A DNA stretch of 64,000 nt, taken from assembly GCF_018122735.1 (NCBI RefSeq), contig NZ_JAGRRD010000001.1, positions 2,125,262 through 2,189,261 on the forward strand. Direction: 5' to 3'. This DNA comes from Azoarcus sp. L1K30. Its GTDB lineage: Bacteria; Pseudomonadota; Gammaproteobacteria; Burkholderiales; Rhodocyclaceae. The notes beneath the pieces are model-generated. The model had not been told where the DNA came from. It saw only the letters and a list, made by a program, of their open reading frames with translations, and did no database searches. A program made the translations under genes and the position numbers. Positions 1 through 64,000 of this stretch are shown here, piece after piece (the first letter of the stretch is position 1; each line of letters begins with the position of its first letter).

Positions 1-1843
1 GCGTCTGCATCGCGAGGCCAAAGAAGCTCAGGCGGTTGCGACCATCCGACTTCGCGTGATACATCGCCAGGTCGGCCCGTTTGAAGAGTTCGTCGGTGCC
101 AGTATCGTGTCCGGCGAACAAGGTTGCGCCGATGCTGGCGGCACTTACGGCCTGGTTGCCGCCGAGTCCGTAGGGCTGATTGAGGGACTCGAGAATCTTG
201 GCACCGATCGCCTTCGTCTGCGCCGTGGCTTCGTCCTCCTGCGCGCTCAGCCCCTCGACGATAACGACGAACTCGTCCCCCCCCAGACGCGCCACGGTGT
301 CGCCCTCGCGCACCGCGGCCAGCAGACGGCTGGCAACTTCCTTCAACAGGAGATCGCCGAGGTCATGCCCCAGTGTGTCGTTGAGTGTCTTGAAGTTGTC
401 CAGATCCAGAAACAGCAGGGCACCACGCTGACCGCTGCGGGTGCTGTGGGTCAGCGCACGCTGCAGCCGATCGCCGAGCAGACGACGGTTTGGCAGACCG
501 GTGAGCGGATCGAAGAATGCCAGCGTATTGATGCGGTCCTCGGCATCCTTGAGCTCCCTGACCTGGGCATTGAGGCGCTCGGCATGGTCGCGCAAGGCCA
601 TCTGATTGCGTTGCAGCATCTCGCGCATGCTCTCCTGCGCCTGCGCCAATTGCGCAATCTCCGCGATCGGGCTGGATATCGGCGCCGACGCATTGAAGTC
701 CAGCGCGCCGATCCGCTTGCTCGATTCAGCCAGTGTTTCCAGCGGTTCCGCGATATTACGTGCCTGGGCATGGGCAACGATCGCCGCCGTCGCCAGCACC
801 AGCACAAGGCCACCGCCAAGCGCAAGCGCCAACGTCGACCATCGCGGGGCGAAGTCCGAAGCGGGCGCGAAGACCAGCACCCACAACGACTGCGCCCCCA
901 GCGCGTAAGGCTGCGCGCTGAGCAGCCAGCGCTCATCGCCGGAAACGAACCTGCGCACACGAAACGGTTTGCCATCTGCATGGGACCATTCCGCCACCGC
1001 GGCGGAGACCACATCGACACCGAGCGTATCCGCCGGCTGCAGCACCCGCTTGAACCACGCAGCCGCGCTCAAACCTTCGGGACGATTCGGCAGGCCGAGG
1101 ACGAGACCATCGTCGGTAACGATCAGCGCCATGCCGTGTTCGCCCACCCGTGCGCCGATCGTGGTCAACGACAGGTCGCGCAACATCAGGTCGAAGCCGA
1201 TGACGAAGTCACTGCCGTCGCTCAACATATTGCGCAGTGAAACCGTGATGCCAGGATCGCCCGTGGTGAAGAAGGTATAGGGTCGCGTCCAGTGCACCGA
1301 GCCGGGTGACGCGCCCGACACTGCGCCGACGAACCAGGGTCGCGAGCGAGGATCATAGTCCACACGCTCCCATCTGCTGGTAGCGCCGCCATCGGCCGAA
1401 ATATCGACAAAGTGCTGCAGTGTCCCCCGGTTCGGGATATCTGTCAGGCGGTTGCGCCACCCTCCGTCCGGTCGCTGCAGCAGCATCCATCCCTGACCGC
1501 TCGAGGTGCCCGCAACGATCGAGGTGACGTAGGGCGATGCAGACAGCAAGGGCATGAAATAACGATTGAACGGTGCGGGGTCATCAACGTCCGGCGCCCT
1601 GCCGCCAAACCAGCCTGCGCTGATTTCCAGCAATCGCTCCTGCGGCTCGAACGTCTGCCGCAAGCGGGCTTCCACGCGTTCGGTTGCAAGCTGGAATTCG
1701 CTTGCGGCGACCCGCTCGAGCACGGGCAACAAGCCAAGCGCGATAAAACCAAGCGTGACGACGAGCGAACTGACGCCGACAAGCAGCAGCGCCCGCACCA
1801 ATATGGTTTTGCGCAATGAAACGGCAAGGCGTCTGGAATCCAC
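1..1843 (-). CDS. Membrane diguanylate cyclase (cache-TM-GGDEF), C-terminus cut by window edge
   Basis: Probable cyclic-di-GMP synthase. 614 residues are present and the C-terminus lies off the left edge. The N-terminus has a membrane segment (about residues 12-34), then a roughly 290-residue periplasmic region resembling a dCache sensor, then a second membrane segment (about 333-355) and a GGDEF domain. The GGDEF motif sits at residues 521-525 (plus positions 269-283), with an intact inhibitory-site RxxD (REGD, 512-515) five residues before it. Start: the GTG at 1843, preceded by GGAGA, because no in-frame ATG precedes the first membrane segment. It begins 41 bases after the hybrid kinase stop, so the two are likely co-transcribed. 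The visible tail (FFGLAMQT) resembles the linker that often leads into an EAL domain, so a GGDEF-EAL protein is possible but not visible. The GGDEF codons contain a run of eight C. Confidence 0.85.
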   Translation of the reverse strand, partial: MDSRRLAVSLRKTILVRALLLVGVSSLVVTLGFIALGLLPVLERVAASEFQLATERVEARLRQTFEPQERLLEISAGWFGGRAPDVDDPAPFNRYFMPLLSASPYVTSIVAGTSSGQGWMLLQRPDGGWRNRLTDIPNRGTLQHFVDISADGGATSRWERVDYDPRSRPWFVGAVSGASPGSVHWTRPYTFFTTGDPGITVSLRNMLSDGSDFVIGFDLMLRDLSLTTIGARVGEHGMALIVTDDGLVLGLPNRPEGLSAAAWFKRVLQPADTLGVDVVSAAVAEWSHADGKPFRVRRFVSGDERWLLSAQPYALGAQSLWVLVFAPASDFAPRWSTLALALGGGLVLVLATAAIVAHAQARNIAEPLETLAESSKRIGALDFNASAPISSPIAEIAQLAQAQESMREMLQRNQMALRDHAERLNAQVRELKDAEDRINTLAFFDPLTGLPNRRLLGDRLQRALTHSTRSGQRGALLFLDLDNFKTLNDTLGHDLGDLLLKEVASRLLAAVREGDTVARLGGDEFVVIVEGLSAQEDEATAQTKAIGAKILESLNQPYGLGGNQAVSAASIGATLFAGHDTGTDELFKRADLAMYHAKSDGRNRLSFFGLAMQT

Positions 1844-1884
1844 GTCAGCCAGATCTCCGAACAGTCATTCGCATGCCCTGCACC

Positions 1885-4398
1885 TTACCCCGTTCCCTCA
1901 TCGACCACACCTGCGGGCATGTGCTGCAGCAACAAGGCCAGCGCCTCGGCATAGCGGAAGGCGCGCATGTGGCGTTCGAAGCGCGCGTAGTCGGTACCGA
2001 GTACGGAGACGAACAATGGCCGTTCCGTTTCAAGCAACTGGCTGGCGCGCATGTTGGCCGCGCCGAGCAGGCTCCGCATCTCGACCAGTGCCGCATTGCC
2101 GGCATCGGCAGCGGCGACATCGAACAAGGCGGGTGCCGACGGCTGAACGAGTCCCGGGCAAACGTCGCCGGCTTCGGGAAGCCAGCGCAGCAGGGTCGCA
2201 AACAGGACGTCAGGATCGACCGGCTTCGCGATGAAATCGTCCATTCCGGCAGCGAAGCAGGCGCGCTTGTCCGCTTCGAAGACGAATGCGGTCAAGGCAA
2301 GGATGGGGACATGGCGATCGAACACCTGTTCGCGAAGGACGCGGGTTGCGTCGAACCCGTTCATGTCGGCCATGTGGATGTCCATCAGGACCAGATCGTA
2401 GTTCGCGTGGCGGCACCGCTCGACCACCTCGAGTCCGCTGCCCACGGCATCGACCCGGATACCCGCACCCGCGAGCACGTCGAGCGTGACCGCGCGGCTC
2501 ACGGCGTCATCGTCGCACAGCAACACGTAGGTGCCGCCCTGACGGGCGCGCAACTGTATCGCCGCTGAACGGCTCTTGGCGGTCGGAACCGCAGGCGATT
2601 GCGAACCACGTCCGAACAGCGCGGTGAACCAGAAGGCGCTGCCGCGTCCAGGTTCGCTGTCGGCACCGGCCTCGCCCCCCATGAGCTGCGCAAGGCTGCG
2701 CGTGATGGCCAGTCCGAGACCCGACCCGCCATAGCGTCGCGAGGTGGACGCGTCAACCTGCTCGAAGGCCTCGAACAACCGCGGCAATGTATCGGCAGGG
2801 ACACCAACCCCGGTATCCCTGACCTCGAACCTGAGCAAGAGTGCATTGCCGCGATCCTCCACCACCTCAGCACGGATCACGACCGACCCATAATCGGTGA
2901 ATTTGACCGCGTTCGACACGTAGTTGAGCAGCGCCTGGCGCAGGCGAAGCTCGTCGCCACGCAGCTGCAGGTCTGTCAATGCAGGATCCGCGTACAGGCG
3001 AATCCTCTTGCTTCGGGCCTGCTCGGCGACGAGCGACATGACATGTTCGAAGACGCCGCTCAGCTTGAACGCCACATCCTCGAGCTGAAGCTGCCCCGAT
3101 TCGACCTTTGACAGGTCGAGGATATTGTTGATGATGCGCAACAGGTGATTCGCGGCGTTGTCGATGCGGCTGAGCCGCTCGACCTGGTGCGGAGCCGGGC
3201 GATCTTCGCGCAGCAGATGAATAAGGCCGATCACGGCATTCATCGGCGTGCGGATCTCGTGGCTCATGTTGGCGAGAAAGTCGCTCTTGGCCCTGTTCGC
3301 CGCCTCTGCACGCGCCGTGGCCGCACTCAGCTCACGGGTGCGGCTGGCCACGAGAACTTCCAGATCCCGGCGATATTGGTCCAGCTCCGCGGCAAGACGC
3401 TTCTTTTCAGTAATATCTTCCTGGATGGAGAGGTAGTTCGATATCCGACCATCCATCTGCCGAATCGGCACCACCTTAGCCGATACAACGTAGGTGCTGC
3501 CATCTGCGCGCTGATTGACGAACTCGCCGTTCCAGATCTGCCCGGCCCGGAGCGAATCCCACAATCCATCGAACACCTCGGGCGCAGTGTATTCCCTGCC
3601 CAGGGCACTCGCGGACTTTCCCTGCATGTCTGCCTGTTGGTAACCACTGTGAGCGGAAAACGCGCTATTGACGTATTCGACCCTGCCGTCGAGATCAGTG
3701 ATGACGATGGCTTCGGGGCTCTGTTCGACCGCCAGTGACAATTTGCGAAGCTCATACTCCGCCGCCTTCATCGCCGTGATGTCGCGCGAGATGCCGAATA
3801 TCCCGATCACCTTGCCGTCAGCGCCGCGCAAGGGCCCCTTGGTAGCAAGAAAGGTAAATTCGCCAGCAATCGAATGCACGGACTCTTCAAACGTGATCAC
3901 TTCGCCACGATCGATCACGAGGCGGTCGTTCTCCATGATGCGGGTGGCCTGCTCGGGACCGAGCACCGTCGTGTCGTCCCGGCCCAGGACTTCGTCGCTC
4001 GACCAACCGGTATATCCGGACGCTGCACGGTTGAACAGCAGATAACGTCCGCGGTCGTCCTTGGCGAAGATGGCGTCGCTCGAACCCTCGGCAATCGCAT
4101 CGAGCAGGCTCAAGGCATGCAGCTTGTCCGACTGCTCTTCGAGCCGACGACGGTCAGCTTCCGTGATCCGTCGCAACATGTCATGGACGACGCCATAGAG
4201 CAGGCCGGATGTCACGAGCACGAAGAACCAGCCCTTGAAGGTCTGCAACCAAGCACTGTCGCCACCTGGCAACAGGCTCAAGGCTCGATCGGACAGGACG
4301 ATCCACAGACAGGCGAACACGGCATAGGGCAGCACCACGCGCCAGACTGCACGCCGGATTCGTTTCGCATCGGTCGACGCGTGTGCGTCAAGCCCCAT
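1885..4398 (-). CDS. PAS-PAS hybrid sensor histidine kinase with receiver domain
   Basis: Membrane-anchored hybrid histidine kinase of 837 residues. Two hydrophobic segments lie near residues 21-36 and 55-72. They are followed by PAS domains at about 100-212 and 220-333, a short coiled linker, a HisKA domain with phospho-acceptor His380 in the motif SHEIRTP, and an HATPase domain with N-box Asn496, DTGVGV at 528-533 and GGSGLGL at 557-563. A receiver domain at about 624-735 has the acidic cluster DDD at 629-631, acceptor Asp673 and Lys725. The last 90 residues are helical and lack an HPt histidine. The gene lies 32 bases after an HD-GYP response regulator and before a GGDEF protein. This suggests the kinase controls c-di-GMP turnover, which is an inference from position. 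The stimulus is unknown. Confidence 0.93.
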   Translation of the reverse strand: MGLDAHASTDAKRIRRAVWRVVLPYAVFACLWIVLSDRALSLLPGGDSAWLQTFKGWFFVLVTSGLLYGVVHDMLRRITEADRRRLEEQSDKLHALSLLDAIAEGSSDAIFAKDDRGRYLLFNRAASGYTGWSSDEVLGRDDTTVLGPEQATRIMENDRLVIDRGEVITFEESVHSIAGEFTFLATKGPLRGADGKVIGIFGISRDITAMKAAEYELRKLSLAVEQSPEAIVITDLDGRVEYVNSAFSAHSGYQQADMQGKSASALGREYTAPEVFDGLWDSLRAGQIWNGEFVNQRADGSTYVVSAKVVPIRQMDGRISNYLSIQEDITEKKRLAAELDQYRRDLEVLVASRTRELSAATARAEAANRAKSDFLANMSHEIRTPMNAVIGLIHLLREDRPAPHQVERLSRIDNAANHLLRIINNILDLSKVESGQLQLEDVAFKLSGVFEHVMSLVAEQARSKRIRLYADPALTDLQLRGDELRLRQALLNYVSNAVKFTDYGSVVIRAEVVEDRGNALLLRFEVRDTGVGVPADTLPRLFEAFEQVDASTSRRYGGSGLGLAITRSLAQLMGGEAGADSEPGRGSAFWFTALFGRGSQSPAVPTAKSRSAAIQLRARQGGTYVLLCDDDAVSRAVTLDVLAGAGIRVDAVGSGLEVVERCRHANYDLVLMDIHMADMNGFDATRVLREQVFDRHVPILALTAFVFEADKRACFAAGMDDFIAKPVDPDVLFATLLRWLPEAGDVCPGLVQPSAPALFDVAAADAGNAALVEMRSLLGAANMRASQLLETERPLFVSVLGTDYARFERHMRAFRYAEALALLLQHMPAGVVDEGTG

Positions 4399-4430
4399 TT
4401 TCTTCGCCTTCTGCTCCCCCGCTCACCCGG

Positions 4431-5549
4431 TCACGCCCCGTCTCGATAGGTGTTTGCAATCGCGACAAACTCGTCGAATCCGTTTACGAAGGCGTCGACC
4501 ACGGCGGGATCGAAATGCTTCGCCCTGCCTGCCTCGATCAAGCCTCGCGCCTGTTCGAAGCTCATCGCGGCCTTGTAGGTGCGGCGGGAGATCAGCGCAT
4601 CGAATACGTCCGCGATGGCCATCAGTCGGGCGGAGACCGGTATGTCCCGACCACCAAGCCCGTCCGGGTAGCCCGTCCCATCCCAGCGCTCGTGGTGCCA
4701 GCGCGCAATTTCCTTGGCGAGGGCAAGAAACGGTACGGGTTGGTCGATATCGCGCTCGGCCAGTTCGATGGCCTCGGCACCGAGTCGCGCGTGCGTCTTC
4801 ATCACGGCCCATTCCGCGGCATCCAATGGCCCTGGCTTGAGCAGGATATTATCCGGAATGCCGACCTTGCCGATGTCGTGTAGCGGCGCCGAGCGCACCA
4901 GCAACTCGACGTAGAGATCATCGCGCAACGGCGAGAAATCCGGGTGCCTCTGCAGCCGCATCGCCAGGGCACGCACATAGGCCTGCGTGCGCAGGATGTG
5001 GTTACCGGTCTCCGGGTCACGAGTTTCCGCCAAGTGTGCCAAGGCGCGAATCGTTACCAGCTCGGTACGATCGTTGTCAGCCATTCTGCGTGCGACTTCG
5101 GCTTCGAGTGCGCGGTTCTGGTCGCGCAGTACATTGCGGGCACGAATGACATCCATCTGGTTGCCGACACGGCTCAGTACGATGGCCGGGCGGATGGGCT
5201 TCGAGATGTAGTCAGTGGCCCCCAACTCGAGCCCGCGCGCTTCTTCTGCCGGATCATCGAGTGCGGTCAGGAAGATCACCGGCGTGTCGCGCGTGCTGGC
5301 TTGCTGACGCAAGCGCGACAGCACCTCGTAGCCATCGATGTCGGGCATCATTACGTCGAGCAGGATGAGATCGGGTGGCGGCTGCTGCGCAGCGATCTCG
5401 AGCGCACGCGCGCCCGACGGGGCGGCAAGAACAGTGTACTTCGGTTGCAACAGGGCGCCTAACACCGCGAGATTGTCCGGCACATCGTCGACAATCAGGA
5501 TGGTGGCACCCGGTTCGCTGTCCGGGCTCTTGCATAAAGGATCGTTCAT
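4431..5549 (-). CDS. Response regulator with HD-GYP phosphodiesterase output
   Basis: Two-component response regulator that probably hydrolyses cyclic-di-GMP; 372 residues. The N-terminal receiver has the acidic pair Asp21-Asp22, acceptor Asp65 in LILLDVMMP and Lys117. A helical linker at about 130-165 leads into an HD-GYP domain with the HD pair at 224-225, HHE at 285-287 and GYP at 293-295 inside GTGYPDGL. All the hallmark metal and signature residues are present, so activity is expected. This architecture is the RpfG-like class. It is the first gene of the minus-strand trio, 32 bases ahead of the hybrid kinase that is its obvious candidate partner. The 127-base gap upstream to the LysR gene holds no evident hairpin or promoter. 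Confidence 0.93.
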   Translation of the reverse strand: MNDPLCKSPDSEPGATILIVDDVPDNLAVLGALLQPKYTVLAAPSGARALEIAAQQPPPDLILLDVMMPDIDGYEVLSRLRQQASTRDTPVIFLTALDDPAEEARGLELGATDYISKPIRPAIVLSRVGNQMDVIRARNVLRDQNRALEAEVARRMADNDRTELVTIRALAHLAETRDPETGNHILRTQAYVRALAMRLQRHPDFSPLRDDLYVELLVRSAPLHDIGKVGIPDNILLKPGPLDAAEWAVMKTHARLGAEAIELAERDIDQPVPFLALAKEIARWHHERWDGTGYPDGLGGRDIPVSARLMAIADVFDALISRRTYKAAMSFEQARGLIEAGRAKHFDPAVVDAFVNGFDEFVAIANTYRDGA

Positions 5550-5676
5550 CTGTTCTTGTCCGCGGATCTCGGTCGGTGGCGGTCAGGCGTGGCGGCCACT
5601 CAAGACTCTATCATCAAGACGTGCGCGAAAAACCCGCCTGTTGCGAGGGAAACACCACCTTGACGCACGCACCCGA

Positions 5677-6573
5677 CTAGGCCCACGCGGTTCTGTCGAG
5701 CGCCTCGGCCAGATAATCCACCAGCACCCGGACCTTGACCGAGAGATGCTTGCGTGATGGATATACCGCATACACGTCGATCTGCGCCGGTGTGCACTGC
5801 GGCAAAACCTGCACCAGACGACCGGCGGCCAGATCACCGCCGACAATGAAGTCCGGCTGGAGGATCAAGCCTTGATGCGCCAGCGCCAGGGCAAGGCAGG
5901 TGTCGCCGTTGTTGCTGCGCACATGTGGCCGGGTCTGCACCTCTCGCACACCGTCTTCCGTGGTGAAACGCCACACATCGCCCCACGCCGCATAGGTGTA
6001 GGCAATGACCTGATGACGCGCAATATCCTCGACCGCGGCGGGATGGCCGTACCGGGCCAGATACTCGGGGCTGGCACAAAGCAGGATGCGTGTCGATGCG
6101 AGGCGCCGGTGCACCAGCGTCGAATCCTGCAGCCGACTGATGCGGATGACGACATCGAATCCCTCTTCGACCACGTCGACCAGACGGTCGCTCAGCGTGA
6201 TGTCTAGCTCGACATCCGGATACTCGGTCATGAAGCCACCCCAAAGCGGCGCCAATTGCAGGATGCCGAAAGAAAACGGCGCATTGATGCGCAGCCGTCC
6301 GACCGGGTTGCCGCTCACAACCCCGACAACCTGCTCGGCCTCGTCCACATCCCCCAGGATCTGCTTGCAGTGCCCGTAGAAGGCGCGACCCGCCTCGGTC
6401 AGGGACAGGCGCCGCGTGGTGCGCTGGAGCAGGCGCGCGCCTAGCCGGGTTTCGAGCTCCATCACGCTGCGCGATACCGCGGCCTTCGACAGGCGCAGTT
6501 CGTCCCCGGCGGCGACAAAGCTACCGGCCTCCACAACAGCAACAAAGCAGCTCATCTCTCGAAATCGGTCCAT
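5677..6573 (-). CDS. LysR-family transcriptional regulator
   Basis: LysR-type regulator of 298 residues, the usual length. The N-terminal winged helix-turn-helix spans about residues 1-60 (FVAVVEAGSFVAAGDELRLS, then SRSVMELETRLGARLLQRTT). The remainder is the periplasmic-binding-protein-like effector domain. The ATG at 6573 opens directly on the HTH as in family members. It is divergent from a DODA-type dioxygenase gene with a 123-base AT-rich intergenic region, the standard layout for a LysR protein controlling its neighbour and itself. That target is inferred from position only. The effector is unknown. The sequence resembles the large proteobacterial group that pairs with small oxidoreductases. 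Confidence 0.93.
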   Translation of the reverse strand: MDRFREMSCFVAVVEAGSFVAAGDELRLSKAAVSRSVMELETRLGARLLQRTTRRLSLTEAGRAFYGHCKQILGDVDEAEQVVGVVSGNPVGRLRINAPFSFGILQLAPLWGGFMTEYPDVELDITLSDRLVDVVEEGFDVVIRISRLQDSTLVHRRLASTRILLCASPEYLARYGHPAAVEDIARHQVIAYTYAAWGDVWRFTTEDGVREVQTRPHVRSNNGDTCLALALAHQGLILQPDFIVGGDLAAGRLVQVLPQCTPAQIDVYAVYPSRKHLSVKVRVLVDYLAEALDRTAWA

Positions 6574-6696
6574 GACGCAAATTGTCTCGAATTTCGCAAC
6601 AGTAAATCAACCGTAAACGCATTTATCGATTTTCACGTCAACAATACACTGCTGTCACTGCCTGTCCTGTCACGTTGTGACCGTGAGGAGCCCTTG

Positions 6697-7518
6697 ATGT
6701 CGCTGCCTACCCTTTTCATTTCACACGGCTCGCCGATGTTCGCCCTTGAACCGGGCGTGCTCGGTCCCCGCCTCGGCGCACTGGGGCGCGCCCTGCCACG
6801 TCCGCGGGCAGTGGTTGTCATGTCGCCGCACTGGATGACCCGCGGCCTGCGCGTACTCAATGGCGTCGAACTGGAAACGATCCACGATTTTGGCGGTTTT
6901 CCGCGCGAACTGTATGCGTTGCGGTATCCGGCGCCAGCCGCACCGGAGGTGGCCGCGGAGATCATCACAGTGCTCGCCCACCGTGGCATCGAAGCGACCG
7001 CCGACCCCATTCGAGGCCGCGACCACGGTGCCTGGGTTCCCCTGATGCATCTGTATCCCGATGCCGACATCCCAGTGATCCAGCTATCGCAACCCGCCGT
7101 ACCCGCGCCACTGGCGCTGCTCGAACTGGGGCAGGCCCTGCACACCCTGCGCGAGCGGAACATCCTGTTCATCGCCTCCGGCAGCCTCACCCACAACCTG
7201 CACGACTTTCGCGCAGAACCGGATGCCGATCGCAGCGTCGAAAACTATGCATCGACCTTTGCGGAATGGGTGTGGGGCCGAATTCATGACGGCGCGCTCG
7301 GCGACCTGCTGGACTACCGCACACGGGCTCCGTTTGCTGCACGTGCGCATCCGACGGACGAACACCTCCTGCCCCTCTTCGCGGCAATCGGCGCAGCCGG
7401 GCCCGACTGGGTGCATAGCCGGCGCATCCAGGGCGGGCTCACACACGGCGTACTGTCGATGGATGCCTTCATGTTCGGCCTTGCCCAGGACATGCCACTG
7501 GCCGACGTATTCGATTGA
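6697..7518 (+). CDS. DODA-type extradiol ring-cleavage dioxygenase (YgiD-like)
   Basis: Cytoplasmic aromatic-ring-opening dioxygenase of the LigB / 4,5-DOPA dioxygenase family; 273 residues. Family metal-ligand positions are visible: His10 (SHGSP), His45 (SPHWM), and further conserved histidines at 63 (IHDFGGFP), 110 (RDHGAW) and 166 (SLTHNL). The ATG at 6697 is chosen over the TTG one codon earlier because GAGGAG lies at the right distance. The true substrate is not known; bacterial members cleave catechol-like compounds. The gene is divergent from a LysR regulator and 35 bases ahead of a cytochrome b561 gene, so the three may form one response unit. There is no sign of ortholog loss or truncation. 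Confidence 0.9.
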   Translation: MSLPTLFISHGSPMFALEPGVLGPRLGALGRALPRPRAVVVMSPHWMTRGLRVLNGVELETIHDFGGFPRELYALRYPAPAAPEVAAEIITVLAHRGIEATADPIRGRDHGAWVPLMHLYPDADIPVIQLSQPAVPAPLALLELGQALHTLRERNILFIASGSLTHNLHDFRAEPDADRSVENYASTFAEWVWGRIHDGALGDLLDYRTRAPFAARAHPTDEHLLPLFAAIGAAGPDWVHSRRIQGGLTHGVLSMDAFMFGLAQDMPLADVFD

Positions 7519-7553
7519 ACCTCGACCCCGACATACCGAAAGACCACAGACCA

Positions 7554-8114
7554 ATGAAAGCTGACACCATGCCTTCCACCTACACTCGCACCGCAATTGC
7601 CCTGCACTGGCTCGTGGCGCTCGGGCTGACCGGCGCCTTTGCGCTCGGGCTGTACATGCACGAACTCCCCCTCTCACCGTTCAAGCTCAAGCTCTATTCA
7701 TGGCACAAATGGGCGGGCATCAGCCTGTTCATGCTGATTCTGGTCCGTCTCGCCTGGCGCATCACACACCCTGCACCGTCACTGCCGCAGCACATGCCTG
7801 CCCACGTGCGCGCACTTGCTCATACGACGCATGTTGCGCTTTACGTCCTGATGCTGGCGATTCCACTGAGCGGTTGGCTGATGAGTTCAGCCAAGGGCTT
7901 TCAGACAGTGTGGTTCGGCATCCTGCCCCTGCCAGACCTGGTGGCCAAAAATACGGAACTCGGCGACCTCCTGCAGGCGGTGCATGAAACGCTCAACCTG
8001 ACGCTCGCAGCCCTGATCCTCGGCCACATTGCAGCGGCGCTGAAACATCACTTCGTGGACCGCGACGACATCCTGCGCAGGATGCTCCCAGGCGGGCACG
8101 GCAACCCGCCCTGA
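7554..8114 (+). CDS. Cytochrome b561-family membrane protein
   Basis: Four-helix di-heme membrane cytochrome of the prokaryotic b561 (CybB / YceJ) family; 186 residues. Hydrophobic segments lie near residues 16-36, 52-70, 90-110 and 142-162. Candidate heme ligands are His18, His51, His144 and His158. The role in the family is electron transfer between quinol and periplasmic acceptors, including superoxide. Start: the ATG at 7554 gives the form listed. An ATG five codons later (7569) has a somewhat better GAAAG ahead of it and is equally possible. It is followed 64 bases later by two YceI genes, the same pairing as yceJ-yceI in enterobacteria, so a shared periplasmic function is likely. Confidence 0.9.
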   Translation: MKADTMPSTYTRTAIALHWLVALGLTGAFALGLYMHELPLSPFKLKLYSWHKWAGISLFMLILVRLAWRITHPAPSLPQHMPAHVRALAHTTHVALYVLMLAIPLSGWLMSSAKGFQTVWFGILPLPDLVAKNTELGDLLQAVHETLNLTLAALILGHIAAALKHHFVDRDDILRRMLPGGHGNPP

Positions 8115-8178
8115 TCAACACGAACGGCACGGATCCGAACGTCACGGATCATCAAATCGCAGCCCCGAAAGGACAAAC

Positions 8179-8769
8179 ATGAAAGAACATCAATTCATCC
8201 ATGCGTTACGCGGCGTGACCGCCGCGGCGCTGCTCGCGCTCGGCACCGTCGGCACAAGCAGCGCCGCCGAATACACCTCGATCGATCCGTCAACCAGCCG
8301 CGTGCTGTTCCAGTACACCCAGATGGGCGTAGGCATGGACGGCGCCTTCGACCGCTTCAGTGCGGCCATCAAGTTCGATCCTGCCCGCCTTGCCGACGCG
8401 CGCGCCGCGCTCGACATCCAGGTCGCGAGCATCGACACCGGTTCGGCCGAAGGCAACGACGAGGTCAAGACCAAGACCTGGTTCAATACCGCCGCGCATC
8501 CGGTCGCACACTTCGAATCGACCGAATTCAAGGCGCTTGGCGGCGATCGTTACGAAGTCGCGGGCACGCTCACGATCAAGGGCAAGACCCGTAAGGTCAC
8601 CGCGCCGTTTACCTTCAAACCCGACGGCAAGGCGGCCACCGTGCGTGGCGGCTTTGCGCTCAAGCGCAACGACTTCGCCATCGGTGAAGGCGAATGGGCC
8701 GATACCTCCATCGTCGCCAACGACATTCGCATCAATTTCGACTTACGCGCCCTGCAGGGCGAAAAGTAG
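8179..8769 (+). CDS. YceI-family periplasmic lipid-binding protein, copy 1
   Basis: Secreted beta-barrel protein of the YceI / lipocalin-like family; 196 residues. A signal peptide covers about residues 1-30, ending SSAA before EYTSIDPSTS. The mature part shows the family pattern: an SxVxF strand, KFDP, a DVxSIDTG-like segment (ASIDTGSAEGNDEVK), HP followed by F(E/K)S, and LTIKGKTRKVT. Homologues bind isoprenoid quinones or similar lipids in a tube-like cavity. It sits between cytochrome b561 and a second YceI gene 43 bases downstream, in one probable operon. AAAGGACAAAC upstream of the ATG is a reasonable ribosome site. It is only moderately similar to copy 2, so this is an older duplication rather than a recent tandem copy. 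Confidence 0.93.
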   Translation: MKEHQFIHALRGVTAAALLALGTVGTSSAAEYTSIDPSTSRVLFQYTQMGVGMDGAFDRFSAAIKFDPARLADARAALDIQVASIDTGSAEGNDEVKTKTWFNTAAHPVAHFESTEFKALGGDRYEVAGTLTIKGKTRKVTAPFTFKPDGKAATVRGGFALKRNDFAIGEGEWADTSIVANDIRINFDLRALQGEK

Positions 8770-8812
8770 ATCCACCCCCATCCATCCACTCCACGCAAGA
8801 CAGGACCACACC

Positions 8813-9391
8813 ATGAACAAGACCCTTGCCGCACTCGCCTTCACCCTGCCATTCACCGTGCTGGCCGCATCCGCGCATGCTGCACCCGAGCACTACACCA
8901 TCGACGGCACCCACACCTTCCCCCGTTTTTCCTACAACCATTTCGGCTTCTCGAAGCAGCTCTCGCGCTTCAACAAGACCACCGGTACCGTCACCTTCGA
9001 CCAGGCGGCCAAAACCGGTGCCGTGGATGTCACCATCGACATGAAGTCGGTCGATACCGGCTTCGAACTGTTCGACGGCCACATCCAGGGCACTGAGTTC
9101 CTCGACACGGCAAATCATCCAACTTCGACCTTCAAGTCGACCCGCGTGGTGTTCGAGGGTGACAAGCCGGTCAGTGTCGAAGGCAACCTCACGATCAAGG
9201 GTGTCACCCGCCCGGTCACACTGACGATCACCTCCTTCCAGGCCATGCCGCATCCGATCCTGAAAAAGGATGCAATTGGCGCCAATGCCACGACGGTGAT
9301 CAAGCGCAGCGAATTCAATGCCGGCAAGTACGCGCCCAACGTCGGTGACGAGGTCACGCTCGACATCGCGATCGAAGCCATCAAGCAGTAA
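8813..9391 (+). CDS. YceI-family periplasmic lipid-binding protein, copy 2
   Basis: Second YceI protein, 192 residues. The signal peptide is residues 1-24, with cleavage expected after AHA. Family signatures include DGTHTFPRFSYNHFGFS, FDQAAKTG, SVDTGFELFDGHIQG, FLDTANHPTSTFKST and LTIKGVTRPVTL. This copy has the fuller canonical YceI motifs; copy 1 diverges in the first strand and in the acidic loop. The ATG at 8813 was chosen because a longer reading of the frame overlaps copy 1 and lacks a signal peptide. Likely periplasmic, binding a polyisoprenoid such as ubiquinone and working with the b561 upstream. No hairpin terminator was seen in the 125 bases before the next gene. Confidence 0.95.
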   Translation: MNKTLAALAFTLPFTVLAASAHAAPEHYTIDGTHTFPRFSYNHFGFSKQLSRFNKTTGTVTFDQAAKTGAVDVTIDMKSVDTGFELFDGHIQGTEFLDTANHPTSTFKSTRVVFEGDKPVSVEGNLTIKGVTRPVTLTITSFQAMPHPILKKDAIGANATTVIKRSEFNAGKYAPNVGDEVTLDIAIEAIKQ

Positions 9392-9516
9392 TCGCATGCG
9401 CAGAGCACACGCGGCCGGCCGGAACCGGCAGCGTGTGCTTGTCATGCGCGCGTGCATTGGGCAAGAATGCGGCATCCCGCCCATTCCGTGGCGCCACGAG
9501 GCCCTGGACCGACGCC

Positions 9517-10815
9517 ATGCCCCTGTTCAACGAACATCCCCTGCGTCACGCGCTCAATGACGAGGTGCACGCCCGTCCGCCGGTGCCGCTCGAGACGCCC
9601 GAGTTCGTCACCTACCTGGCCTTTCTTCACCACGAGGGCAGCGCGGGGCGCGAGGCGCTCCATCTCGAGGCGCTGACCTCGCAGCTCGGCCTTCCCGCCC
9701 CCGAAACCGAGACCGGCCACGTATTCATCGATGCCGAGTCCTTCCGCCTGAAGTGGGAGCGGCACAACGAGTTCTCCAGCTACACCTTTTTTCACCATAT
9801 CGCCGCCGAGGACAGCGCCGGCGACAATGCCCTGCTCGCGGTGCCGGCCGGCTGGCGCAAGGACATTCCCGGTCAGCTCGTCGCCGCCACCCACATCGAG
9901 TTGCGCGCGGTGCGCGAAGTCCCTCCCGACACGGTCATGGTGCAGGTATCGCCCTACGGCAAGACCCTGGTCGCCGCGCAGGTCGCCGACGGTGCAGGCT
10001 GGATCTTCACCGACTTTCACATCCACGAGGACGGTTTCTCCCGTTTCCTGCTGGTCGATGCCGGCCTGACCCCGCGCCAGGCGGGACGCATGGTGCAGCG
10101 CCTGGTTGAAATCGAAACCTACCGCGTCATGGCGCTGCTGGCCTTTCCGGTGGCAAAGCAGGTCGGGCGACTGCTGTCGCGTGCGGAGGACGAACTCGCG
10201 GATCTGATGGATGGACTCGAGCAGGCGCGCAATACCGAGGACGACCGTGCCGTGCTCGGCCGCCTCACCCGGCTGGCTGCCGAAATCGAACGCTCGGTGG
10301 CTCGCACCACCTTCCGCTTCGGCGCCGCCGCGGCCTACTACCGGCTGGTCGGACAGCGCATCGACGAGCTGCGCGAGGTGCGCCTGCCCGGCTTTCCCAC
10401 TGTACGTGAATTCATGGAACGCCGGCTGACCCCGGCCATCAGCACCTGCGCCACCATTGCCCGACGCCAGGAGGACATCTCCGGCCGGATTGCACGCAAC
10501 TCGCAACTGCTGCGTACGCGTGTCGATATCGAGCTCGAACGCCAGAATCAGGAGCTGCTCGCGCAGATGAACCGACGGGCGAAGATTCAACTGCACTTGC
10601 AGGAAACGGTGGAGGGCCTGTCGGTGGTGGCCATCACCTACTACGCGTCGCAATTGGTGAACTACATAGCGAAGGGCGCCAAACACTTCATCGAACCGGC
10701 CACGCCAGAGGTCATCACCGCCATTTCGATTCCGGTCATTGCCACGCTGGTTGCGATCAGCCTGCGCCGGGTCAGAAACAGCCTCAACACCGACGACAAG
10801 GAGCACGCACACTGA
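9517..10815 (+). CDS. DUF3422-family membrane-anchored protein
   Basis: 432-residue protein of the DUF3422 family, recognisable by its opening: PLFNEHPLRHALNDEVHARP. The bulk is soluble, with a helical, charged central part (about residues 190-350) likely to form coiled coil. Near the C-terminus are two hydrophobic segments (about 366-386 and 395-415), then a short basic tail, suggesting anchoring in the inner membrane by a hairpin. The function of the family is not known; it is widespread in alpha- and betaproteobacteria. The start is the ATG at 9517, since the family always begins at this motif; an in-frame extension to 9433 is not credible. No operon partner is evident. purC follows after 56 bases but has its own -10-like box. 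Confidence 0.88.
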   Translation: MPLFNEHPLRHALNDEVHARPPVPLETPEFVTYLAFLHHEGSAGREALHLEALTSQLGLPAPETETGHVFIDAESFRLKWERHNEFSSYTFFHHIAAEDSAGDNALLAVPAGWRKDIPGQLVAATHIELRAVREVPPDTVMVQVSPYGKTLVAAQVADGAGWIFTDFHIHEDGFSRFLLVDAGLTPRQAGRMVQRLVEIETYRVMALLAFPVAKQVGRLLSRAEDELADLMDGLEQARNTEDDRAVLGRLTRLAAEIERSVARTTFRFGAAAAYYRLVGQRIDELREVRLPGFPTVREFMERRLTPAISTCATIARRQEDISGRIARNSQLLRTRVDIELERQNQELLAQMNRRAKIQLHLQETVEGLSVVAITYYASQLVNYIAKGAKHFIEPATPEVITAISIPVIATLVAISLRRVRNSLNTDDKEHAH

Positions 10816-10836
10816 GTGTGTGCCGCGCAGCTCACC

Positions 10837-10842
10837 TATAAT
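10837..10842 (+). promoter_or_regulatory. Candidate -10 box of the purC promoter
   Basis: A perfect TATAAT lies 30 bases before the purC GTG start. No convincing TTGACA-like element is found 16-18 bases upstream, so this is a candidate only. Confidence 0.4.
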
Positions 10843-10871
10843 CACGTTTTGCTCAAACCGGGAACCTATCC

Positions 10872-11807
10872 GTGACCACCCCGCTTTTCGAATCCACCAT
10901 CAAGAGCCTGCCACTGCTTGGGCGCGGCAAGGTGCGCGACATCTACGCAGTCGACGCCGACAAATTGCTGATCGTGACCAGCGATCGCTTGTCTGCCTTC
11001 GACGTGATCCTGCCCAATCCGATTCCCGACAAGGGTAGGGTGCTGATCGCGATGGCCAACTTCTGGTTCGACAAGCTCGGTCACATCATTCCCAACCAGC
11101 TCACCGGCATCGACCCCGAGACGGTTGTCGCCGCCGACGAGCGCGACCAGGTTCGCGGGCGCGCCCTCGTGGTGAAGCGCCTCAAGCCATTGCCGATCGA
11201 GGCCGTGGTGCGCGGCTACGTGATCGGCGGGGGCTGGAAGGACTATCAGGAGACCGGTGCCATCTGCGGCATTGCGCTGCCACCGGGGCTGAAGCAGGCC
11301 GCCAAACTTCCCGCCCCGATCTTCACCCCCTCATCCAAGGCCGAAGCCGGCGCACACGACGAGAACATCTCCTTCGCCCAGGCCCAGGCGGATTGCGACG
11401 CTCAGCTCGCGAGCGCACTTGCCGGCACCGGCAAGACCGGCGCCGGACTTGCCGAAGAGGCACGCCAGGCCGCACTCGCGCTGTACACGGAAGCAGCCGA
11501 CTACGCGGCTGGCCGTGGCATCATCATCGCCGATACCAAGTTCGAATTCGGTATCGATGCCGCCGGCACCCTGCACCTGATCGACGAAGCATTGACACCG
11601 GACTCCTCACGCTTCTGGCCCGCAGACAGCTATCGCGAGGGCATCAGCCCGCCGTCCTACGACAAGCAATACGTGCGTGACTATCTCGAGACGCTGGACT
11701 GGAACAAGCAGGCACCCGGCCCGTCATTGCCCGCAGACGTCATCGAGCGTACCGCCGACAAGTACCGTGAGGCATTTACCCGCCTGACCGGGCAGCATCT
11801 GGCTTGA
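10872..11807 (+). CDS. purC: Phosphoribosylaminoimidazole-succinocarboxamide synthase
   Basis: SAICAR synthase, which joins CAIR and aspartate with ATP in de novo purine synthesis; cytoplasmic. 311 residues, the length of the longer bacterial/yeast-type form. Signatures include the opening [37 protein letters not shown] and DTKFEFGID, followed by [10 protein letters not shown] near the end. The start is GTG at 10872; a TATAAT box 30 bases upstream suggests a short leader. Other pur genes in the window (purH, purD) are 23 kb away, so it is transcribed alone. The 205 bases after its stop carry three consecutive stable hairpins, listed separately. Confidence 0.97.
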
Positions 11808-11815
11808 GACGTGGC

Positions 11816-11840
11816 GGTCTCCGCCGCAACGGCGGGGACC
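11816..11840 (+). repeat. Hairpin 1 of the purC downstream cluster
   Basis: Inverted repeat GGTCTCCGCCG / CGGCGGGGACC with a 3-base loop (CAA). It is 11 pairs with one G-T wobble and begins 9 bases after the purC stop. No T-run follows, so it is not a standard terminator by itself. Confidence 0.7.
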
Positions 11841-11850
11841 ACAGCCGGCG

Positions 11851-11870
11851 GCAGGCAGTGAAATGCCTGC
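11851..11870 (+). repeat. Hairpin 2 of the purC downstream cluster
   Basis: Inverted repeat GCAGGCA / TGCCTGC with a 6-base loop, 10 bases after hairpin 1. There is no T-run. Confidence 0.65.
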
Positions 11871-11877
11871 ATGACCC

Positions 11878-11908
11878 GCGCGCGGCCATTGGGCAAATGG
11901 CTGCGCGC
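11878..11908 (+). repeat. Hairpin 3 of the purC downstream cluster
   Basis: Inverted repeat GCGCGCGGCCATT / AATGGCTGCGCGC with a 5-base loop (GGGCA). It is 13 pairs with one wobble and is the strongest of the three. It lies 105 bases before the DUF2189 gene start. Confidence 0.7.
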
Positions 11909-12012
11909 AGCATAAAGAACTCTGCGTGAAGATCCCCCTCTAACGGACAGCCCGGGATCGTTCCGCGCCAATGACGGGACTGCCCGGCATATTCCACCCG
12001 ATGGAGGTTGCC

Positions 12013-12786
12013 ATGGACAAGTCTTTTCATACCCTGGATCACCACTTCGACCTGCCCCACGTCCGCCGGGTCGATGCAAACCGGCCATTTCAATGGCTCA
12101 AGCTCGGCCTGAGCGACATGCGGGACAACCTGGCGGCGAGTTTGACTTACGGCCTGTTCTTTGCCGTGGCGGGCTATCTCATCCTCGCCTACGCGGCCAG
12201 CATGCCTTATCTCTTCACCGGTGCAGTGTGCGGGTTCTTCCTGATCGGCCCGATCGCCGCCGCCGGGTTGTACGAGATCTCCCGTCAGCACGAGAAGGGG
12301 CGCTCGATGTCTTTCGCCGAGTCCCTGCGCAGCCTGTGGACGCACCGTGACAGCATGCTGTTCTTCGGCGTCTTTCTTGCCATCACGCTGATCGGATGGG
12401 AACGCATCTCAGCCATCATTTTCGCGCTTTTCTATCATGGCGGATCGCCGGACCTGAGCAACTTCTATCGCGAGGTATTCCTGTCTGGCGACTATACCCA
12501 TTTCGTTGTCGCCTACCTGGTGATCGGTGGCGCGCTCGCCGCGCTGGTGTTCTCGCTGTCGGTCGTTTCCATCCCGATGACCATGGACCGTGAAGCCGAC
12601 GGCATCAGCGCAGCGATGACCAGCATGCGCACGGTTGGCATCAATCTCGGCGCCATGGCGGTATGGGCTGCGCTGATCGTCGTGCTGATCGGCATCGGCT
12701 TCGCCACGATGATGATCGGCATGGTGATCCTGCTGCCATTGCTGGGACACGCATCCTGGCACGCTTATCGTGACCTGATCGAGTAA
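12013..12786 (+). CDS. DUF2189-family integral membrane protein
   Basis: Polytopic inner-membrane protein of 257 residues matching the DUF2189 family. About six hydrophobic segments are seen, near residues 44-62, 68-92, 116-142, 172-200, 212-225 and 228-247. The soluble N-terminus carries PHVRRVDANRPFQWLKLGLSDM, the typical family opening. The function of the family is unknown; in some genomes members sit near cytochrome oxidase genes, which is not the case here. The ATG at 12013 is preceded by GGAGG with ideal spacing, which decides the start over an ATG 14 codons upstream. It is followed by a strong intrinsic terminator at 12810, so it is a monocistronic unit. Confidence 0.88.
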   Translation: MDKSFHTLDHHFDLPHVRRVDANRPFQWLKLGLSDMRDNLAASLTYGLFFAVAGYLILAYAASMPYLFTGAVCGFFLIGPIAAAGLYEISRQHEKGRSMSFAESLRSLWTHRDSMLFFGVFLAITLIGWERISAIIFALFYHGGSPDLSNFYREVFLSGDYTHFVVAYLVIGGALAALVFSLSVVSIPMTMDREADGISAAMTSMRTVGINLGAMAVWAALIVVLIGIGFATMMIGMVILLPLLGHASWHAYRDLIE

Positions 12787-12809
12787 ATCCGCCCGATCAG
12801 TTTCGCCGA

Positions 12810-12842
12810 GGGCGCCGATAGCGGCGCCCTTTCGATTTTTTG
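12810..12842 (+). terminator. Intrinsic terminator after the DUF2189 gene
   Basis: Stem GGGCGCCG / CGGCGCCC with loop ATAG, followed by TTTCGATTTTTT. It ends the unit beginning at 12013. Confidence 0.9.
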
Positions 12843-12886
12843 CGGCACAATAGGCGCATCACACGTTCTCAACCGACCCGGACATC

Positions 12887-14980
12887 ATGCAAGCACCGAC
12901 CCCCGCACCGCTCGACAATCCGCTGCTCGACTTCTCTGGCCTGCCCCGCTTCGACACGATCCGGCCCGAGCATGTGGCTCCAGCGATCAGGCAACTGCTC
13001 GACGAATACCGCACGCTCATCGAACGCCTCACCAACAGCGAAAATACACCGACCTGGGATGATTTCATCGTGCCGATGAACGCGGCCGGGGAACGTATGG
13101 GGCGCGCCTGGGGTGTGGTCGGGCACCTGCACAGCGTGATGGATATACCGGTATGGCGCGAAGCTTACAACGCCCTGTTGCCCGAAGTCTCCCGCTTCTA
13201 TGCTGAGGTGGGACAGAACCTGGCCTTGTTCGAAAAGTACAAGGCGCTGAGTGAAAGCCCCGAATACAACTCCCTCACGCCGACCCGCCAGCGCATCCTG
13301 GACCACGAACTGCGCGATTTCCGCCTTTCCGGCGCGGAACTTCCCGACGAGCGCAAACCGCGCTTCCAGGCCATTCAGGAGGCGATGTCACAACTCGGCG
13401 CCAAATTTTCCGAGAACCTGCTCGACGCCACCAATGGCCATGCCGAATGGATCGAAGACGAATCGGCCCTGACCGGCATTCCCGCCGACGCCGTCAGCAC
13501 CGCGCGTGCCGCAGCAGAGAAAGAGGGCAGATCCGGGTGGAAGTTCACGCTGCAGATGCCAGCCTATCTGCCCGTGCTGCAGTACGCCGACAATCGTGAC
13601 CTGCGCGAACGCATGTATCGCGCCTATGCCACCCGTGCATCGGAACTCGGCAAGCCGGAACTGGACAACGGTCCGCTGATCGGACGCATTCTCGCGCTGC
13701 GTGACGAAGAAGCCCGCATGCTGGGTTACCGTAACTTCGCCGAAGTCTCGCTCGTACCCAAGATGGCCGATACGCCCGAACAGGTGCTCGGCTTCCTGCG
13801 CGAACTCGCAGCCAAGGCCAAACCCTTTGCCGAACGCGACCTCGACGAACTGCGTGCCTTTTCGCGCGACGAACTCGGCATCGTCGATCTGCAGCCGTGG
13901 GACGTCACCTATGCCTCGGAAAAACTGCGCCAGGCACGCTACGCCTACTCCGATCAGGAAGTGAAACAGTATTTCCCCGAGCCGCGTGTACTCGACGGGC
14001 TGTTTGGCGTGATCCGGGCCCTCTATGGCGTGGATATCCTGCCCGACGAGGCGCCGCGCTGGGATCCTGACGTCGGCTTCTTCCGCATCGAGAAAGCCGG
14101 CGAACTGATCGGGCATTTCTACCTCGATCTGCACGCACGCGAAACCAAGCGTGGCGGTGCATGGATGGATTCCGCCCGCAGTCGCCATGTCGGTGCGGAT
14201 GGGACCACCACCCCCGTGGCCTACCTGGTGTGCAACTTCCCCGGCCCGGTCGGGGGCAAGCCCGCGACCTTCACCCACGACGACGTGCTGACGCTGTTCC
14301 ATGAGGTGGGCCACGGTCTCCATCATCTGCTGACCCGGGTGGACGAGCTGGCGGTGTCCGGCATCCATGGGGTGGAGTGGGATGCGGTCGAATTGCCGAG
14401 CCAGTTCATGGAGAACTTCTGCTGGGAATGGGACGTGCTGTGCGGCATGACCCGCCATGTCGATACCGGCGAACCGCTGCCACGCGCGCTGTACGACAAG
14501 ATGATCGCGGCGAAAAACTTTCAGAGCGGCATGCAGACGGTGCGCCAACTGGAGTTCTCGATGTTCGACCTCCGCCTTCACGGCGAATTGCGCCCGAGCG
14601 GTGAAGGCGATCAGGCAAGCGTCGCCATCGAGCGCGTCATGGCGCTGCTCGATGAGGTCCGGGCCGAAGTCGCGGTATTGATTCCGCCTGCATGGCACCG
14701 TTTTCCGCACAGCTTTTCGCATATTTTTGCTGGCGGATATGCTGCCGGCTACTACAGTTACAAGTGGGCCGAAGTCCTGTCGGCGGATGCCTTCGAAGCC
14801 TTCGAGGAAGCCGGCGCCGGCAAGGGCAGCCTGCTCGACGCCGACACCGGCGCGCGCTTCTGGCGCGAGATTCTGGCCGTCGGCGGCAGCCGCCCGGCGC
14901 TGGAGTCGTTCAAGGCCTTTCGCGGGCGCGAACCGCGGGTCGATGCATTATTACGCCACCTTGGAATGGTCGCCGCATGA
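12887..14980 (+). CDS. prlC: Oligopeptidase A (M3 metallopeptidase)
   Basis: Cytoplasmic zinc oligopeptidase of the M3 family (PrlC / OpdA), which degrades peptides including cleaved signal peptides. 697 residues, close to the roughly 680 of the enterobacterial enzyme. The zinc motif HEVGH is at residues 472-476 within LFHEVGHGLHHLL. The downstream glutamate ligand lies in GVEWDAVELPSQFMENF, and the family C-terminal HxFxHIFAGGYAAGYY-type segment is present (FPHSFSHIFAGGYAAGYYSY). The stop overlaps the next start in ATGA, so the glutaredoxin-like gene is translationally coupled. A terminator precedes it, so transcription starts within the 45 bases ahead of the ATG, where CACAAT may act as a -10. 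Confidence 0.96.
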   Translation: MQAPTPAPLDNPLLDFSGLPRFDTIRPEHVAPAIRQLLDEYRTLIERLTNSENTPTWDDFIVPMNAAGERMGRAWGVVGHLHSVMDIPVWREAYNALLPEVSRFYAEVGQNLALFEKYKALSESPEYNSLTPTRQRILDHELRDFRLSGAELPDERKPRFQAIQEAMSQLGAKFSENLLDATNGHAEWIEDESALTGIPADAVSTARAAAEKEGRSGWKFTLQMPAYLPVLQYADNRDLRERMYRAYATRASELGKPELDNGPLIGRILALRDEEARMLGYRNFAEVSLVPKMADTPEQVLGFLRELAAKAKPFAERDLDELRAFSRDELGIVDLQPWDVTYASEKLRQARYAYSDQEVKQYFPEPRVLDGLFGVIRALYGVDILPDEAPRWDPDVGFFRIEKAGELIGHFYLDLHARETKRGGAWMDSARSRHVGADGTTTPVAYLVCNFPGPVGGKPATFTHDDVLTLFHEVGHGLHHLLTRVDELAVSGIHGVEWDAVELPSQFMENFCWEWDVLCGMTRHVDTGEPLPRALYDKMIAAKNFQSGMQTVRQLEFSMFDLRLHGELRPSGEGDQASVAIERVMALLDEVRAEVAVLIPPAWHRFPHSFSHIFAGGYAAGYYSYKWAEVLSADAFEAFEEAGAGKGSLLDADTGARFWREILAVGGSRPALESFKAFRGREPRVDALLRHLGMVAA

Positions 14981-15447
14981 CTAGAACACGCTTCCTCGCC
15001 GTACTGATTGCACTGGGTCTGAGCGCCTTGGCACAGGCGCAAACGACTTATCGATGGGTTGACCGGCAAGGGCAGGTACACTATTCCGACCAGCCGCCAC
15101 CGCCGGAAGCGGGAACGCCGGAGGCGCGCCGCTTTGCCGCGCCGCCGCCCGATCCGACGCTGTCATACACTTTGCGCAAGCTCGGCGAGGATTTTCCGGT
15201 CACGCTCTATACCTCCGCCAACTGCACCGATCTGTGCGCCTCCGCGCGCGCGCTGTTGGGCGCACGCGGCATTCCCTTTACAGAGCGCATCCTCGCCAGC
15301 CAGGACGATATTGCCGACTTTCGCGACCGCTTCGGCAGTCCGGAACAGGTGCCCACACTCAGCGTCGGACGAAAACCGTTCAAGGGCTTCGAACCCGGCG
15401 GATGGAACCGCCTGCTCGATCAGGTCGGCTACCCCAAGGCACCGTGA
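14977..15447 (+). CDS. Secreted DUF4124 / glutaredoxin-like protein
   Basis: 156-residue exported protein. The signal peptide is residues 1-21 (cleavage near ALAQA). A DUF4124 segment follows at about 22-55 (TYRWVDRQGQVHYSDQPPP), then a proline/alanine linker and a glutaredoxin-fold domain from about 70 (VTLYTSANC...CASARALLGARGIPF, cis-Pro region QVPTLSVG). The redox motif is Cys-Thr-Asp-Leu-Cys, that is CxxxC rather than the CxxC of true glutaredoxins. I recall similar spacing in related betaproteobacterial proteins. Its ATG overlaps the prlC stop by four bases. It is a possible periplasmic thiol protein; substrate and partners are unknown. Confidence 0.88.
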   Translation: MTRTRFLAVLIALGLSALAQAQTTYRWVDRQGQVHYSDQPPPPEAGTPEARRFAAPPPDPTLSYTLRKLGEDFPVTLYTSANCTDLCASARALLGARGIPFTERILASQDDIADFRDRFGSPEQVPTLSVGRKPFKGFEPGGWNRLLDQVGYPKAP

Positions 15448-15470
15448 GGGGCCGTCACCCGAACGCCCCG

Positions 15471-16853
15471 TCAGAGCGCCAGCCCAAGCGCTTCAATGGC
15501 GCTGAGGGGTGATGGCCTGCCATTGACGAACAGGCTGCCCCCCTCGTAGCGCAATGCAGTGCTCAGCATCCCGTCCTTTTCCCGCAGCACGCCTGCGGCG
15601 AGAATATCCCCCATCTGCTTCTTGACCGCAGCACTGACCGCGCCATCGATCTCGGCATCCGAGGCCTCGACCTTCATCGCCTGCACATAGCCGACAACGG
15701 ACTGACGTGCGTTCAATTGAAGCAGCCGCAACAACAAGGCCTTGGGCATGCTGAACTCCGCACTGGCACCAACACCGGCGACCGGGTCCCGACCCACCGC
15801 ATCAGCCTTCCCGGCATAGTCGATCCGCGCACTCATCTCTGCGCGACCCTCGCCGAGACTCGCCCCGAGACGCTTGAGTTCGATCGCGGGTGCACGCCCG
15901 AGCATCGCGGGCAGTTGCTGTGAGACCACCTCAAGCACGGCAACACGCTGCATCTCGATATCGCTGTCGGCTCGTCGGACCTCCTCGGCACGGCGGGAAA
16001 TTGCATCCAGCGCTGCGGCATCGATACGTTCGGCCGCAAACGCCAGGCCAAGTTCGTCCACTGTCTCGCCCCCTCCGCTCAGATTGCTGACGCGGAAGTC
16101 GACGCTCATATTCACCAAATCCCCGTCGAGCGCGATCAGCGACGCAATCTTCAAGCCGCCGAGGACAAAGCTGTCCTGCCCACTGCGGGCGGAAAACACT
16201 GCACGATCGAGGCTCAGCGAGGACGACCCGGTCCAGAACCGGTATTGCTTTGATCGCGATGAATCCAGATCGAACGCAAGATGCTCGATCGTCAGGGCAC
16301 TGCCATCGGCATCGCGGATATCGAGCTTGGGCATGACGATACGACCCCGCGCCTGCGATTGCCCGGCGCCGAGATTGAGCTCGCCGTCGATGCCGCCCCA
16401 GTCGACGGACAAGCCTGCGCCCGCTGCCCCCTTGAATCCGGGTGAAGAAATGCGGTTGAACAGATCCCCGCGCCAGCCCACCACGGTCGCGACTTCGAGC
16501 GCCGCACGCCCCTGCAAGACCGCCCCCAGACTGCGTTCGAAAGCGGCCGGCATGATCAGCGTGGAATGGATGCGCGCAGCGCTACCAGCGGCGAAGACGC
16601 CTTGGTCGATATGATGGTCGACGGAAAATGTGATCGTCTCGTCGCCATCGTCGATGGTCCACGTGGTGCGGGCCTCGGCGCCGAACACCCCGCGCCGGTA
16701 ATCGAGCACCTGCACCTGGAGCGCGCCCGCACACATCGCGTCGACGCTGCTGCGAAAACCCGCCTCGACCTTGCCCCCAATCACGAAATTTGCTGCTGCC
16801 ACTACCACTGCTGCCGCGCCAAGCGCACCCGCCATCACCACCGCCTTGCCCAT
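15471..16853 (-). CDS. DUF945 (YdgA-like) family protein
   Basis: 460-residue protein of the DUF945 / YdgA family. A hydrophobic N-terminal segment (residues 2-26, MGKAVVMAGALGAAAVVVAA) acts as a signal anchor. The remainder is a long beta-rich periplasmic domain with the family features: an early DYxRGVFGAEA segment, repeated LxLD strands, and a C-terminal LRYEGGSLFVNGRP. Function is not established; in enterobacteria YdgA is an inner-membrane associated protein. The ATG at 16853 has AGAAGGATAG upstream; the longer reading from 16946 lacks support. It converges with the glutaredoxin-like gene 23 bases away, and lies 123 bases downstream of the ammonium-transporter fusion on the same strand. 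Confidence 0.88.
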   Translation of the reverse strand: MGKAVVMAGALGAAAVVVAAANFVIGGKVEAGFRSSVDAMCAGALQVQVLDYRRGVFGAEARTTWTIDDGDETITFSVDHHIDQGVFAAGSAARIHSTLIMPAAFERSLGAVLQGRAALEVATVVGWRGDLFNRISSPGFKGAAGAGLSVDWGGIDGELNLGAGQSQARGRIVMPKLDIRDADGSALTIEHLAFDLDSSRSKQYRFWTGSSSLSLDRAVFSARSGQDSFVLGGLKIASLIALDGDLVNMSVDFRVSNLSGGGETVDELGLAFAAERIDAAALDAISRRAEEVRRADSDIEMQRVAVLEVVSQQLPAMLGRAPAIELKRLGASLGEGRAEMSARIDYAGKADAVGRDPVAGVGASAEFSMPKALLLRLLQLNARQSVVGYVQAMKVEASDAEIDGAVSAAVKKQMGDILAAGVLREKDGMLSTALRYEGGSLFVNGRPSPLSAIEALGLAL

Positions 16854-16976
16854 ACCTATCCTTCTCAGACCCGGAACCAACGCGCGCCGGTGCAAACGGC
16901 AGCCATTATCGCCGCAGTCCGCTGACTGCAACCGGCCAGGAAGCAAATTTGGGCCGCTGTCTGCGCGTTGGCGAAT

Positions 16977-19900
16977 TCAGCGCGGCATCATTCGAACCCG
17001 CCCCATCTCGGCCAACGCACGCGGCATGCCGAGATGATAGCCTTGGCCATAATCGACACCGATCTCGCGCAGAACCTCGAGCACGTCGGCACTCTCGACA
17101 AACTCCGCAATCGTGACCAGCCCCATGGTGTGACCAATAGTGTTGATTGCCTGCACCATGGCACGGTTGATCGGATCGGTCGCGATATCGCGCACGAAGG
17201 CGCCGTCGATCTTCAGATAATCAACCGGCAGGGTCTTCAGGTAGGCGAACGAAGACAGGCCGCTGCCGAAATCGTCGAGAGCGAACGAACACCCCAACGT
17301 ACGCAGTTCGCCGATGAAGTTCACGACCCGCGACAGGTTTGCAACGGCCGAACTCTCCGTAATCTCGAAGCACAACGCGCCGTGCGGCAAGGCGGCGCGG
17401 GCCAGCCCGGTGCGGATCTGCGTCAGCAGCCCCTCGTCGCTCAGGGAGTTGCCCGACAGATTGATGCACCAGGTTCCTTCTATCCGGCCCTCCTTGCGGT
17501 AGGTATCACTCACCCAGGCAAGCACGTTGCGGAAGACCCACTCATCGATTCGCGGCATCAGGTTGTAGCGTTCCGCGGCGGGGATGAAGCTGCCCGGGCT
17601 GATCAGGCGCCCGTCCTCCTCCAGCCTCACCAGTACCTCGTAATGGATGGCCTGCGCCGCGGACAGCGGCACGATAGGCTGCACGAACAGACGCAGCCGG
17701 TCTTCGTCGAGTGCGCCATGCAGCCGCGCCACCCACTGCATCTGGCCATGCCGTTCCATCAGTTGGTCGTCGTCTGGACGATACACGTGCACCCGATTGC
17801 GCCCACCCTCCTTGGCCGCATAACAGGCGGTATCGGCCGCCGACAGGATGCGCCCGATCTCGCGATCTGAGTCGGTCACCGGTACCAGGCCGATGCTGAC
17901 GCCGATGGAAAACGACTTGCCCTCCCACGCAAAGCGGTAGGCGCGAATCGCTTCGCGAAAACCTTCGGCCATCTCGAGCGCCTTGTCCACCGGGCAGTTG
18001 AAGAAGATGACGCCGAACTCGTCGCCGCCCAGACGTGCGAGCAGATCGGCTGCGCGCATGCGTTCGCGCATCAGGGTGCACACCTGGCGCAACAGCTCGT
18101 CACCGGCCACGTGACCGCAGGTGTCGTTCACGACCTTGAATTGATCGAGATCGAGATAGCACAGCGTGTGCGTGCCCCCCGGCGGAACACCCGGGATCAG
18201 CAGCTCGGAGAGTCGCCGCTCGAATTCGCGCCGGTTGGGGATGCCGGTCAGCGCATCATGACTGGCCTGACGGGTCAGCTCGCGGGTGAGATTCAACGTG
18301 ACGGTCACGTCCTGGCAGACCAGTACCACGCCGATCAGATAGCCCAGGCGATTGCGGATCGGCGCGGCCGAATCCTGCACCGGCACGCGCTCGCCATCCC
18401 GCCTCACCAGCAGTCCATGGTCCATCGCCCGCGTTTCACGCCCCTGGACCAGCACCGCGCGCACCGGATTCTCCAGCGCGCGCCCGCTGCCCTCCTCCTC
18501 GAGACGGTAGATGGTGGCGATGTTGCGCCCGCGCGCCTCTTCCGCCGACCACCCGGTAAGGCTTTCAGCCATCGGATTCAGATACTGCACGATGCCGGCT
18601 TCATCGGTCGTGATCACGCCGTCACCAATGGACGCCAGGGTCACCTGCGCCAGATCGCGCTCGCGTTGCAGTTGCTCGGCAATGTGGCGCTGCTCGGTGA
18701 CGTCGCGCATCAATCCGGTATATACCGTTTCGCCGTTCGCCCGCCCCTCACTCACCGAGACCTCCAGAACACGTTGCGCCCTGCCACGGCGATGCAGGCG
18801 CAATTCAACATTCTCCTGCACCCCCATCAAGCGCTCGACCTGCCGGTCCGGCCTCAGTGGCGAGTCACCTAGCAGGCTGGCCAGCGGCCGCCCCACCGCG
18901 GCCACGCCCTGGACTTCGAGCAACTTTTCCGCCCCCGGATTGAGACTGCGCAAGAGTCCGTCCGCGCCGAAGGTGACGATGCCATCACGGGCATCGCGGA
19001 TGATCGCCCGCGTCTGTTCAACCGCGCGTTCGAGCGCCTCCATCATGCGGTTGTAGGCGCTGGCGATCTGCCCCACCTCGGTGAATGGCTCCACCGGCAC
19101 CCGTACCGTCAGCTCCCCGGTCCGCTCCTGGGTCTCCATGGCCTGCAGCAACTCGAGCAACTCGGTGCGTGCGCCATGCTCGGAGACATTGAGCCCAAGA
19201 GCTTCGTCGTCCGCCGTCACCCGCAAGGGGATCAGGCGGTCCACGCCGTGCAGCAGCACCCAGGCCATGCCGAAGGACCACAGGCCGCAACTGACGACTC
19301 CCACCAGTTGCACCACGAACTGCTCTCCTCGCCCGAGTCCGGTTCCAAGCGCAAGCGGATCGCCGAACAGCGCGACTGCCAGCGTCCCCCATATGCCTGC
19401 AGCCAGGTGCGCCGGAATGGCCCCCACGGCGTCATCGATACGGTATCTGAGCAACAACTCATGGCACAGCAACATCACCACCGCGCCGACTGCGCCGACA
19501 ATCAGCGCGTCGCCCGAGCCCAGCACATGCGCCCCGGCGGTCACCGCCACCAGACCGGCAATCCCGCCATTGAGCGTCTGAATCACGTCGGCATAGCCGC
19601 GCAGCCGCCATCCCATCGCCAGACCGGCAAGCACACCGGCCACGCCCGCAAGCACGGTATTGACCAGGATGCCAGGCACCCGCCCATCGAGGGCCAGCGT
19701 GCTGCCGCCGTTGAAGCCGAGCCAGCCGAACAGCAGCAGCATCACTCCCAGCATGGCCATCGGCAGATTGCCGCCCGAAATGGACTGAACGCGATCGTCG
19801 GCATCGAACCGGCCGCTACGTGGGCCGATAATCAGGATGCCGGCCAGGGCCACCCAGCCGCCGACACTGTGCACGACTGTAGAGCCGGCGAAGTCGACGA

Positions 19901-20369
19901 ATCCGAGCGTGGCCAGCCAGCCGCGCTCGCCGCCGAGCGCGCCACCCCACGCCCAATGCCCGAATACTGGATAAATGAGCCCACCGATGATCGCGGCCAC
20001 CGCAAGGTAGGCGGAGAAGCGCATGCGCTCGGCCACCGCCCCCGAGACGATGGTTGCTGCCGTCGAGCAGAACATGGCCTGGAACAGGAAGAATGCCGCG
20101 AGCGAATTGCTAGCGCCATGCCCCACCGAAACCATGAAGCGGTCTGTGCCCACCAGCCCCAGGGCAGACGCGCCGAACATCAGCGCGAAGCCGAAGCCCC
20201 AGTAGAGAACAACGGCAACGGCGAAATCGACCACGTTCTTGATGGCCACATTGATCGCATTGCGACTGCGGGTCAGGCCCGACTCAAGGCACAGGAAACC
20301 CGCCTGCATCAGGAACACCAGGCCGGCACACAGCACCACCCACATTACATCGATGTCTACCGCACTCAT
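16977..20369 (-). CDS. Ammonium transporter fused to PAS-PAS-GGDEF-EAL
   Basis: 1130-residue fusion. Residues 1-380 form an Amt/MEP/Rh channel of about 11 membrane helices. The key residues are kept: the Phe gate at 100, Asp159 and the twin histidines His167 and His321. Amt-like tail DDEALGLNVSEHG (387-399) follows, then a HAMP-like helix pair (about 405-450) and PAS domains at about 455-560 and 572-690. The GGDEF domain has GGDEF at 781-785 and I-site RAAD at 772-775. In the EAL domain the signature reads EVL (911-913), and the catalytic set is kept: Asn970, EITES, DDFG 1032-1035, KID 1053-1055, Glu1089. ATG 20369 opens directly on the Amt domain. A candidate NtrC site lies at 20427-20443. 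Inference: an ammonium-responsive protein controlling c-di-GMP. Whether it transports, synthesises or degrades is not decidable from sequence. Confidence 0.95.
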   Translation of the reverse strand: MSAVDIDVMWVVLCAGLVFLMQAGFLCLESGLTRSRNAINVAIKNVVDFAVAVVLYWGFGFALMFGASALGLVGTDRFMVSVGHGASNSLAAFFLFQAMFCSTAATIVSGAVAERMRFSAYLAVAAIIGGLIYPVFGHWAWGGALGGERGWLATLGFVDFAGSTVVHSVGGWVALAGILIIGPRSGRFDADDRVQSISGGNLPMAMLGVMLLLFGWLGFNGGSTLALDGRVPGILVNTVLAGVAGVLAGLAMGWRLRGYADVIQTLNGGIAGLVAVTAGAHVLGSGDALIVGAVGAVVMLLCHELLLRYRIDDAVGAIPAHLAAGIWGTLAVALFGDPLALGTGLGRGEQFVVQLVGVVSCGLWSFGMAWVLLHGVDRLIPLRVTADDEALGLNVSEHGARTELLELLQAMETQERTGELTVRVPVEPFTEVGQIASAYNRMMEALERAVEQTRAIIRDARDGIVTFGADGLLRSLNPGAEKLLEVQGVAAVGRPLASLLGDSPLRPDRQVERLMGVQENVELRLHRRGRAQRVLEVSVSEGRANGETVYTGLMRDVTEQRHIAEQLQRERDLAQVTLASIGDGVITTDEAGIVQYLNPMAESLTGWSAEEARGRNIATIYRLEEEGSGRALENPVRAVLVQGRETRAMDHGLLVRRDGERVPVQDSAAPIRNRLGYLIGVVLVCQDVTVTLNLTRELTRQASHDALTGIPNRREFERRLSELLIPGVPPGGTHTLCYLDLDQFKVVNDTCGHVAGDELLRQVCTLMRERMRAADLLARLGGDEFGVIFFNCPVDKALEMAEGFREAIRAYRFAWEGKSFSIGVSIGLVPVTDSDREIGRILSAADTACYAAKEGGRNRVHVYRPDDDQLMERHGQMQWVARLHGALDEDRLRLFVQPIVPLSAAQAIHYEVLVRLEEDGRLISPGSFIPAAERYNLMPRIDEWVFRNVLAWVSDTYRKEGRIEGTWCINLSGNSLSDEGLLTQIRTGLARAALPHGALCFEITESSAVANLSRVVNFIGELRTLGCSFALDDFGSGLSSFAYLKTLPVDYLKIDGAFVRDIATDPINRAMVQAINTIGHTMGLVTIAEFVESADVLEVLREIGVDYGQGYHLGMPRALAEMGRVRMMPR

Positions 20370-20391
20370 CTGATTGCCCCGACTTCCCGCC

Positions 20392-20410
20392 GCCCCGTCC
20401 GGAACGGGGC
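20392..20410 (-). repeat. Leader hairpin before the ammonium-transporter fusion
   Basis: Perfect 7-bp GC-rich stem GCCCCGT / ACGGGGC with a 5-base loop, 22-41 bases before the ATG. There is no T-run. It could affect translation or mRNA stability. Confidence 0.55.
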
Positions 20411-20426
20411 GTAGTCGCTCGCCTGA

Positions 20427-20443
20427 TGCACCACAATGATGCA
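20427..20443 (-). promoter_or_regulatory. NtrC-like binding dyad
   Basis: The plus strand reads TGCACCA-CAA-TGATGCA. The classical NtrC core is GCACCA-N3-TGGTGC, and 11 of 12 bases match with correct spacing. It lies 58 bases before the fusion ATG. Functional binding is inferred. Confidence 0.5.
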
Positions 20444-20489
20444 TCCATCCGGCGCACGAAAGATACTTGCGACTGCCGTGGCGCAACCA

Positions 20490-20503
20490 GCAAGAACAAT
20501 GCC
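20490..20503 (-). promoter_or_regulatory. Possible sigma-54 -24/-12 element
   Basis: The minus strand reads CGGCATTGTTCTTGCT, giving GG-N10-GC with a good TTGC half and an imperfect TGGCAC half. It would place the start site upstream of the NtrC dyad, an unusual order, so this is weak. Confidence 0.3.
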
Positions 20504-20645
20504 GCACCCGCCACCACCGCGGAGCGGACGCGGCATGATCGGCACTTCAAGGTCTGCAGCGGCAACCTCCACCGGGCAATTCGCACAGATGCCCTCTGGC
20601 GGCGATGACCTCGGTGACGGGAAAGGCCAACAACGGCCAGCCAAT

Positions 20646-21548
20646 CTAGCGATCGACACCCGATGAATAGAGCGCCAGCTTGCTCAGCCGCGCCTTGAGA
20701 AAGGCCACCAGCAAATGCACTTTCGGCGCCAGATGCCGACGCTGCGGATAGAGCGCCCACACCGCGGCGCCGGGCGGCGCATGTTGCGGAAGCAGACTCC
20801 GCAGCCCACCCGTTTCCAGGTGCTCGTAGACGTAATAATCAGGCAACTGACACAGACCGAAGCCCTGCAACGCCGCATCGAGTACGGCCTTTCCGCTGTT
20901 GCAGCGCCAGTTTCCGCTCACGCGCACCAGAGTCTCCTTGCCGTCGGCGACAAACGCCCAGTGCTCGGAAGTCCCGACCAGACAGTTGTGCTGATCGAGG
21001 TCGTTCAGCGCTCGGGGCGTCCCGTGCCGTTCGAGATACGATGGCGCAGCGCACAGATACAACCGCCGCGGAGCCAATCGCGTGGCCACCAGACGGGATT
21101 CGGGAACGTGGCCCAGGCGCACGGCCAGGTCAAACCCGTCCTGGACGATATCCCGCGGTTGGTTGCTCAACTCGATGTTGACCGACAATGCGGGGAAGGA
21201 CGACATGAACTCATTGACCAGCGGCACGACAAAGCGCTCGCCGTAGGCAACGGCGCAGGTCATCCTGAGCAGACCCTTGGGCGTACTCCCCAGATCCTGA
21301 ATCACGCGCAGCGCTTCGTCGAGCCCGTCCTGAAGCTGGCTGCAGTGGCGCAGGAAGATCTGTCCGGTGTCGGTCAGCGTGACCTGGCGCGTGCTGCGAT
21401 AGAACAGCCTGGCCTGCAGCCGCTCCTCCAGACGCGACACGCTGCGGCTGACGTGAGAGGTCGACACCCCGAGCGCGGCCGCTGCCGCGGTAAAGCTTCC
21501 GCCTTCAGCGACCGCGACAAATTCCTCCAGCCCTTCCCAACGTTTCAC
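20646..21548 (-). CDS. LysR-family transcriptional regulator
   Basis: LysR-type regulator of 300 residues. The N-terminal HTH covers residues 1-60 (GLEEFVAVAEGGSFTAAAAA, then STSHVSRSVSRLEERLQARL), followed by the effector-binding domain. The GTG at 21548 with GGAG ten bases upstream is preferred, because it opens directly on the HTH; the frame is open 33 codons further but that stretch looks non-coding. The orientation is divergent from xthA across 300 bases. Its target is not obvious: no oxidoreductase or transporter gene flanks it directly. The downstream neighbour on the same strand is the ammonium-transporter fusion after 276 bases. A dyad with the T-N11-A pattern lies 54-72 bases upstream of its start. 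Confidence 0.92.
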   Translation of the reverse strand: MKRWEGLEEFVAVAEGGSFTAAAAALGVSTSHVSRSVSRLEERLQARLFYRSTRQVTLTDTGQIFLRHCSQLQDGLDEALRVIQDLGSTPKGLLRMTCAVAYGERFVVPLVNEFMSSFPALSVNIELSNQPRDIVQDGFDLAVRLGHVPESRLVATRLAPRRLYLCAAPSYLERHGTPRALNDLDQHNCLVGTSEHWAFVADGKETLVRVSGNWRCNSGKAVLDAALQGFGLCQLPDYYVYEHLETGGLRSLLPQHAPPGAAVWALYPQRRHLAPKVHLLVAFLKARLSKLALYSSGVDR

Positions 21549-21848
21549 GCCCGCTCCACTATTGCCCCTAGGCAAACATCTATTCGAACCATGCCGATTA
21601 TGATTCAGAACGGCGGAATCCATCGCCCTCGGAACAACACAGAACACCGATCCGGCCCAATAGCCCCGGTACCCGATCGGCTATCCGGCTGGTAAGCAGC
21701 GGGCACGGATGGGACAATGCGCACCGGCCATGGCTGGATGCGATACCGGACCCGTATGGCGCAAGCCAATCGCCGGATCCGTTGCCAAGGTGATGGAAAC
21801 CGCCAGAATGATGAATCTCCGTAATGCCGTCCGCGAGCAACGAACAAC
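21549..21848. other. Intergenic region between LysR and xthA
   Basis: 300 bases, divergent. Apart from the T-N11-A dyad at 21602-21620 I see no strong promoter, hairpin or reading frame with coding character. Confidence 0.5.
21602..21620 (-). promoter_or_regulatory. Candidate LysR operator (T-N11-A dyad)
   Basis: Dyad GATTC-N9-GAATC containing T-N11-A, 54-72 bases upstream of the LysR GTG. Its position suits autoregulation. Short dyads of this kind occur by chance, so confidence is low. Confidence 0.3.
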
Positions 21849-22607
21849 ATGAAAATCGCCACCTGGAATGTCAACTCACTGAAAGTCAGGCTGCCCCACG
21901 TCCTCGACTGGCTGGCGGCCAACCAGCCCGATGCCCTGTGCCTTCAGGAGCTGAAGATGGAGGACAAGGCCTTCCCGGCTGCCGAACTGGAAGCCGCGGG
22001 ATACCGGGCCGCGTTCGCCGGGCAGAAGACATATAACGGCGTGGCTATCCTCAGCCCCCACCCGCTTGATGCGGTCGTGCGCAACATCCCGGGTTTTGAG
22101 GACGAGCAGAAACGCATCGTTGCGGCCACGATCGACGGCGTGCGGGTAATCTGCGGCTATTTCCCCAATGGTCAAGCCGTGGGATCGGACAAATTCGAGT
22201 ACAAGTTGCGCTGGCTTGCGGCGCTCACTGCCTGGGTAAGAGAGGAGATAACGCGACACCCGAGGCTTGTACTCACGGGCGATTTCAACATTGCCCCCGA
22301 AGCCGCCGACGCGCACCCGGACTGGAAGGACGAGATTCATATTTCCGAACCGGAGCGGGCAGCCTTTCGCGAACTGACGAAGCTGGGCCTGATCGACGCC
22401 TTCCGCCTGTTCGATCAGCCCGAGCGCAGCTTTTCGTGGTGGGATTACCGCATGATGGCCTTTCGTCGCAACGTCGGGCTGCGCATCGACCACATTCTCG
22501 TCTCTCCGGCCCTGAAGGACGACTGCCGCAGTTGCACCGTCGACAAGACGCCGCGCAGGCTCGAGCGTCCATCCGACCACGCACCGGTCGTCCTCGAACT
22601 GGCATGA
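21849..22607 (+). CDS. xthA: Exodeoxyribonuclease III
   Basis: Mg-dependent AP endonuclease / 3'-5' exonuclease for base-excision repair; cytoplasmic; 252 residues. Catalytic landmarks in order: Asn in WNVNSLK (residues 5-10), Glu in LQELKMED (about 37), TGDFNIAP with the Asp/Asn pair (about 145-150), SWWDYR, RIDHILVS and the terminal SDHAPV with the catalytic His. The length and motif set match bacterial XthA/ExoA. The ATG at 21849 lacks a strong ribosome site but is the only start compatible with the conserved MKIATWNVNS opening. It is seven bases upstream of a Crp/Fnr regulator, probably sharing a transcript. Confidence 0.96.
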   Translation: MKIATWNVNSLKVRLPHVLDWLAANQPDALCLQELKMEDKAFPAAELEAAGYRAAFAGQKTYNGVAILSPHPLDAVVRNIPGFEDEQKRIVAATIDGVRVICGYFPNGQAVGSDKFEYKLRWLAALTAWVREEITRHPRLVLTGDFNIAPEAADAHPDWKDEIHISEPERAAFRELTKLGLIDAFRLFDQPERSFSWWDYRMMAFRRNVGLRIDHILVSPALKDDCRSCTVDKTPRRLERPSDHAPVVLELA

Positions 22608-22614
22608 GCACTGC

Positions 22615-23286
22615 ATGATCGATACCGAACCGCTGCTGCACACCTATCCCGTCATCGGAGAACTGTCGGACGCCGGGCGCAAACGTCTGCTCGCATGCGC
22701 GCGCTGGATGGACGTGCCGGCCGACACCTTGCTGTTCGACGACCGGCAATCGTGTGAAGGCTTTCCCTTCGTGGTCCAGGGTTCGGTACGGGTGGCAAAG
22801 TGTGCGCCCAATGGTCGTGAGCTTCCGCTATACCGCGTCAGCCCGGGTGAGACCTGCATCATTTCCTCATCCTGCCTGCTCGGCAACGAAGACTACAATG
22901 CGCGCGGCATTACCGAATCCGATACCCGCCTGATGTTGCTGCCCAAGCCGGTGTTCGATGAACTGCTGGCCGAACCGGCTTTCCGTCGCTTCGTGTTCAA
23001 CCTGTTTGCGGAGCGCATTGCCGACCTCATGCAGCTCATCGAGGAGGTTGCCTTCCATCGCCTGGACCAGCGCCTGGCCGCGCTGCTGCTGGGCAAGGGC
23101 CGCATCGTCCACACCACCCACCAGCATCTCGCGGACGAACTGGGCAGCGTGCGCGAATTCGTCAGCCGATTGCTCAAGGGTTTTTCGGCCCAGGGGCTGG
23201 TCAGGCTGTCACGCGAGCAGATCGAGATCCTCGATCCGCCCGGCTTGCGCCGTATTGCCAGCGGGAGCGACGGCCGCGCAGGCTAG
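22615..23286 (+). CDS. Crp/Fnr-family transcriptional regulator
   Basis: 223-residue regulator with an N-terminal cyclic-nucleotide-like beta-roll (about residues 10-130) and a C-terminal winged helix (about 150-215, HTH in THQHLADELGSVREFVSRLL). The Fnr-type N-terminal cysteine cluster is absent. Cysteines at about 27, 44, 62, 80 and 86 are scattered, so an Fe-S oxygen sensor is not indicated. It may be one of the Dnr- or Crp-like regulators whose ligand is heme, NO or none. It follows xthA by seven bases, and 114 bases later comes a small DUF2892 membrane protein, a pairing that suggests, but does not show, regulation of that gene. Confidence 0.9.
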   Translation: MIDTEPLLHTYPVIGELSDAGRKRLLACARWMDVPADTLLFDDRQSCEGFPFVVQGSVRVAKCAPNGRELPLYRVSPGETCIISSSCLLGNEDYNARGITESDTRLMLLPKPVFDELLAEPAFRRFVFNLFAERIADLMQLIEEVAFHRLDQRLAALLLGKGRIVHTTHQHLADELGSVREFVSRLLKGFSAQGLVRLSREQIEILDPPGLRRIASGSDGRAG

Positions 23287-23400
23287 GGACGCGGCAATCG
23301 CGGCAGCGCATGGTGCGGGACAGACGCTATGTATCCCCGGTCACAGACCCGGCCCCATGCGCCATGTTCCAATGAGCTCACTTTCCCCTTGGAGCACATC

Positions 23401-23595
23401 ATGAAATCGAACGTAGGCGGCACTGACAAGATCATCCGCATCCTTGCCGGCATCGTGCTGCTGGCAATGGCCATCATGGGTATCGGCGCCCCGTGGACCT
23501 ATATCGGCATCGTGCCGCTGGTGACCGGCCTGATGGGCTGGTGCCCGGCCTATCTGCTGATCGGCGTGAATACCTGCCCGCTGAAGAAAGAGTGA
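23401..23595 (+). CDS. DUF2892 small inner-membrane protein
   Basis: 64-residue protein of the DUF2892 family, the membrane part found alone or fused to rhodanese domains (as in YgaP). It begins KSNVGGTDKIIRI and has two hydrophobic segments at about residues 15-32 and 35-52. It carries the conserved GWCPAYLLIGVNTCP, with two cysteines near the C-terminus. The ATG at 23401 follows TTGGAG at good spacing; the longer frame to 23329 is not needed. Function is unknown; the family is often near sulfur or redox genes. It is followed by a bidirectional terminator. The upstream Crp/Fnr gene may regulate it. Confidence 0.9.
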   Translation: MKSNVGGTDKIIRILAGIVLLAMAIMGIGAPWTYIGIVPLVTGLMGWCPAYLLIGVNTCPLKKE

Positions 23596-23614
23596 CCCGG
23601 GTCGCATCGGAATG

Positions 23615-23644
23615 AAAAAGCCGGGCACAACGCCCGGCTTTTTT
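23615..23644. terminator. Bidirectional intrinsic terminator
   Basis: Stem AAAAAGCCGGGC / GCCCGGCTTTTT with a 5-base loop and a T-run on both strands. It serves the DUF2892 gene on plus and rsmA on minus, overlapping the rsmA stop. Confidence 0.95.
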
Positions 23645-24446
23645 ACGCCCGCTTGCCAGCCATGCTGCAGTAGTTGGCGATGCGGACGAAGTCGGCGACG
23701 GACAGTCGCTCGCCGCGCAGTCCCGGATCAAGATCGAGCGCGGCAAATCCCGCTTCGTCCAGGAACTCGCGCAAGGTATTGCGCAAGGTCTTGCGCCTCT
23801 GGCCGAAGGCTGCAGTGACGATGGCGCCGAGCAGCCCCTCGTCCCTGGCAGTGAGTTCCTCGGCCGGAAGCGGCACCAGGCGCACGATGCTCGACATCAC
23901 CTTGGGCGCAGGACGGAAAGCGCCCGGCGGCACATCGAACATCCGCCCCATGCGAAACCGGTACTGAAGCATCACGGACAGCCGCCCGTAGTCCTCGGTA
24001 CCCGGCTCCGCAACCATTCGCATCACCACCTCCTTCTGCAACATGAAGGTCATGTCCTTCACCCGCTCGGCGAAGCCGGCCAGGTGAAACAGAATGGGCG
24101 TGGAGATGTTGTACGGCAGGTTGCCGACGATGCGCAGCGGGTTGCCGAGCGCGCCGAAATCGAACTTCAGCGCATCGCCTTCATGAATGCTGAGGCGCTC
24201 GGCCGGATAGCGCTCGCGCAGACGCGCGATCAAGTCGCGGTCGATCTCCACCACGTGCAGGTGTTCGATGCGTTCGAGCAGGGGGGCGGTCATGGCGCCG
24301 AGGCCAGGACCGATTTCCACCATCGTTTCGCCGTTCTGCGGGCGGATGGCGTCGATGATGCGGCGGATGATATTGGGATCGGACAGGAAGTTCTGGCCAA
24401 AGCGCTTGCGCGCGCGATGGCCGTCGGTCTCGCGGTCGTTGCTCAT
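23643..24446 (-). CDS. rsmA: 16S rRNA dimethyladenosine transferase
   Basis: RsmA (KsgA) dimethylates two adjacent adenosines near the 3' end of 16S rRNA, using S-adenosylmethionine, late in 30S assembly. 267 residues. Motifs: [15 protein letters not shown] near the start, SAM-binding [11 protein letters not shown] (about 42-52), and the catalytic NLPYN (about 112-116). It is the last gene of the lptD-surA-pdxA-rsmA operon. Its ATG overlaps the pdxA stop by four bases, indicating translational coupling. It ends in the bidirectional terminator at 23615. Confidence 0.97.
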
Positions 24447-25444
24447 GCACTGTTCCGTCTGGTTTCTGCCATCGAGATCGCCAGTTCGACAGCAGCGAAC
24501 AGGCTGCCGGGATCGGCGCGGCCACTGCCGGCAAGATCGAGCGCGGTGCCGTGATCGACCGAGGTGCGGATGATCGGCAAGCCGAGGGTGACGTTGACGC
24601 CGCCACCGAAACTGGCGTGTTTGAGTACCGGCAATCCCTGATCGTGATACATCGCGAGCACGGCATCACCCTGTGCCAGCGTGTGCGGCACGAACAGGGT
24701 GTCGGCCGGCAACGGCCCCACAAGCACCATGCCTTCGGCCCTCAGGCGCTCGAGCACCGGCATGATGATGTCGATCTCTTCGCGCCCCATGTGTCCGCCC
24801 TCTCCGGCATGTGGATTCAGGCCCGCCACCAGGACGCGCGGCGCCGCCAGCCCAAAGCGGGCGCTAAGATCTTCATGCAGGATGCGCAGGGTGCGCTCGA
24901 GCAATGCAGGCGTGATCGCTGCGGGAACCGCGGACAAGGGCAGATGCGTGGTCACCAGCGCAACGCGCAGGCCCGCGCCGACCAGCATCATGACCACCAG
25001 CGGCGTGCCTGTCTTCTCGGCCAGGTACTCGGTGTGTCCGCTGAAAGACACGCCGGCGTCGCAGATCACGCCCTTGTGCACCGGAGCGGTCACCATTGCA
25101 GCAAATTCGCCCGCCACGCACCCTTGCAATGCACGATCCAGCAAGGCGAGCACATAGGGAGCATTTGCCGCATCAAGGTGGCCGGCAACGGCCGGACAAG
25201 CCAGGGACAGGTGCAACACGTCGAGGACGCCGGCCTGCGGGCCAGATCCGGGCTGATATGGGCGTACTTGCACTCGACTGCCAATACGGGCAAGACGCTC
25301 CTCGATCAGTTCGGCGTCCCCCAGCACCACCAGATGGGCCTGCCAGTCCCGCTCGGCAAGGCGCGCGCACAGCTCCGGTCCGACGCCCGCCGGCTCACCG
25401 CTGGTAATGGCCAGAACCGGTACACCCGCCGACATGCTGCTCAC
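24443..25444 (-). CDS. pdxA: 4-hydroxythreonine-4-phosphate dehydrogenase
   Basis: PdxA oxidises 4-phosphohydroxythreonine with NAD in the DXP-dependent route to pyridoxal phosphate; cytoplasmic; 333 residues. Family motifs seen: [13 protein letters not shown] at the start, [11 protein letters not shown] (about 127), [10 protein letters not shown] (about 144), LNPHAGEGG (about 219) and [10 protein letters not shown] (about 277) with its metal-binding histidine. Both ends overlap neighbours by four bases (surA upstream, rsmA downstream), the tightly coupled order known from enterobacteria. No anomalies. Confidence 0.97.
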
Positions 25445-26757
25445 TCCCGGTCCTGACGGTACTCGACGTAAGTGCTGTCGCGCAGCTGGCGCACCCAGTC
25501 CTCGAACGCGGCATCGGCCTTGCGTTCGCGCAGGATGGAACGTGCGGCATTGCGCTTTCGCTCCTCAGTCACGTCCTGCATGCGTCGCTCGATGACCTTG
25601 ATCAGATGCCACCCGAACGGAGATCGCACGGGTGGGCTCACCTCACCGGGCTTGAGCGCATTCATCGCGCGCTCGAACTCCGGCACCGTATCGCCAGGGT
25701 TGATCCAGCCCAGATCCCCACCCTTTGCAGCAGACAGGTCCGCGGAGTTGGCCTTGGCCAGTTCGGCAAAGTCGCCACCATTGACCACACGCTCGCGCAA
25801 CGCCAGTACGCGTGCTTCGGCTTCGGTATCGGACAGCACCTCGGAAGTCTTGATCAGAATATGGCTGACATGCGTCTGCTCGAGCTGTTGCGGGCCAGCG
25901 GCCGCCCCGCCGCGCTTGTCCACAAGTTTGATGATGTGCAGCCCGGCGGAACTGCGCAGAATCGGAGACAGGTCGCCCGGTTTCATGTCCTTGGCAGCAT
26001 CGGCATACAGGGCCGGCAGGCGGTCACGCTCGCGCCAGCCGATGTTGCCGCCGCTGATACCATCCGGCGCATCCGATGTCTCGGCCGCCACGCGGGCGAA
26101 ATCCTCGCCGCCGCGCAGGCGAGCCATGACTTTGTTCGCGCGTTCGCGCAAACGGGCGATCTGCTCGGGCGTCGCGCCTTCCGGCGCGCGCAACAGGATG
26201 TGCGCGAGCTCGAACTCGACGCCGGAGAAAGCGTCCGGGTTGTTGGCAAGAAAGTTGTCGACCTCGGCATCGGTTACCACCACCTTGCTGTCGACTTCGC
26301 GCTCGCGCAGGCGCGCCAGCACCATCTCGGTGCGAATCTCGTCACGAAAGCGGAACCATGACACGCCGTCCTTCTCCAGCGCCGATCGCAGTCCGGTCAC
26401 GGGCATGCGGTTGTTCTCGGCTATGCGCGCAATCGCCCGCTCCAGTGCGGCTTCGTCGATCTTCAACCCGGTATCACGTGCGAGCTGCAACTGCGCGCGC
26501 TCGACGATCAGGCGCTCGAGCAACTGGCGCTCGAGCACATCAGCCGGCGGCAACTGTCCGCCCTGGCGTTGCAGCTGACGCTTCGCCTGCTCCACGCGTT
26601 CGCGCAATTGCAGGGCAGTGATCACCTCGCTATTGACGACCGCGACGATACGATCGACTTCGACCGCCTTCGCGGCGACATGCGCGGGCACCGAGAGCAT
26701 GAGGCAGGACAGGCTGGCCACAGCCAGCGCACGGGTACGATTTAGGAGTCGGTTCAT
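25441..26757 (-). CDS. surA: Periplasmic peptidyl-prolyl isomerase / OMP chaperone SurA
   Basis: Chaperone that escorts unfolded outer-membrane proteins, including LptD, through the periplasm. 438 residues from the ATG at 26757. A signal peptide covers about 1-29 ([20 protein letters not shown], then VPAHVAA). The N-terminal SurA domain follows ([18 protein letters not shown]), then two parvulin domains at about 178-275 ([10 protein letters not shown]) and 288-388 ([10 protein letters not shown]), and a short C-terminal helix. An in-frame GTG at 26790 overlaps the lptD stop in GTGA and could also start translation, but it would put 11 residues before an otherwise complete signal peptide. AGAGAAACC precedes the chosen ATG. 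LptD, its best-known client, is encoded just upstream. Confidence 0.95.
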
Positions 26758-26786
26758 GGTTTCTCTGAGAAATGTACCAATGTCGA

Positions 26787-29267
26787 TCACTCGACACCGA
26801 AAACACGGTTGCTGCCGGGCTCGTTGATCTTGCCGTAGCCGGGCACACTGCGCTTGATCAGGCTGACCGGACTCGTTCCGATACTGGCCAGATCGTTAAG
26901 TTCAAGCTGAACGAAAAAGGCTTTCGTCACCTCATCCGCACTGGTGGCGAAACGGTGCATCGCCACCCGCACGACCCAGCAACCGCCGTCATATTCGACA
27001 CCGCCGATGGCCTCTGTCAGTCGGTCCTCGCGCAGCGAATGGGTCAGCCGGGTGACGCCATACCAGCCCCCGCCCATCGGCCATTGGCCGGACACATCGA
27101 CATCGCGCAGGATGTCCTTCGCGTAGCGGTAGCTCAGGTTGAGCGCCTTGGCAAAGCCGGGCTGAAAGCGGAAGGTCGTGTTGAAACGCTCGGTCCAGTG
27201 GTCGCGCGGGTTGTACTGCCACAAGGACTCGAGCGACGTATCCTGGGTCACGCGGCCGCTGAAGCCTGCGAGCATGTCGGCGCGGCGACTGGTGCGCGGA
27301 ATCTCGTTCTGGACCAGATTTCCGTTTTCATCGTAGTAGTTGAGCGTGACACGCTGATCGTTGAAATAGTAGCGCTGCCCCAGCAGCACCTTCATGCGCT
27401 CGGCTCCGCTGACCGGATCGATCAGTCGCGATGTCACGGCCGCGGTCAGCTGGTTCGCATCGGCGATGCGGTCTCCACCCGTGTACAGGTTCTCGGAAAA
27501 AATCTGCGCGAAACCGAAGTCGTAGCGGCTGGTGTCGAACAGCGGGATTTCGTCCTGCCGCCGGTAGGCCGCATTCAGGTAATACAGCCGCGGCTCAAGG
27601 GTCTGGACGAAATCGTGACCGAAGAACGCCGCATCGCGTTCGAACGTCATGCCCGAGTCAACCGAGAAAATTGGCACGGTACGGGTGATGGAATCGCGCA
27701 GGCCGCTGGAGGCCACGCTGCGGTCGATCTCGTATCCGGTGTAATTCACACCCACTTTGGGCGTGATGTAGTAGCCCGCGCGCTCGAAGGGCAACGACAG
27801 CTGCGGATAGGCACTGATCCGGGTCGCTTCCGGCTTGTCTTTGTCGGGATGGGAGAAGCGGGTCAGCTCGCTCTGCCAGCCGAACACGAAGCCGCCGACG
27901 AGGTCGGGACGGGACGCATTGAGCAGCAGTTGCGGCAGGCGCCGGTACGGTGTCGTCAGCGGCTTGTCCGCATCCGGGCTGAGGGTCTGGTAGGCCTGCA
28001 CCAGCGCCGAGGCGCTCCACCACGGACTGCCGGCATAGACGAGTCGCCCCTCGCGCAGAAGGTTGACCTTCGAGGCCACCGAGACCCGCGAGCTCAGGTC
28101 CTCGAAATAGGCGTCGTCGGACACCGCATTGATGTCGAGCGAGCCGTACAGCGTCGGCGTGATCCACTGCTGGTGCTGCAGGGAGCCCAACGCGCGTTCG
28201 CTGCCTGTGAGATTGTCACGCGCAAGATACTCCGCGCGCGCCTCGCCACGATAGGAATCGCCCAGATAGCGGATCTCCCCGCCCACCTGCATGCCGCGAC
28301 GACTCATCCACCGCGGCGTGATGGTCGCATCGTAGTTGGGGGCGATATTCCAGTAATAGGGCACTGCCAGATCGAAGCCGGTCTTGTTCGACGTGCCGAA
28401 GGTCGGCGGCAACACGCCGGACTGGCGCTGACCCGCAAGCGGAAACTCGGTCCATGGCATCCAGAACAGCGGCACCCCCTGGAACACGACCGTGCTGTCG
28501 CGGGCGACACCCATGTCGCGGTCGTAATCGAGCGCAAGATCGCCGGCCTTGATATACCAGTCGGGATCGTCGACGCTGCAGGTCGACCAGGTGGCATTCT
28601 TCGCCCGATACTGGTTCTCGCCTTCGAAGTACAGCATGTCGGCATGCCCCCCGCCGCTGATCTCGCGCGGCGGATCACCCGGCTCCAGTGGTTCGGCGGG
28701 ACGGGTAATGGAATAGCGCGGCGTGTCGAAACTGCCAGTCTGATCACCGAGCACGATGGTTGCCGCGGGCCCGGTCATTTCGTCGCGCCCTTGGCGCAGA
28801 CGCACGTTCCCCTCGGCCACTGCCTCATCGGTGGGTTCGCGATAGACCAGCTTGTCCGCTGTCAGCAACAGCTCTCCGCGTTTGAGTTCAGCCTCGCCGT
28901 CGGCCACGAGCTCGACCGCACGGGTGCCACTGATGCGCAGCGCAGACACTTCGGTCGCACCCGGCTTGGACCCGGTGGCAGGCTTGGCCGCAGATGCCGC
29001 CCCTGGCGCTGCGGCTGGTCTGGTCTGGGTTGCTGGCGTCTCGACGCGCTGCACGGCCTGCGACTTGATCTCGCGCTCGCGCGTCTGCGTCTCGATCGCA
29101 GCGGGCGCACCTCCGCTCTGCACACGTGGCGCAGCGCTCGCGGCACGACCACCACGTTGCACGGCGGGCTCGCCACGCAACAGATCCGGCGACACCACCA
29201 GGGCCGGCAGATCGGCAGCCAGGGCGGCCCCGGACAGCCAGCACAGCAGTAGCGGAATCAGTCTCAT
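26787..29267 (-). CDS. lptD: LPS-assembly outer-membrane protein LptD
   Basis: Beta-barrel that inserts lipopolysaccharide into the outer leaflet together with LptE. 826 residues from ATG 29267. The signal peptide is 1-17 (MRLIPLLLCWLSGAALA). It is followed by an Ala/Pro/Gln-rich low-complexity stretch of about 85 residues, then the LptA-like jellyroll (about 105-230, LRISGTRAVELVADG) and the C-terminal barrel. Mature cysteines are few: one in TWSTCSVDD (jellyroll) and one in YDGGCWVVR (barrel end), enough for a single disulfide rather than the two of E. coli. Its partner lptE lies 26 kb away after leuS. It is the first gene of the lptD-surA-pdxA-rsmA operon. A divergent 123-base region separates it from amgK. 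Confidence 0.96.
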   Translation of the reverse strand: MRLIPLLLCWLSGAALAADLPALVVSPDLLRGEPAVQRGGRAASAAPRVQSGGAPAAIETQTREREIKSQAVQRVETPATQTRPAAAPGAASAAKPATGSKPGATEVSALRISGTRAVELVADGEAELKRGELLLTADKLVYREPTDEAVAEGNVRLRQGRDEMTGPAATIVLGDQTGSFDTPRYSITRPAEPLEPGDPPREISGGGHADMLYFEGENQYRAKNATWSTCSVDDPDWYIKAGDLALDYDRDMGVARDSTVVFQGVPLFWMPWTEFPLAGQRQSGVLPPTFGTSNKTGFDLAVPYYWNIAPNYDATITPRWMSRRGMQVGGEIRYLGDSYRGEARAEYLARDNLTGSERALGSLQHQQWITPTLYGSLDINAVSDDAYFEDLSSRVSVASKVNLLREGRLVYAGSPWWSASALVQAYQTLSPDADKPLTTPYRRLPQLLLNASRPDLVGGFVFGWQSELTRFSHPDKDKPEATRISAYPQLSLPFERAGYYITPKVGVNYTGYEIDRSVASSGLRDSITRTVPIFSVDSGMTFERDAAFFGHDFVQTLEPRLYYLNAAYRRQDEIPLFDTSRYDFGFAQIFSENLYTGGDRIADANQLTAAVTSRLIDPVSGAERMKVLLGQRYYFNDQRVTLNYYDENGNLVQNEIPRTSRRADMLAGFSGRVTQDTSLESLWQYNPRDHWTERFNTTFRFQPGFAKALNLSYRYAKDILRDVDVSGQWPMGGGWYGVTRLTHSLREDRLTEAIGGVEYDGGCWVVRVAMHRFATSADEVTKAFFVQLELNDLASIGTSPVSLIKRSVPGYGKINEPGSNRVFGVE

Positions 29268-29390
29268 CCGCGTGTTCAAACCCAAGTCAGGCAAAGCGAA
29301 CCCCGTTCTGCAGAATGTGAGCGGCTGCCCGCACAGGCAACCGTATTGATAAACTCGCGAATTCTACACGAACGATCGCGGAGATCCCGT

Positions 29391-30410
29391 TTGCCCAGAC
29401 TCGCCCAACTCCAGTCCTGGCTCGACGCCCAGCTTGCCGGTCGCATTTACGAACTCAGCCCGGCATCGGCCGACGCCAGCTTCCGCCGTTATTTCCGCCT
29501 CCGCTTCACCGACGGCGGCCCCAACCTGGTTGTCATGGACGCACCGCCACCGCAGGAAGACTGCCGTCCGTGGCTGAGGATCGCCGAGCTGTTCCGCGCC
29601 GCCGGCGCCCACGTTCCGGAGGTGCTGGCAGAGGATACCGAACGCGGCTTCCTGCTGTTGTCGGATCTGGGCGACACCACCTATCTTGCGGCGCTTCAAC
29701 GCCCGGGGAACTCGCCGCTCGACGCCGCTCACCTCTACGCCGACGCGATCGGCTCGCTGATTGCAATCCAGGCAGCCAGCCGACCCGATGTGCTGCCGCC
29801 GTATTCGGAAACCCTCCTCCGACGCGAACTGATGCTGTTCCCGGAGTGGTACATCGCCCGCCACAAAGGAATGACGCTGGACGCCAGGGATGAAGCCACG
29901 ATGATGTCAGCCTTCGACCAGATCATTGACGCCTGCCTGGCCCAGCCCAACGTGTTCGTCCACCGCGACTACCATTCGCGCAACCTGATGCGTGTCGACG
30001 GCGGCGTTAATCCGGGAATCATCGACTTCCAGGATGCCGCGTACGGCCCGATCACCTACGACCTCGTCTCCCTGTTCAAAGACGCCTACATCGGCTGGGA
30101 TGAGGATTTCACACTCGATCTGCTGGCGCGCTACTGGGAAACCGCGCGCCAATGCGGCCTGCCTGTGCGCGACGACTTCGGCGACTTCCACCGCGACTAC
30201 GAATGGATGGGCGTACAGCGCCATCTGAAGGTACTCGGCATCTTCGCCCGCCTGTGCCACCGCGACGGCAAGGAAGCCTACCTTCAGGACATGCCGCTGG
30301 TCATGGCCTACCTGCGCAAGGCCTGCGACCGCTATCGCGCACTCGGCCCCCTGCTCAAGATCATCGACAAGCTCGATCCGGTTCCGGTCCAGTTCGGCTA
30401 CACCTTCTGA
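29391..30410 (+). CDS. amgK: Cell-wall amino-sugar anomeric kinase (AmgK-like)
   Basis: Kinase of the aminoglycoside-phosphotransferase fold. AmgK phosphorylates N-acetylmuramate and N-acetylglucosamine at C1 in peptidoglycan recycling. 339 residues. Motifs: the loop SADASFRRYFRL (about 26-37), catalytic HRDYHSRN (191-198) with Asp193, and metal-binding IIDFQDAAYGP (210-220, Asp212). Start: TTG at 29391 is favoured because GGAG sits seven bases upstream and the frame then opens as PRLAQLQSWL; another TTG at 29346 is possible. The stop and the next ATG overlap by one base, and that gene is MurU-like, which makes the AmgK assignment strong. The pair also sits beside lptD, as I recall for pseudomonads. 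Confidence 0.9.
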   Translation: MPRLAQLQSWLDAQLAGRIYELSPASADASFRRYFRLRFTDGGPNLVVMDAPPPQEDCRPWLRIAELFRAAGAHVPEVLAEDTERGFLLLSDLGDTTYLAALQRPGNSPLDAAHLYADAIGSLIAIQAASRPDVLPPYSETLLRRELMLFPEWYIARHKGMTLDARDEATMMSAFDQIIDACLAQPNVFVHRDYHSRNLMRVDGGVNPGIIDFQDAAYGPITYDLVSLFKDAYIGWDEDFTLDLLARYWETARQCGLPVRDDFGDFHRDYEWMGVQRHLKVLGIFARLCHRDGKEAYLQDMPLVMAYLRKACDRYRALGPLLKIIDKLDPVPVQFGYTF

Positions 30411-31114
30411 TGAAGGCGATGATTCTTGCGGCCGGTCGCGGCGAACGCATGCGCCCGCTCACCGACAGCTGCCCGAAGCCGCTACTGATGGCCGGCGGCA
30501 AACCTTTGATCGTTTGGCATATCGAACGCCTGCGCGCAGCCGGCATCACCGACATCGTGATCAATCATGCCCACCTTGGCCACATGCTCGAGGCGGCATT
30601 GGGTGACGGGCGCGCCTTCGGCGTGAACATCGCCTGGTCGCCCGAAGTCAGCGCACTGGAAACGGCCGGCGGCATCCGCAAGGCCCTGTCACTGCTGGGC
30701 AATGGTGCTTTCATCGTCATCAATGGCGACGTCCATTGCGATGCCGACCTTGCCGCCCTCGGCACCGCCGCCGGCGAACTCCGCGTGGACGGCGATCTTG
30801 CCCACCTGCTCCTTGTCGCCAACCCGGCGCACCACCCCGAAGGCGACTTCGTCCTTGACCGGGGACGCGTCCTTGACCAGCGCGCTCGTGGGCAGCGCCT
30901 GACCTTCTCCGGCATCGGTGCCTACCACCCGCACCTGTTCTCAGCGCTGGAGCCCGGCACCCCCGAAAAGCTCGCACCACTGCTGCGTACCGCCATGCGC
31001 GCAAACCAGGTTGGCGGCACCATGCACCATGGGCAGTGGGTCGACGTCGGCACGCCGGAGCGCCTTCTCGCGCTCGATACCGCGCTCCGCGAAACGGCGG
31101 GCCGCACGCCTTGA
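30410..31114 (+). CDS. murU: N-acetylmuramate-1-phosphate uridylyltransferase (MurU-like)
   Basis: Nucleotidyltransferase that converts MurNAc-1-phosphate to UDP-MurNAc, bypassing de novo MurA/MurB. 234 residues. Motifs: MILAAGRGERMRPLTDSCPK (residues 4-23, nucleotide loop with Lys23), the metal-site Asp in VINGDVHCD (about 106-110) and the C-terminal GQWVDVGTPERL. Translation is coupled to amgK by a one-base overlap (TGATG). The family also contains generic sugar-phosphate nucleotidyltransferases, but the size and the amgK neighbour fit MurU. In Pseudomonas this route lowers fosfomycin sensitivity; whether it does so here is inference. Confidence 0.88.
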   Translation: MKAMILAAGRGERMRPLTDSCPKPLLMAGGKPLIVWHIERLRAAGITDIVINHAHLGHMLEAALGDGRAFGVNIAWSPEVSALETAGGIRKALSLLGNGAFIVINGDVHCDADLAALGTAAGELRVDGDLAHLLLVANPAHHPEGDFVLDRGRVLDQRARGQRLTFSGIGAYHPHLFSALEPGTPEKLAPLLRTAMRANQVGGTMHHGQWVDVGTPERLLALDTALRETAGRTP

Positions 31115-31195
31115 ATCCGATCCATGCCCGGGGCGGCACCTTCGTCCCCGTTGAAGGTCCGAAACCGTATCGCCCAGCCATGCCATAATTTCGCC

Positions 31196-32548
31196 ATGAA
31201 CGCCCTGACCGAACCCCTGCGCATCGACACCCTTCCCTTCCGGACGCGCCGCGAGCGGCTGCTGTCACGCATGAACGCGGTTGGCGGCGGCATCGCCATC
31301 CTGCCGACGGCGCCAGAGCGCACGCGTAACCGCGATGCACACTATCCCTACCGTCACGACAGCTATTTCTATTATCTCAGCGGATTCCGCGAACCCGAAG
31401 CAGTACTGGTGCTGGTGGCGGGCGCCACGCCGAAGCAGATCCTGTTCTGTCGGCAGAAGGACGAAGAGCGCGAAATCTGGGACGGCTTCCGCCACGGTCC
31501 CGAAGCGGCCAGCGCGCTGTTCGGCTTCGACGAAGCATGGACCATCGACGAACTCGAGAAGCGCCTCCCCGACCTGCTGGCCAATCAGCCCGTGCTGTGG
31601 TGCGGCCTGGGCTACGACAATGCGTGGGATACGCGCATCATGGCCGCTCTCAACACCGTACGTGCCAACGCACGCACCGGCGTCACGCCACCGCACTCGG
31701 TGCGCGACCTGCGTGCGGACCTCGACGAGATGCGGCTGATCAAGGACACCAGCGAACTCAACACGATGCGCCGCGCCGCCAGCATTTCAGCCACCGCCCA
31801 CTGCCGGGCGATGCAGCACACCCGGCCGGGACGGTTCGAGTACGAAATCGAGGCTGAGCTGCTACACACCTTCCGCGCCAATGGAAGCCAGGCGCCCGCC
31901 TATTCCTCGATCGTGGCCAGTGGCGCCAATGCCTGCGTACTGCATTACGTCGAGAACGATCGCCGCATGCGCGACGGCGAGCTGCTGCTGATCGATGCAG
32001 GCTGCGAGCTCGACAGCTATGCCTCCGACATTACCCGCACCTTCCCGGTCAGCGGCCGCTTCAGTGGGCCACAACGCGATGTCTATGAACTCGTGCTGGC
32101 CTCCCAGCACGCGGCGCGCGCCGCGATTCGCCCCGGCGCGCACTGGAACGAACCGCACGAAGCCGCCGTCGCCGTGCTGGCGCGCGGCATGCTCGACCTC
32201 GGCCTGCTGCAGGGCAGCTTCGAGGAGGTCATGGAAAAGGGCGACTATCGTCGCTTCTACATGCACCGCACCGGCCATTGGCTGGGCATGGACGTCCACG
32301 ACGCAGGCGAATACAAGCTTGCCGGCGAATGGCGCCAACTCGAACCCGGCATGGTGCTCACGGTGGAGCCGGGCTGCTATATCCGCCCCGCGGCCGACGT
32401 TCCGGAGGCGTTCTGGAACATCGGCATCCGCATCGAGGACGACGCCGTGGTCACCGCAGATGGCTGCGAGTACATCACCGATGGCGTGCCACGCGAGATC
32501 GACGCCATCGAGGCCCTGATGCGGGATGCGCAACATGCAGCGGCATGA
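31196..32548 (+). CDS. pepP: Xaa-Pro aminopeptidase P
   Basis: Manganese aminopeptidase of the M24 family, removing N-terminal residues next to proline; cytoplasmic; 450 residues. The N-terminal creatinase-like domain is residues 1-170 (RRERLLSRMNAVGGGIAILPT). The pita-bread catalytic domain has metal ligands in IDAGCELDSYASDITRTFP (two Asp), HRTGHWLGMDVHDAGE (His), TVEPGCYI (Glu) and GIRIEDD (Glu). The ATG at 31196 gives the standard length; a CATAAT box lies seven bases upstream, so the leader would be extremely short if that is the promoter. The following ubiH gene overlaps its end, reproducing the pepP-ubiH order of enterobacteria. Confidence 0.96.
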   Translation: MNALTEPLRIDTLPFRTRRERLLSRMNAVGGGIAILPTAPERTRNRDAHYPYRHDSYFYYLSGFREPEAVLVLVAGATPKQILFCRQKDEEREIWDGFRHGPEAASALFGFDEAWTIDELEKRLPDLLANQPVLWCGLGYDNAWDTRIMAALNTVRANARTGVTPPHSVRDLRADLDEMRLIKDTSELNTMRRAASISATAHCRAMQHTRPGRFEYEIEAELLHTFRANGSQAPAYSSIVASGANACVLHYVENDRRMRDGELLLIDAGCELDSYASDITRTFPVSGRFSGPQRDVYELVLASQHAARAAIRPGAHWNEPHEAAVAVLARGMLDLGLLQGSFEEVMEKGDYRRFYMHRTGHWLGMDVHDAGEYKLAGEWRQLEPGMVLTVEPGCYIRPAADVPEAFWNIGIRIEDDAVVTADGCEYITDGVPREIDAIEALMRDAQHAAA

Positions 32549-33680
32549 CCTGCTGATCGTCGGCGCCGGACCGGTCGGACTGGCACTGGCGCTGTTTCTC
32601 AAGGATAGCGGTCTCGACGTCGTGCTCGCTGACGCACGTCCGCGTGATGCCGCAGCAGCGGATCCGCGCACCCTCGCGCTGGCTCATGGAAGCCAACTCA
32701 CGCTGGCGAAGCTGGGCGTATGGGAGGGCCTGGCGACCACCCCGATCAAGACCATTCACATCTCGCAGCAAGGCAGTTTCGGCCGCTCGGTACTGCGCGC
32801 GGCCGACTACGACATCCCGGCCCTCGGCCATGTCGTCACAGCAGGCGCCCTGGCCGGTGCCTTGCGGCGCAAGGTCGACGCCGCCGGCATACCCGTGCTC
32901 GACGAAACTGAAGTCACCCACCTCGCCCCTGGCACACAGGACATCGTCGCCAGCCTGGACGGCCCGCGCGTGGCAACCCTGTCGGCGCGCCTGGCGGCCT
33001 GCGCCGAAGGCGGATTGAGCGCGAATGACGACGACAGCGTCGAACACGACTACCACCAGCATGCGCTGATTGCCCATGTCGGCGCGGCGGGTGGACACCA
33101 CGACACCGCGTTCGAGCGCTTCACCCGCTCGGGTCCGGCCGCGCTGCTACCCTGCGGCCGCGGCTTCGCCGTCGTACACGTGGTACCTTCCGGGGATGCT
33201 GACGCCCTGCTGGCACTCGGGGACAACACCTACCTCGATCACCTGCAAGGTATTTTCGGCCATCGCGTCCGCCTCGACGGGATTGTCGAGCGCCTGCGCT
33301 ACCCGCTCGCGCTGCGCTACCGCAGGACCCCGGTCGGTCACCGTACGGTCTGGCTGGGCAACGCCGCACAGACCATGCACCCGGTCGCCGGACAGGGTTT
33401 CAATCTGGCCTTGCGCGACGTTCACGACCTTGCCGACCACCTCATCCTGAGCGGCGGCGACCCCGGTGACCCGGCACTGCTTTCGTCGTACGCCAATGGT
33501 CGTGGCCTGGACCGCCTTGGCACCATCCGCTTCACCGATGGCCTGGTCCGGCTGTTCAGCAACGATATCGCACCGCTGCGACACGCCCGTGGGGCCGGGC
33601 TCTTCGCCCTCGACCTGTGCCCGCCATTGCGTCATTTCGTGGCCAAGCGCATGTTGTTCGGCGCGCGCGCCTGGCCCTGA
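32535..33680 (+). CDS. ubiH: UbiH-type FAD monooxygenase of ubiquinone synthesis
   Basis: Flavin hydroxylase of the UbiH/UbiI/UbiF family, which adds a ring hydroxyl during ubiquinone biosynthesis; peripheral inner membrane. 381 residues from the ATG at 32535, which has GGGA eight bases upstream; an ATG three codons earlier is possible. Signs: dinucleotide fold LLIVGAGPVGLALAL (residues 6-20), DPRTLALAHGS (about 44) and the C-terminal FAD motif GNAAQTMHPVAGQGFNLALRD, which is typical of UbiH. It overlaps the end of pepP. Betaproteobacteria differ in which hydroxylases they keep, so the ring position (C6 is expected for UbiH) is inferred from the closest family. Confidence 0.88.
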   Translation: MQRHDLLIVGAGPVGLALALFLKDSGLDVVLADARPRDAAAADPRTLALAHGSQLTLAKLGVWEGLATTPIKTIHISQQGSFGRSVLRAADYDIPALGHVVTAGALAGALRRKVDAAGIPVLDETEVTHLAPGTQDIVASLDGPRVATLSARLAACAEGGLSANDDDSVEHDYHQHALIAHVGAAGGHHDTAFERFTRSGPAALLPCGRGFAVVHVVPSGDADALLALGDNTYLDHLQGIFGHRVRLDGIVERLRYPLALRYRRTPVGHRTVWLGNAAQTMHPVAGQGFNLALRDVHDLADHLILSGGDPGDPALLSSYANGRGLDRLGTIRFTDGLVRLFSNDIAPLRHARGAGLFALDLCPPLRHFVAKRMLFGARAWP

Positions 33681-33797
33681 TCGCGGCCCATTCCGGGCAG
33701 CGAGCATGAGCATATGGGTGGCGGCGGCGCCACGCCGCCACCCCAAGCGCCCACTGCATGGGGTAAAATGCCGCTCTTTTCCCGCACGCCCCAGCCC

Positions 33798-34820
33798 ATG
33801 CAGTTCGCCGGATTCACCTTGCGCAACAACCTCTTCGTCGCCCCCATGGCCGGGGTGACGGATCGTCCTTTCCGCCAGTTGTGCAAGAAACTGGGGGCGG
33901 GCGTCGCAGTCTCCGAAATGGTGACTTCGAACTCCCTGCTCTATGGCAGCGCCAAGACGCGTCGCCGGGCCAATCACGACGGAGAGGTCGATCCGATCTC
34001 GGTGCAGATCGCCGGCGCCGACCCCGCGATGATGGCCGAGGCCGCACGTCACAACGCCGACCGCGGCGCGCAGATCATCGACATCAACATGGGCTGCCCG
34101 GCAAAGAAAGTGTGCAACGTCATGGCGGGCTCGGCGCTGATGCAGGACGAGCCGCTGGTTGCGCGCATTCTTGAAGCGGTCGTGAATGCGGTGCCGAACA
34201 CCCCGGTCACCCTCAAGTTTCGCACGGGCTGGAACCGCGAGAACAGGAATGCGCCGACGATTGCCCGCATCGCTCAGGAATCAGGTATTCGCGCCATCGC
34301 CATTCACGGGCGTACTCGCGCCGACCAGTACATGGGCGATGCGGAATACGACACCATCGCCCTGGTGAAGTCGCTGGTGAGCATACCGGTGATCGCGAAC
34401 GGCGACATTACTTCGCCGCAAAAGGCCAAGTTCGTCCTCGATTACACCGGTGCCGACGGCGTCATGATCGGCCGTGCCGCACAGGGTCGGCCGTGGATCT
34501 TCCGTGAAACCGAGCATTTCCTGCGTACCGGCGAAATCCTGCCGCCGCCCCTGGTCACCGAAATCCTGCAGGTCTGCCGCGAGCACCTTGCCGACCTCTA
34601 CGATTTCTATGGCGAGGAGACCGGCGTGCGCATCGCGCGCAAGCACATTTCCTGGTACACCAAGGGCCTGGTGGGTTCGGCCGCTTTTCGCCATGCAATG
34701 AATCAATTGCCGGACATTCCGGCCCAGCTTGCAGCAGTGGACGAGTTCTTCGGTCGCCTCGCCGAAGCCGATGCCCGCCTGCGTTACGAAGAAGACCTGC
34801 CTCAGGAACTCGCAGCATGA
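33798..34820 (+). CDS. dusB: tRNA-dihydrouridine synthase B
   Basis: FMN-dependent enzyme that reduces uridines in the tRNA D-loop; cytoplasmic. 340 residues from ATG 33798, whose opening (FAGFTLRNNLFVAPMAGVTD) aligns with the usual family start. An ATG at 33768 is in frame, but it follows TAAAAT, which reads better as a -10 box. Motifs: APMAGVTDRPFR (16-27), the catalytic Cys in INMGCPAKKVC (about 100), IHGRTR (about 169) and the phosphate loop GADGVMIGRAAQGRPWIF. Its stop overlaps the fis start in ATGA, the conserved dusB-fis operon, so the two are co-translated. Confidence 0.95.
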   Translation: MQFAGFTLRNNLFVAPMAGVTDRPFRQLCKKLGAGVAVSEMVTSNSLLYGSAKTRRRANHDGEVDPISVQIAGADPAMMAEAARHNADRGAQIIDINMGCPAKKVCNVMAGSALMQDEPLVARILEAVVNAVPNTPVTLKFRTGWNRENRNAPTIARIAQESGIRAIAIHGRTRADQYMGDAEYDTIALVKSLVSIPVIANGDITSPQKAKFVLDYTGADGVMIGRAAQGRPWIFRETEHFLRTGEILPPPLVTEILQVCREHLADLYDFYGEETGVRIARKHISWYTKGLVGSAAFRHAMNQLPDIPAQLAAVDEFFGRLAEADARLRYEEDLPQELAA

Positions 34821-35053
34821 GCCGCAGCAACGAGATCGCCGATTCCGTCTTTCGTACCCTCGACCAGTATTTTCGCGACCTTGACGGCGAACGTCCGGCC
34901 GCGATCTACGACATGGTGATCCGCAACGTCGAACGCCCCATGCTCGAATTCGTGCTGCAGCAGGCCAAGGGCAACCAGACCGTCGCCGCGGACATGCTCG
35001 GCATCAACCGCAACACCTTGCGTCGCAAACTGACCGACTACGATCTGCTCTGA
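34817..35053 (+). CDS. fis: Nucleoid-associated protein Fis
   Basis: Small DNA-bending protein, 78 residues. The C-terminal helix-turn-helix is near-canonical ([20 protein letters not shown], residues 52-71). The N-terminal part (residues 1-35) is shorter than the 98-residue enterobacterial Fis and corresponds to the beta-hairpin dimer arm. It acts on chromosome structure, rRNA promoters and recombination sites. Its ATG overlaps the dusB stop. GC-rich inverted repeats at 35061-35074 and 35079-35097 follow, the second possibly a weak terminator before purH. Confidence 0.95.
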
Positions 35054-35078
35054 TTCGCCTGCCGCACTGGCGGCTGTA

Positions 35079-35097
35079 CCCCTGCATGGCGCAGGGG
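35079..35097 (+). terminator. Possible weak terminator between fis and purH
   Basis: Stem CCCCTGC / GCAGGGG with a 5-base loop, then CGTTTGC. The T-run is poor, so it may be only a pause or stability element. Confidence 0.4.
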
Positions 35098-35150
35098 CGT
35101 TTGCACTGCCCCACCGTTTTCCGATTCAACTCTCCAAGCCAGGCCCCACG

Positions 35151-36734
35151 ATGAAAGTCACCCAAGCCCTGATCAGCGTCTCCGACAAAAGCGGCGTGCT
35201 CGAATTCGCCCGCGAACTCGCCGCACTCGGCGTCAAGCTCCTGTCCACCGGTGGCACTGCCAGCCTGCTGCGCGACGCCGGCCTCGAGGTCACCGATGTC
35301 GCCGAGCACACCGGTTTTCCGGAGATGCTCGATGGCCGCGTCAAGACGCTGCACCCCAAGGTGCATGGCGGCATCCTCGCCCGCCGCGACCTGCCGGAAC
35401 ACATGGCGACGATCGCCGAGCACGACATCGGCCGCATCGACCTGGTGGTGGTCAACCTCTACCCCTTCCAGCAGACTGTTGCCCGCCCCGACTGCACGCT
35501 TGAGGATGCAATCGAGAACATCGACATCGGTGGCCCCACCATGGTCCGCGCCGCAGCAAAGAACCACGGCAATGAAGCCGGTGGCGTCGGCATCGTCACC
35601 GATCCCGCCGACTACGCCGACATCATCGCCGAACTCAAGTCCGGTGCCGGCAAGCTGAGCTACAAGACCCGCTTCGCCCTCGCGGTGAAGGCCTTCACCC
35701 ACACGGCCCGTTACGACTCCGCGATCTCCAATCACCTCACCGCACTGGTGACCAACGAAGCCGGCGACGTGTCGAAGCAGACCTACCCCGAGCGCTTCCA
35801 GCTCGCCTTCGACAAGGTGCAGAACCTGCGCTATGGCGAGAACCCGCATCAGAGCGCGGCCTTCTACAGGGAGCCGAACGCGCCCGAAGGCGCCATTGCC
35901 AGCTACGCACAGCTGCAGGGCAAGGAACTGTCGTACAACAACATCGCCGACGCCGACGCCGCCTGGGAATGTGTCAAGGCATTCGACACCGGTGCCTGCG
36001 TGATCGTCAAACACGCCAACCCCTGTGGCGTGGCGATCGGCGCCACCCCGCTCGAGGCCTACAAGAAGGCCTTCTCCACCGACCCGACCTCGGCTTTCGG
36101 CGGCATCATCGCCTTCAACAGTGAAGTCGACCGCGCTGCTGCCGAAGCCGTGTCCGCCCAGTTCCTCGAAGTGCTGATCGCGCCGTCCTACACCGCCGAA
36201 GCACTCGAGCTGTTGCGCGCCAAGCAGAACGTGCGCGTCCTCACCTGCCCGCTGGGCAAGCCCGCAGGCGCCTTCGACTACAAGCGCGTCGGTGGTGGCC
36301 TGCTGGTGCAGAGTGCGGACGAAGCCCGCATCCAGATCGCCGACCTCAAAGTCGTCACCAAGCGCGCGCCGACCGACATCGAGATGCGCGACATGCTGTT
36401 CGCGTGGCGGGTGGCCAAATACGTCAAGTCGAATGCCATCGTCTACTGTCGCGACGGCATGACCATCGGCGTCGGCGCCGGTCAGATGAGCCGAGTCGAT
36501 TCGGCCCGCATCGCGAAGATCAAGGCCGAGAATGCCGGTCTGCAGATTGCCGGCTGCGTAGTGGCATCGGACGCATTCTTCCCCTTCCGCGACGGTCTCG
36601 ACGTCCTCGCCCAGGCGGGTGCCACCGCGGTGATACAGCCCGGCGGATCAATGCGCGATGCCGAAGTGATCGCTGCGGCCGATGAGCAGAACATTGCGAT
36701 GGTGCTGACTGGCTTCCGCCACTTCCGCCACTGA
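35151..36734 (+). CDS. purH: Bifunctional AICAR transformylase / IMP cyclohydrolase
   Basis: Catalyses the last two steps of IMP synthesis; cytoplasmic; 527 residues, the normal length. The N-terminal cyclohydrolase domain (about 1-195) has the MGS-like opening [17 protein letters not shown] and LSTGGTA. The C-terminal transformylase domain has the catalytic KHANPCGVA (about 284-292), [10 protein letters not shown] and the terminal [16 protein letters not shown]. The next gene, purD, begins 19 bases later, giving the purHD operon. The leader between fis and purH is 97 bases. Confidence 0.98.
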
Positions 36735-36753
36735 TCGCCCCAGGGAGCAGTAC

Positions 36754-38031
36754 ATGAAAGTCCTCGTTATCGGCTCGGGCGGACGCGAACACGCGCTGGC
36801 CTGGAAACTCGCTCAATCGCCCAAGGTCACCCGCGTGCTGGTCGCCCCCGGCAACCCGGGCACTGCGCGCGAACCCAAGTTGCAGAACGTCGCGGCAACC
36901 GATATCGCCGATCTGGTGGATCTGGCCCGCAGCGAGCAGGTCGGCTTCACCGTCGTCGGCCCCGAGGCCCCGCTGGCAGCCGGCGTGGTCGATGCGTTCC
37001 GTACTGCCGGCCTGCCGATCTTCGGGCCGACGAAGAATGCGGCCCAGCTCGAAAGCTCGAAGGATTTCGCCAAGCGTTTCCTGCTGCGCCACGGCATTCC
37101 GACGGCGAAGTATCAGACCTTCTCCGACGCCGTCGCGGCCCACGCCTACATCGACGCCGAAGGCGCGCCGATCGTGATCAAGGCCGATGGCCTCGCCGCC
37201 GGCAAGGGCGTCGTCGTGGCCATGACGGCCGACGAGGCCCATGCCGCGATCGACATGATGCTGCTCGACAACAAGATGGGCGATGCCGGTGCGCGCGTCG
37301 TCATCGAGGAGTTCATGCAGGGCGAAGAAGCGAGCTTCATCGTGCTCGCGGACGGCAAGAACGCGCTCCCGCTCGCGACCAGCCAGGATCACAAGCGACT
37401 GCACGACTGCGACCAAGGGCCGAACACCGGCGGCATGGGCGCCTATTCCCCCGCACCGGTCGTTACACCCGACGTGCACGCCAGGGTGATGCGCGAAGTC
37501 ATCCTGCCGACGCTGGCCGGCATGACGGCGGACGGCCTGCCCTATACCGGCTTCCTGTACGCTGGCCTGATGATCGGCGCCGACGGCAAGCCGCGCGTCG
37601 TCGAATTCAACTGCCGCATGGGCGACCCCGAAACGCAGCCGATCATGATGCGGCTCAAGACCGATCTTGCCGACCTGATCGAGGCGGCCATCGCCGGCCG
37701 CCTCGATCAGGTGGAGGCGGAGTGGGACCGTCGGGTCGCGCTCGGCGTCGTGCTCGCCGCCGCGGGCTATCCTGACAGCCCGCGCAAAGGCGATCCGATC
37801 AGTGGCCTGACCACCAGTGCCGACGAAGATACGCATGTCTTCCATGCTGGAACCGCAGAGCGCGATGGCCAGGTCATTACCGCCGGCGGTCGGGTGTTGT
37901 GCGTCACTGCGCTGGGGGACAACGTCAAGGCCGCACAGAAGGCGGCCTACGACCTCGCCGCGACAATCCAGTTCGATGGCTGCCAGTACCGCCGGGACAT
38001 CGGCCATCGCGCGCTCGCGCGCAAGGCCTGA
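36754..38031 (+). CDS. purD: Phosphoribosylamine-glycine ligase
   Basis: GAR synthetase, ATP-grasp enzyme of the second purine step; cytoplasmic; 425 residues. The N-terminal domain opens [23 protein letters not shown]-grasp parts include [14 protein letters not shown] (about 143-156), the Glu/Asn metal ligands near [14 protein letters not shown] (about 285-298), and the C-terminal domain with [18 protein letters not shown] precedes the ATG. It is the second gene of purHD; hemF follows after 39 bases without a visible terminator, so it may be co-transcribed. Confidence 0.98.
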
Positions 38032-38070
38032 CTCCGCTCCGCAAGCACATCCGATCGAAGCCGAAAATCA

Positions 38071-38979
38071 ATGAACCCCAGCACCGTCAAGGCCTACTTC
38101 ACCGATCTTCAGAGCCGCATCGTCGCCCGCCTCGAGCAGTTTGACGGGCAGGCCTTCAAGACGGACGGGTGGGCGCGGCCGGGCGGTGGCGGCGGCGTGA
38201 GCCGCGTCATCGAGGAGGGCAACTTCTTTGAGCGCGGCGGGGTGAATTTTTCCCACGTCATGGGCGACGCCATGCCCGCCTCGGCCACCGCACACCGGCC
38301 GGAACTGGCGGGAAGGCGTTACGAGGCCATGGGCGTATCGCTGGTGCTGCATCCGCGCAATCCCTATTGCCCCACGGTGCACATGAACGTGCGTTGCTTC
38401 ATCGCGCTGGCCGACGGCAAGGACCCCGTGTGGTGGTTTGGCGGCGGCATGGACCTGACGCCGTACTACGGCTTCGAAGAGGATGTCCGCCACTTTCACG
38501 CGGCGTGCAAGGCGGCAGTCCTGCCCTTTGGCGGTGAAGCCGAGCATGCGCGCCTGAAGGAATGGTGTGACCGCTATTTCTTCCTCAAGCATCGCAACGA
38601 ACCGCGCGGCGTCGGCGGGCTTTTCTTCGACGATCTCGGTGCCGACGGCAAGACGGATTTCGAGACCGCGTTCGGCCTGACGCAGTCAGTCGGCGATGCC
38701 TTCGTCGATGCCTACCTGCCGATCATCGAACGCCGCCGCGACACCCCCTATGGTGAGCGCGAGCGTGACTTTCAGGCGTATCGCCGCGGTCGCTATGTCG
38801 AATTCAACCTGGTTTTCGACCGCGGCACGTTGTTTGGCCTGCAATCGGGCGGACGCACCGAATCGATCCTGATGTCGATGCCGCCCATCGTCAAGTGGCG
38901 CTACGATTGGCACCCCGAAGCCGGTTCGACGGAGGCCAGGCTGTACGACGTTTTCCTGCAGCCCAAGGACTGGGTGTAA
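38071..38979 (+). CDS. hemF: Oxygen-dependent coproporphyrinogen III oxidase
   Basis: HemF converts coproporphyrinogen III to protoporphyrinogen IX using O2, in heme synthesis; cytoplasmic homodimer; 302 residues. Family signatures: [23 protein letters not shown] (about 40-63), [12 protein letters not shown] with active-site His (about 100-111), [19 protein letters not shown], and [13 protein letters not shown] near the end. It implies the organism makes heme aerobically; an anaerobic HemN is not in this window. A perfect 20-bp palindrome begins directly after the stop, and dnaE converges from the other side. Confidence 0.97.
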
Positions 38980-38999
38980 GAGCGCCCTGCAGGGCGCTC
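38980..38999. repeat. Perfect 20-bp palindrome between hemF and dnaE
   Basis: Two perfect 10-base arms (GAGCGCCCTG and its complement) meet at a PstI-type centre, between convergent genes. No T-run on either side, so it may be a weak terminator or an mRNA 3'-end stabiliser for both. Confidence 0.6.
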
Positions 39000-39006
39000 A
39001 ACCTCA

Positions 39007-42000
39007 TCAGTTCGGATACACCACTTCGACTGCCTCGGGCGGCAGCCACTCACGCAGGCTCTCGAGAAGGCTCTCTTCCAGCCGCACCCGCCAGCCCTCG
39101 CCCAATGGCAGCTCCGCCTCGGCCACGGCATTGCGATAACGCACCCTGACCGGACAGCCGCCGTCGCGGAACGGTGTCAGCAGGGTCTGCAGGCGATCCG
39201 CGGTCGCCGCTGCGCCACCGCTCTCCCCCACCTCCCCATTGAGCTTCAGTTGCAAGGCGCGCGCGAACCGGCTGCGAGCCTCTCCCAGCGTCAGCAGCTT
39301 GTCGGCAATGATGCGGAAACCGCCGGAGAATTCGTCGTTGCTGACCTTGCCTTCGATCACCAGCACCTCGTCGGTGACGATCTTGCCACGGTTAGCGTCG
39401 AGCACCTCGGAATACACCGCGACCTCGCGCGGCTGGGTACCGTCGTCGAGCAGCACGAAGGCCATCTTGCCCCGATTGCCGACCTTGGTCCGTACCTCCA
39501 TCACCACCCCCGCCATCATGGTCAGGTCGCGCGAGGGCTCGATCTGGGCCAGCGTGCGGCGCACGAAACGGCGCACTTCGCCCTTGAAGGCGTTGAACGG
39601 ATGACCGGAGAGGAAGAAGCCGATCGCGGTCTTCTCTTCCTTGAGTCGCTCGCGTTCGCTCCACGGCCGCACCTTGGCGAACTCGACCCCCGCCCCGGCC
39701 GCCTCGGGCATCATGTCAAACAGGCCGCCCTGCATCGCATTGGCCGCCGCCTGCTCGGCCGCCTCCATGGCCAGCGAAACCGTGGCCATCAGTTGCGCGC
39801 GATCCAGCCCCTTGTGTCCTTCCAGGGTGTCCATTGCCCCTGAGCGGATCAGGGCTTCGATCACCCGGCGGTTGGCCAGCCGGCGGTCGACACGCTCGCA
39901 GAAGTCGAACAGGTCGCGGAAGGGAGCGCCCTTTTCGCGTGCGGCGATGATGGCACGTACTGCCGGCTCGCCCACGCCCTTGACCGCGCCCAGACCGTAG
40001 CGGATCACCTTGCGGTCGACGGGGACGAAGCGGTAGTCGGACGCGTTCACATCGGGCGGCAGCACCTCGATCTTGTTGGCAACGGTGTCTTCATAGAAGA
40101 TCTTCACCGTGTCGGTGTTGTCGAGGTCGGACGACATCGTCGCCGCCATGAAGGCCGCGCAGTAGTGGGCCTTCAACCACGCGGTGTGGTAGGTGACCAC
40201 CGCGTAGGCCGCGGTGTGCGACTTGTTGAAGCCGTACTCCGCGAACTTGGTCATGAGGTCGAAGAGCTGCTCGGCCAGCGCCGGATCGTAGCCCTTCTGC
40301 TTTGCGCCGTCGGCAATGGTGGCGCGGTGCTTGGCCATCTCTTCGGCTTTCTTCTTGCCCATCGCCCGGCGCAGCATGTCCGCTCCGCCCAGGGTGTAGC
40401 CGCCGATGATCTGGCTGATCTGCATCACCTGTTCCTGGTACACGATGACGCCGTAAGTCGGTTCCAGACAGGCCTTGAGATCGGGGTGGAAATAATCGAT
40501 CTCCTGCTGACCCTTCTTGCGCAGGATGAAGTCGTCCACCATGCCCGAACCGAGCGGGCCCGGACGATAGAGTGCCAGCACGGCGATGATGTCTTCGAAG
40601 CGGTCGGGTGCGAGCTTCTTCAACAGCTTCTTCATGCCGTCCGATTCGACCTGGAAGATCGCCGTGGTATTGGCATCCTTCAGGATCTGATAGGCGGCTG
40701 GATCCTTGAAGCCGAGGCTCATCAGGTCGGGGCGCTTGCCGGTCTCGCGCTCGACGTACTGAAGTGCGAGCTCGATAATGGTCAGGTTACGCAAGCCGAG
40801 AAAGTCGAACTTCACCAGGCCCACGGCTTCGACGTCGTCCTTGTCGAACTGCGACACCGGAGTCGCGTCCTCACCGTCGGCGATATACAGCGGGCAGAAA
40901 TCGGTCAGCTTTCCCGGCGCGATCAGCACCCCGCCGGCGTGCATACCGACGTTGCGCGACAGGCCCTCGAGCGGCAGCGCGAGGCTCCACAACTCCTGCA
41001 CCGATTCGCCGTCGTTGCCATCTTTCATCATGTCGCCGATCTGCGGCTCCATCTCGTAGGCACGCGTCAGCGACACCGGTTTCGCGCCTTCGACCGGCAC
41101 CAGCTTGGACAGCCTGTCACACAGGCCATAGGGCAGATCGAGCACGCGCCCGACGTCGCGCACCACGGCCTTGGAGGCCATGGTGCCGAAGGTGGCGATC
41201 TGGCTCACCGCATCCTTGCCGTAGCGCTCGCGTACGTACTCGATGACGCGATAGCGGTTGTCCTGGCAGAAGTCGATGTCGAAGTCGGGCATCGACACCC
41301 GCTCCGGGTTGAGGAAGCGCTCGAACAGCAACGCGTACTCGAGCGGGTCGATATCGGTAATGTCTAGCGAATAGGCCACCAGCGAACCGGCACCGGACCC
41401 CCGCCCCGGCCCGACGGGCACGCCATTGGCCTTGCCCCAGCGGATGAAGTCGGCAACGATCAGGAAGTAGCCCGGAAAGCCCATCTGGATGATGGTGTCG
41501 GTCTCGAACTTGAGCCGGTCCTCGTAGCGCTTGCGCTCCCGCTCGCGCGTCTCCTCGTCCGGGTAGAGCTGGGCAAGCCTGCGCTCAAGGCCGTCCTTCG
41601 CCTCCTTGACCAGGAAGTCGTCCAGCGTCATGCCTTCCGGGGTGGGGAACTGGGGCAAGAAGTTCTTGCCCAGCTGCACCGTCAGCGAACAGCGGCGCGC
41701 AATCTCGACCGCATTCTCCAGCGCCTCGGGGAGATCGGCGAACAGCTCGCACATCTCGTCCTGATTCTTGAGGTACTGCTCTTCGGTAAAGTCGCGCGGG
41801 CGACGCTTGTCGGACAGCACATAGCCCTGGGCGATACACACGCGGGCTTCATGGGCCTTGAAATCCTCGCGGGTCAGAAACTGCACCGGATGCGTGGCCA
41901 CCACCGGCAGCCCGAGCTTGCTTGCCAGCATCAGGGCCTGGCGGATGTAGGCCTCGGTGCCGGGATGCCCGGCACGCTGCAGCTCTATATAGAAGCCGCC

Positions 42001-42501
42001 GGGAAACATCCGTTTCCAGTCCGCCGCCAGCACCTCGGCGATCTCGGGATTGCCATTGACCAGTGCCTGGCCGACATCCCCCATCAATGCACCGGACAGG
42101 CAGAGCAGATCGCTCGCGGCGCCGTCATTGAACCATGACCGTTTCAACTCCGCCCTACCCCGGTACTTGTTCTCGAGATACGCCTGCGTCAACAGCTCGC
42201 TCAGCTGACCATAGCCAGCCCGGTTCTTGCAGATCAACAGCACCCGGTAGGGTTTGTCGCGCTCGGCCTCGTTCTCGATCCACACGTCGGCACCGACGAT
42301 CGGCTTGATGCCCTTGCCACGGGCCCCCTTGTAGAACTTGACCATCCCGAACAGATTAGCGAGATCGGAGATGCCGAGCGCCGGCATGCCGTCTGCAGCC
42401 GCGGTCGAGATGGCCTGGTCGATCTGGACGATGCCGTCCGTGATCGAATATTCAGTGTGAAGGCGGAGATGAACGAAACGGGGGGAATGTGCGGAACTCA
42501 T
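39007..42501 (-). CDS. dnaE: DNA polymerase III alpha subunit
   Basis: Replicative polymerase catalytic subunit, 1164 residues. The PHP domain is at the N-terminus (VHLRLHTEYSITDG, about 10-23). The polymerase core has the catalytic aspartates in MPDFDIDFCQ (about 400-410) and GPGRGSGAGSLVAYSLDI just before. A helix-hairpin-helix/DNA-binding region and an OB fold follow (MMAGVVMEVRTKVGNRGKM, about 1000), with a C-terminal tau-binding tail. The PHP histidine spacing looks like the inactive-proofreading class, implying a separate epsilon subunit. The ATG at 42501 is typical. It is divergent from nothing: the next gene upstream is on the same strand after a terminator at 42546. Confidence 0.98.
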   Translation of the reverse strand: MSSAHSPRFVHLRLHTEYSITDGIVQIDQAISTAAADGMPALGISDLANLFGMVKFYKGARGKGIKPIVGADVWIENEAERDKPYRVLLICKNRAGYGQLSELLTQAYLENKYRGRAELKRSWFNDGAASDLLCLSGALMGDVGQALVNGNPEIAEVLAADWKRMFPGGFYIELQRAGHPGTEAYIRQALMLASKLGLPVVATHPVQFLTREDFKAHEARVCIAQGYVLSDKRRPRDFTEEQYLKNQDEMCELFADLPEALENAVEIARRCSLTVQLGKNFLPQFPTPEGMTLDDFLVKEAKDGLERRLAQLYPDEETRERERKRYEDRLKFETDTIIQMGFPGYFLIVADFIRWGKANGVPVGPGRGSGAGSLVAYSLDITDIDPLEYALLFERFLNPERVSMPDFDIDFCQDNRYRVIEYVRERYGKDAVSQIATFGTMASKAVVRDVGRVLDLPYGLCDRLSKLVPVEGAKPVSLTRAYEMEPQIGDMMKDGNDGESVQELWSLALPLEGLSRNVGMHAGGVLIAPGKLTDFCPLYIADGEDATPVSQFDKDDVEAVGLVKFDFLGLRNLTIIELALQYVERETGKRPDLMSLGFKDPAAYQILKDANTTAIFQVESDGMKKLLKKLAPDRFEDIIAVLALYRPGPLGSGMVDDFILRKKGQQEIDYFHPDLKACLEPTYGVIVYQEQVMQISQIIGGYTLGGADMLRRAMGKKKAEEMAKHRATIADGAKQKGYDPALAEQLFDLMTKFAEYGFNKSHTAAYAVVTYHTAWLKAHYCAAFMAATMSSDLDNTDTVKIFYEDTVANKIEVLPPDVNASDYRFVPVDRKVIRYGLGAVKGVGEPAVRAIIAAREKGAPFRDLFDFCERVDRRLANRRVIEALIRSGAMDTLEGHKGLDRAQLMATVSLAMEAAEQAAANAMQGGLFDMMPEAAGAGVEFAKVRPWSERERLKEEKTAIGFFLSGHPFNAFKGEVRRFVRRTLAQIEPSRDLTMMAGVVMEVRTKVGNRGKMAFVLLDDGTQPREVAVYSEVLDANRGKIVTDEVLVIEGKVSNDEFSGGFRIIADKLLTLGEARSRFARALQLKLNGEVGESGGAAATADRLQTLLTPFRDGGCPVRVRYRNAVAEAELPLGEGWRVRLEESLLESLREWLPPEAVEVVYPN

Positions 42502-42545
42502 GGGTCGAATTTTACCCGAGCGACGCGATCCCCCCGCACCCCGAC

Positions 42546-42583
42546 AAAAAAAGTCCGTCGCGCACCTTGCCTGCGCACCGGAC
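42546..42583 (-). terminator. Intrinsic terminator after the mechanosensitive-type channel gene
   Basis: On the minus strand, stem GTCCG...CGGAC with inner GCGC pairing is followed by seven T. It separates the channel gene from dnaE. Confidence 0.7.
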
Positions 42584-42597
42584 CCTTTGTCTGCCGC

Positions 42598-44073
42598 TCA
42601 GTCCTTGCCGCTGTCGTCCTTGCGCATCCTGGCCAGCCAGTATTCCATCTGGCGCCCGGCGGCCTCGCGCCCTCCCAGGCCGAAAGACAGCGCCACCGCC
42701 ACCGCCACGGCACCGAATCCGAGCCCGAACGCCAGATTGACGATATCGTCGGCAATGCCCATCGCACGCAGCCCCATCGCAATCACCAGGCCGAGGATGG
42801 CAACGCGGGCAATGCGCGACAGGCCGCGGCTATGCTCGCCGCTGGCCCGGTCGATGGCTTCGGCGGCGACGTTGGCAAGCCAGAAACCGGCAATCAGGAT
42901 CACGCCACCGAGCAGGATGTCGCCGCCGAACTGCACGAACATCGTCACCAGCCCGCTGACCTGCCCGAAGCCGAGGCGATTGGCCGCCTCGACCACGGCA
43001 AACAGCATGGCGAAGAACAGCACCAGACGCCCGGCCAGCGCAGAGGCGCTGAGCCCTTCGCCGAGCGCATGCGCGAGCCCGAGCTTGCCCGGCAGCAGGT
43101 CAAAGCCGATGCCGGCGAGCAGGCGTGACACCAGACCGGCGGCGAAACGGGCGACGAACCAGGTTACGACGAGAATGACCGCGGCTGCCAGGATGTTCGG
43201 AACGGCGCCGAAGAACTGGTCGAGCATGCTGATCGCCGGCCCGGACACGGCCTCGATCCGCAGCGCGTCGAGCGCGGCAATGAGACTGGGCACGAACACG
43301 AGAATGAACACCAACGTACCGGCCAGACGCGACAGCTTGACCGATGCATCCATGCCGATGCAGGTGCCGAGCTTGTCCGCGCCTGCGGCCGCCAGCAGAT
43401 TACCGACCAGACCACGCAGCACGTTGGCTACCAGCCAACCGACAAAACCGATGACCAGTGCGGCAAAGATGTCGGGCAGCATCTGCAGCGCGCGATCGAC
43501 CATGCCCTGCACCGGTTCGAGCAGGCCTTGCAGCTGAAACGCCCCGAGAATGGCGGGAAGAAAGAGCAGTACGACGAGCCAGAACGCAACATTGCCCAGA
43601 TTGGCGCTCATCGGCTCCATGCCGGCCTCGGCGGCGAGGCGCTCGTCCAGCGTCGTCGAGGCCAGGACCTTGCTGGTCAGCATGCGCAAAACGGTCGCGA
43701 GCACCCAGGCCACGACGGTGAGGATGCCCCCCGCGAGCAGATGCGGCAGGTAATTCGTGATCTGTGCCAGCAGCCCCGCGAACGGCGTCGACAAGGACTC
43801 GAGATCAAGAATGTTGAGCACCGCCACCACGGTGATCAACAGCACCAGTCCGAACACACCGAGACTGAGCATCGACTCGAGATCGACCACCTGCCCCGTT
43901 CCGGACTGGAGCCTGTGATTAACCCCGGCCACCCGCAAAAATCGGCGGCTCCCCGCGCGCAGCAGCACGGCCGCGAACCAGCCCAACGCCAGGACTGCCA
44001 TCGCTGCCAGAATACCCGGCAGGCTGCCGCCGAGCGTGGCCTGCAGACTCGCCATCAAGGTGCTTTGTTCCAT
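42598..44073 (-). CDS. Mechanosensitive-channel-like protein with repeated TM helices
   Basis: 491-residue inner-membrane protein with about eleven hydrophobic segments. At least four stretches share the pattern FWLVVLLFLPAILG / LPDIFAALVIGFVGWLVANVL / VPNILAAAVILVVTWFVARF, the conserved TM-helix repeat (PF05552-type) seen in some MscS relatives such as CmpX. A final Gly/Ala-rich helix (NLAFGLGFGAVAVAVALSFGLGGREAAG) resembles the MscS pore helix, but the cytoplasmic beta and alpha/beta vestibule is missing: only about 18 residues follow. An osmotic or membrane-stress role is inferred from the family. It is monocistronic: terminator downstream, 166-base gap upstream. Confidence 0.85.
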   Translation of the reverse strand: MEQSTLMASLQATLGGSLPGILAAMAVLALGWFAAVLLRAGSRRFLRVAGVNHRLQSGTGQVVDLESMLSLGVFGLVLLITVVAVLNILDLESLSTPFAGLLAQITNYLPHLLAGGILTVVAWVLATVLRMLTSKVLASTTLDERLAAEAGMEPMSANLGNVAFWLVVLLFLPAILGAFQLQGLLEPVQGMVDRALQMLPDIFAALVIGFVGWLVANVLRGLVGNLLAAAGADKLGTCIGMDASVKLSRLAGTLVFILVFVPSLIAALDALRIEAVSGPAISMLDQFFGAVPNILAAAVILVVTWFVARFAAGLVSRLLAGIGFDLLPGKLGLAHALGEGLSASALAGRLVLFFAMLFAVVEAANRLGFGQVSGLVTMFVQFGGDILLGGVILIAGFWLANVAAEAIDRASGEHSRGLSRIARVAILGLVIAMGLRAMGIADDIVNLAFGLGFGAVAVAVALSFGLGGREAAGRQMEYWLARMRKDDSGKD

Positions 44074-44209
44074 CGTTTTCGATCTCCCTGGTCATCATCG
44101 GTTGCGCGCAATTGACGCCATGCAGATTCCATCACGTCAATGTTGCATTGCATCATGACCACAACTTATGCCAGACCGAAAAACTTTGCAATAAACATAA
44201 AACCGTCGG

Positions 44210-44230
44210 GCGACCATCATGAATGGTCGC
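44210..44230 (-). terminator. Hairpin after the quinone oxidoreductase gene
   Basis: Perfect 8-bp stem GCGACCAT / ATGGTCGC with a 5-base loop, ten bases past the stop. On the minus strand CCGACGGTTTTATG follows, a short T-run a little distant, so it is a weak terminator. Confidence 0.5.
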
Positions 44231-44239
44231 GAGCGCGCT

Positions 44240-45214
44240 TCAAGGCAGCAGGATGCTCGACCCTGTGGTGCGCCGCGCCTCGAGTTCTGCGTGTGCACGC
44301 GCCGCCTCGCTCAGCGGATAACGTTGATTGATCTCGATCTTCACCTTGCCGGCGGCAACGATATCGAACAAGTCCGCGGCCATTGCCACCAGGTCGGCGC
44401 GTTTCGCGGCATAAGTGAACAGCGTCGGCCGCGTCAGGAAAAGTGAGCCCATCTTCGCCAGCAGGCCACAATCGAATGGCGGCACCGGACCGGAGGCGGC
44501 ACCGAACAGTACCATCATGCCCATCGGTTGCAGACACGCCAGCGAATCCATGAAGGTATCGGCCCCGATCGAGTCATACACCACCGGCACTCCCTGCCCG
44601 CCGGTGATGGCGCGCACCTGCTCGGCAAACCGCTCGCGGGTGTACACGATCGGGTAATCGCAACCATGGGCGCGTGCAAGTTCGGCTTTCGCATCCGAGC
44701 CGACCGTTCCGATCACGGTCGCCCCCAATGCCTTCGCCCACTGGCACACGATCAGCCCCACCCCGCCGGCCGCGGCATGAATCAGGATGGTGTCGCCCGC
44801 TTGCACGCGGTATGTCCGACGCAACAGGTATTGCGCGGTCAGTCCCTGCAGCATCATCGCCGCCCCCTGATCGAAGGAGATCGACTCGGGCAGGGTCACC
44901 AGGTGATGTGCGGGAATGTTGCGAACCTCGGCATAGGCACCGAGCGGACCGCCCGCGTAGGCAACGCGCTCGCCGACCTCGAGTCCGGTCACGCCCTCGC
45001 CGACCGCCTCGACCACGCCGGCACCCTCGAGTCCGATGCCCGAGGGCAGGGGTACGGGATACAGGCCGCTGCGGTGATAAGTATCGATGTAGTTTAGACC
45101 CACCGCGTGATGACGGATGCGGGCCTCGCCCGCCGCGGGAGCCTCGGGCTCGAAGGACTCCCAACGCAGGACGTCGGGCGTGCCGGTTTGATGAAAGCGA
45201 ATGGCGTGCGGCAT
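44240..45214 (-). CDS. qor: NADPH:quinone oxidoreductase (zeta-crystallin type)
   Basis: Zinc-free medium-chain dehydrogenase/reductase of the quinone oxidoreductase group; cytoplasmic; 324 residues, matching QOR. Features: N-terminal GroES-like fold with LNYIDTYHRSGLYPVPLP (about 40-57) and a Rossmann fold with the NADPH loop AAAGGVGLIVCQWAKALG (about 148-165). No structural or catalytic zinc cysteines are seen. It reduces quinones or similar carbonyls with NADPH; the natural substrate is unknown. AGGAGACC precedes the ATG. It stands alone, 49 bases after pldA on the same strand, so it may be read from the maeB-pldA transcript. Confidence 0.93.
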   Translation of the reverse strand: MPHAIRFHQTGTPDVLRWESFEPEAPAAGEARIRHHAVGLNYIDTYHRSGLYPVPLPSGIGLEGAGVVEAVGEGVTGLEVGERVAYAGGPLGAYAEVRNIPAHHLVTLPESISFDQGAAMMLQGLTAQYLLRRTYRVQAGDTILIHAAAGGVGLIVCQWAKALGATVIGTVGSDAKAELARAHGCDYPIVYTRERFAEQVRAITGGQGVPVVYDSIGADTFMDSLACLQPMGMMVLFGAASGPVPPFDCGLLAKMGSLFLTRPTLFTYAAKRADLVAMAADLFDIVAAGKVKIEINQRYPLSEAARAHAELEARRTTGSSILLP

Positions 45215-45263
45215 GGCGGTCTCCTGGCGAGCGGCCCCGCGGCAGCGACTGCCGGGGTTCGCA

Positions 45264-46451
45264 TTATCTGACGATGGAAACGCCGATTCTAAACTGCGGA
45301 CCGTGGCTTACGTTGTAGTCGAGCAGCGTCTCGCCGTAACCGTTGAAATACTGCAAGTGCGCGAACGCCCCTACTCCCGAAAACACGCTTTGACGCAGCG
45401 GATAGGACAGGTCGAGTTGCGAGCTGCCCACACCGGCCTTGCCACGGCGCAGGATGGCCGCAAGCATCAATCCGTCATCGCTGCCCAGACGCAGCCCAAG
45501 TTGGGCATAGCCGCGATAATCGGTGATGTCGGGGTTGTCCTCCTTGTCGATGTAGGACCACACCTTGGGCTCGACGCCGACGTAGGTGCGGCCGTTCGGC
45601 AAGTAGTAGCGCGCGTCGATGCGCGCGAAGAACGTATCGATGCTGCGCGATTTGTCGCCATCGCGACCGTTCGATTCGTGCTCATAGCCAGCCGCGAGCG
45701 CGGCGGAATTGCCGTCCGAGGGGTCGGACAGTTTCCACTGGTAGAACAGCGACGGTCTGAAACTCGTATCGCGGAAAGGCTTGGAGTCGGACGACAGATC
45801 CCACAACGAGGTCTGGGTGAAACCGAAATACAACCCGCGCACAAGCGGCAGACTCTCGGCCACGACTCCCTGGTCGTCGAAGAGCCGGTAGCGAAAGCTG
45901 ATCTGATAGCGCGCCGATTTCGGGTCACTGCCACCGACCACGAAATACATCGGCTCGTGAAAGCTCAACGCCGCCGGTGCGAGCGGCGCATCCGATCGGC
46001 CTTGCTGGGTGACCGTACCGGCGTCGGCCACGTCCTGGCGCTGCGCCGACTTCAGCGGCGTTCGCAGCGCCGCCGCCGAGTCGAAGATCAGTCGCGCCGA
46101 CGGAGACTCGAGCAGCGACAGCGTGGCCATGCCGACCACCTCGCTCGGCCATTGACCAACGTACCGCTGCTGCATCGGGCCGACCGCCCCCACCGGTACC
46201 AGATCCACCGCGATCCGCGGCCCACCGTCCGGCAGCTCGACCTGCGCCGGAAGCCGCGCCGGCCATTGCCCCTCTGGCGGGGAGCCAATGACGATCAGTT
46301 CGAAGGACTGCCCCGGCGCCACGCGCGGCTCTGGAGACGCCAGCAACCAGCCCCCGGCTTGCGCCGGCATCACCGCACACCACGCCAAGGAGAGCACGCA
46401 GACCCGCGCTGCACCGCGGGCCACCGACAACGCATCAAGCACCCTTGGCAC
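45264..46451 (-). CDS. pldA: Outer-membrane phospholipase A
   Basis: OMPLA-family outer-membrane lipase that hydrolyses misplaced phospholipids in the outer leaflet. 395 residues, longer than the 289 of E. coli because of a periplasmic N-terminal extension of about 110 residues after the signal peptide (ending MPAQA, about 31). The barrel domain has the active-site block YEHESNGRDGDKSRSIDTFF (His and Ser at about 255 and 257) and the family ends DNPDITDY and GYGETLLDYN. At the place of the catalytic Asn of E. coli (SRSWN) it has Asp (SRSID). Start: GTG at 46451, overlapping maeB by 17 bases; a GTG three codons later is also possible. No in-frame ATG precedes the signal core. Confidence 0.88.
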   Translation of the reverse strand: MPRVLDALSVARGAARVCVLSLAWCAVMPAQAGGWLLASPEPRVAPGQSFELIVIGSPPEGQWPARLPAQVELPDGGPRIAVDLVPVGAVGPMQQRYVGQWPSEVVGMATLSLLESPSARLIFDSAAALRTPLKSAQRQDVADAGTVTQQGRSDAPLAPAALSFHEPMYFVVGGSDPKSARYQISFRYRLFDDQGVVAESLPLVRGLYFGFTQTSLWDLSSDSKPFRDTSFRPSLFYQWKLSDPSDGNSAALAAGYEHESNGRDGDKSRSIDTFFARIDARYYLPNGRTYVGVEPKVWSYIDKEDNPDITDYRGYAQLGLRLGSDDGLMLAAILRRGKAGVGSSQLDLSYPLRQSVFSGVGAFAHLQYFNGYGETLLDYNVSHGPQFRIGVSIVR

Positions 46452-48732
46452 GCCTCAGCTCGGCCGCATCAACCACGGCAAGTGCAGTGATATTGACCAG
46501 ACGCCGGACCGTGGCCGACGGTGTCAGGATATGCACCGGCTGCGCCGCGCCAAGCAGGATCGGCCCCACGGACACGCCATCGCCATTGGCCATCTTCATC
46601 AGATTGAAGGAGATGTTTGCGGCGTCGAGGTTGGGCATCACCAGCAGGTTGGCGTCCGCGGTCAGCGCCGAATCCGGATGCAGCTTGGCGCGAATGTCCG
46701 GCGACAGCGCGGCATCGCCGTGCATCTCGCCATCGCATTCAAGTTCGGGGGAGGTCGTGCGCAGGATTGCGCTGGCAGCGCGCATCTTGCGCGCAGAGCT
46801 CGAGCTCGAGCTGCCGAAATTGGAATGCGACAGCAGCGCAACACGCGGCTCGATGCCGAAGCTGCGCAACTCGGCCGCCGCCATCAGCGCGATCTCGGCC
46901 ACTTCCTCGGCCGTCGGGTTCTCGTTCACATAGGTATCGGTCACCGCAAGCATGCGCTTGGGCAGCAACAGCAAGTTCATCGCTGCAAACTGCTTGGCGC
47001 CCGGCTTGAGCCCAATGACGTCCTGCACCTGGCGCAAATGATAATCGTAGGTCCCGAAAGTGCCGCACACCAGCGCATCCGCATCGCCGCGACGCAGCAG
47101 CATCACGCCGATCAAGGTCGTATCGCGACGCATCTTGGCCTTGGCCAGATCGGGCGTCACGCCGTCACGGGCCATCATGCGGTAATAATCATTGCACAAC
47201 TCGCGATAGCGGGGGTCCGACTCCGGGTTGACGATATCGAAATCGCGCTCGGGCACGAGATTGAGACCGATCTTCTTGATCCGCATCTCGATCACGCTGG
47301 GCCGCCCGATCAGGATCGGACGTGCCAGACCTTCGTCGATAGCCACCCGCGCAGCGTGCAGAACGCGCTCATCCTCGCCTTCGGCGTAGAGCACGCGCTT
47401 TTGCTCCATCGGCACACGCTTGGCGGCCGAGAACACCGGCTTCATGACAATACCCGTCGTATAGACGAAATCGCTCAGTGAAGCCGCATAAGCCTGCATG
47501 TCCTCGATCGGATGGCTCGCGACGCCCGAATCCATGGCCGCCTGCGCCACGGCAGGCGCGATCTTCACGATCAGCCGCGGATCGAAGGGCTTGGGAATGA
47601 TGTACTCGGGGCCGAAGGTGAGTTCGGCACCGCCATAGGCCGACGCCACGATGTCGCTCTGCTCGGCCTGTGCCAGTTCCGCAATCGCCTTCACGCAGGC
47701 GAGCTTCATCTCCTCGTTGATCGTGCTCGCACCGACATCGAGCGCACCGCGGAAGATGAACGGGAAACACAGCACGTTATTGACCTGGTTCGGGAAGTCC
47801 GAACGGCCGGTCGCCACGATGCAGTCGGGGCGCACCGCCTTCGCGTCTTCCGGCAGAATTTCCGGGTTCGGGTTGGCCAACGCAAAGATCAGCGGCTGAT
47901 CGGCCATCTTTGCGACCATGTCCTGCTTGAGTACGCCAGCGGTCGACAGGCCGAGAAAGACATCGGCGCCGACGATGGCATCGCCCAGCGTACGTGCATC
48001 GGTGACCTGCGCATAACGCGCCTTGGTCGGCTCCATCTTTTCGTCACGCCCCTGGTAGATCACACCCTTGGAATCGCAAACAAAGACGTTCTCGCGTTTC
48101 AGGCCGAGGCTGACCATGAGATCGAGGCAGGCGATGGCGGCCGCACCGGCACCGGAGCACACCAGCTTGACCGAACCGATGTCCTTGCCGACGACCTTGA
48201 GGCCGTTGATCAGGCCGGCGGAGGAGATGATGGCCGTGCCATGCTGGTCATCGTGAAAGACGGGAATCTTCATGCGCTCGCGCAGCTTCTTTTCGATATA
48301 GAAGCACTCGGGCGCCTTGATGTCCTCAAGGTTGATCCCACCCAGCGTTGGCTCGAGCGAGGCGATGATGTCGATCAGCTTGTCGGGATCATTCTCGTTG
48401 AGCTCGATATCGAACACGTCGATATTCGCGAACTTCTTGAACAGGCAGCCCTTGCCTTCCATCACCGGCTTCGAGGCCAGCGGACCGATGTTTCCCAAAC
48501 CGAGCACTGCAGTACCGTTGGTGACGACCGCAACCAGATTGCCGCGGCTGGTCAGCTCACGCGCCTGCGCCGGGTCCGCGACGATTGCATCGCAGGCAGC
48601 CGCGACGCCGGGCGAATAGGCAAGCGCAAGATCGCGCTGGTTGGTCAAGCCCTTGGTCGGTACGACCGAAATCTTGCCGCGCGTCGGCGCACGGTGATAG
48701 TCCAGCGCCGCGGCGATGAAATCCTGATCCAT
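46435..48732 (-). CDS. maeB: NADP-dependent malic enzyme with phosphotransacetylase-like domain
   Basis: Oxidative decarboxylation of malate to pyruvate, producing NADPH; cytoplasmic; 765 residues, the large MaeB form. The N-terminal malic domain (about 1-170) begins with [16 protein letters not shown] and has SPGVAAACD. An NAD(P) domain follows ([19 protein letters not shown], about 188-206), then a C-terminal phosphate acetyltransferase-like domain (about 425-765) that is regulatory, binding acetyl-CoA-type effectors in studied members. GAGAGGGAGAA precedes the ATG. The pldA start lies inside its last codons, so the two are probably linked. Confidence 0.96.
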
Positions 48733-48865
48733 GAGTTCTCCCTCTCGGTACGGTATGGTGCTCTTGTGAACAACCAGACCGGACGACGGGCCAATGCCCT
48801 CGTCCTGTCAATTGCGATCATCCGCGGCGTTTTCTGTTTGCTTTGGCGTCTGGCGCCTTGCTGCG

Positions 48866-48885
48866 GACCGGGCCCGACCGGGCCC
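48866..48885. repeat. Tandem 10-bp direct repeat
   Basis: GACCGGGCCC occurs twice head to tail. Each unit contains the palindrome GGGCCC, so it can also fold as a hairpin. Confidence 0.6.
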
Positions 48886-48982
48886 GCATGCCGAGCGCCC
48901 CGGGGAGTAGGCTGCAACGGTCATGAATAACGAATCGGGAGTTTAGCGCAGCGCTCGCAGCTTGGGCAGTGGCCGCTCCCGC

Positions 48983-49016
48983 AAAACCGCTATCCGCGAT
49001 CACCGCGCGGTTTTTT
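48983..49016 (+). terminator. Terminator-like hairpin in the ParA gene leader
   Basis: AAAACCGC / GCGGTTTT with an inner GCG/CGC pair, followed by further T (six in all), 36 bases before the ATG. No gene upstream on this strand needs a terminator, so it may be an attenuator. Confidence 0.5.
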
Positions 49017-49051
49017 GGCACAATGCCGCAACAACCGGAGAGGAATCAACG

Positions 49052-49831
49052 ATGCGACGCGTGGTATTCAATCAGAAGGGCGGCGTGGGCAAATCCACCA
49101 TCACCTGCAACCTGGCAGCCATCAGCGCCAACCAGGGCCTGCGTACGCTGGTCATCGATCTAGACCCTCAGGGCAATTCCACCCAGTACCTGCTCGGCGC
49201 CGACGGCGACGCGCTCGAATACACACTGGCCGACTTCTTCGACCAGACCCTCAACTTCAAGCTCAACCCGAAGGCCACCGGCGATTTCATCGTCGCCTCG
49301 CCATTCGATCATCTCCATGTCATGCCCTCGCACCCCCAGCTCGAGGAACTGCAGAGCAAGCTTGAATCGCGCTACAAGATCTACAAGTTGCGCGACGCGC
49401 TGGACGAACTGGCGCAAGACTATGACTGCGTCTACATCGATACGCCGCCTGCGCTGAATTTCTACACCCGCTCGGCGCTGATTGCGGCCAACGCCTGCCT
49501 GATCCCGTTCGACTGCGACGACTTCTCACGTCGGGCGCTTTACTCGCTGCTGGAAAACGTCGAGGAAATCAAGGTCGACCACAATCGTGACCTCGTCGTC
49601 GAAGGCATCGTGGTCAATCAGTTCCAGGCCCGCGCCAGTCTGCCGCAAAAGGTGGTCCAGGAACTCATCGACGAGGGCCTGCCGGTGCTGCAGCCCTACC
49701 TCTCCGCATCGGTGAAAATCAAGGAATCGCACGAACAGGCCAGACCGATGATCCACCTCGACTCCAAACACAAGCTGGCACAGGAATTCATCAGCCTGCA
49801 CGACAACCTGGCGCGCAAGTACGGCGCCTGA
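49052..49831 (+). CDS. ParA/Soj-family ATPase without adjacent parB
   Basis: 259-residue deviant-Walker ATPase. The P-loop KGGVGKST is at residues 9-16 with signature lysines. Walker A' is at about 38-45 (VIDLDPQGNST), Walker B at about 124-129 (YDCVYIDTPP), and the C-terminal helices are intact. It shares the fold that positions plasmids, chromosomes and large complexes. No parB, parS-like site or mind-type partner is next to it: flanks are maeB and uvrD. The chromosomal parAB pair is normally near gidA/rsmG, so this is probably a separate, orphan member. The ATG at 49052 has GGAGAGGAATC ahead of it. The partner is unknown. A terminator-like hairpin lies 36 bases upstream. Confidence 0.9.
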   Translation: MRRVVFNQKGGVGKSTITCNLAAISANQGLRTLVIDLDPQGNSTQYLLGADGDALEYTLADFFDQTLNFKLNPKATGDFIVASPFDHLHVMPSHPQLEELQSKLESRYKIYKLRDALDELAQDYDCVYIDTPPALNFYTRSALIAANACLIPFDCDDFSRRALYSLLENVEEIKVDHNRDLVVEGIVVNQFQARASLPQKVVQELIDEGLPVLQPYLSASVKIKESHEQARPMIHLDSKHKLAQEFISLHDNLARKYGA

Positions 49832-49881
49832 TTACTCAACACCTCGCAGTGGGTCTGAGGCCTGCACCGTCCCGCAGGCGC

Positions 49882-52107
49882 TCACATGGGCTCGAGCTTC
49901 GCCACCCCGAGCAGCAGCCATTTCATCCCGGCGGCGCCAAAATTGACCTGCACGCGTGCATCACTGCCGCCGCCTTCGGCTGTAACGATGACGCCTTGGC
50001 CGAACTTCGCATGCCTCACGTTCTGGCCGATCCGCAGACCACCGGGCAGACTCGAATGCGCGGGGCCTGGCGCGCGCTGCGCGCTCGTCGCGCGCGCGCC
50101 GGAGAAGTAGGCCCCGCCGCTGCCACCTGTCGCGCCCCCAAGGGCGGTGCGCGTCGTCGGCGGGCTCAGCCACTTGGTGAGTTCGACCGGAATTTCCTCG
50201 AGAAAGCGCGAACGCAGGTTGTAGCGCGTCTGCCCGTGCAGCATCCGGCTCTGCGCGAAAGACAGGTACAGGCGTTCGCGCGCCCGGGTGACCGCGACGT
50301 ACATCAGCCTGCGCTCCTCCTCCAGCCCCTCGGCCTCGAGAATGCTGTTCTCATGCGGAAACAGGCCTTCCTCCAGCCCTGACAGGAACACGACGTCGAA
50401 CTCCAGCCCCTTGGAAGAGTGCACGGTCATCAGCTGCACCGCGTCTGCCCCCTGATCAGCCTGATGATCGCCCGCCTCGAGCGAGGCATGTGCAAGAAAA
50501 TCCGCCAGCAAACGGTGCTCGGACGCATCGACCGACACTTCACCGGCAGGGAGCGCCTGCGCCTCGGCGACGAAGTTGGCGGCGGCGTTGAGCAGTTCAT
50601 CCAGGTTCTCGAGGCGCTCTGCCCCTTCCTTCTCGGCCTTGTAATGATCGCGCAGGCCGCAACGCTCGAGTACGTGGTCGACGAGTTCGGGCAAGGTCAG
50701 CGCCACGGTTTCGCGACGCAGATCCTCCACCAGTCGCAGGAACTGTCCCAATGCGGCACCGGCCTTTCCCGTCAGATGCGGCACCGTGGCATACAGGCTG
50801 GTGTTGTAGGTGCGGGCCGCGTCCTGCAACACCTCGATCGAACGCGCGCCGATCCCGCGCGTGGGGAAATTGACCACCCGCGCAAATGCGGTGTCGTCAT
50901 CCGGATTGGCGATGAGGCGCAGATAGGCAAGCGCATGCTTGATCTCCTGACGCTCGAAGAAGCGCAGACCACCATAGACGCGGTACGGAATGCCGGCAGA
51001 GAACAAGCGGTGCTCGAGCACCCGCGACTGCGCATTGGAGCGATACAGCAGGGCGATCTCCGCGCGCGAACGGCCATCGCGCACCAGCCCCTGGATCTCC
51101 TCGACGATCCAGCGTGCCTCGTCGGTGTCGGCGTAGGCTTCGAACACGCGGATGGGCTCGCCCGCCCCCTGGTCAGTCCATAGGTTCTTGCCCAGCCGAT
51201 GCGTGTTGAAACGAATGATGGCATTTGCCGCATCGAGGATATTGCTGTGCGAGCGGTAGTTCTGCTCCAGCCGGATCACGTTACGGACGTGGAACTCGCG
51301 CTCGAAATCGCGCATGTTGCCGACTTCAGCGCCACGAAAGCGGTAAATGCTCTGGTCGTCGTCGCCGACGCACAGCAAGGCTGCGCCGCCATCTTCGCCA
51401 TTGCTTGCCAGCAATTTCAGCCAACGGTACTGCAGGCGATTGGTGTCCTGGAACTCGTCGACGAGAATGTGCCTGAATCGCCGCTGGTAGTGACGACGCA
51501 CGGGCTCGTTGCGCTCCAGCAACTCATAGGTGCGCAATAACAACTCCGCAAAATCCACAACAGACTCGCGTTGGCATTGCGCCTCATACTCCTGATAAAG
51601 CTGCACTCGCTGGCGGGTGAAATCATCCCAGGCCTCGACCGCATGTGGGCGGTTTCCCGCCTCTTTGTTGCCGTTGATGAAGTGCTGCAGTTCGCGCGGC
51701 GGAAATTTCTCGTCATCGACGTTGAGCGCTTTCAGCATGCGCTTGATCGCTGCGAGTTGATCTGCCGAATCGAGAATCTGGAACAGTTGAGGCAAACCGG
51801 CGTCACGATGATGGGCACGCAGCAGACGATTGCACAGGCCATGAAAGGTCCCGACCCACATGCCCCGCGGACTGACAGGCAGCATTGCGCCCAGGCGGGC
51901 GAGCATTTCTTTCGCAGCCTTATTGGTGAAGGTAACCGCAAGAATGCCCGCGGGATCCACCTGCCCGGTCTGAATCAGCCAGGCAATGCGCGTGGTCAGC
52001 ACGCGGGTCTTGCCCGAGCCGGCACCCGCCAGGATCAGGGCGTGCTGAGGCGGCAGCGTCACTGCCTGGCGCTGTTCGGGGTTCAGATTGGCAAGCAGAG
52101 GGGACAT
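49882..52107 (-). CDS. uvrD: DNA helicase II
   Basis: 3'-5' superfamily 1 helicase acting in nucleotide-excision and mismatch repair; 741 residues. Motif I AGAGSGKTRVLTTRI (about 29-43), motif Ia TFTNKAAKEM, motif II VDEFQDTNRLQ, motif III VGDDDQSIYRFRGA, motif IV RLEQNYRSHSNIL, motif V TVHSSKGLEFDVVF and motif VI AVTRARERLY. The C-terminal Tudor-like end (GQNVRHAKFGQGVIVTAEG, about 690-708) is typical of UvrD/PcrA and separates it from Rep. AAGGAAATCTC precedes the ATG. It converges with the ParA gene 50 bases away, and diverges from the 109-residue gene. Confidence 0.96.
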   Translation of the reverse strand: MSPLLANLNPEQRQAVTLPPQHALILAGAGSGKTRVLTTRIAWLIQTGQVDPAGILAVTFTNKAAKEMLARLGAMLPVSPRGMWVGTFHGLCNRLLRAHHRDAGLPQLFQILDSADQLAAIKRMLKALNVDDEKFPPRELQHFINGNKEAGNRPHAVEAWDDFTRQRVQLYQEYEAQCQRESVVDFAELLLRTYELLERNEPVRRHYQRRFRHILVDEFQDTNRLQYRWLKLLASNGEDGGAALLCVGDDDQSIYRFRGAEVGNMRDFEREFHVRNVIRLEQNYRSHSNILDAANAIIRFNTHRLGKNLWTDQGAGEPIRVFEAYADTDEARWIVEEIQGLVRDGRSRAEIALLYRSNAQSRVLEHRLFSAGIPYRVYGGLRFFERQEIKHALAYLRLIANPDDDTAFARVVNFPTRGIGARSIEVLQDAARTYNTSLYATVPHLTGKAGAALGQFLRLVEDLRRETVALTLPELVDHVLERCGLRDHYKAEKEGAERLENLDELLNAAANFVAEAQALPAGEVSVDASEHRLLADFLAHASLEAGDHQADQGADAVQLMTVHSSKGLEFDVVFLSGLEEGLFPHENSILEAEGLEEERRLMYVAVTRARERLYLSFAQSRMLHGQTRYNLRSRFLEEIPVELTKWLSPPTTRTALGGATGGSGGAYFSGARATSAQRAPGPAHSSLPGGLRIGQNVRHAKFGQGVIVTAEGGGSDARVQVNFGAAGMKWLLLGVAKLEPM

Positions 52108-52439
52108 GAGATTTCCTTTTCTGCCCGCATTCTAACCGCACGCGCAGCCGCCTTCGCCGTCACCACCCGGCCCCCGCGAGCGCCAGAACACCGGCGCCAG
52201 CCTCGATGTTGCAAAATTGCTACACGTACTTGCCGGATGCCGATTGGTCGACTAGCCTTGAATTGTGCACAGCAACAAATTGGTGCACTTTTTAACGGAC
52301 ACACTGACTGATAGCACATAAAATGGATCCAGAGAATCCAGATCACTTTTTTTTGCAGCACAACATACGGAGCGCACACCACAGGCCCACAAGGCCCAGA
52401 AGCGCACGATGGCCCACCCCGGCCTTACGGAGAACAGAG
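52108..52439. other. Intergenic region before the 109-residue gene
   Basis: 332 bases, divergent from uvrD and more AT-rich than its surroundings. It holds an NtrC-like dyad at 52271-52287, two GTGCAC palindromes 18 bases apart (52265, 52283), a TAAAAT box at 52319 and ATCCAGA repeated nine bases apart near 52327. No -35, sigma-54 element or coding frame was identified. Confidence 0.5.
52271..52287 (+). promoter_or_regulatory. NtrC-like binding dyad
   Basis: AGCAACA-AAT-TGGTGCA, 11 of 12 bases of the GCACCA-N3-TGGTGC core with correct spacing. It lies about 155 bases before the 109-residue gene and 165 before uvrD. No GG-N10-GC promoter was found nearby, so the functional claim is weak. Confidence 0.35.
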
Positions 52440-52769
52440 ATGAAAGCACCCAAATTACTGCCGTGGTATGCCCGCAAGGCCGGCATACCGCTCGAACGTG
52501 CCAATACCTTGTGGCGCAGGGCCGTGCGCGAAGCCACCATCCAGACTGGCTGGGTGGGCAACTCCGAGTATTGGGGTGCAGCCAACGACATCTTTCTCGA
52601 TCTGCTCGAGGCCGAAAAAACCACCCTGTGTTCGCCGTGCGTCACACCGATCCTGCGCAGCCAGCAGCGCATGTGGAACATGCCACTGACTGCCATGGAG
52701 GACATGTTCAAGGCCATGTCCGCGAACTGGCAGCGTCAGGTCGGTATCGAGCCGCGCAAAGCCGCCTGA
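52440..52769 (+). CDS. Uncharacterised 109-residue protein
   Basis: Not assignable to a characterised family. It opens KAPKLLPWYARKAGIPLERA and continues with an amphipathic, mainly helical body rich in Trp and Met, including TGWVGNSEYWGAANDIFLDL. Two cysteines sit close together (CSPC). The C-terminal AMEDMFKAMSANWQRQVG is amphipathic and faintly like phasin ends. No signal peptide or membrane segment. I recall similar short proteins in related Rhodocyclales, unnamed. The ATG at 52440 follows GGAGAACAGAG. Promoter-like TAAAAT is 116 bases upstream and a strong terminator (52844) follows, so it is its own well-built transcription unit, which argues for a real gene. Confidence 0.8.
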   Translation: MKAPKLLPWYARKAGIPLERANTLWRRAVREATIQTGWVGNSEYWGAANDIFLDLLEAEKTTLCSPCVTPILRSQQRMWNMPLTAMEDMFKAMSANWQRQVGIEPRKAA

Positions 52770-55643
<2,874 letters not shown>

Positions 55644-55653
55644 GGACGGATCC

Positions 55654-56169
55654 ATGCCCCACCAACCACTCCGTCGGCGCCTGTTCGCAAGGACAGCAGC
55701 CCTTGCCGCCGCCATCACCCTTGGCGGCTGCGGCTTTCATCTTCGCGGTCCGCAGCCACTCGCCTTTACGACGATGCATGTCGGCGTCAGCGAGTTTTCC
55801 GACCTGGGTGCGGCGCTGCGGCGACAGATCGCCACGACCGGCAGTACCACTGTCACCGAAGACGCCGCCACCGCGCAGGCACGCCTGCAGATTCTTGCCA
55901 ATGATCGGGGCCGCGAGATTCTCAGTCTGACCGGTGCAGGCAAGGTGCGTGAATACCAGCTCACCCAACGCATCCGCTTCCGTCTCGTCGACGCCGGCAA
56001 CAACGAGCTGATTCCACCCACCGCGATCGCCGCGCAACGGGAGTACACGTTCAACGATGAGTTGGTGTTGGGCAAGGAGCAGGAGGAGGCCCTGCTCTAC
56101 CGCGACATGCAGTCCGACCTGATTCAGCAGATCATGCGCCGTCTTGCGGCCTACCGTCGTCCCCAGTGA
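55654..56169 (+). CDS. lptE: LPS-assembly lipoprotein LptE
   Basis: Outer-membrane lipoprotein that plugs and folds LptD; 171 residues. The lipoprotein signal is residues 1-25, with a twin-arginine-like basic start (RRRLFARTAALAAAI) and lipobox LGGC, so Cys26 is lipidated. It is followed by GFHLRGPQPL, the family hallmark. The rest is the two-layer alpha/beta LptE fold with low sequence conservation. It is 10 bases after leuS, and overlaps holA by four bases (GTGA), as in many proteobacteria. It partners the LptD encoded at 26787-29267. Confidence 0.95.
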   Translation: MPHQPLRRRLFARTAALAAAITLGGCGFHLRGPQPLAFTTMHVGVSEFSDLGAALRRQIATTGSTTVTEDAATAQARLQILANDRGREILSLTGAGKVREYQLTQRIRFRLVDAGNNELIPPTAIAAQREYTFNDELVLGKEQEEALLYRDMQSDLIQQIMRRLAAYRRPQ

Positions 56170-57173
56170 ACCTGCGTCCCGACCAGCTTCCAGCCCAGCT
56201 CGACAAACCGCTCGCACCACTTTGGGTGCTGCATGGCAACGAACCGCTGCTGGTGCTGGAGGCCGCCGACGCGATTCGTGCCAGCGCCCGGCGACAAGGC
56301 TACGTCGAGCGCGAAACCCTGGTCGTCGGCCAGGGTTTTCGCTGGGAAAGTCTCACCATGGCTGCAGGCAACATGTCGCTTTTCGGCGGCGAAAAGCTCA
56401 TCGACCTGCGCATCCCGACAGGAAAGCCCGGCCGCGAGGGTGGCGACGCACTGCAGCGCTATGTCGCCGCACACCCGGCCGGCGTGCTGACCATGATCAC
56501 CCTGCCGGAACTCGACTGGGCAACGCGCAAGACCGCCTGGTTCAAGGCCCTTGCCGATCGCGCCATCCTGATCGAGCTCAATGCCCCCGAGCGCGAGCGC
56601 CTTCCGGCATGGCTTGCACAGCGCCTGGCCGTGCAGAAGCAGTCCGCCCCTGCCGACGCGCTGGCCTTCATCGCCGATCACGTCGAAGGCAACCTTCTGG
56701 CTGCACATCAGGAGATCCTCAAGCTCGGTCTGCTGCATACCGAGGGCGCATTGACCCTGGAGCAGGTTCAGGACGCGGTGCTCAACGTGGCCCGCTACGA
56801 CATCGACAAGCTGCGTCAGGCAGTGCTCGATGGCGACCCCGCGCGCTGTGCCAGACTGCTCGAGGGCTTGCGCGGTGAGGGTGCCGCCCCGCCGCTGATC
56901 CTGTGGGCGCTGGCCAACGAGGCGCGCACGCTGGCCAGCCTGCGTGCCGGCCGCGATGCCGGCCAGCCGCTCGCGGCGCTGTTCAAGGGCGAACGCATAT
57001 TCGACAACCGCCGCCAGCAGGCGCTCGGCCGCGCGCTCGATCGACTGACTCAGCCCGGCCTGCGCGCGGCACTGATGCACGCGGCACGGATCGACCGCAT
57101 GATCAAGGGGCTGGCGCAAGGTAACGTCTGGGATGAGTTCCTGCAATTGACACTGCGACTCGCTCGCCGATAG
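56166..57173 (+). CDS. holA: DNA polymerase III delta subunit
   Basis: HolA opens the beta clamp during loading, as part of the gamma complex; 335 residues, standard length. It opens [10 protein letters not shown] then [20 protein letters not shown], the usual family start. Domain III (collar) follows, with LIEL and [11 protein letters not shown] motifs, ending in [18 protein letters not shown]. Start GTG 56166 overlaps the lptE stop by four bases, indicating coupling. Like other delta subunits it has a degenerate AAA fold with no P-loop. proA follows after 86 bases. Confidence 0.95.
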
Positions 57174-57259
57174 ATTGCCTGCCATGCGTGCACACGCGGT
57201 GCACTCGACGCCCATTCAGTGTTTTAATCCTTGTTTGCTCTAGCGCTCCGGAATCTCAG

Positions 57260-58537
57260 ATGGACATCCAGAATTACATGCAAACGCTTGGACACCAGGC
57301 GCGCGCGGCCTCCCGGCTGCTCGCAGCCGCCTCGTCCGAAGCGAAGAACAATGCACTGCTTGCGATGGCGGCAGAGATCCGCAGTCGTGCCGGCGAACTG
57401 CTCGCGGCCAATGCCCGCGACCTGGAGGCGGCGCGTGCGGCAGGGCTCGAGCCTGCCATGGTCGATCGCCTGACACTGAGCGAGACGGGTGTGGAGGCCA
57501 TTGCCGTCGGACTCGAACAGGTCGCCGCGCTGCCCGACCCGGTCGGCGAAATCACCGACGTAAAGCGCCGCCCCTCCGGCATCCAGGTGGGCAAGATGCG
57601 TGTTCCGCTGGGCGTCATCGGCATCATCTATGAGGCACGCCCCAACGTCACCGCCGACGCCGCCGCCCTGTGCCTGAAATCTGGCAACGCAGCCATCCTG
57701 CGCGGTGGCAGCGAAGCACTGCATTGCAACCGGACCATTGCCGAGTGCGTGCGCACCGGCCTTGCTGCCGCCGGGCTGCCCGAACATGCCGTGCAAGTCG
57801 TCGACACCACCGACCGTGCCGCCGTCGGCACCTTGATCACCATGCCGGAATACGTTGACGTCATCGTGCCGCGTGGCGGCAAGGGACTGATCGAACGCAT
57901 CTCGCGCGAATCCCGTGTGCCGGTCATCAAGCACCTCGACGGCAACTGCCACGTCTATGTGGACGACGAGGCCGATCCCGCCCGCATCGTTCCCATTGTC
58001 GAGAACTCGAAGACGCAACGTTACGGCACCTGCAACACCACCGAATCGCTGTTGGTGTCCCGCACCGTCGCCGATCTCTGTCTGCCCGCGATCGGGGCCA
58101 TGCTGGCGGCCAAGGGCGTGGAAATGCGTGCTTGCCAGGAGTCACTGGCACTGCTCACCGAGGCAGGCATTGCCGCGGACAAGCTGGTGGCAGCCACTGA
58201 ACAGGACTGGAGCGAAGAATACCTCGCGCCGATCATTTCGATCAGGATCGTATCCGGCCTCGACGAGGCCATCGAGCACATCAATACCTACAGCTCCGGG
58301 CATACGGAATCGATCGTGACCGAGAACTACACCAGTGCCATGCGCTTTCTGCGCGAGGTCGATTCGGCCTCGGTCATGGTCAACGCCTCGACGCGCTTTG
58401 CTGACGGATTCGAATACGGACTGGGTGCGGAAATCGGCATTTCGACCGACAAGCTCCATGCCCGCGGCCCGGTGGGCCTCGAAGGCCTGACCAGTCAGAA
58501 ATGGATCGTGTTCGGCAACGGTGAGGTCCGGCGCTGA
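57260..58537 (+). CDS. proA: Gamma-glutamyl phosphate reductase
   Basis: Second enzyme of proline synthesis, reducing glutamyl-5-phosphate with NADPH; cytoplasmic; 425 residues. ALDH-fold motifs: [15 protein letters not shown] (about 117-131), [16 protein letters not shown], and the catalytic Cys in [15 protein letters not shown]. The terminal [20 protein letters not shown] matches ProA ends. The ATG at 57260 is preferred over a longer frame from 57188. The proB partner is not adjacent, which is common in betaproteobacteria, where proA follows holA. A nested inverted repeat lies between its stop and ogt. Confidence 0.97.
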
Positions 58538-58573
58538 ACCCAGCGCCGAACGCGGGCGGGCAGTGTAGATCTG

Positions 58574-58614
58574 AACAAGGAGAAAAACCCGTCCCGGCGA
58601 GGACGCTCCTTGTT
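58574..58614 (+). repeat. Nested inverted repeat between proA and ogt
   Basis: Outer arms AACAAGGAG / CTCCTTGTT (9 bp) enclose inner arms CGTCC / GGACG (5 bp). No T-run follows, so it is a structured mRNA element or weak terminator. The outer arm contains a Shine-Dalgarno-like AAGGAG. Confidence 0.6.
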
Positions 58615-58651
58615 GCGCCGCCCGAACCACCTGCATCGGATCACACGCATC

Positions 58652-59137
58652 ATGCTCCACACATCTGCAGCTGAAGGCGATTTCGCCACCATTCTTGAAC
58701 TGCCCTTCGGCACGTTCGGTATCTGCGTCGACGCCGAAACCGTGACCGAACTGCGGTTTCTGCCGCCGCAGACAGAGCCACGGCCAGCCACGACGGAATT
58801 CACCGCCGAAATTGCGGCGCGCATACAGACCTGGATCGCCGCGCCAAGCACGCCGCTGCAATTGCCGCTGGCAAGTCGCGGCTCGGCCTTCCAGCGCCGC
58901 GTCCGCGCCGCGCTGCAGGCCATCCCCCCCGGAGAAGTGCGGACTTACGGCGAGATTGCCCATCTGCTTGGCAGTGCGCCGCGCGCGGTCGGTCAGGCCT
59001 GCGGCGCGAATCCGTTTCCGCTCGTCGTACCCTGCCACCGCGTCGTCGCTGCCAATGGAATCGGTGGATTCGCCAATGCCCGGGACGGCTATCTGCTTGA
59101 CGCCAAGCGCTGGCTCTTGAACAACGAAGCACAATGA
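58652..59137 (+). CDS. ogt: Methylated-DNA-protein-cysteine methyltransferase
   Basis: Suicide repair protein that moves alkyl groups from O6-guanine to its own cysteine; 161 residues. The active-site motif PCHRVV is present (about residues 127-132), preceded by the Asn-hinge region PRAVGQACGANPFPL and an HTH with GEVRTYGEIAHLLG. The N-terminal domain is short and divergent, as in Ogt-type proteins. The ATG at 58652 is chosen; an in-frame TTG upstream sits inside an inverted repeat. Its stop overlaps the xerD start by four bases. Confidence 0.93.
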   Translation: MLHTSAAEGDFATILELPFGTFGICVDAETVTELRFLPPQTEPRPATTEFTAEIAARIQTWIAAPSTPLQLPLASRGSAFQRRVRAALQAIPPGEVRTYGEIAHLLGSAPRAVGQACGANPFPLVVPCHRVVAANGIGGFANARDGYLLDAKRWLLNNEAQ

Positions 59138-60051
59138 GCCTCTCACCCGCACCGGCGCCCGATGCGCTTCGCGATGAGCTGGACGCCTTTGTCGATACAC
59201 TGTGGCTGGAGCACGGCCTCGCCCGCAACACGCTGGCCGGCTACCGCAGTGATCTCGGCCTGTTCGGAAACTGGCTCGCCGAGCGCGGCAAATCGATCGA
59301 TCGCGCAAGCGCGGCCGATCTCGCCGCTTACCTGGCAGCATTCAGTCAGCGCGCCAAGACAACGAGCCAACGCAGACTGCTTTCGGCGTGGCGGCGCTAT
59401 TACCGTCTCCAATTGGCACACGGTCGCATCACCGAAGACCCCACGCTTCAGCTCGATCCGCCTTTGCCTGCGCAGCGTTTTCCGAAAACACTGTCCGAAG
59501 AGCAGGTGGAAGCGTTGCTGGCAGCACCGGACACCGACACCGCACTCGGCATGCGTGACCGTTGCATGCTGGAAGTGCTATATGCCTGCGGCCTGCGTGT
59601 TTCCGAACTCATCGAACTCAAGCTCTTTGCCGTCAGTCTGAATGAAGGCGTCGTTCGCATCATGGGGAAAGGCAGCAAGGAGAGACTCGTGCCGCTCGGC
59701 GAAATCGCTTCGGAATGGATTACGCGTTATATCGAGACCGCGCGTCTTGCATTGCTGGCCGGACGCCATTGCGATGCCGTTTTCGTCACCCGTCTCGGCA
59801 GTGCAATGACGCGGCAGATGTTCTGGCGAATCATCAAGCAATACGCAGTGCGCGTGGGTATTGCGGCACAACGCATCTCGCCGCATACCGTACGGCATGC
59901 GTTTGCCACCCATCTGCTCAATCACGGCGCCGATCTGCGCGTTGTTCAGATGTTGCTTGGCCATGCCGACATTTCGACTACACAGGTCTATACCCATGTC
60001 GCACGCGAGCGCCTCAGGCAACTCCATCAACGTCATCACCCCCGCAGTTGA
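59134..60051 (+). CDS. xerD: Site-specific tyrosine recombinase XerD
   Basis: Tyrosine recombinase that with XerC resolves chromosome dimers at dif; 305 residues. The N-terminal SAM-like domain spans about 10-110. The catalytic set is complete: Arg in CGLRVSELIELK, Lys in GKGSKERLVP, His-x-x-Arg in PHTVRHAFATHLL, His in LLGHADISTTQ and nucleophile Tyr in VYTHVA. Length and motif context match chromosomal XerD, and it is not next to attachment sites or phage genes, so it is a housekeeping recombinase. It is coupled to ogt by ATGA overlap. Confidence 0.95.
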   Translation: MSLSPAPAPDALRDELDAFVDTLWLEHGLARNTLAGYRSDLGLFGNWLAERGKSIDRASAADLAAYLAAFSQRAKTTSQRRLLSAWRRYYRLQLAHGRITEDPTLQLDPPLPAQRFPKTLSEEQVEALLAAPDTDTALGMRDRCMLEVLYACGLRVSELIELKLFAVSLNEGVVRIMGKGSKERLVPLGEIASEWITRYIETARLALLAGRHCDAVFVTRLGSAMTRQMFWRIIKQYAVRVGIAAQRISPHTVRHAFATHLLNHGADLRVVQMLLGHADISTTQVYTHVARERLRQLHQRHHPRS

Positions 60052-60119
60052 AAGCCGCTACCCCCGATCGCGACCCGACATCACATTTCGATCCTGTACG
60101 AGAAAATGGAATCCGATTC

Positions 60120-60608
60120 ATGAGCAAGATAGACAAGCACGCTCCCGAGACACCGGCAACCCGCTTCATGCGGCAGCACGGTATTGCCCATTCGAACCAT
60201 CTGTACGAATACGAAGAACGCGGCGGCACCGAAGTATCCGCACGAGAATTGAATGTTGACGAACATTCCGTCATCAAGACCCTGATCATGGAAGACGAAA
60301 ACGCCGAACCTCTTATCGTGCTGATGCACGGCGACCGCAAGGTATCGACAAAGGAGCTGGCCCGCCAGGCGGGGCGCAAGCGTATCGAACCGTGTAAACC
60401 CGAAGTCGCCAACCGACACACCGGCTTTCTGGTCGGCGGCACGTCACCGTTCGGCACCAAAAAGACCATGCCGGTTTTCATGGAAAAATCGATTCTCGAT
60501 TTGCCGCTGATCTATATCAACGGTGGCCGTCGCGGCTACCTGGTAGGAATTCATCCCCACGATCTGATAAGGGTCTTGCACGCGACGCCGGTTCAGGTTG
60601 CGAACTGA
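60120..60608 (+). CDS. Cys-tRNA(Pro)/Cys-tRNA deacylase YbaK-type
   Basis: 162-residue editing protein of the YbaK/ProX superfamily, which clears mischarged tRNA in trans; cytoplasmic. Family signs: the start TPATRFMRQHGI, EYEERGGTEVSARELNVDE, the catalytic-type Lys in VIKTLIMED, and GGTSPFGTKKTMPVFMEKSI with YINGGRRGYLVGIHP at the end. These match the EbsC/YbaK subgroup rather than ProX. The ATG at 60120 is within AT-rich sequence without a strong ribosome site. No operon partner is obvious; xerD ends 68 bases upstream. Confidence 0.9.
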   Translation: MSKIDKHAPETPATRFMRQHGIAHSNHLYEYEERGGTEVSARELNVDEHSVIKTLIMEDENAEPLIVLMHGDRKVSTKELARQAGRKRIEPCKPEVANRHTGFLVGGTSPFGTKKTMPVFMEKSILDLPLIYINGGRRGYLVGIHPHDLIRVLHATPVQVAN

Positions 60609-60668
60609 AATACCTGGGTCATTGCTGCCCTGCCCTCACCATCGCGCAATTCAACCCGGCAATTGATA

Positions 60669-60738
60669 GAATAAGGATTCATTCCGATGGCGATTTGCTG
60701 TCAGAATACGGTTATCGAATCCGCTCGAATCCTTATTC
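60669..60738 (+). repeat. 12-bp inverted repeat upstream of the H-NS gene
   Basis: GAATAAGGATTC (60669-60680) and its exact complement GAATCCTTATTC (60727-60738), 46 bases apart. CGAATCC is also repeated directly around 60716-60733. Candidate looped operator or large stem in the leader. Confidence 0.65.
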
Positions 60739-60746
60739 ACCCCACC

Positions 60747-60761
60747 CATCTTCTGAAGATG
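60747..60761 (+). repeat. 15-bp palindrome before the H-NS gene ribosome site
   Basis: CATCTTC-T-GAAGATG, a perfect 7-bp dyad with a 1-base centre, 22 bases before the ATG and just ahead of CGGAGATAA. More likely a protein-binding dyad than an RNA hairpin because of its tiny loop. Confidence 0.55.
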
Positions 60762-60782
60762 GAAATCTGCCGGAGATAAATC

Positions 60783-61142
60783 ATGGAACTGGGTAACCTG
60801 TCGCTGACCGAACTGCGCCGTCTGCAATCGAAAGTGGAAACTGAAATCCGCCGTCGCAGCGACACCGCGCGACGCGACCTGATCAAGCGCATGCAGAAGA
60901 TGGCGGCCGAGCAAGGCATGTCGCTGGACGACGTACTCGGCAGCGCGCCGGTCGAAAAAACCGCGTCGAAGCCGGGAAAATCGTCCAAGACGGCAAAGCC
61001 CAAGAAGACGTCAAAGGTCAGCGTCATCAAGTATCGCAACCCCGCAAATCCGGACCAGGGATGGAGCGGGCGCGGGCGCAAACCGCAATGGGTTCATGAC
61101 TGGCTCGCCCAAGGCAAGCCAATCGAGGAACTTGCTGCCTGA
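60783..61142 (+). CDS. H-NS-family nucleoid protein
   Basis: 119-residue H-NS-type DNA-binding protein. N-terminal coiled-coil dimerisation region (about 1-50, LSLTELRRLQSKVETEIRRR), a Lys/Ser/Ala-rich linker (about 58-80) and the C-terminal DNA-binding motif YRNPANPDQGWSGRGRKPQWV (residues about 84-104), the betaproteobacterial H-NS signature with the AT-hook-like GRGRKP. It is expected to silence AT-rich and acquired DNA. Its own leader is AT-richer and full of inverted repeats, which is consistent with autoregulation. CGGAGATAAATC precedes the ATG. A strong terminator follows 19 bases after the stop. Confidence 0.95.
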   Translation: MELGNLSLTELRRLQSKVETEIRRRSDTARRDLIKRMQKMAAEQGMSLDDVLGSAPVEKTASKPGKSSKTAKPKKTSKVSVIKYRNPANPDQGWSGRGRKPQWVHDWLAQGKPIEELAA

Positions 61143-61161
61143 TTTTCCAGCAGTGCAAATG

Positions 61162-61186
61162 AAACCCGGCATTGCCGGGTTTTTTT
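61162..61186 (+). terminator. Intrinsic terminator after the H-NS gene
   Basis: Stem AAACCCGGC / GCCGGGTTT with a 3-base loop, then more T, seven in total. It also lies at the 3' end of folB on the other strand. Confidence 0.92.
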
Positions 61187-61203
61187 GCATATAGACCCGG
61201 AAA

Positions 61204-61581
61204 CTAGCCCATCCCGGGCGGTAGCGTGACGCCGTCCTTTCCTCGCTGAATGAAGACACCGACACGTCGCACGTCCTTCATCACGCCGATTTTCGCAATT
61301 CGGATCTTTACCCAGGGCGCACCGAATTCTTCGAACAACAGATTGACGACGAATTCGCCCAGTGTTTCGATCAGGTTGAAATGGCGCTCTGCCAGTTCGA
61401 GTCGAATGCGCTCGATTACTTCCGCATAGTTGATGGTATCGGCGATATCGTCCTGCTCCGCCGCGGCATCGGGCACCCCGAAGGTAAGGTGGAGCTCGAC
61501 CGTTTGTGGTGCAATCTTCTCGCGTGCATAAATGCCGACCCACGCCTGAACACGCAACTCTTCGATGAAGATGAAATCCAT
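61204..61581 (-). CDS. folB: Dihydroneopterin aldolase
   Basis: FolB splits dihydroneopterin to hydroxymethyl-dihydropterin in folate synthesis; cytoplasmic octamer; 125 residues. Motifs: FIFIEELRVQAWVGIYAREK at the start, the conserved Asp/Tyr region DTINYAEVIERI (about 49-60), and catalytic-type Lys in VKIRIAKIGVMKD. GGGAAACGAC precedes the ATG. The 110-base divergent region shared with plsY has the dyad TAGAAT-N7-ATTCTA at 61595-61613, directly upstream of this start. Confidence 0.95.
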   Translation of the reverse strand: MDFIFIEELRVQAWVGIYAREKIAPQTVELHLTFGVPDAAAEQDDIADTINYAEVIERIRLELAERHFNLIETLGEFVVNLLFEEFGAPWVKIRIAKIGVMKDVRRVGVFIQRGKDGVTLPPGMG

Positions 61582-61594
61582 GTCGTTTCCCGAT

Positions 61595-61613
61595 TAGAAT
61601 CGCCGCAATTCTA
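61595..61613 (-). promoter_or_regulatory. Dyad TAGAAT-N7-ATTCTA before folB
   Basis: Perfect 6-bp dyad 14-32 bases upstream of the folB ATG. Each half (TAGAAT) could itself be a -10 box, one per direction. Function is inferred only from position. Confidence 0.4.
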
Positions 61614-61659
61614 GCTGGATGGCCGGCTGCTGGCGCGCAATGTGTCGCGCAGAACACAA

Positions 61660-61680
61660 GACCCGCCGCATTCGCGGGTC
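61660..61680 (+). repeat. Leader hairpin before plsY
   Basis: GACCCGC / GCGGGTC with a 7-base loop, ending 11 bases before the plsY ATG, beside its GGAG. Confidence 0.5.
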
Positions 61681-61691
61681 ACGGAGAAATA

Positions 61692-62285
61692 ATGTCTGTC
61701 CTGATTTTGCTTGTCGTCGCCTACCTGCTCGGCTCGATCCCGTTTGCGCTGGTGTCCAGCCGTCTGTTTGGCTTGCAGGATCCGCGAACGTACGGCTCGG
61801 GCAACCCTGGCGCCACCAATGTGCTGCGTAGCGGCAACAAGGCTGCTGCAGCGCTCACGCTGATCGGCGACTGCGTCAAGGGCTGGATCGTGGTGTGGGT
61901 CGCGATGCGCTTGGGGTTTACTGTCGCCGAAGCCGCCCTGGCCGGATTTGCGGCCTTTCTCGGCCATGTATTCACCATCTTCCTCCGATTCAATGGCGGC
62001 AAGGGCGTCGCCACTGCACTAGGCGTACTGGCAGGCATCGACTGGCGGCTCGCCCTGGCCTCGCTGTGTGCCTGGTTCGTGGTCGCGCTCGTCAGCCGCT
62101 ACTCCTCGGCCGCCTCGCTGGCGTCCGCCGCCCTGTCTCCGATCGTCGGCTATGTACTCTTCGGCGCGGACCCGGTCATCGCGGTGCTCCTTGCCATGAG
62201 CGCGGTCCTGATCTGGCGACACACAGGCAACATTCAACGTCTGCTGGCCGGCACCGAGGGCAAGCTTGGCGGCAAGAAGGGCTGA
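61692..62285 (+). CDS. plsY: Acyl-phosphate:glycerol-3-phosphate acyltransferase
   Basis: Integral inner-membrane enzyme of phospholipid synthesis that forms lysophosphatidate from acyl-phosphate; partner of PlsX. 197 residues with about five to six helices. Motifs: GSIPFALVSSRLFG (about 14-27), GSGNPGATNVLRSGNK with conserved Asn/Gly (about 36-51), and FNGGKGVATALG (about 98-109). ACGGAGAAATA precedes the ATG. It is divergent from folB and convergent with tsaD (18 bases between stops), as in the usual plsY-folB neighbourhood. Confidence 0.96.
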   Translation: MSVLILLVVAYLLGSIPFALVSSRLFGLQDPRTYGSGNPGATNVLRSGNKAAAALTLIGDCVKGWIVVWVAMRLGFTVAEAALAGFAAFLGHVFTIFLRFNGGKGVATALGVLAGIDWRLALASLCAWFVVALVSRYSSAASLASAALSPIVGYVLFGADPVIAVLLAMSAVLIWRHTGNIQRLLAGTEGKLGGKKG

Positions 62286-62303
62286 TCGCCGCTCAACGCC
62301 CGA

Positions 62304-63332
62304 TCATTCACCGCCGGGCGAGCACAACTCCGCGAGCGGCCATCGCGGCCGGATGCGAATACCCGGCACCGTCTGCGGCCGGGCGCCACCGGCAAGACGC
62401 AAGGCGCCGGCAAAGGCGATCATTGCCCCGTTGTCGGTACACAGCGAAGGCTCGGGGTAGTACACCCGCGCACCGCGGCGTCGGGTGGCGCTATTCAAGC
62501 CGCTTCTGAGTTGCGCGTTGGCCCCCACGCCCCCCGCCACGACGAGCGATTTGAGCCCGGTCTGCTTGAGCGCAGCAAGCGCCTTTGCCGTCAACACTTC
62601 GACCACCGCGAGCTGAAAATCCGCAGCGAGGTCGGCGGCCCGATCGGGTTGCCAGCCAGGACCCGACACCACATTCAGCACCGCTGTCTTCAGTCCGCTG
62701 AAGCTGAAGTCGAGATCGCCCGAATGCAGCATGGGCCGCGGCAACCTGAAGCGTCCCGTCACCCCCTTTTCAGCCAGCGCCGCGAGCTGTGGCCCGCCCG
62801 GATAGCCCAGACCAATCAATTTCGCGGTCTTGTCAAACGCCTCCCCGGCCGCATCGTCAAGCGACTCACCCAGCAGTTCATATTCACCCACGCCGGTCAC
62901 TGCCATGAGCTGCGTATGGCCGCCCGACACCAGCAGCGCCACGAACGGAAAAGACGGCGGGTCTGCCGCCAGAAGCGGCGACAGCAGGTGCCCCTCCAGA
63001 TGGTGAATGGGCAGAGCGGGAATGCCGGCGGCCATGGCCATGGCCTCTGCCACGCTGGCCCCGACAAGCAATGCACCGGCAAGCCCCGGACCGGCCGTGT
63101 AGGCAATGGCATCGATGGCCCCGATCGCCAGCCCGGCGTCGCGCAGCGCCTGACGCACCAGAAGTGGCAACCGCCGTATGTGATCGCGCGATGCCAGCTC
63201 GGGCACTACTCCGCCGTACACTGCATGCAGATCGATCTGTGAATGCAGGGTCTGCGACAGCAGGCCCGCCTCGGTGTCATACACCGCGACCCCCGTTTCG
63301 TCGCACGATGTCTCGATGCCCAGTACCTTCAT
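62304..63332 (-). CDS. tsaD: tRNA N6-adenosine threonylcarbamoyltransferase
   Basis: TsaD (Gcp) transfers the threonylcarbamoyl group to A37 of ANN-decoding tRNAs, with TsaB/TsaE; 342 residues. ASKHA-fold motifs: [13 protein letters not shown] (about 4-16), the metal-site HxxxH in [11 protein letters not shown] (about 107-117), [10 protein letters not shown], and the C-terminal [13 protein letters not shown] and [12 protein letters not shown]. Start: the ATG at 63332 follows GGAAGCAGGG; an upstream TTG (63347) is unlikely. It is divergent from rpsU with 137 bases between, the classical gcp / rpsU-dnaG junction. Confidence 0.97.
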
Positions 63333-63400
63333 GCCCTGCTTCCACAATGTTCAAGCACACCATTTTACCCGCCCGGCAGCACATATTCACACGGACAAGC

Positions 63401-63429
63401 TTGCCTTGGAGCAACATACCCGCTATATT
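63401..63429 (+). promoter_or_regulatory. Sigma-70 promoter of rpsU-dnaG
   Basis: TTGCCT (63401-63406), a 17-base spacer, then TATATT (63424-63429). The spacing is ideal and it lies 40 bases before the rpsU ATG. Confidence 0.7.
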
Positions 63430-63469
63430 CACGGTCTTTCTGCCCTCCAGACACTCAAGGAAGTAAGCA

Positions 63470-63682
63470 ATGCCGGGTATCCGCGTCAAGGAAAACGAGC
63501 CGTTTGAAGTCGCCATTCGTCGCTTCAAGCGCACGATCGAGAAGACCGGTGTGCTGACTGAGCTGCGCTCGCGTGAGTTTTACGAAAAGCCCACTGCCGA
63601 GCGCAAGCGCAAGCTGGCCGCCGCGGTGAAGCGCAATCACAAGCGCCTTCGCAGCCAAACGCTGCCGCCGAAGCTTTACTGA
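63470..63682 (+). CDS. rpsU: 30S ribosomal protein S21
   Basis: Small basic ribosomal protein, 70 residues, with the standard S21 sequence: [19 protein letters not shown] at the start, then a Lys/Arg-rich middle ([19 protein letters not shown]) and the terminal LPPKLY. It joins the 30S platform near the anti-Shine-Dalgarno region. AAGGAAGTAAGC precedes the ATG. A promoter (63401) and a 16-bp terminator hairpin (63711) bracket it, so dnaG downstream is likely transcribed at a fraction of its rate, the macromolecular-synthesis-operon pattern. Confidence 0.98.
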
Positions 63683-63710
63683 TCCCGCACCGGTTCACCC
63701 GGTCGCCTGC

Positions 63711-63758
63711 ACGCCGGGCGAAGATCGTCAAGATCTTCGCCCGGCGTGATATTTTTTC
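63711..63758 (+). terminator. Intrinsic terminator between rpsU and dnaG
   Basis: Perfect 16-bp stem (ACGCCGGGCGAAGATC and its complement) with a 5-base loop, then GATATTTTTTCTG. The T-run starts a few bases late, which suits partial read-through into dnaG. Confidence 0.88.
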
Positions 63759-63764
63759 TGTTCG

Positions 63765-64000
63765 ATGATTCCTCAGTCTTTCGTTCAGGATCTGCTCGCC
63801 CGCGTCGACATCGTCGATGTCATCGAGCGCTATCTTCCGCTGAAGAAAAGCGGAGCGAATTACTTCGCCTGCTGCCCGTTTCACGGCGAGAAGTCGGCTT
63901 CGTTCTCGGTCAGCCCAAGTAAGCAGTTTTACCACTGCTTCGGCTGCGGCGTGCACGGCAGCGCCATCGGCTTCCTGATGGAATACAGCGGACTGGGCTT
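63765..64000 (+). CDS. dnaG: DNA primase, N-terminal part (cut by window edge)
   Basis: Only the first 78 residues are in the window. They read PQSFVQDLLARVDIVDVI and the CHC2 zinc-binding domain follows: CPFH (residues about 41-44) and CFGCGVHGSAIGF (about 64-76), including the three cysteines and histidine that bind zinc. RNA-primer synthesis for the replication fork is the family role. It follows rpsU across a terminator. The catalytic Toprim domain is outside the window. Confidence 0.97.
   Translation, partial: MIPQSFVQDLLARVDIVDVIERYLPLKKSGANYFACCPFHGEKSASFSVSPSKQFYHCFGCGVHGSAIGFLMEYSGLG

Follow-up and report, generated by a model that had tools for sequence, protein, structure and literature searches.

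A putative ammonium receptor of the Sd-Amt1/Ks-Amt5 kind fused to an RbdA-type c-di-GMP enzyme in Azoarcus sp. L1K30

A single gene of Azoarcus sp. L1K30 joins an ammonium transporter-type (Amt) module to the domains of a c-di-GMP enzyme, raising the question of whether its product still moves ammonium across the membrane or senses it instead. The gene lies on the minus strand (16977..20369) of the 64,000-nucleotide stretch of DNA analysed here (the window) and comprises a single open frame of 1130 amino acids, running from an ATG at 20369 down to 16977; the plus-strand translation contains stops. An alternative in-frame start, a GTG at 20507, is less likely because promoter-like elements sit between it and the ATG, and because one orthologue (L052) has no earlier in-frame start. 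The single frame and the Pfam matches bear out the earlier note's description of one polypeptide with the order Amt, HAMP-like linker, PAS, PAS, GGDEF and EAL. As argued below, the fusion protein is likely a non-transporting ammonium receptor of the kind represented by Sd-Amt1 and Ks-Amt5, putatively controlling a bifunctional c-di-GMP enzyme of the RbdA type.

All domains are encoded on the minus strand. The Amt module (residues 9-401; 19167..20345) was recognized by Pfam (PF00909, 2.9e-111), and its closest solved chains are those of Sd-Amt1, followed by Ks-Amt5. Behind it stands a HAMP-like two-helix linker (residues 403-458; 18996..19163), assigned from the alignment with Sd-Amt1, a low-confidence AlphaFold2 model with helices at 403-417 and 431-458, and a Pfam HAMP match at residues 417-447 that, at 20.1 bits, falls under the 25-bit cut-off; the region still aligns with Sd-Amt1 despite the sub-threshold score. 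Two of the Pfam PAS models match two PAS stretches. PAS1 (about residues 456-560; 18690..19004) was delimited with a local PAS model in the orthologues and is given in window numbering; PAS2 (residues 577-689; 18303..18641) was assigned by Pfam. The GGDEF domain (residues 702-859; 17793..18266) and the EAL domain (residues 882-1116; 17022..17726) were likewise assigned by Pfam.

Within the enzymatic half, the intact I-site reported by the earlier note was recovered (R772xxD775) together with an intact GGDEF motif at 781-785; the EAL motif reads EVL, and all checked EAL catalytic residues are present. All three features by which RbdA-type PAS-GGDEF-EAL enzymes were recognized are thus in place. 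RbdA (PA0861 of Pseudomonas aeruginosa; PDB 5xgb) is the closest solved relative of the PAS2-GGDEF-EAL portion, with homology across all three domains (E 1.5e-173) and about 51% of residues identical when the structures are aligned; its solved chain consists of PAS-GGDEF-EAL only, whereas the fusion protein has the Amt module, the HAMP-like linker and PAS1 in front. This kinship speaks for a mainly phosphodiesterase role, compatible with a receptor function, in which the GGDEF half would serve as a GTP-binding allosteric switch and the Amt-PAS part would only tune hydrolysis. Passages of one study describe an RbdA GGDEF-EAL construct with phosphodiesterase and without cyclase activity (PMC7825114), and GTP bound at the GGDEF half is reported in a portion of another to release the EAL half of RbdA (PMC9061725). 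However, the first set of passages credits a longer RbdA construct with PAS with both cyclase and GTP-enhanced phosphodiesterase activity (PMC7825114), and the Amt-GGDEF-EAL proteins retain the GGDEF motif in 35 of 35 cases and the I-site pair in 31 of 35. A mainly hydrolytic role, by analogy with RbdA, is therefore a tenable but somewhat doubtful proposition.

The combination of an Amt module with a c-di-GMP output is already known, and the fusion protein is not the first of its kind. The rarity supposed in the earlier note gives way to the ON and OFF structures of Sd-Amt1, the published description of AmtE, and the 15 output-fused Amt loci that a survey of 368 other genomes from the same class found in 14 of them. 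Sd-Amt1 of Shewanella denitrificans (PDB 8qj3, 8qj4, 8qpf) aligns with the Amt-HAMP region of the fusion protein through residue 447 (E 1e-126), and the model of the fusion protein matches the "Receptor Sd-Amt1" entries with TMt values of 0.94 (OFF) and 0.93 (ON). Sd-Amt1 has 644 residues compared with 1130 here, the fusion protein adding two PAS domains, GGDEF and EAL behind its HAMP-like linker. The output of Sd-Amt1 is reportedly a diguanylate cyclase, as work by Pflueger from 2024 is said to have described; the comparison with Sd-Amt1 gave a second matched stretch that would fit such an output. Passages of one article describe AmtE of Azoarcus olearius BH72 as an N-terminal ammonium transporter with GGDEF/EAL, upregulated 36-fold under conditions of N2 fixation (PMC8467165). 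By that published description only, AmtE resembles the fusion protein in its Amt and GGDEF/EAL content; the passages do not mention PAS domains, whereas the fusion protein has two (PMC8467165).

The putative intramembrane NH4+ site is formed by Q22, E29, N45, D48 and F49 in the TM1-TM2 stretch (20223..20306, minus strand), which also carries the receptor-type Ala42, and by T106 and S109 (20043..20054, minus strand), all placed by comparison with Ks-Amt5. The resulting reading, QENDFTS, follows the receptor-type pattern Q, E, N, D, T/F, T, T/S. It agrees with Sd-Amt1 in all seven residues, with A42 and N394 also common to both proteins, and with Ks-Amt5 in five of the seven. The two glnK-linked transporters of the same genome (L001 and L002) read AYVVFAV and AYTVFAV at these positions, and its unfused Amt (L004) reads HEIDFAS. 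Outside this genome, QEND is kept in 3 of 16 aligned glnK-linked Amts; it is also kept in 24 of 29 unfused Amts whose fetched stretch lacked glnK. Because unfused relatives retain these residues, the site is not receptor-specific and was rejected as a sole mark of receptors.

The earlier note judged the Amt part transport-competent from D159, H167, H321 and the Phe gate (F100, F219). These residues are all in place, as are all seven pore residues (FWDHFSH), but they are identical in Ks-Amt5 of Candidatus Kuenenia stuttgartiensis (PDB 6eu6) and in nearly every aligned Amt. Since electrophysiology, according to passages of PMC5764959, showed transport to be lost in Ks-Amt5, such residues do not discriminate and are no argument for transport; the inference of competence was dropped, and the receptor-type changes point the opposite way. 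Ks-Amt5 shares with the fusion protein a receptor-type Amt, a two-ion NH4+ site, the pore residues and the equivalent of N394, and differs, as described in those passages, in its histidine-kinase output and lack of HAMP (PMC5764959). Where Ks-Amt5 has the bulky pore residues F27/Y30/F34, the fusion protein has F25, L28 and L32, only a partial match, so that a pore blocked by the Ks-Amt5 route is not supported.

Besides Ala42, receptor-type changes lie in the C-terminal region. From the universal AmtB-type set of Arg, Glu, Gly, Asp and Tyr, the fusion protein keeps R383, E389 and G392, while the Asp is replaced by N394 and the Tyr is absent; the ExxGxD motif of transporters accordingly reads E389xxG392xN394 (19188..19205, minus strand). 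In the passages of PMC4852598 bearing on transporters, ExxGxD mutants are inactive, the Asp touches TM2 at its N-terminal end, and the Tyr of the C-terminal region bonds an ICL3 His. Because the Asp and Tyr linked to the open channel are replaced, ammonium transport by the fusion protein is probably lost or small, as judged from its residues.

Linkage of AmtB-type transporters to glnK is common, though not universal. No glnK was found in the 64,000-nucleotide window, nor in the stretches fetched around the scanned fused loci, the orthologue stretches L049-L058 included; both L001 and L002 have one. These absences, the ExxGxN motif with its missing Tyr and the retention of the same pore residues in the non-transporting Ks-Amt5 (PMC5764959) make it unlikely that the protein is a true transceptor, in which the Amt part would still transport and flux, rather than static binding, would be read out as c-di-GMP. 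Such a transceptor would accord with the seven retained pore residues, and A. olearius AmtE was called a likely transceptor, on domain content, in passages of PMC8467165.

The C-terminal mark extends well beyond this protein. All 87 output-fused Amts that were readable at the N394 position have Asn there, and 47 of 50 unfused Amts have Asp, with the other three nesting among the fused Amts; in a second sequence set, Asn was found in 20 of 20 frames of at least 700 amino acids and Asp in 37 of 37 shorter frames. Of the sequences long enough to judge, 83 of 85 fused Amts lack the C-terminal Tyr and 45 of 46 unfused Amts have it. Fused Amts form essentially one clade that includes the fusion protein (quick trees, support 91 and 80), so N394 may reflect one old event rather than repeated selection. 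The same Amt module precedes outputs of five kinds: histidine kinases, GGDEF/EAL, chemotaxis receptors, SpoIIE-type phosphatases and a class III nucleotide cyclase. The chances appear about even that an ancient receptor Amt, recognizable by ExxGxN, by an Ala where TM2 begins and by the missing C-terminal Tyr, has served as a portable ammonium sensor before at least five output kinds, and that the change from Asp to Asn relieves the C-terminal region of keeping the pore open, letting movements of TM2 drive the output. If so, sequence could separate receptors from transporters even where outputs are unnamed; ExxGxN would turn the question of sensing versus transport into a one-residue test and would predict that Pelagibacteraceae, cyanobacteria, spirochaetes and others have ammonium receptors, some of them with outputs outside those covered by the literature passages. 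A literature search on Amt fusions with chemotaxis receptors found nothing pertinent, and the passages retrieved on the ExxGxD motif held nothing on bacterial sensor Amts.

The spread of this signature also bears on whether the PAS domains could be the real sensors, the Amt module merely anchoring and gathering the enzyme at the membrane. The protein has two PAS domains, with PAS1 on the whole its fastest-evolving domain, but clade members in which no PAS was found still have both the NH4+ site and the receptor signature, making this arrangement very improbable.

For a receptor Amt that controls the enzyme, we infer the following path. NH4+ would pass the outer selectivity filter, lodge in the intramembrane site (Q22, E29, N45, D48, T106, S109) and shift TM2, which at its cytoplasmic end abuts the C-terminal region, with Ala42 beside ExxGxN. 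The shift would travel via the HAMP-like helices and the two PAS domains, alter GGDEF-EAL pairing and thereby change the balance of c-di-GMP synthesis and hydrolysis; by analogy with Sd-Amt1, we lean weakly towards ammonium favouring synthesis. The coupling of ammonium sensing to c-di-GMP suggested in the earlier note thus stands as the likely design. External ammonium read directly in this way would tie decisions on biofilm, motility or exopolysaccharide to the supply of nitrogen, with no need for the cytoplasmic PII route.

An assembly or sequencing merge, a chance frame or a decayed gene can be practically dismissed, since the search across genomes proposed in the earlier note, which had itself raised a merge, found the same frame in 10 other genomes among 296 drawn from the same family, and dN/dS is 0.045-0.23 in every domain (against four orthologues of the genus), reflecting purifying selection. 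In loci L049-L056, the fusion gene lies among matches to the window's M3 peptidase, glutaredoxin, xth, crp and ksgA genes, except that several of these neighbours were not found in L053 and the peptidase was not found in L055; of 21 loci that do not belong to this group, L091 alone showed a match to a window neighbour (a peptidase). No link to nitrogen genes was seen in the neighbourhood.

Upstream of the gene, a sigma54-type -24/-12-like element (CGGCATTGTTCTTGCT; 20489..20504, minus strand) lies 135 bases before the ATG, and a dyad (TGCATCATTGTGGTGCA; 20427..20443, minus strand), which is NtrC-like by consensus and thus a putative NtrC site, lies 61 bases downstream of that element. The two are paired in 8 of 11 family sequences. 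Across the 11, the best sigma54-like match has a single-sequence p of 0.003 to 0.33; only the fixed-spacing pairing is striking, and the spacing was noticed before being tested. A sigma54 consensus scan allowing up to 3 mismatches gave 115 matches compared with 128 expected, which is chance level. NtrC was rejected as a proven regulator, the controls being mixed: the best dyads at the two glnK-amt loci of this genome are poor (9 and 8 of 12 matches), though L161 has a sigma54-like match of 11/12, and the unfused Amt L004 has a dyad (11/12) 100 bases upstream of a sigma54-like match (10/12), which is the usual order. Additionally, a tandem dyad pair was observed at C1:9823-9860, between a sugar transferase gene and a gene for a Wza-type export protein.

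The fusion proposed by the earlier note is a real reading frame, which runs on the minus strand from 20369 to 16977, starts with ATG and encodes 1130 residues, with the same domain order repeated in 10 other family genomes. Pfam placed the minus-strand domains at residues 9-401 (Amt), 417-447 (HAMP, sub-threshold), 577-689 (PAS, for which two models each show two stretches), 702-859 (GGDEF) and 882-1116 (EAL). A match at 1e-75 was found in 12 of 297 family genomes (own included), comprising 11 long frames and one unfused Amt (G028). Compared with four genus orthologues, dN/dS was 0.045-0.23 in every domain, PAS1 being on the whole the fastest-evolving. An AlphaFold2 model (13 sequences) reached a mean pLDDT of 80; its domain placement was nevertheless not trusted because pTM was 0.44. 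In the orthologous locus L055, the frame (761-5185, 1474 aa) carries ~340 added in-frame residues ahead of the Amt start that overlap a predicted exonuclease gene on the opposite strand and are probably a start-codon artefact.

The Amt-HAMP part aligns through residue 447 with the Shewanella denitrificans receptor Sd-Amt1 (PDB 8qj3/8qj4/8qpf, E ~1e-126), followed by Kuenenia stuttgartiensis Ks-Amt5 (6eu6), and a fold search returned 8qj3 and 8qj4, titled 'Receptor Sd-Amt1' in the OFF and ON state, at TMt 0.94 and 0.93. Residues 563-1118 match Pseudomonas aeruginosa RbdA (5xgb). In a published passage, AmtE of Azoarcus olearius is described as an Amt carrying GGDEF/EAL and called a likely transceptor, 36-fold up under N2-fixing conditions (PMC8467165), and a review passage reports further Amt fusions (PMC10433425); therefore, the fusion is of an already known kind. 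A class search with the Amt module (369 genomes, own included; E 1e-85), whose counts are lower bounds, yielded at least 15 output-fused loci by Pfam in at least 14 of the 368 genomes other than our own: six PAS-GGDEF-EAL (two PAS each by a separate domain-order scan), two GGDEF-EAL, one GGDEF, three histidine kinases and three chemotaxis receptors. The best 80 loci of a named-genome scan, a sample, held at least six more PAS-PAS-GGDEF-EAL proteins, from Vreelandella (two), Halochromatium, Marinobacter, Marinobacterium and Pseudomonas neustonica. Given the class loci and the AmtE passages in print, the suggested rarity of the architecture was not borne out; the added interest of the protein lies in a receptor mark and in the breadth of outputs.

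All of the residues named by the earlier note are present. The pore set F100, W141, D159, H167, F219, S223 and H321 is identical in the fusion protein, Sd-Amt1, Ks-Amt5, E. coli AmtB, Af-Amt1 and three other Amts of the same genome, and is nearly invariant across all Amt groups aligned. Since Ks-Amt5 keeps this set and yet has lost transport, according to passages of PMC5764959, the set cannot show transport competence, and the reading of an intact channel was weakly founded. The Ks-Amt5 ammonium site is present in the fusion protein as Q22, E29, N45, D48, F49, T106 and S109, and was considered as a diagnostic receptor mark. Of 85 readable fused rows, 82 retain its Q, E, N and D together and three are altered at D48, although the N45 frequency is inflated because selection of the best 80 loci relied in part on a pattern that includes N45. 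The site was rejected as a sole mark since the four residues also occur in unfused rows, namely in 24 of 29 rows lacking glnK in the fetched stretch (for 12 of them judged on flanks of ~1.5 kb, one cut shorter by a contig end) and in 3 of 16 glnK-linked rows outside our own genome.

The cleanest switch between 73 fused rows (87 minus 14 near-copies or fragments) and 41 unfused rows picked from 51 was position 394, where the universal ExxGxD motif has its Asp replaced by Asn. In the corrected full set, which includes near-copies (12 Pelagibacteraceae rows, and L066/L156, whose contigs are equally long), Asn394 was found in 87/87 readable fused rows, with one further row (L111) gapped, whereas the 50 unfused rows held 47 Asp, two Asn (L128, L158) and one Thr (L137). 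Four rows inside the fused clade (three Asn, one Thr) were first called unfused and were separated post hoc, with tree and residues already seen; one of these, L094_8537, contained a SpoIIE domain on scanning and was reclassed as fused. The other three, L128, L137 and L158, carry no recognised output, and the ~160 extra C-terminal residues of L128 gave no Pfam match. In a second set, classed solely by open-frame length, Asn was found in 20/20 rows of at least 700 aa, most of them drawn by a profile (A1) itself containing the Asn, and Asp in 33/33 rows below 560 aa and 4/4 of intermediate length. Rows L178 and L210 hold the same protein, and two others (L165, L168) are repeats of proteins met before, which leaves about 17 new long rows. 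Additionally, position 42 is Ala in 84/85 fused vs. 1/47 unfused rows, as well as in the four set-apart rows, and among rows long enough to judge the C-terminal Tyr is missing in 83/85 fused and present in 45/46 unfused. According to passages of PMC4852598, five residues of the Amt C-terminal region (Arg, Glu, Gly, Asp, Tyr) are universally conserved, ExxGxD mutants are inactive, and the Asp lies at the N-terminal end of TM2, with a possible role in stabilising the open state. Asn at 394 is proposed to loosen this hold. The mark is unmentioned in passages of the Ks-Amt5 paper and of 'ExxGxD' papers, the Sd-Amt1 paper lying outside this search.

A quick tree built from 124 Amt modules placed the fused modules together in a single 77-row group (SH-aLRT 91); when signature columns and two long rows were removed, the smallest clade with all 72 fused modules had 76 rows (support 80). 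Outputs switch repeatedly inside this group, the c-di-GMP label alone needing 7 changes, at least 4 of them by well-supported branches. The Asn mark may therefore be a single old event retained through output swaps, tree support being moderate. By Pfam, the outputs comprise histidine kinases, chemotaxis receptors, GGDEF/EAL, a SpoIIE-type phosphatase and a single class III cyclase; the other labels were assigned with small local models. Receptor-type Amts with the SpoIIE-type phosphatase occur in Pelagibacteraceae (L094, L097-L099, L104-L106, L108, L109, L118, L120), where L094 has two such genes close together (5965-8115 and 8537-10774); the output was scanned by Pfam in L084, L094 (twice) and L099, other Pelagibacteraceae rows being labelled by likeness. 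In a Leptospiraceae MAG, an adenylate/guanylate cyclase domain of class III is the fused output of a receptor-type Amt (L089, 3464-5533), and a Chloroflexi MAG has a tandem pair of Amt-hybrid-kinase genes (L085, 6001-12646). Fusions of receptor-type Amts to chemotaxis-receptor signalling domains, candidate ammonium chemoreceptors, were seen by Pfam in L068, L070, L071 and L146 and by local model in L113, L114, L121, L125-L127, L134 and L140.

For the enzymatic half, 35 Amt-GGDEF-EAL proteins were compared: GGDEF is kept in 35/35, the I-site pair in 31/35, the first Glu of EAL in 35/35, its Leu in 30/35, and each other checked EAL residue in 34 or 35. The fusion protein is expected to be a dual c-di-GMP enzyme. 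As for RbdA, passages of PMC7825114 report phosphodiesterase without cyclase activity for the GGDEF-EAL part alone, and cyclase plus GTP-enhanced phosphodiesterase for a longer construct with PAS; passages of PMC9061725 list it among hybrids whose otherwise inactive GGDEF controls the EAL half via GTP binding.

Directly upstream of the gene lies a LysR-type gene (20646-21647), which had no match in the fetched stretches of family loci L049-L056. Upstream of the fusion gene, 8 of the 11 family sequences scanned (the window, L049-L051, L053-L056; p <=0.003, 1000 shuffles each) pair a sigma54-like element with a TGCACC-N5-GGTGCA-like dyad at a distance of 60-61 bases, both named by likeness to consensus sequences. 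This pairing is missing from L052, L057 and L058; in the latter two, a better sigma54 match lies closer to the gene, with a dyad upstream of it. The element pattern, derived from the gene's own site, occurs once in the genome, a looser joint pattern twice, and the dyad pattern 23 times vs. 5 for the reversed control. A good dyad was not found at the genome's own glnK-amt loci. In front of another, unfused Amt gene of the genome (L004), at about C1:2523160-2523280 (L162), an 11/12 dyad lies 100 bases upstream of a 10/12 sigma54-like match, the usual enhancer-promoter order. Putative nitrogen control of the fusion gene fits both the AmtE induction and this L004 promoter; the dyad's position downstream of the sigma54-like element is an odd placement. 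Tandem dyad copies were also observed in the same genome at C1:9823-9860 (L222, 1824-1861), between exopolysaccharide-type sugar transferase and Wza-type export genes, so the dyad's regulator may also touch exopolysaccharide.
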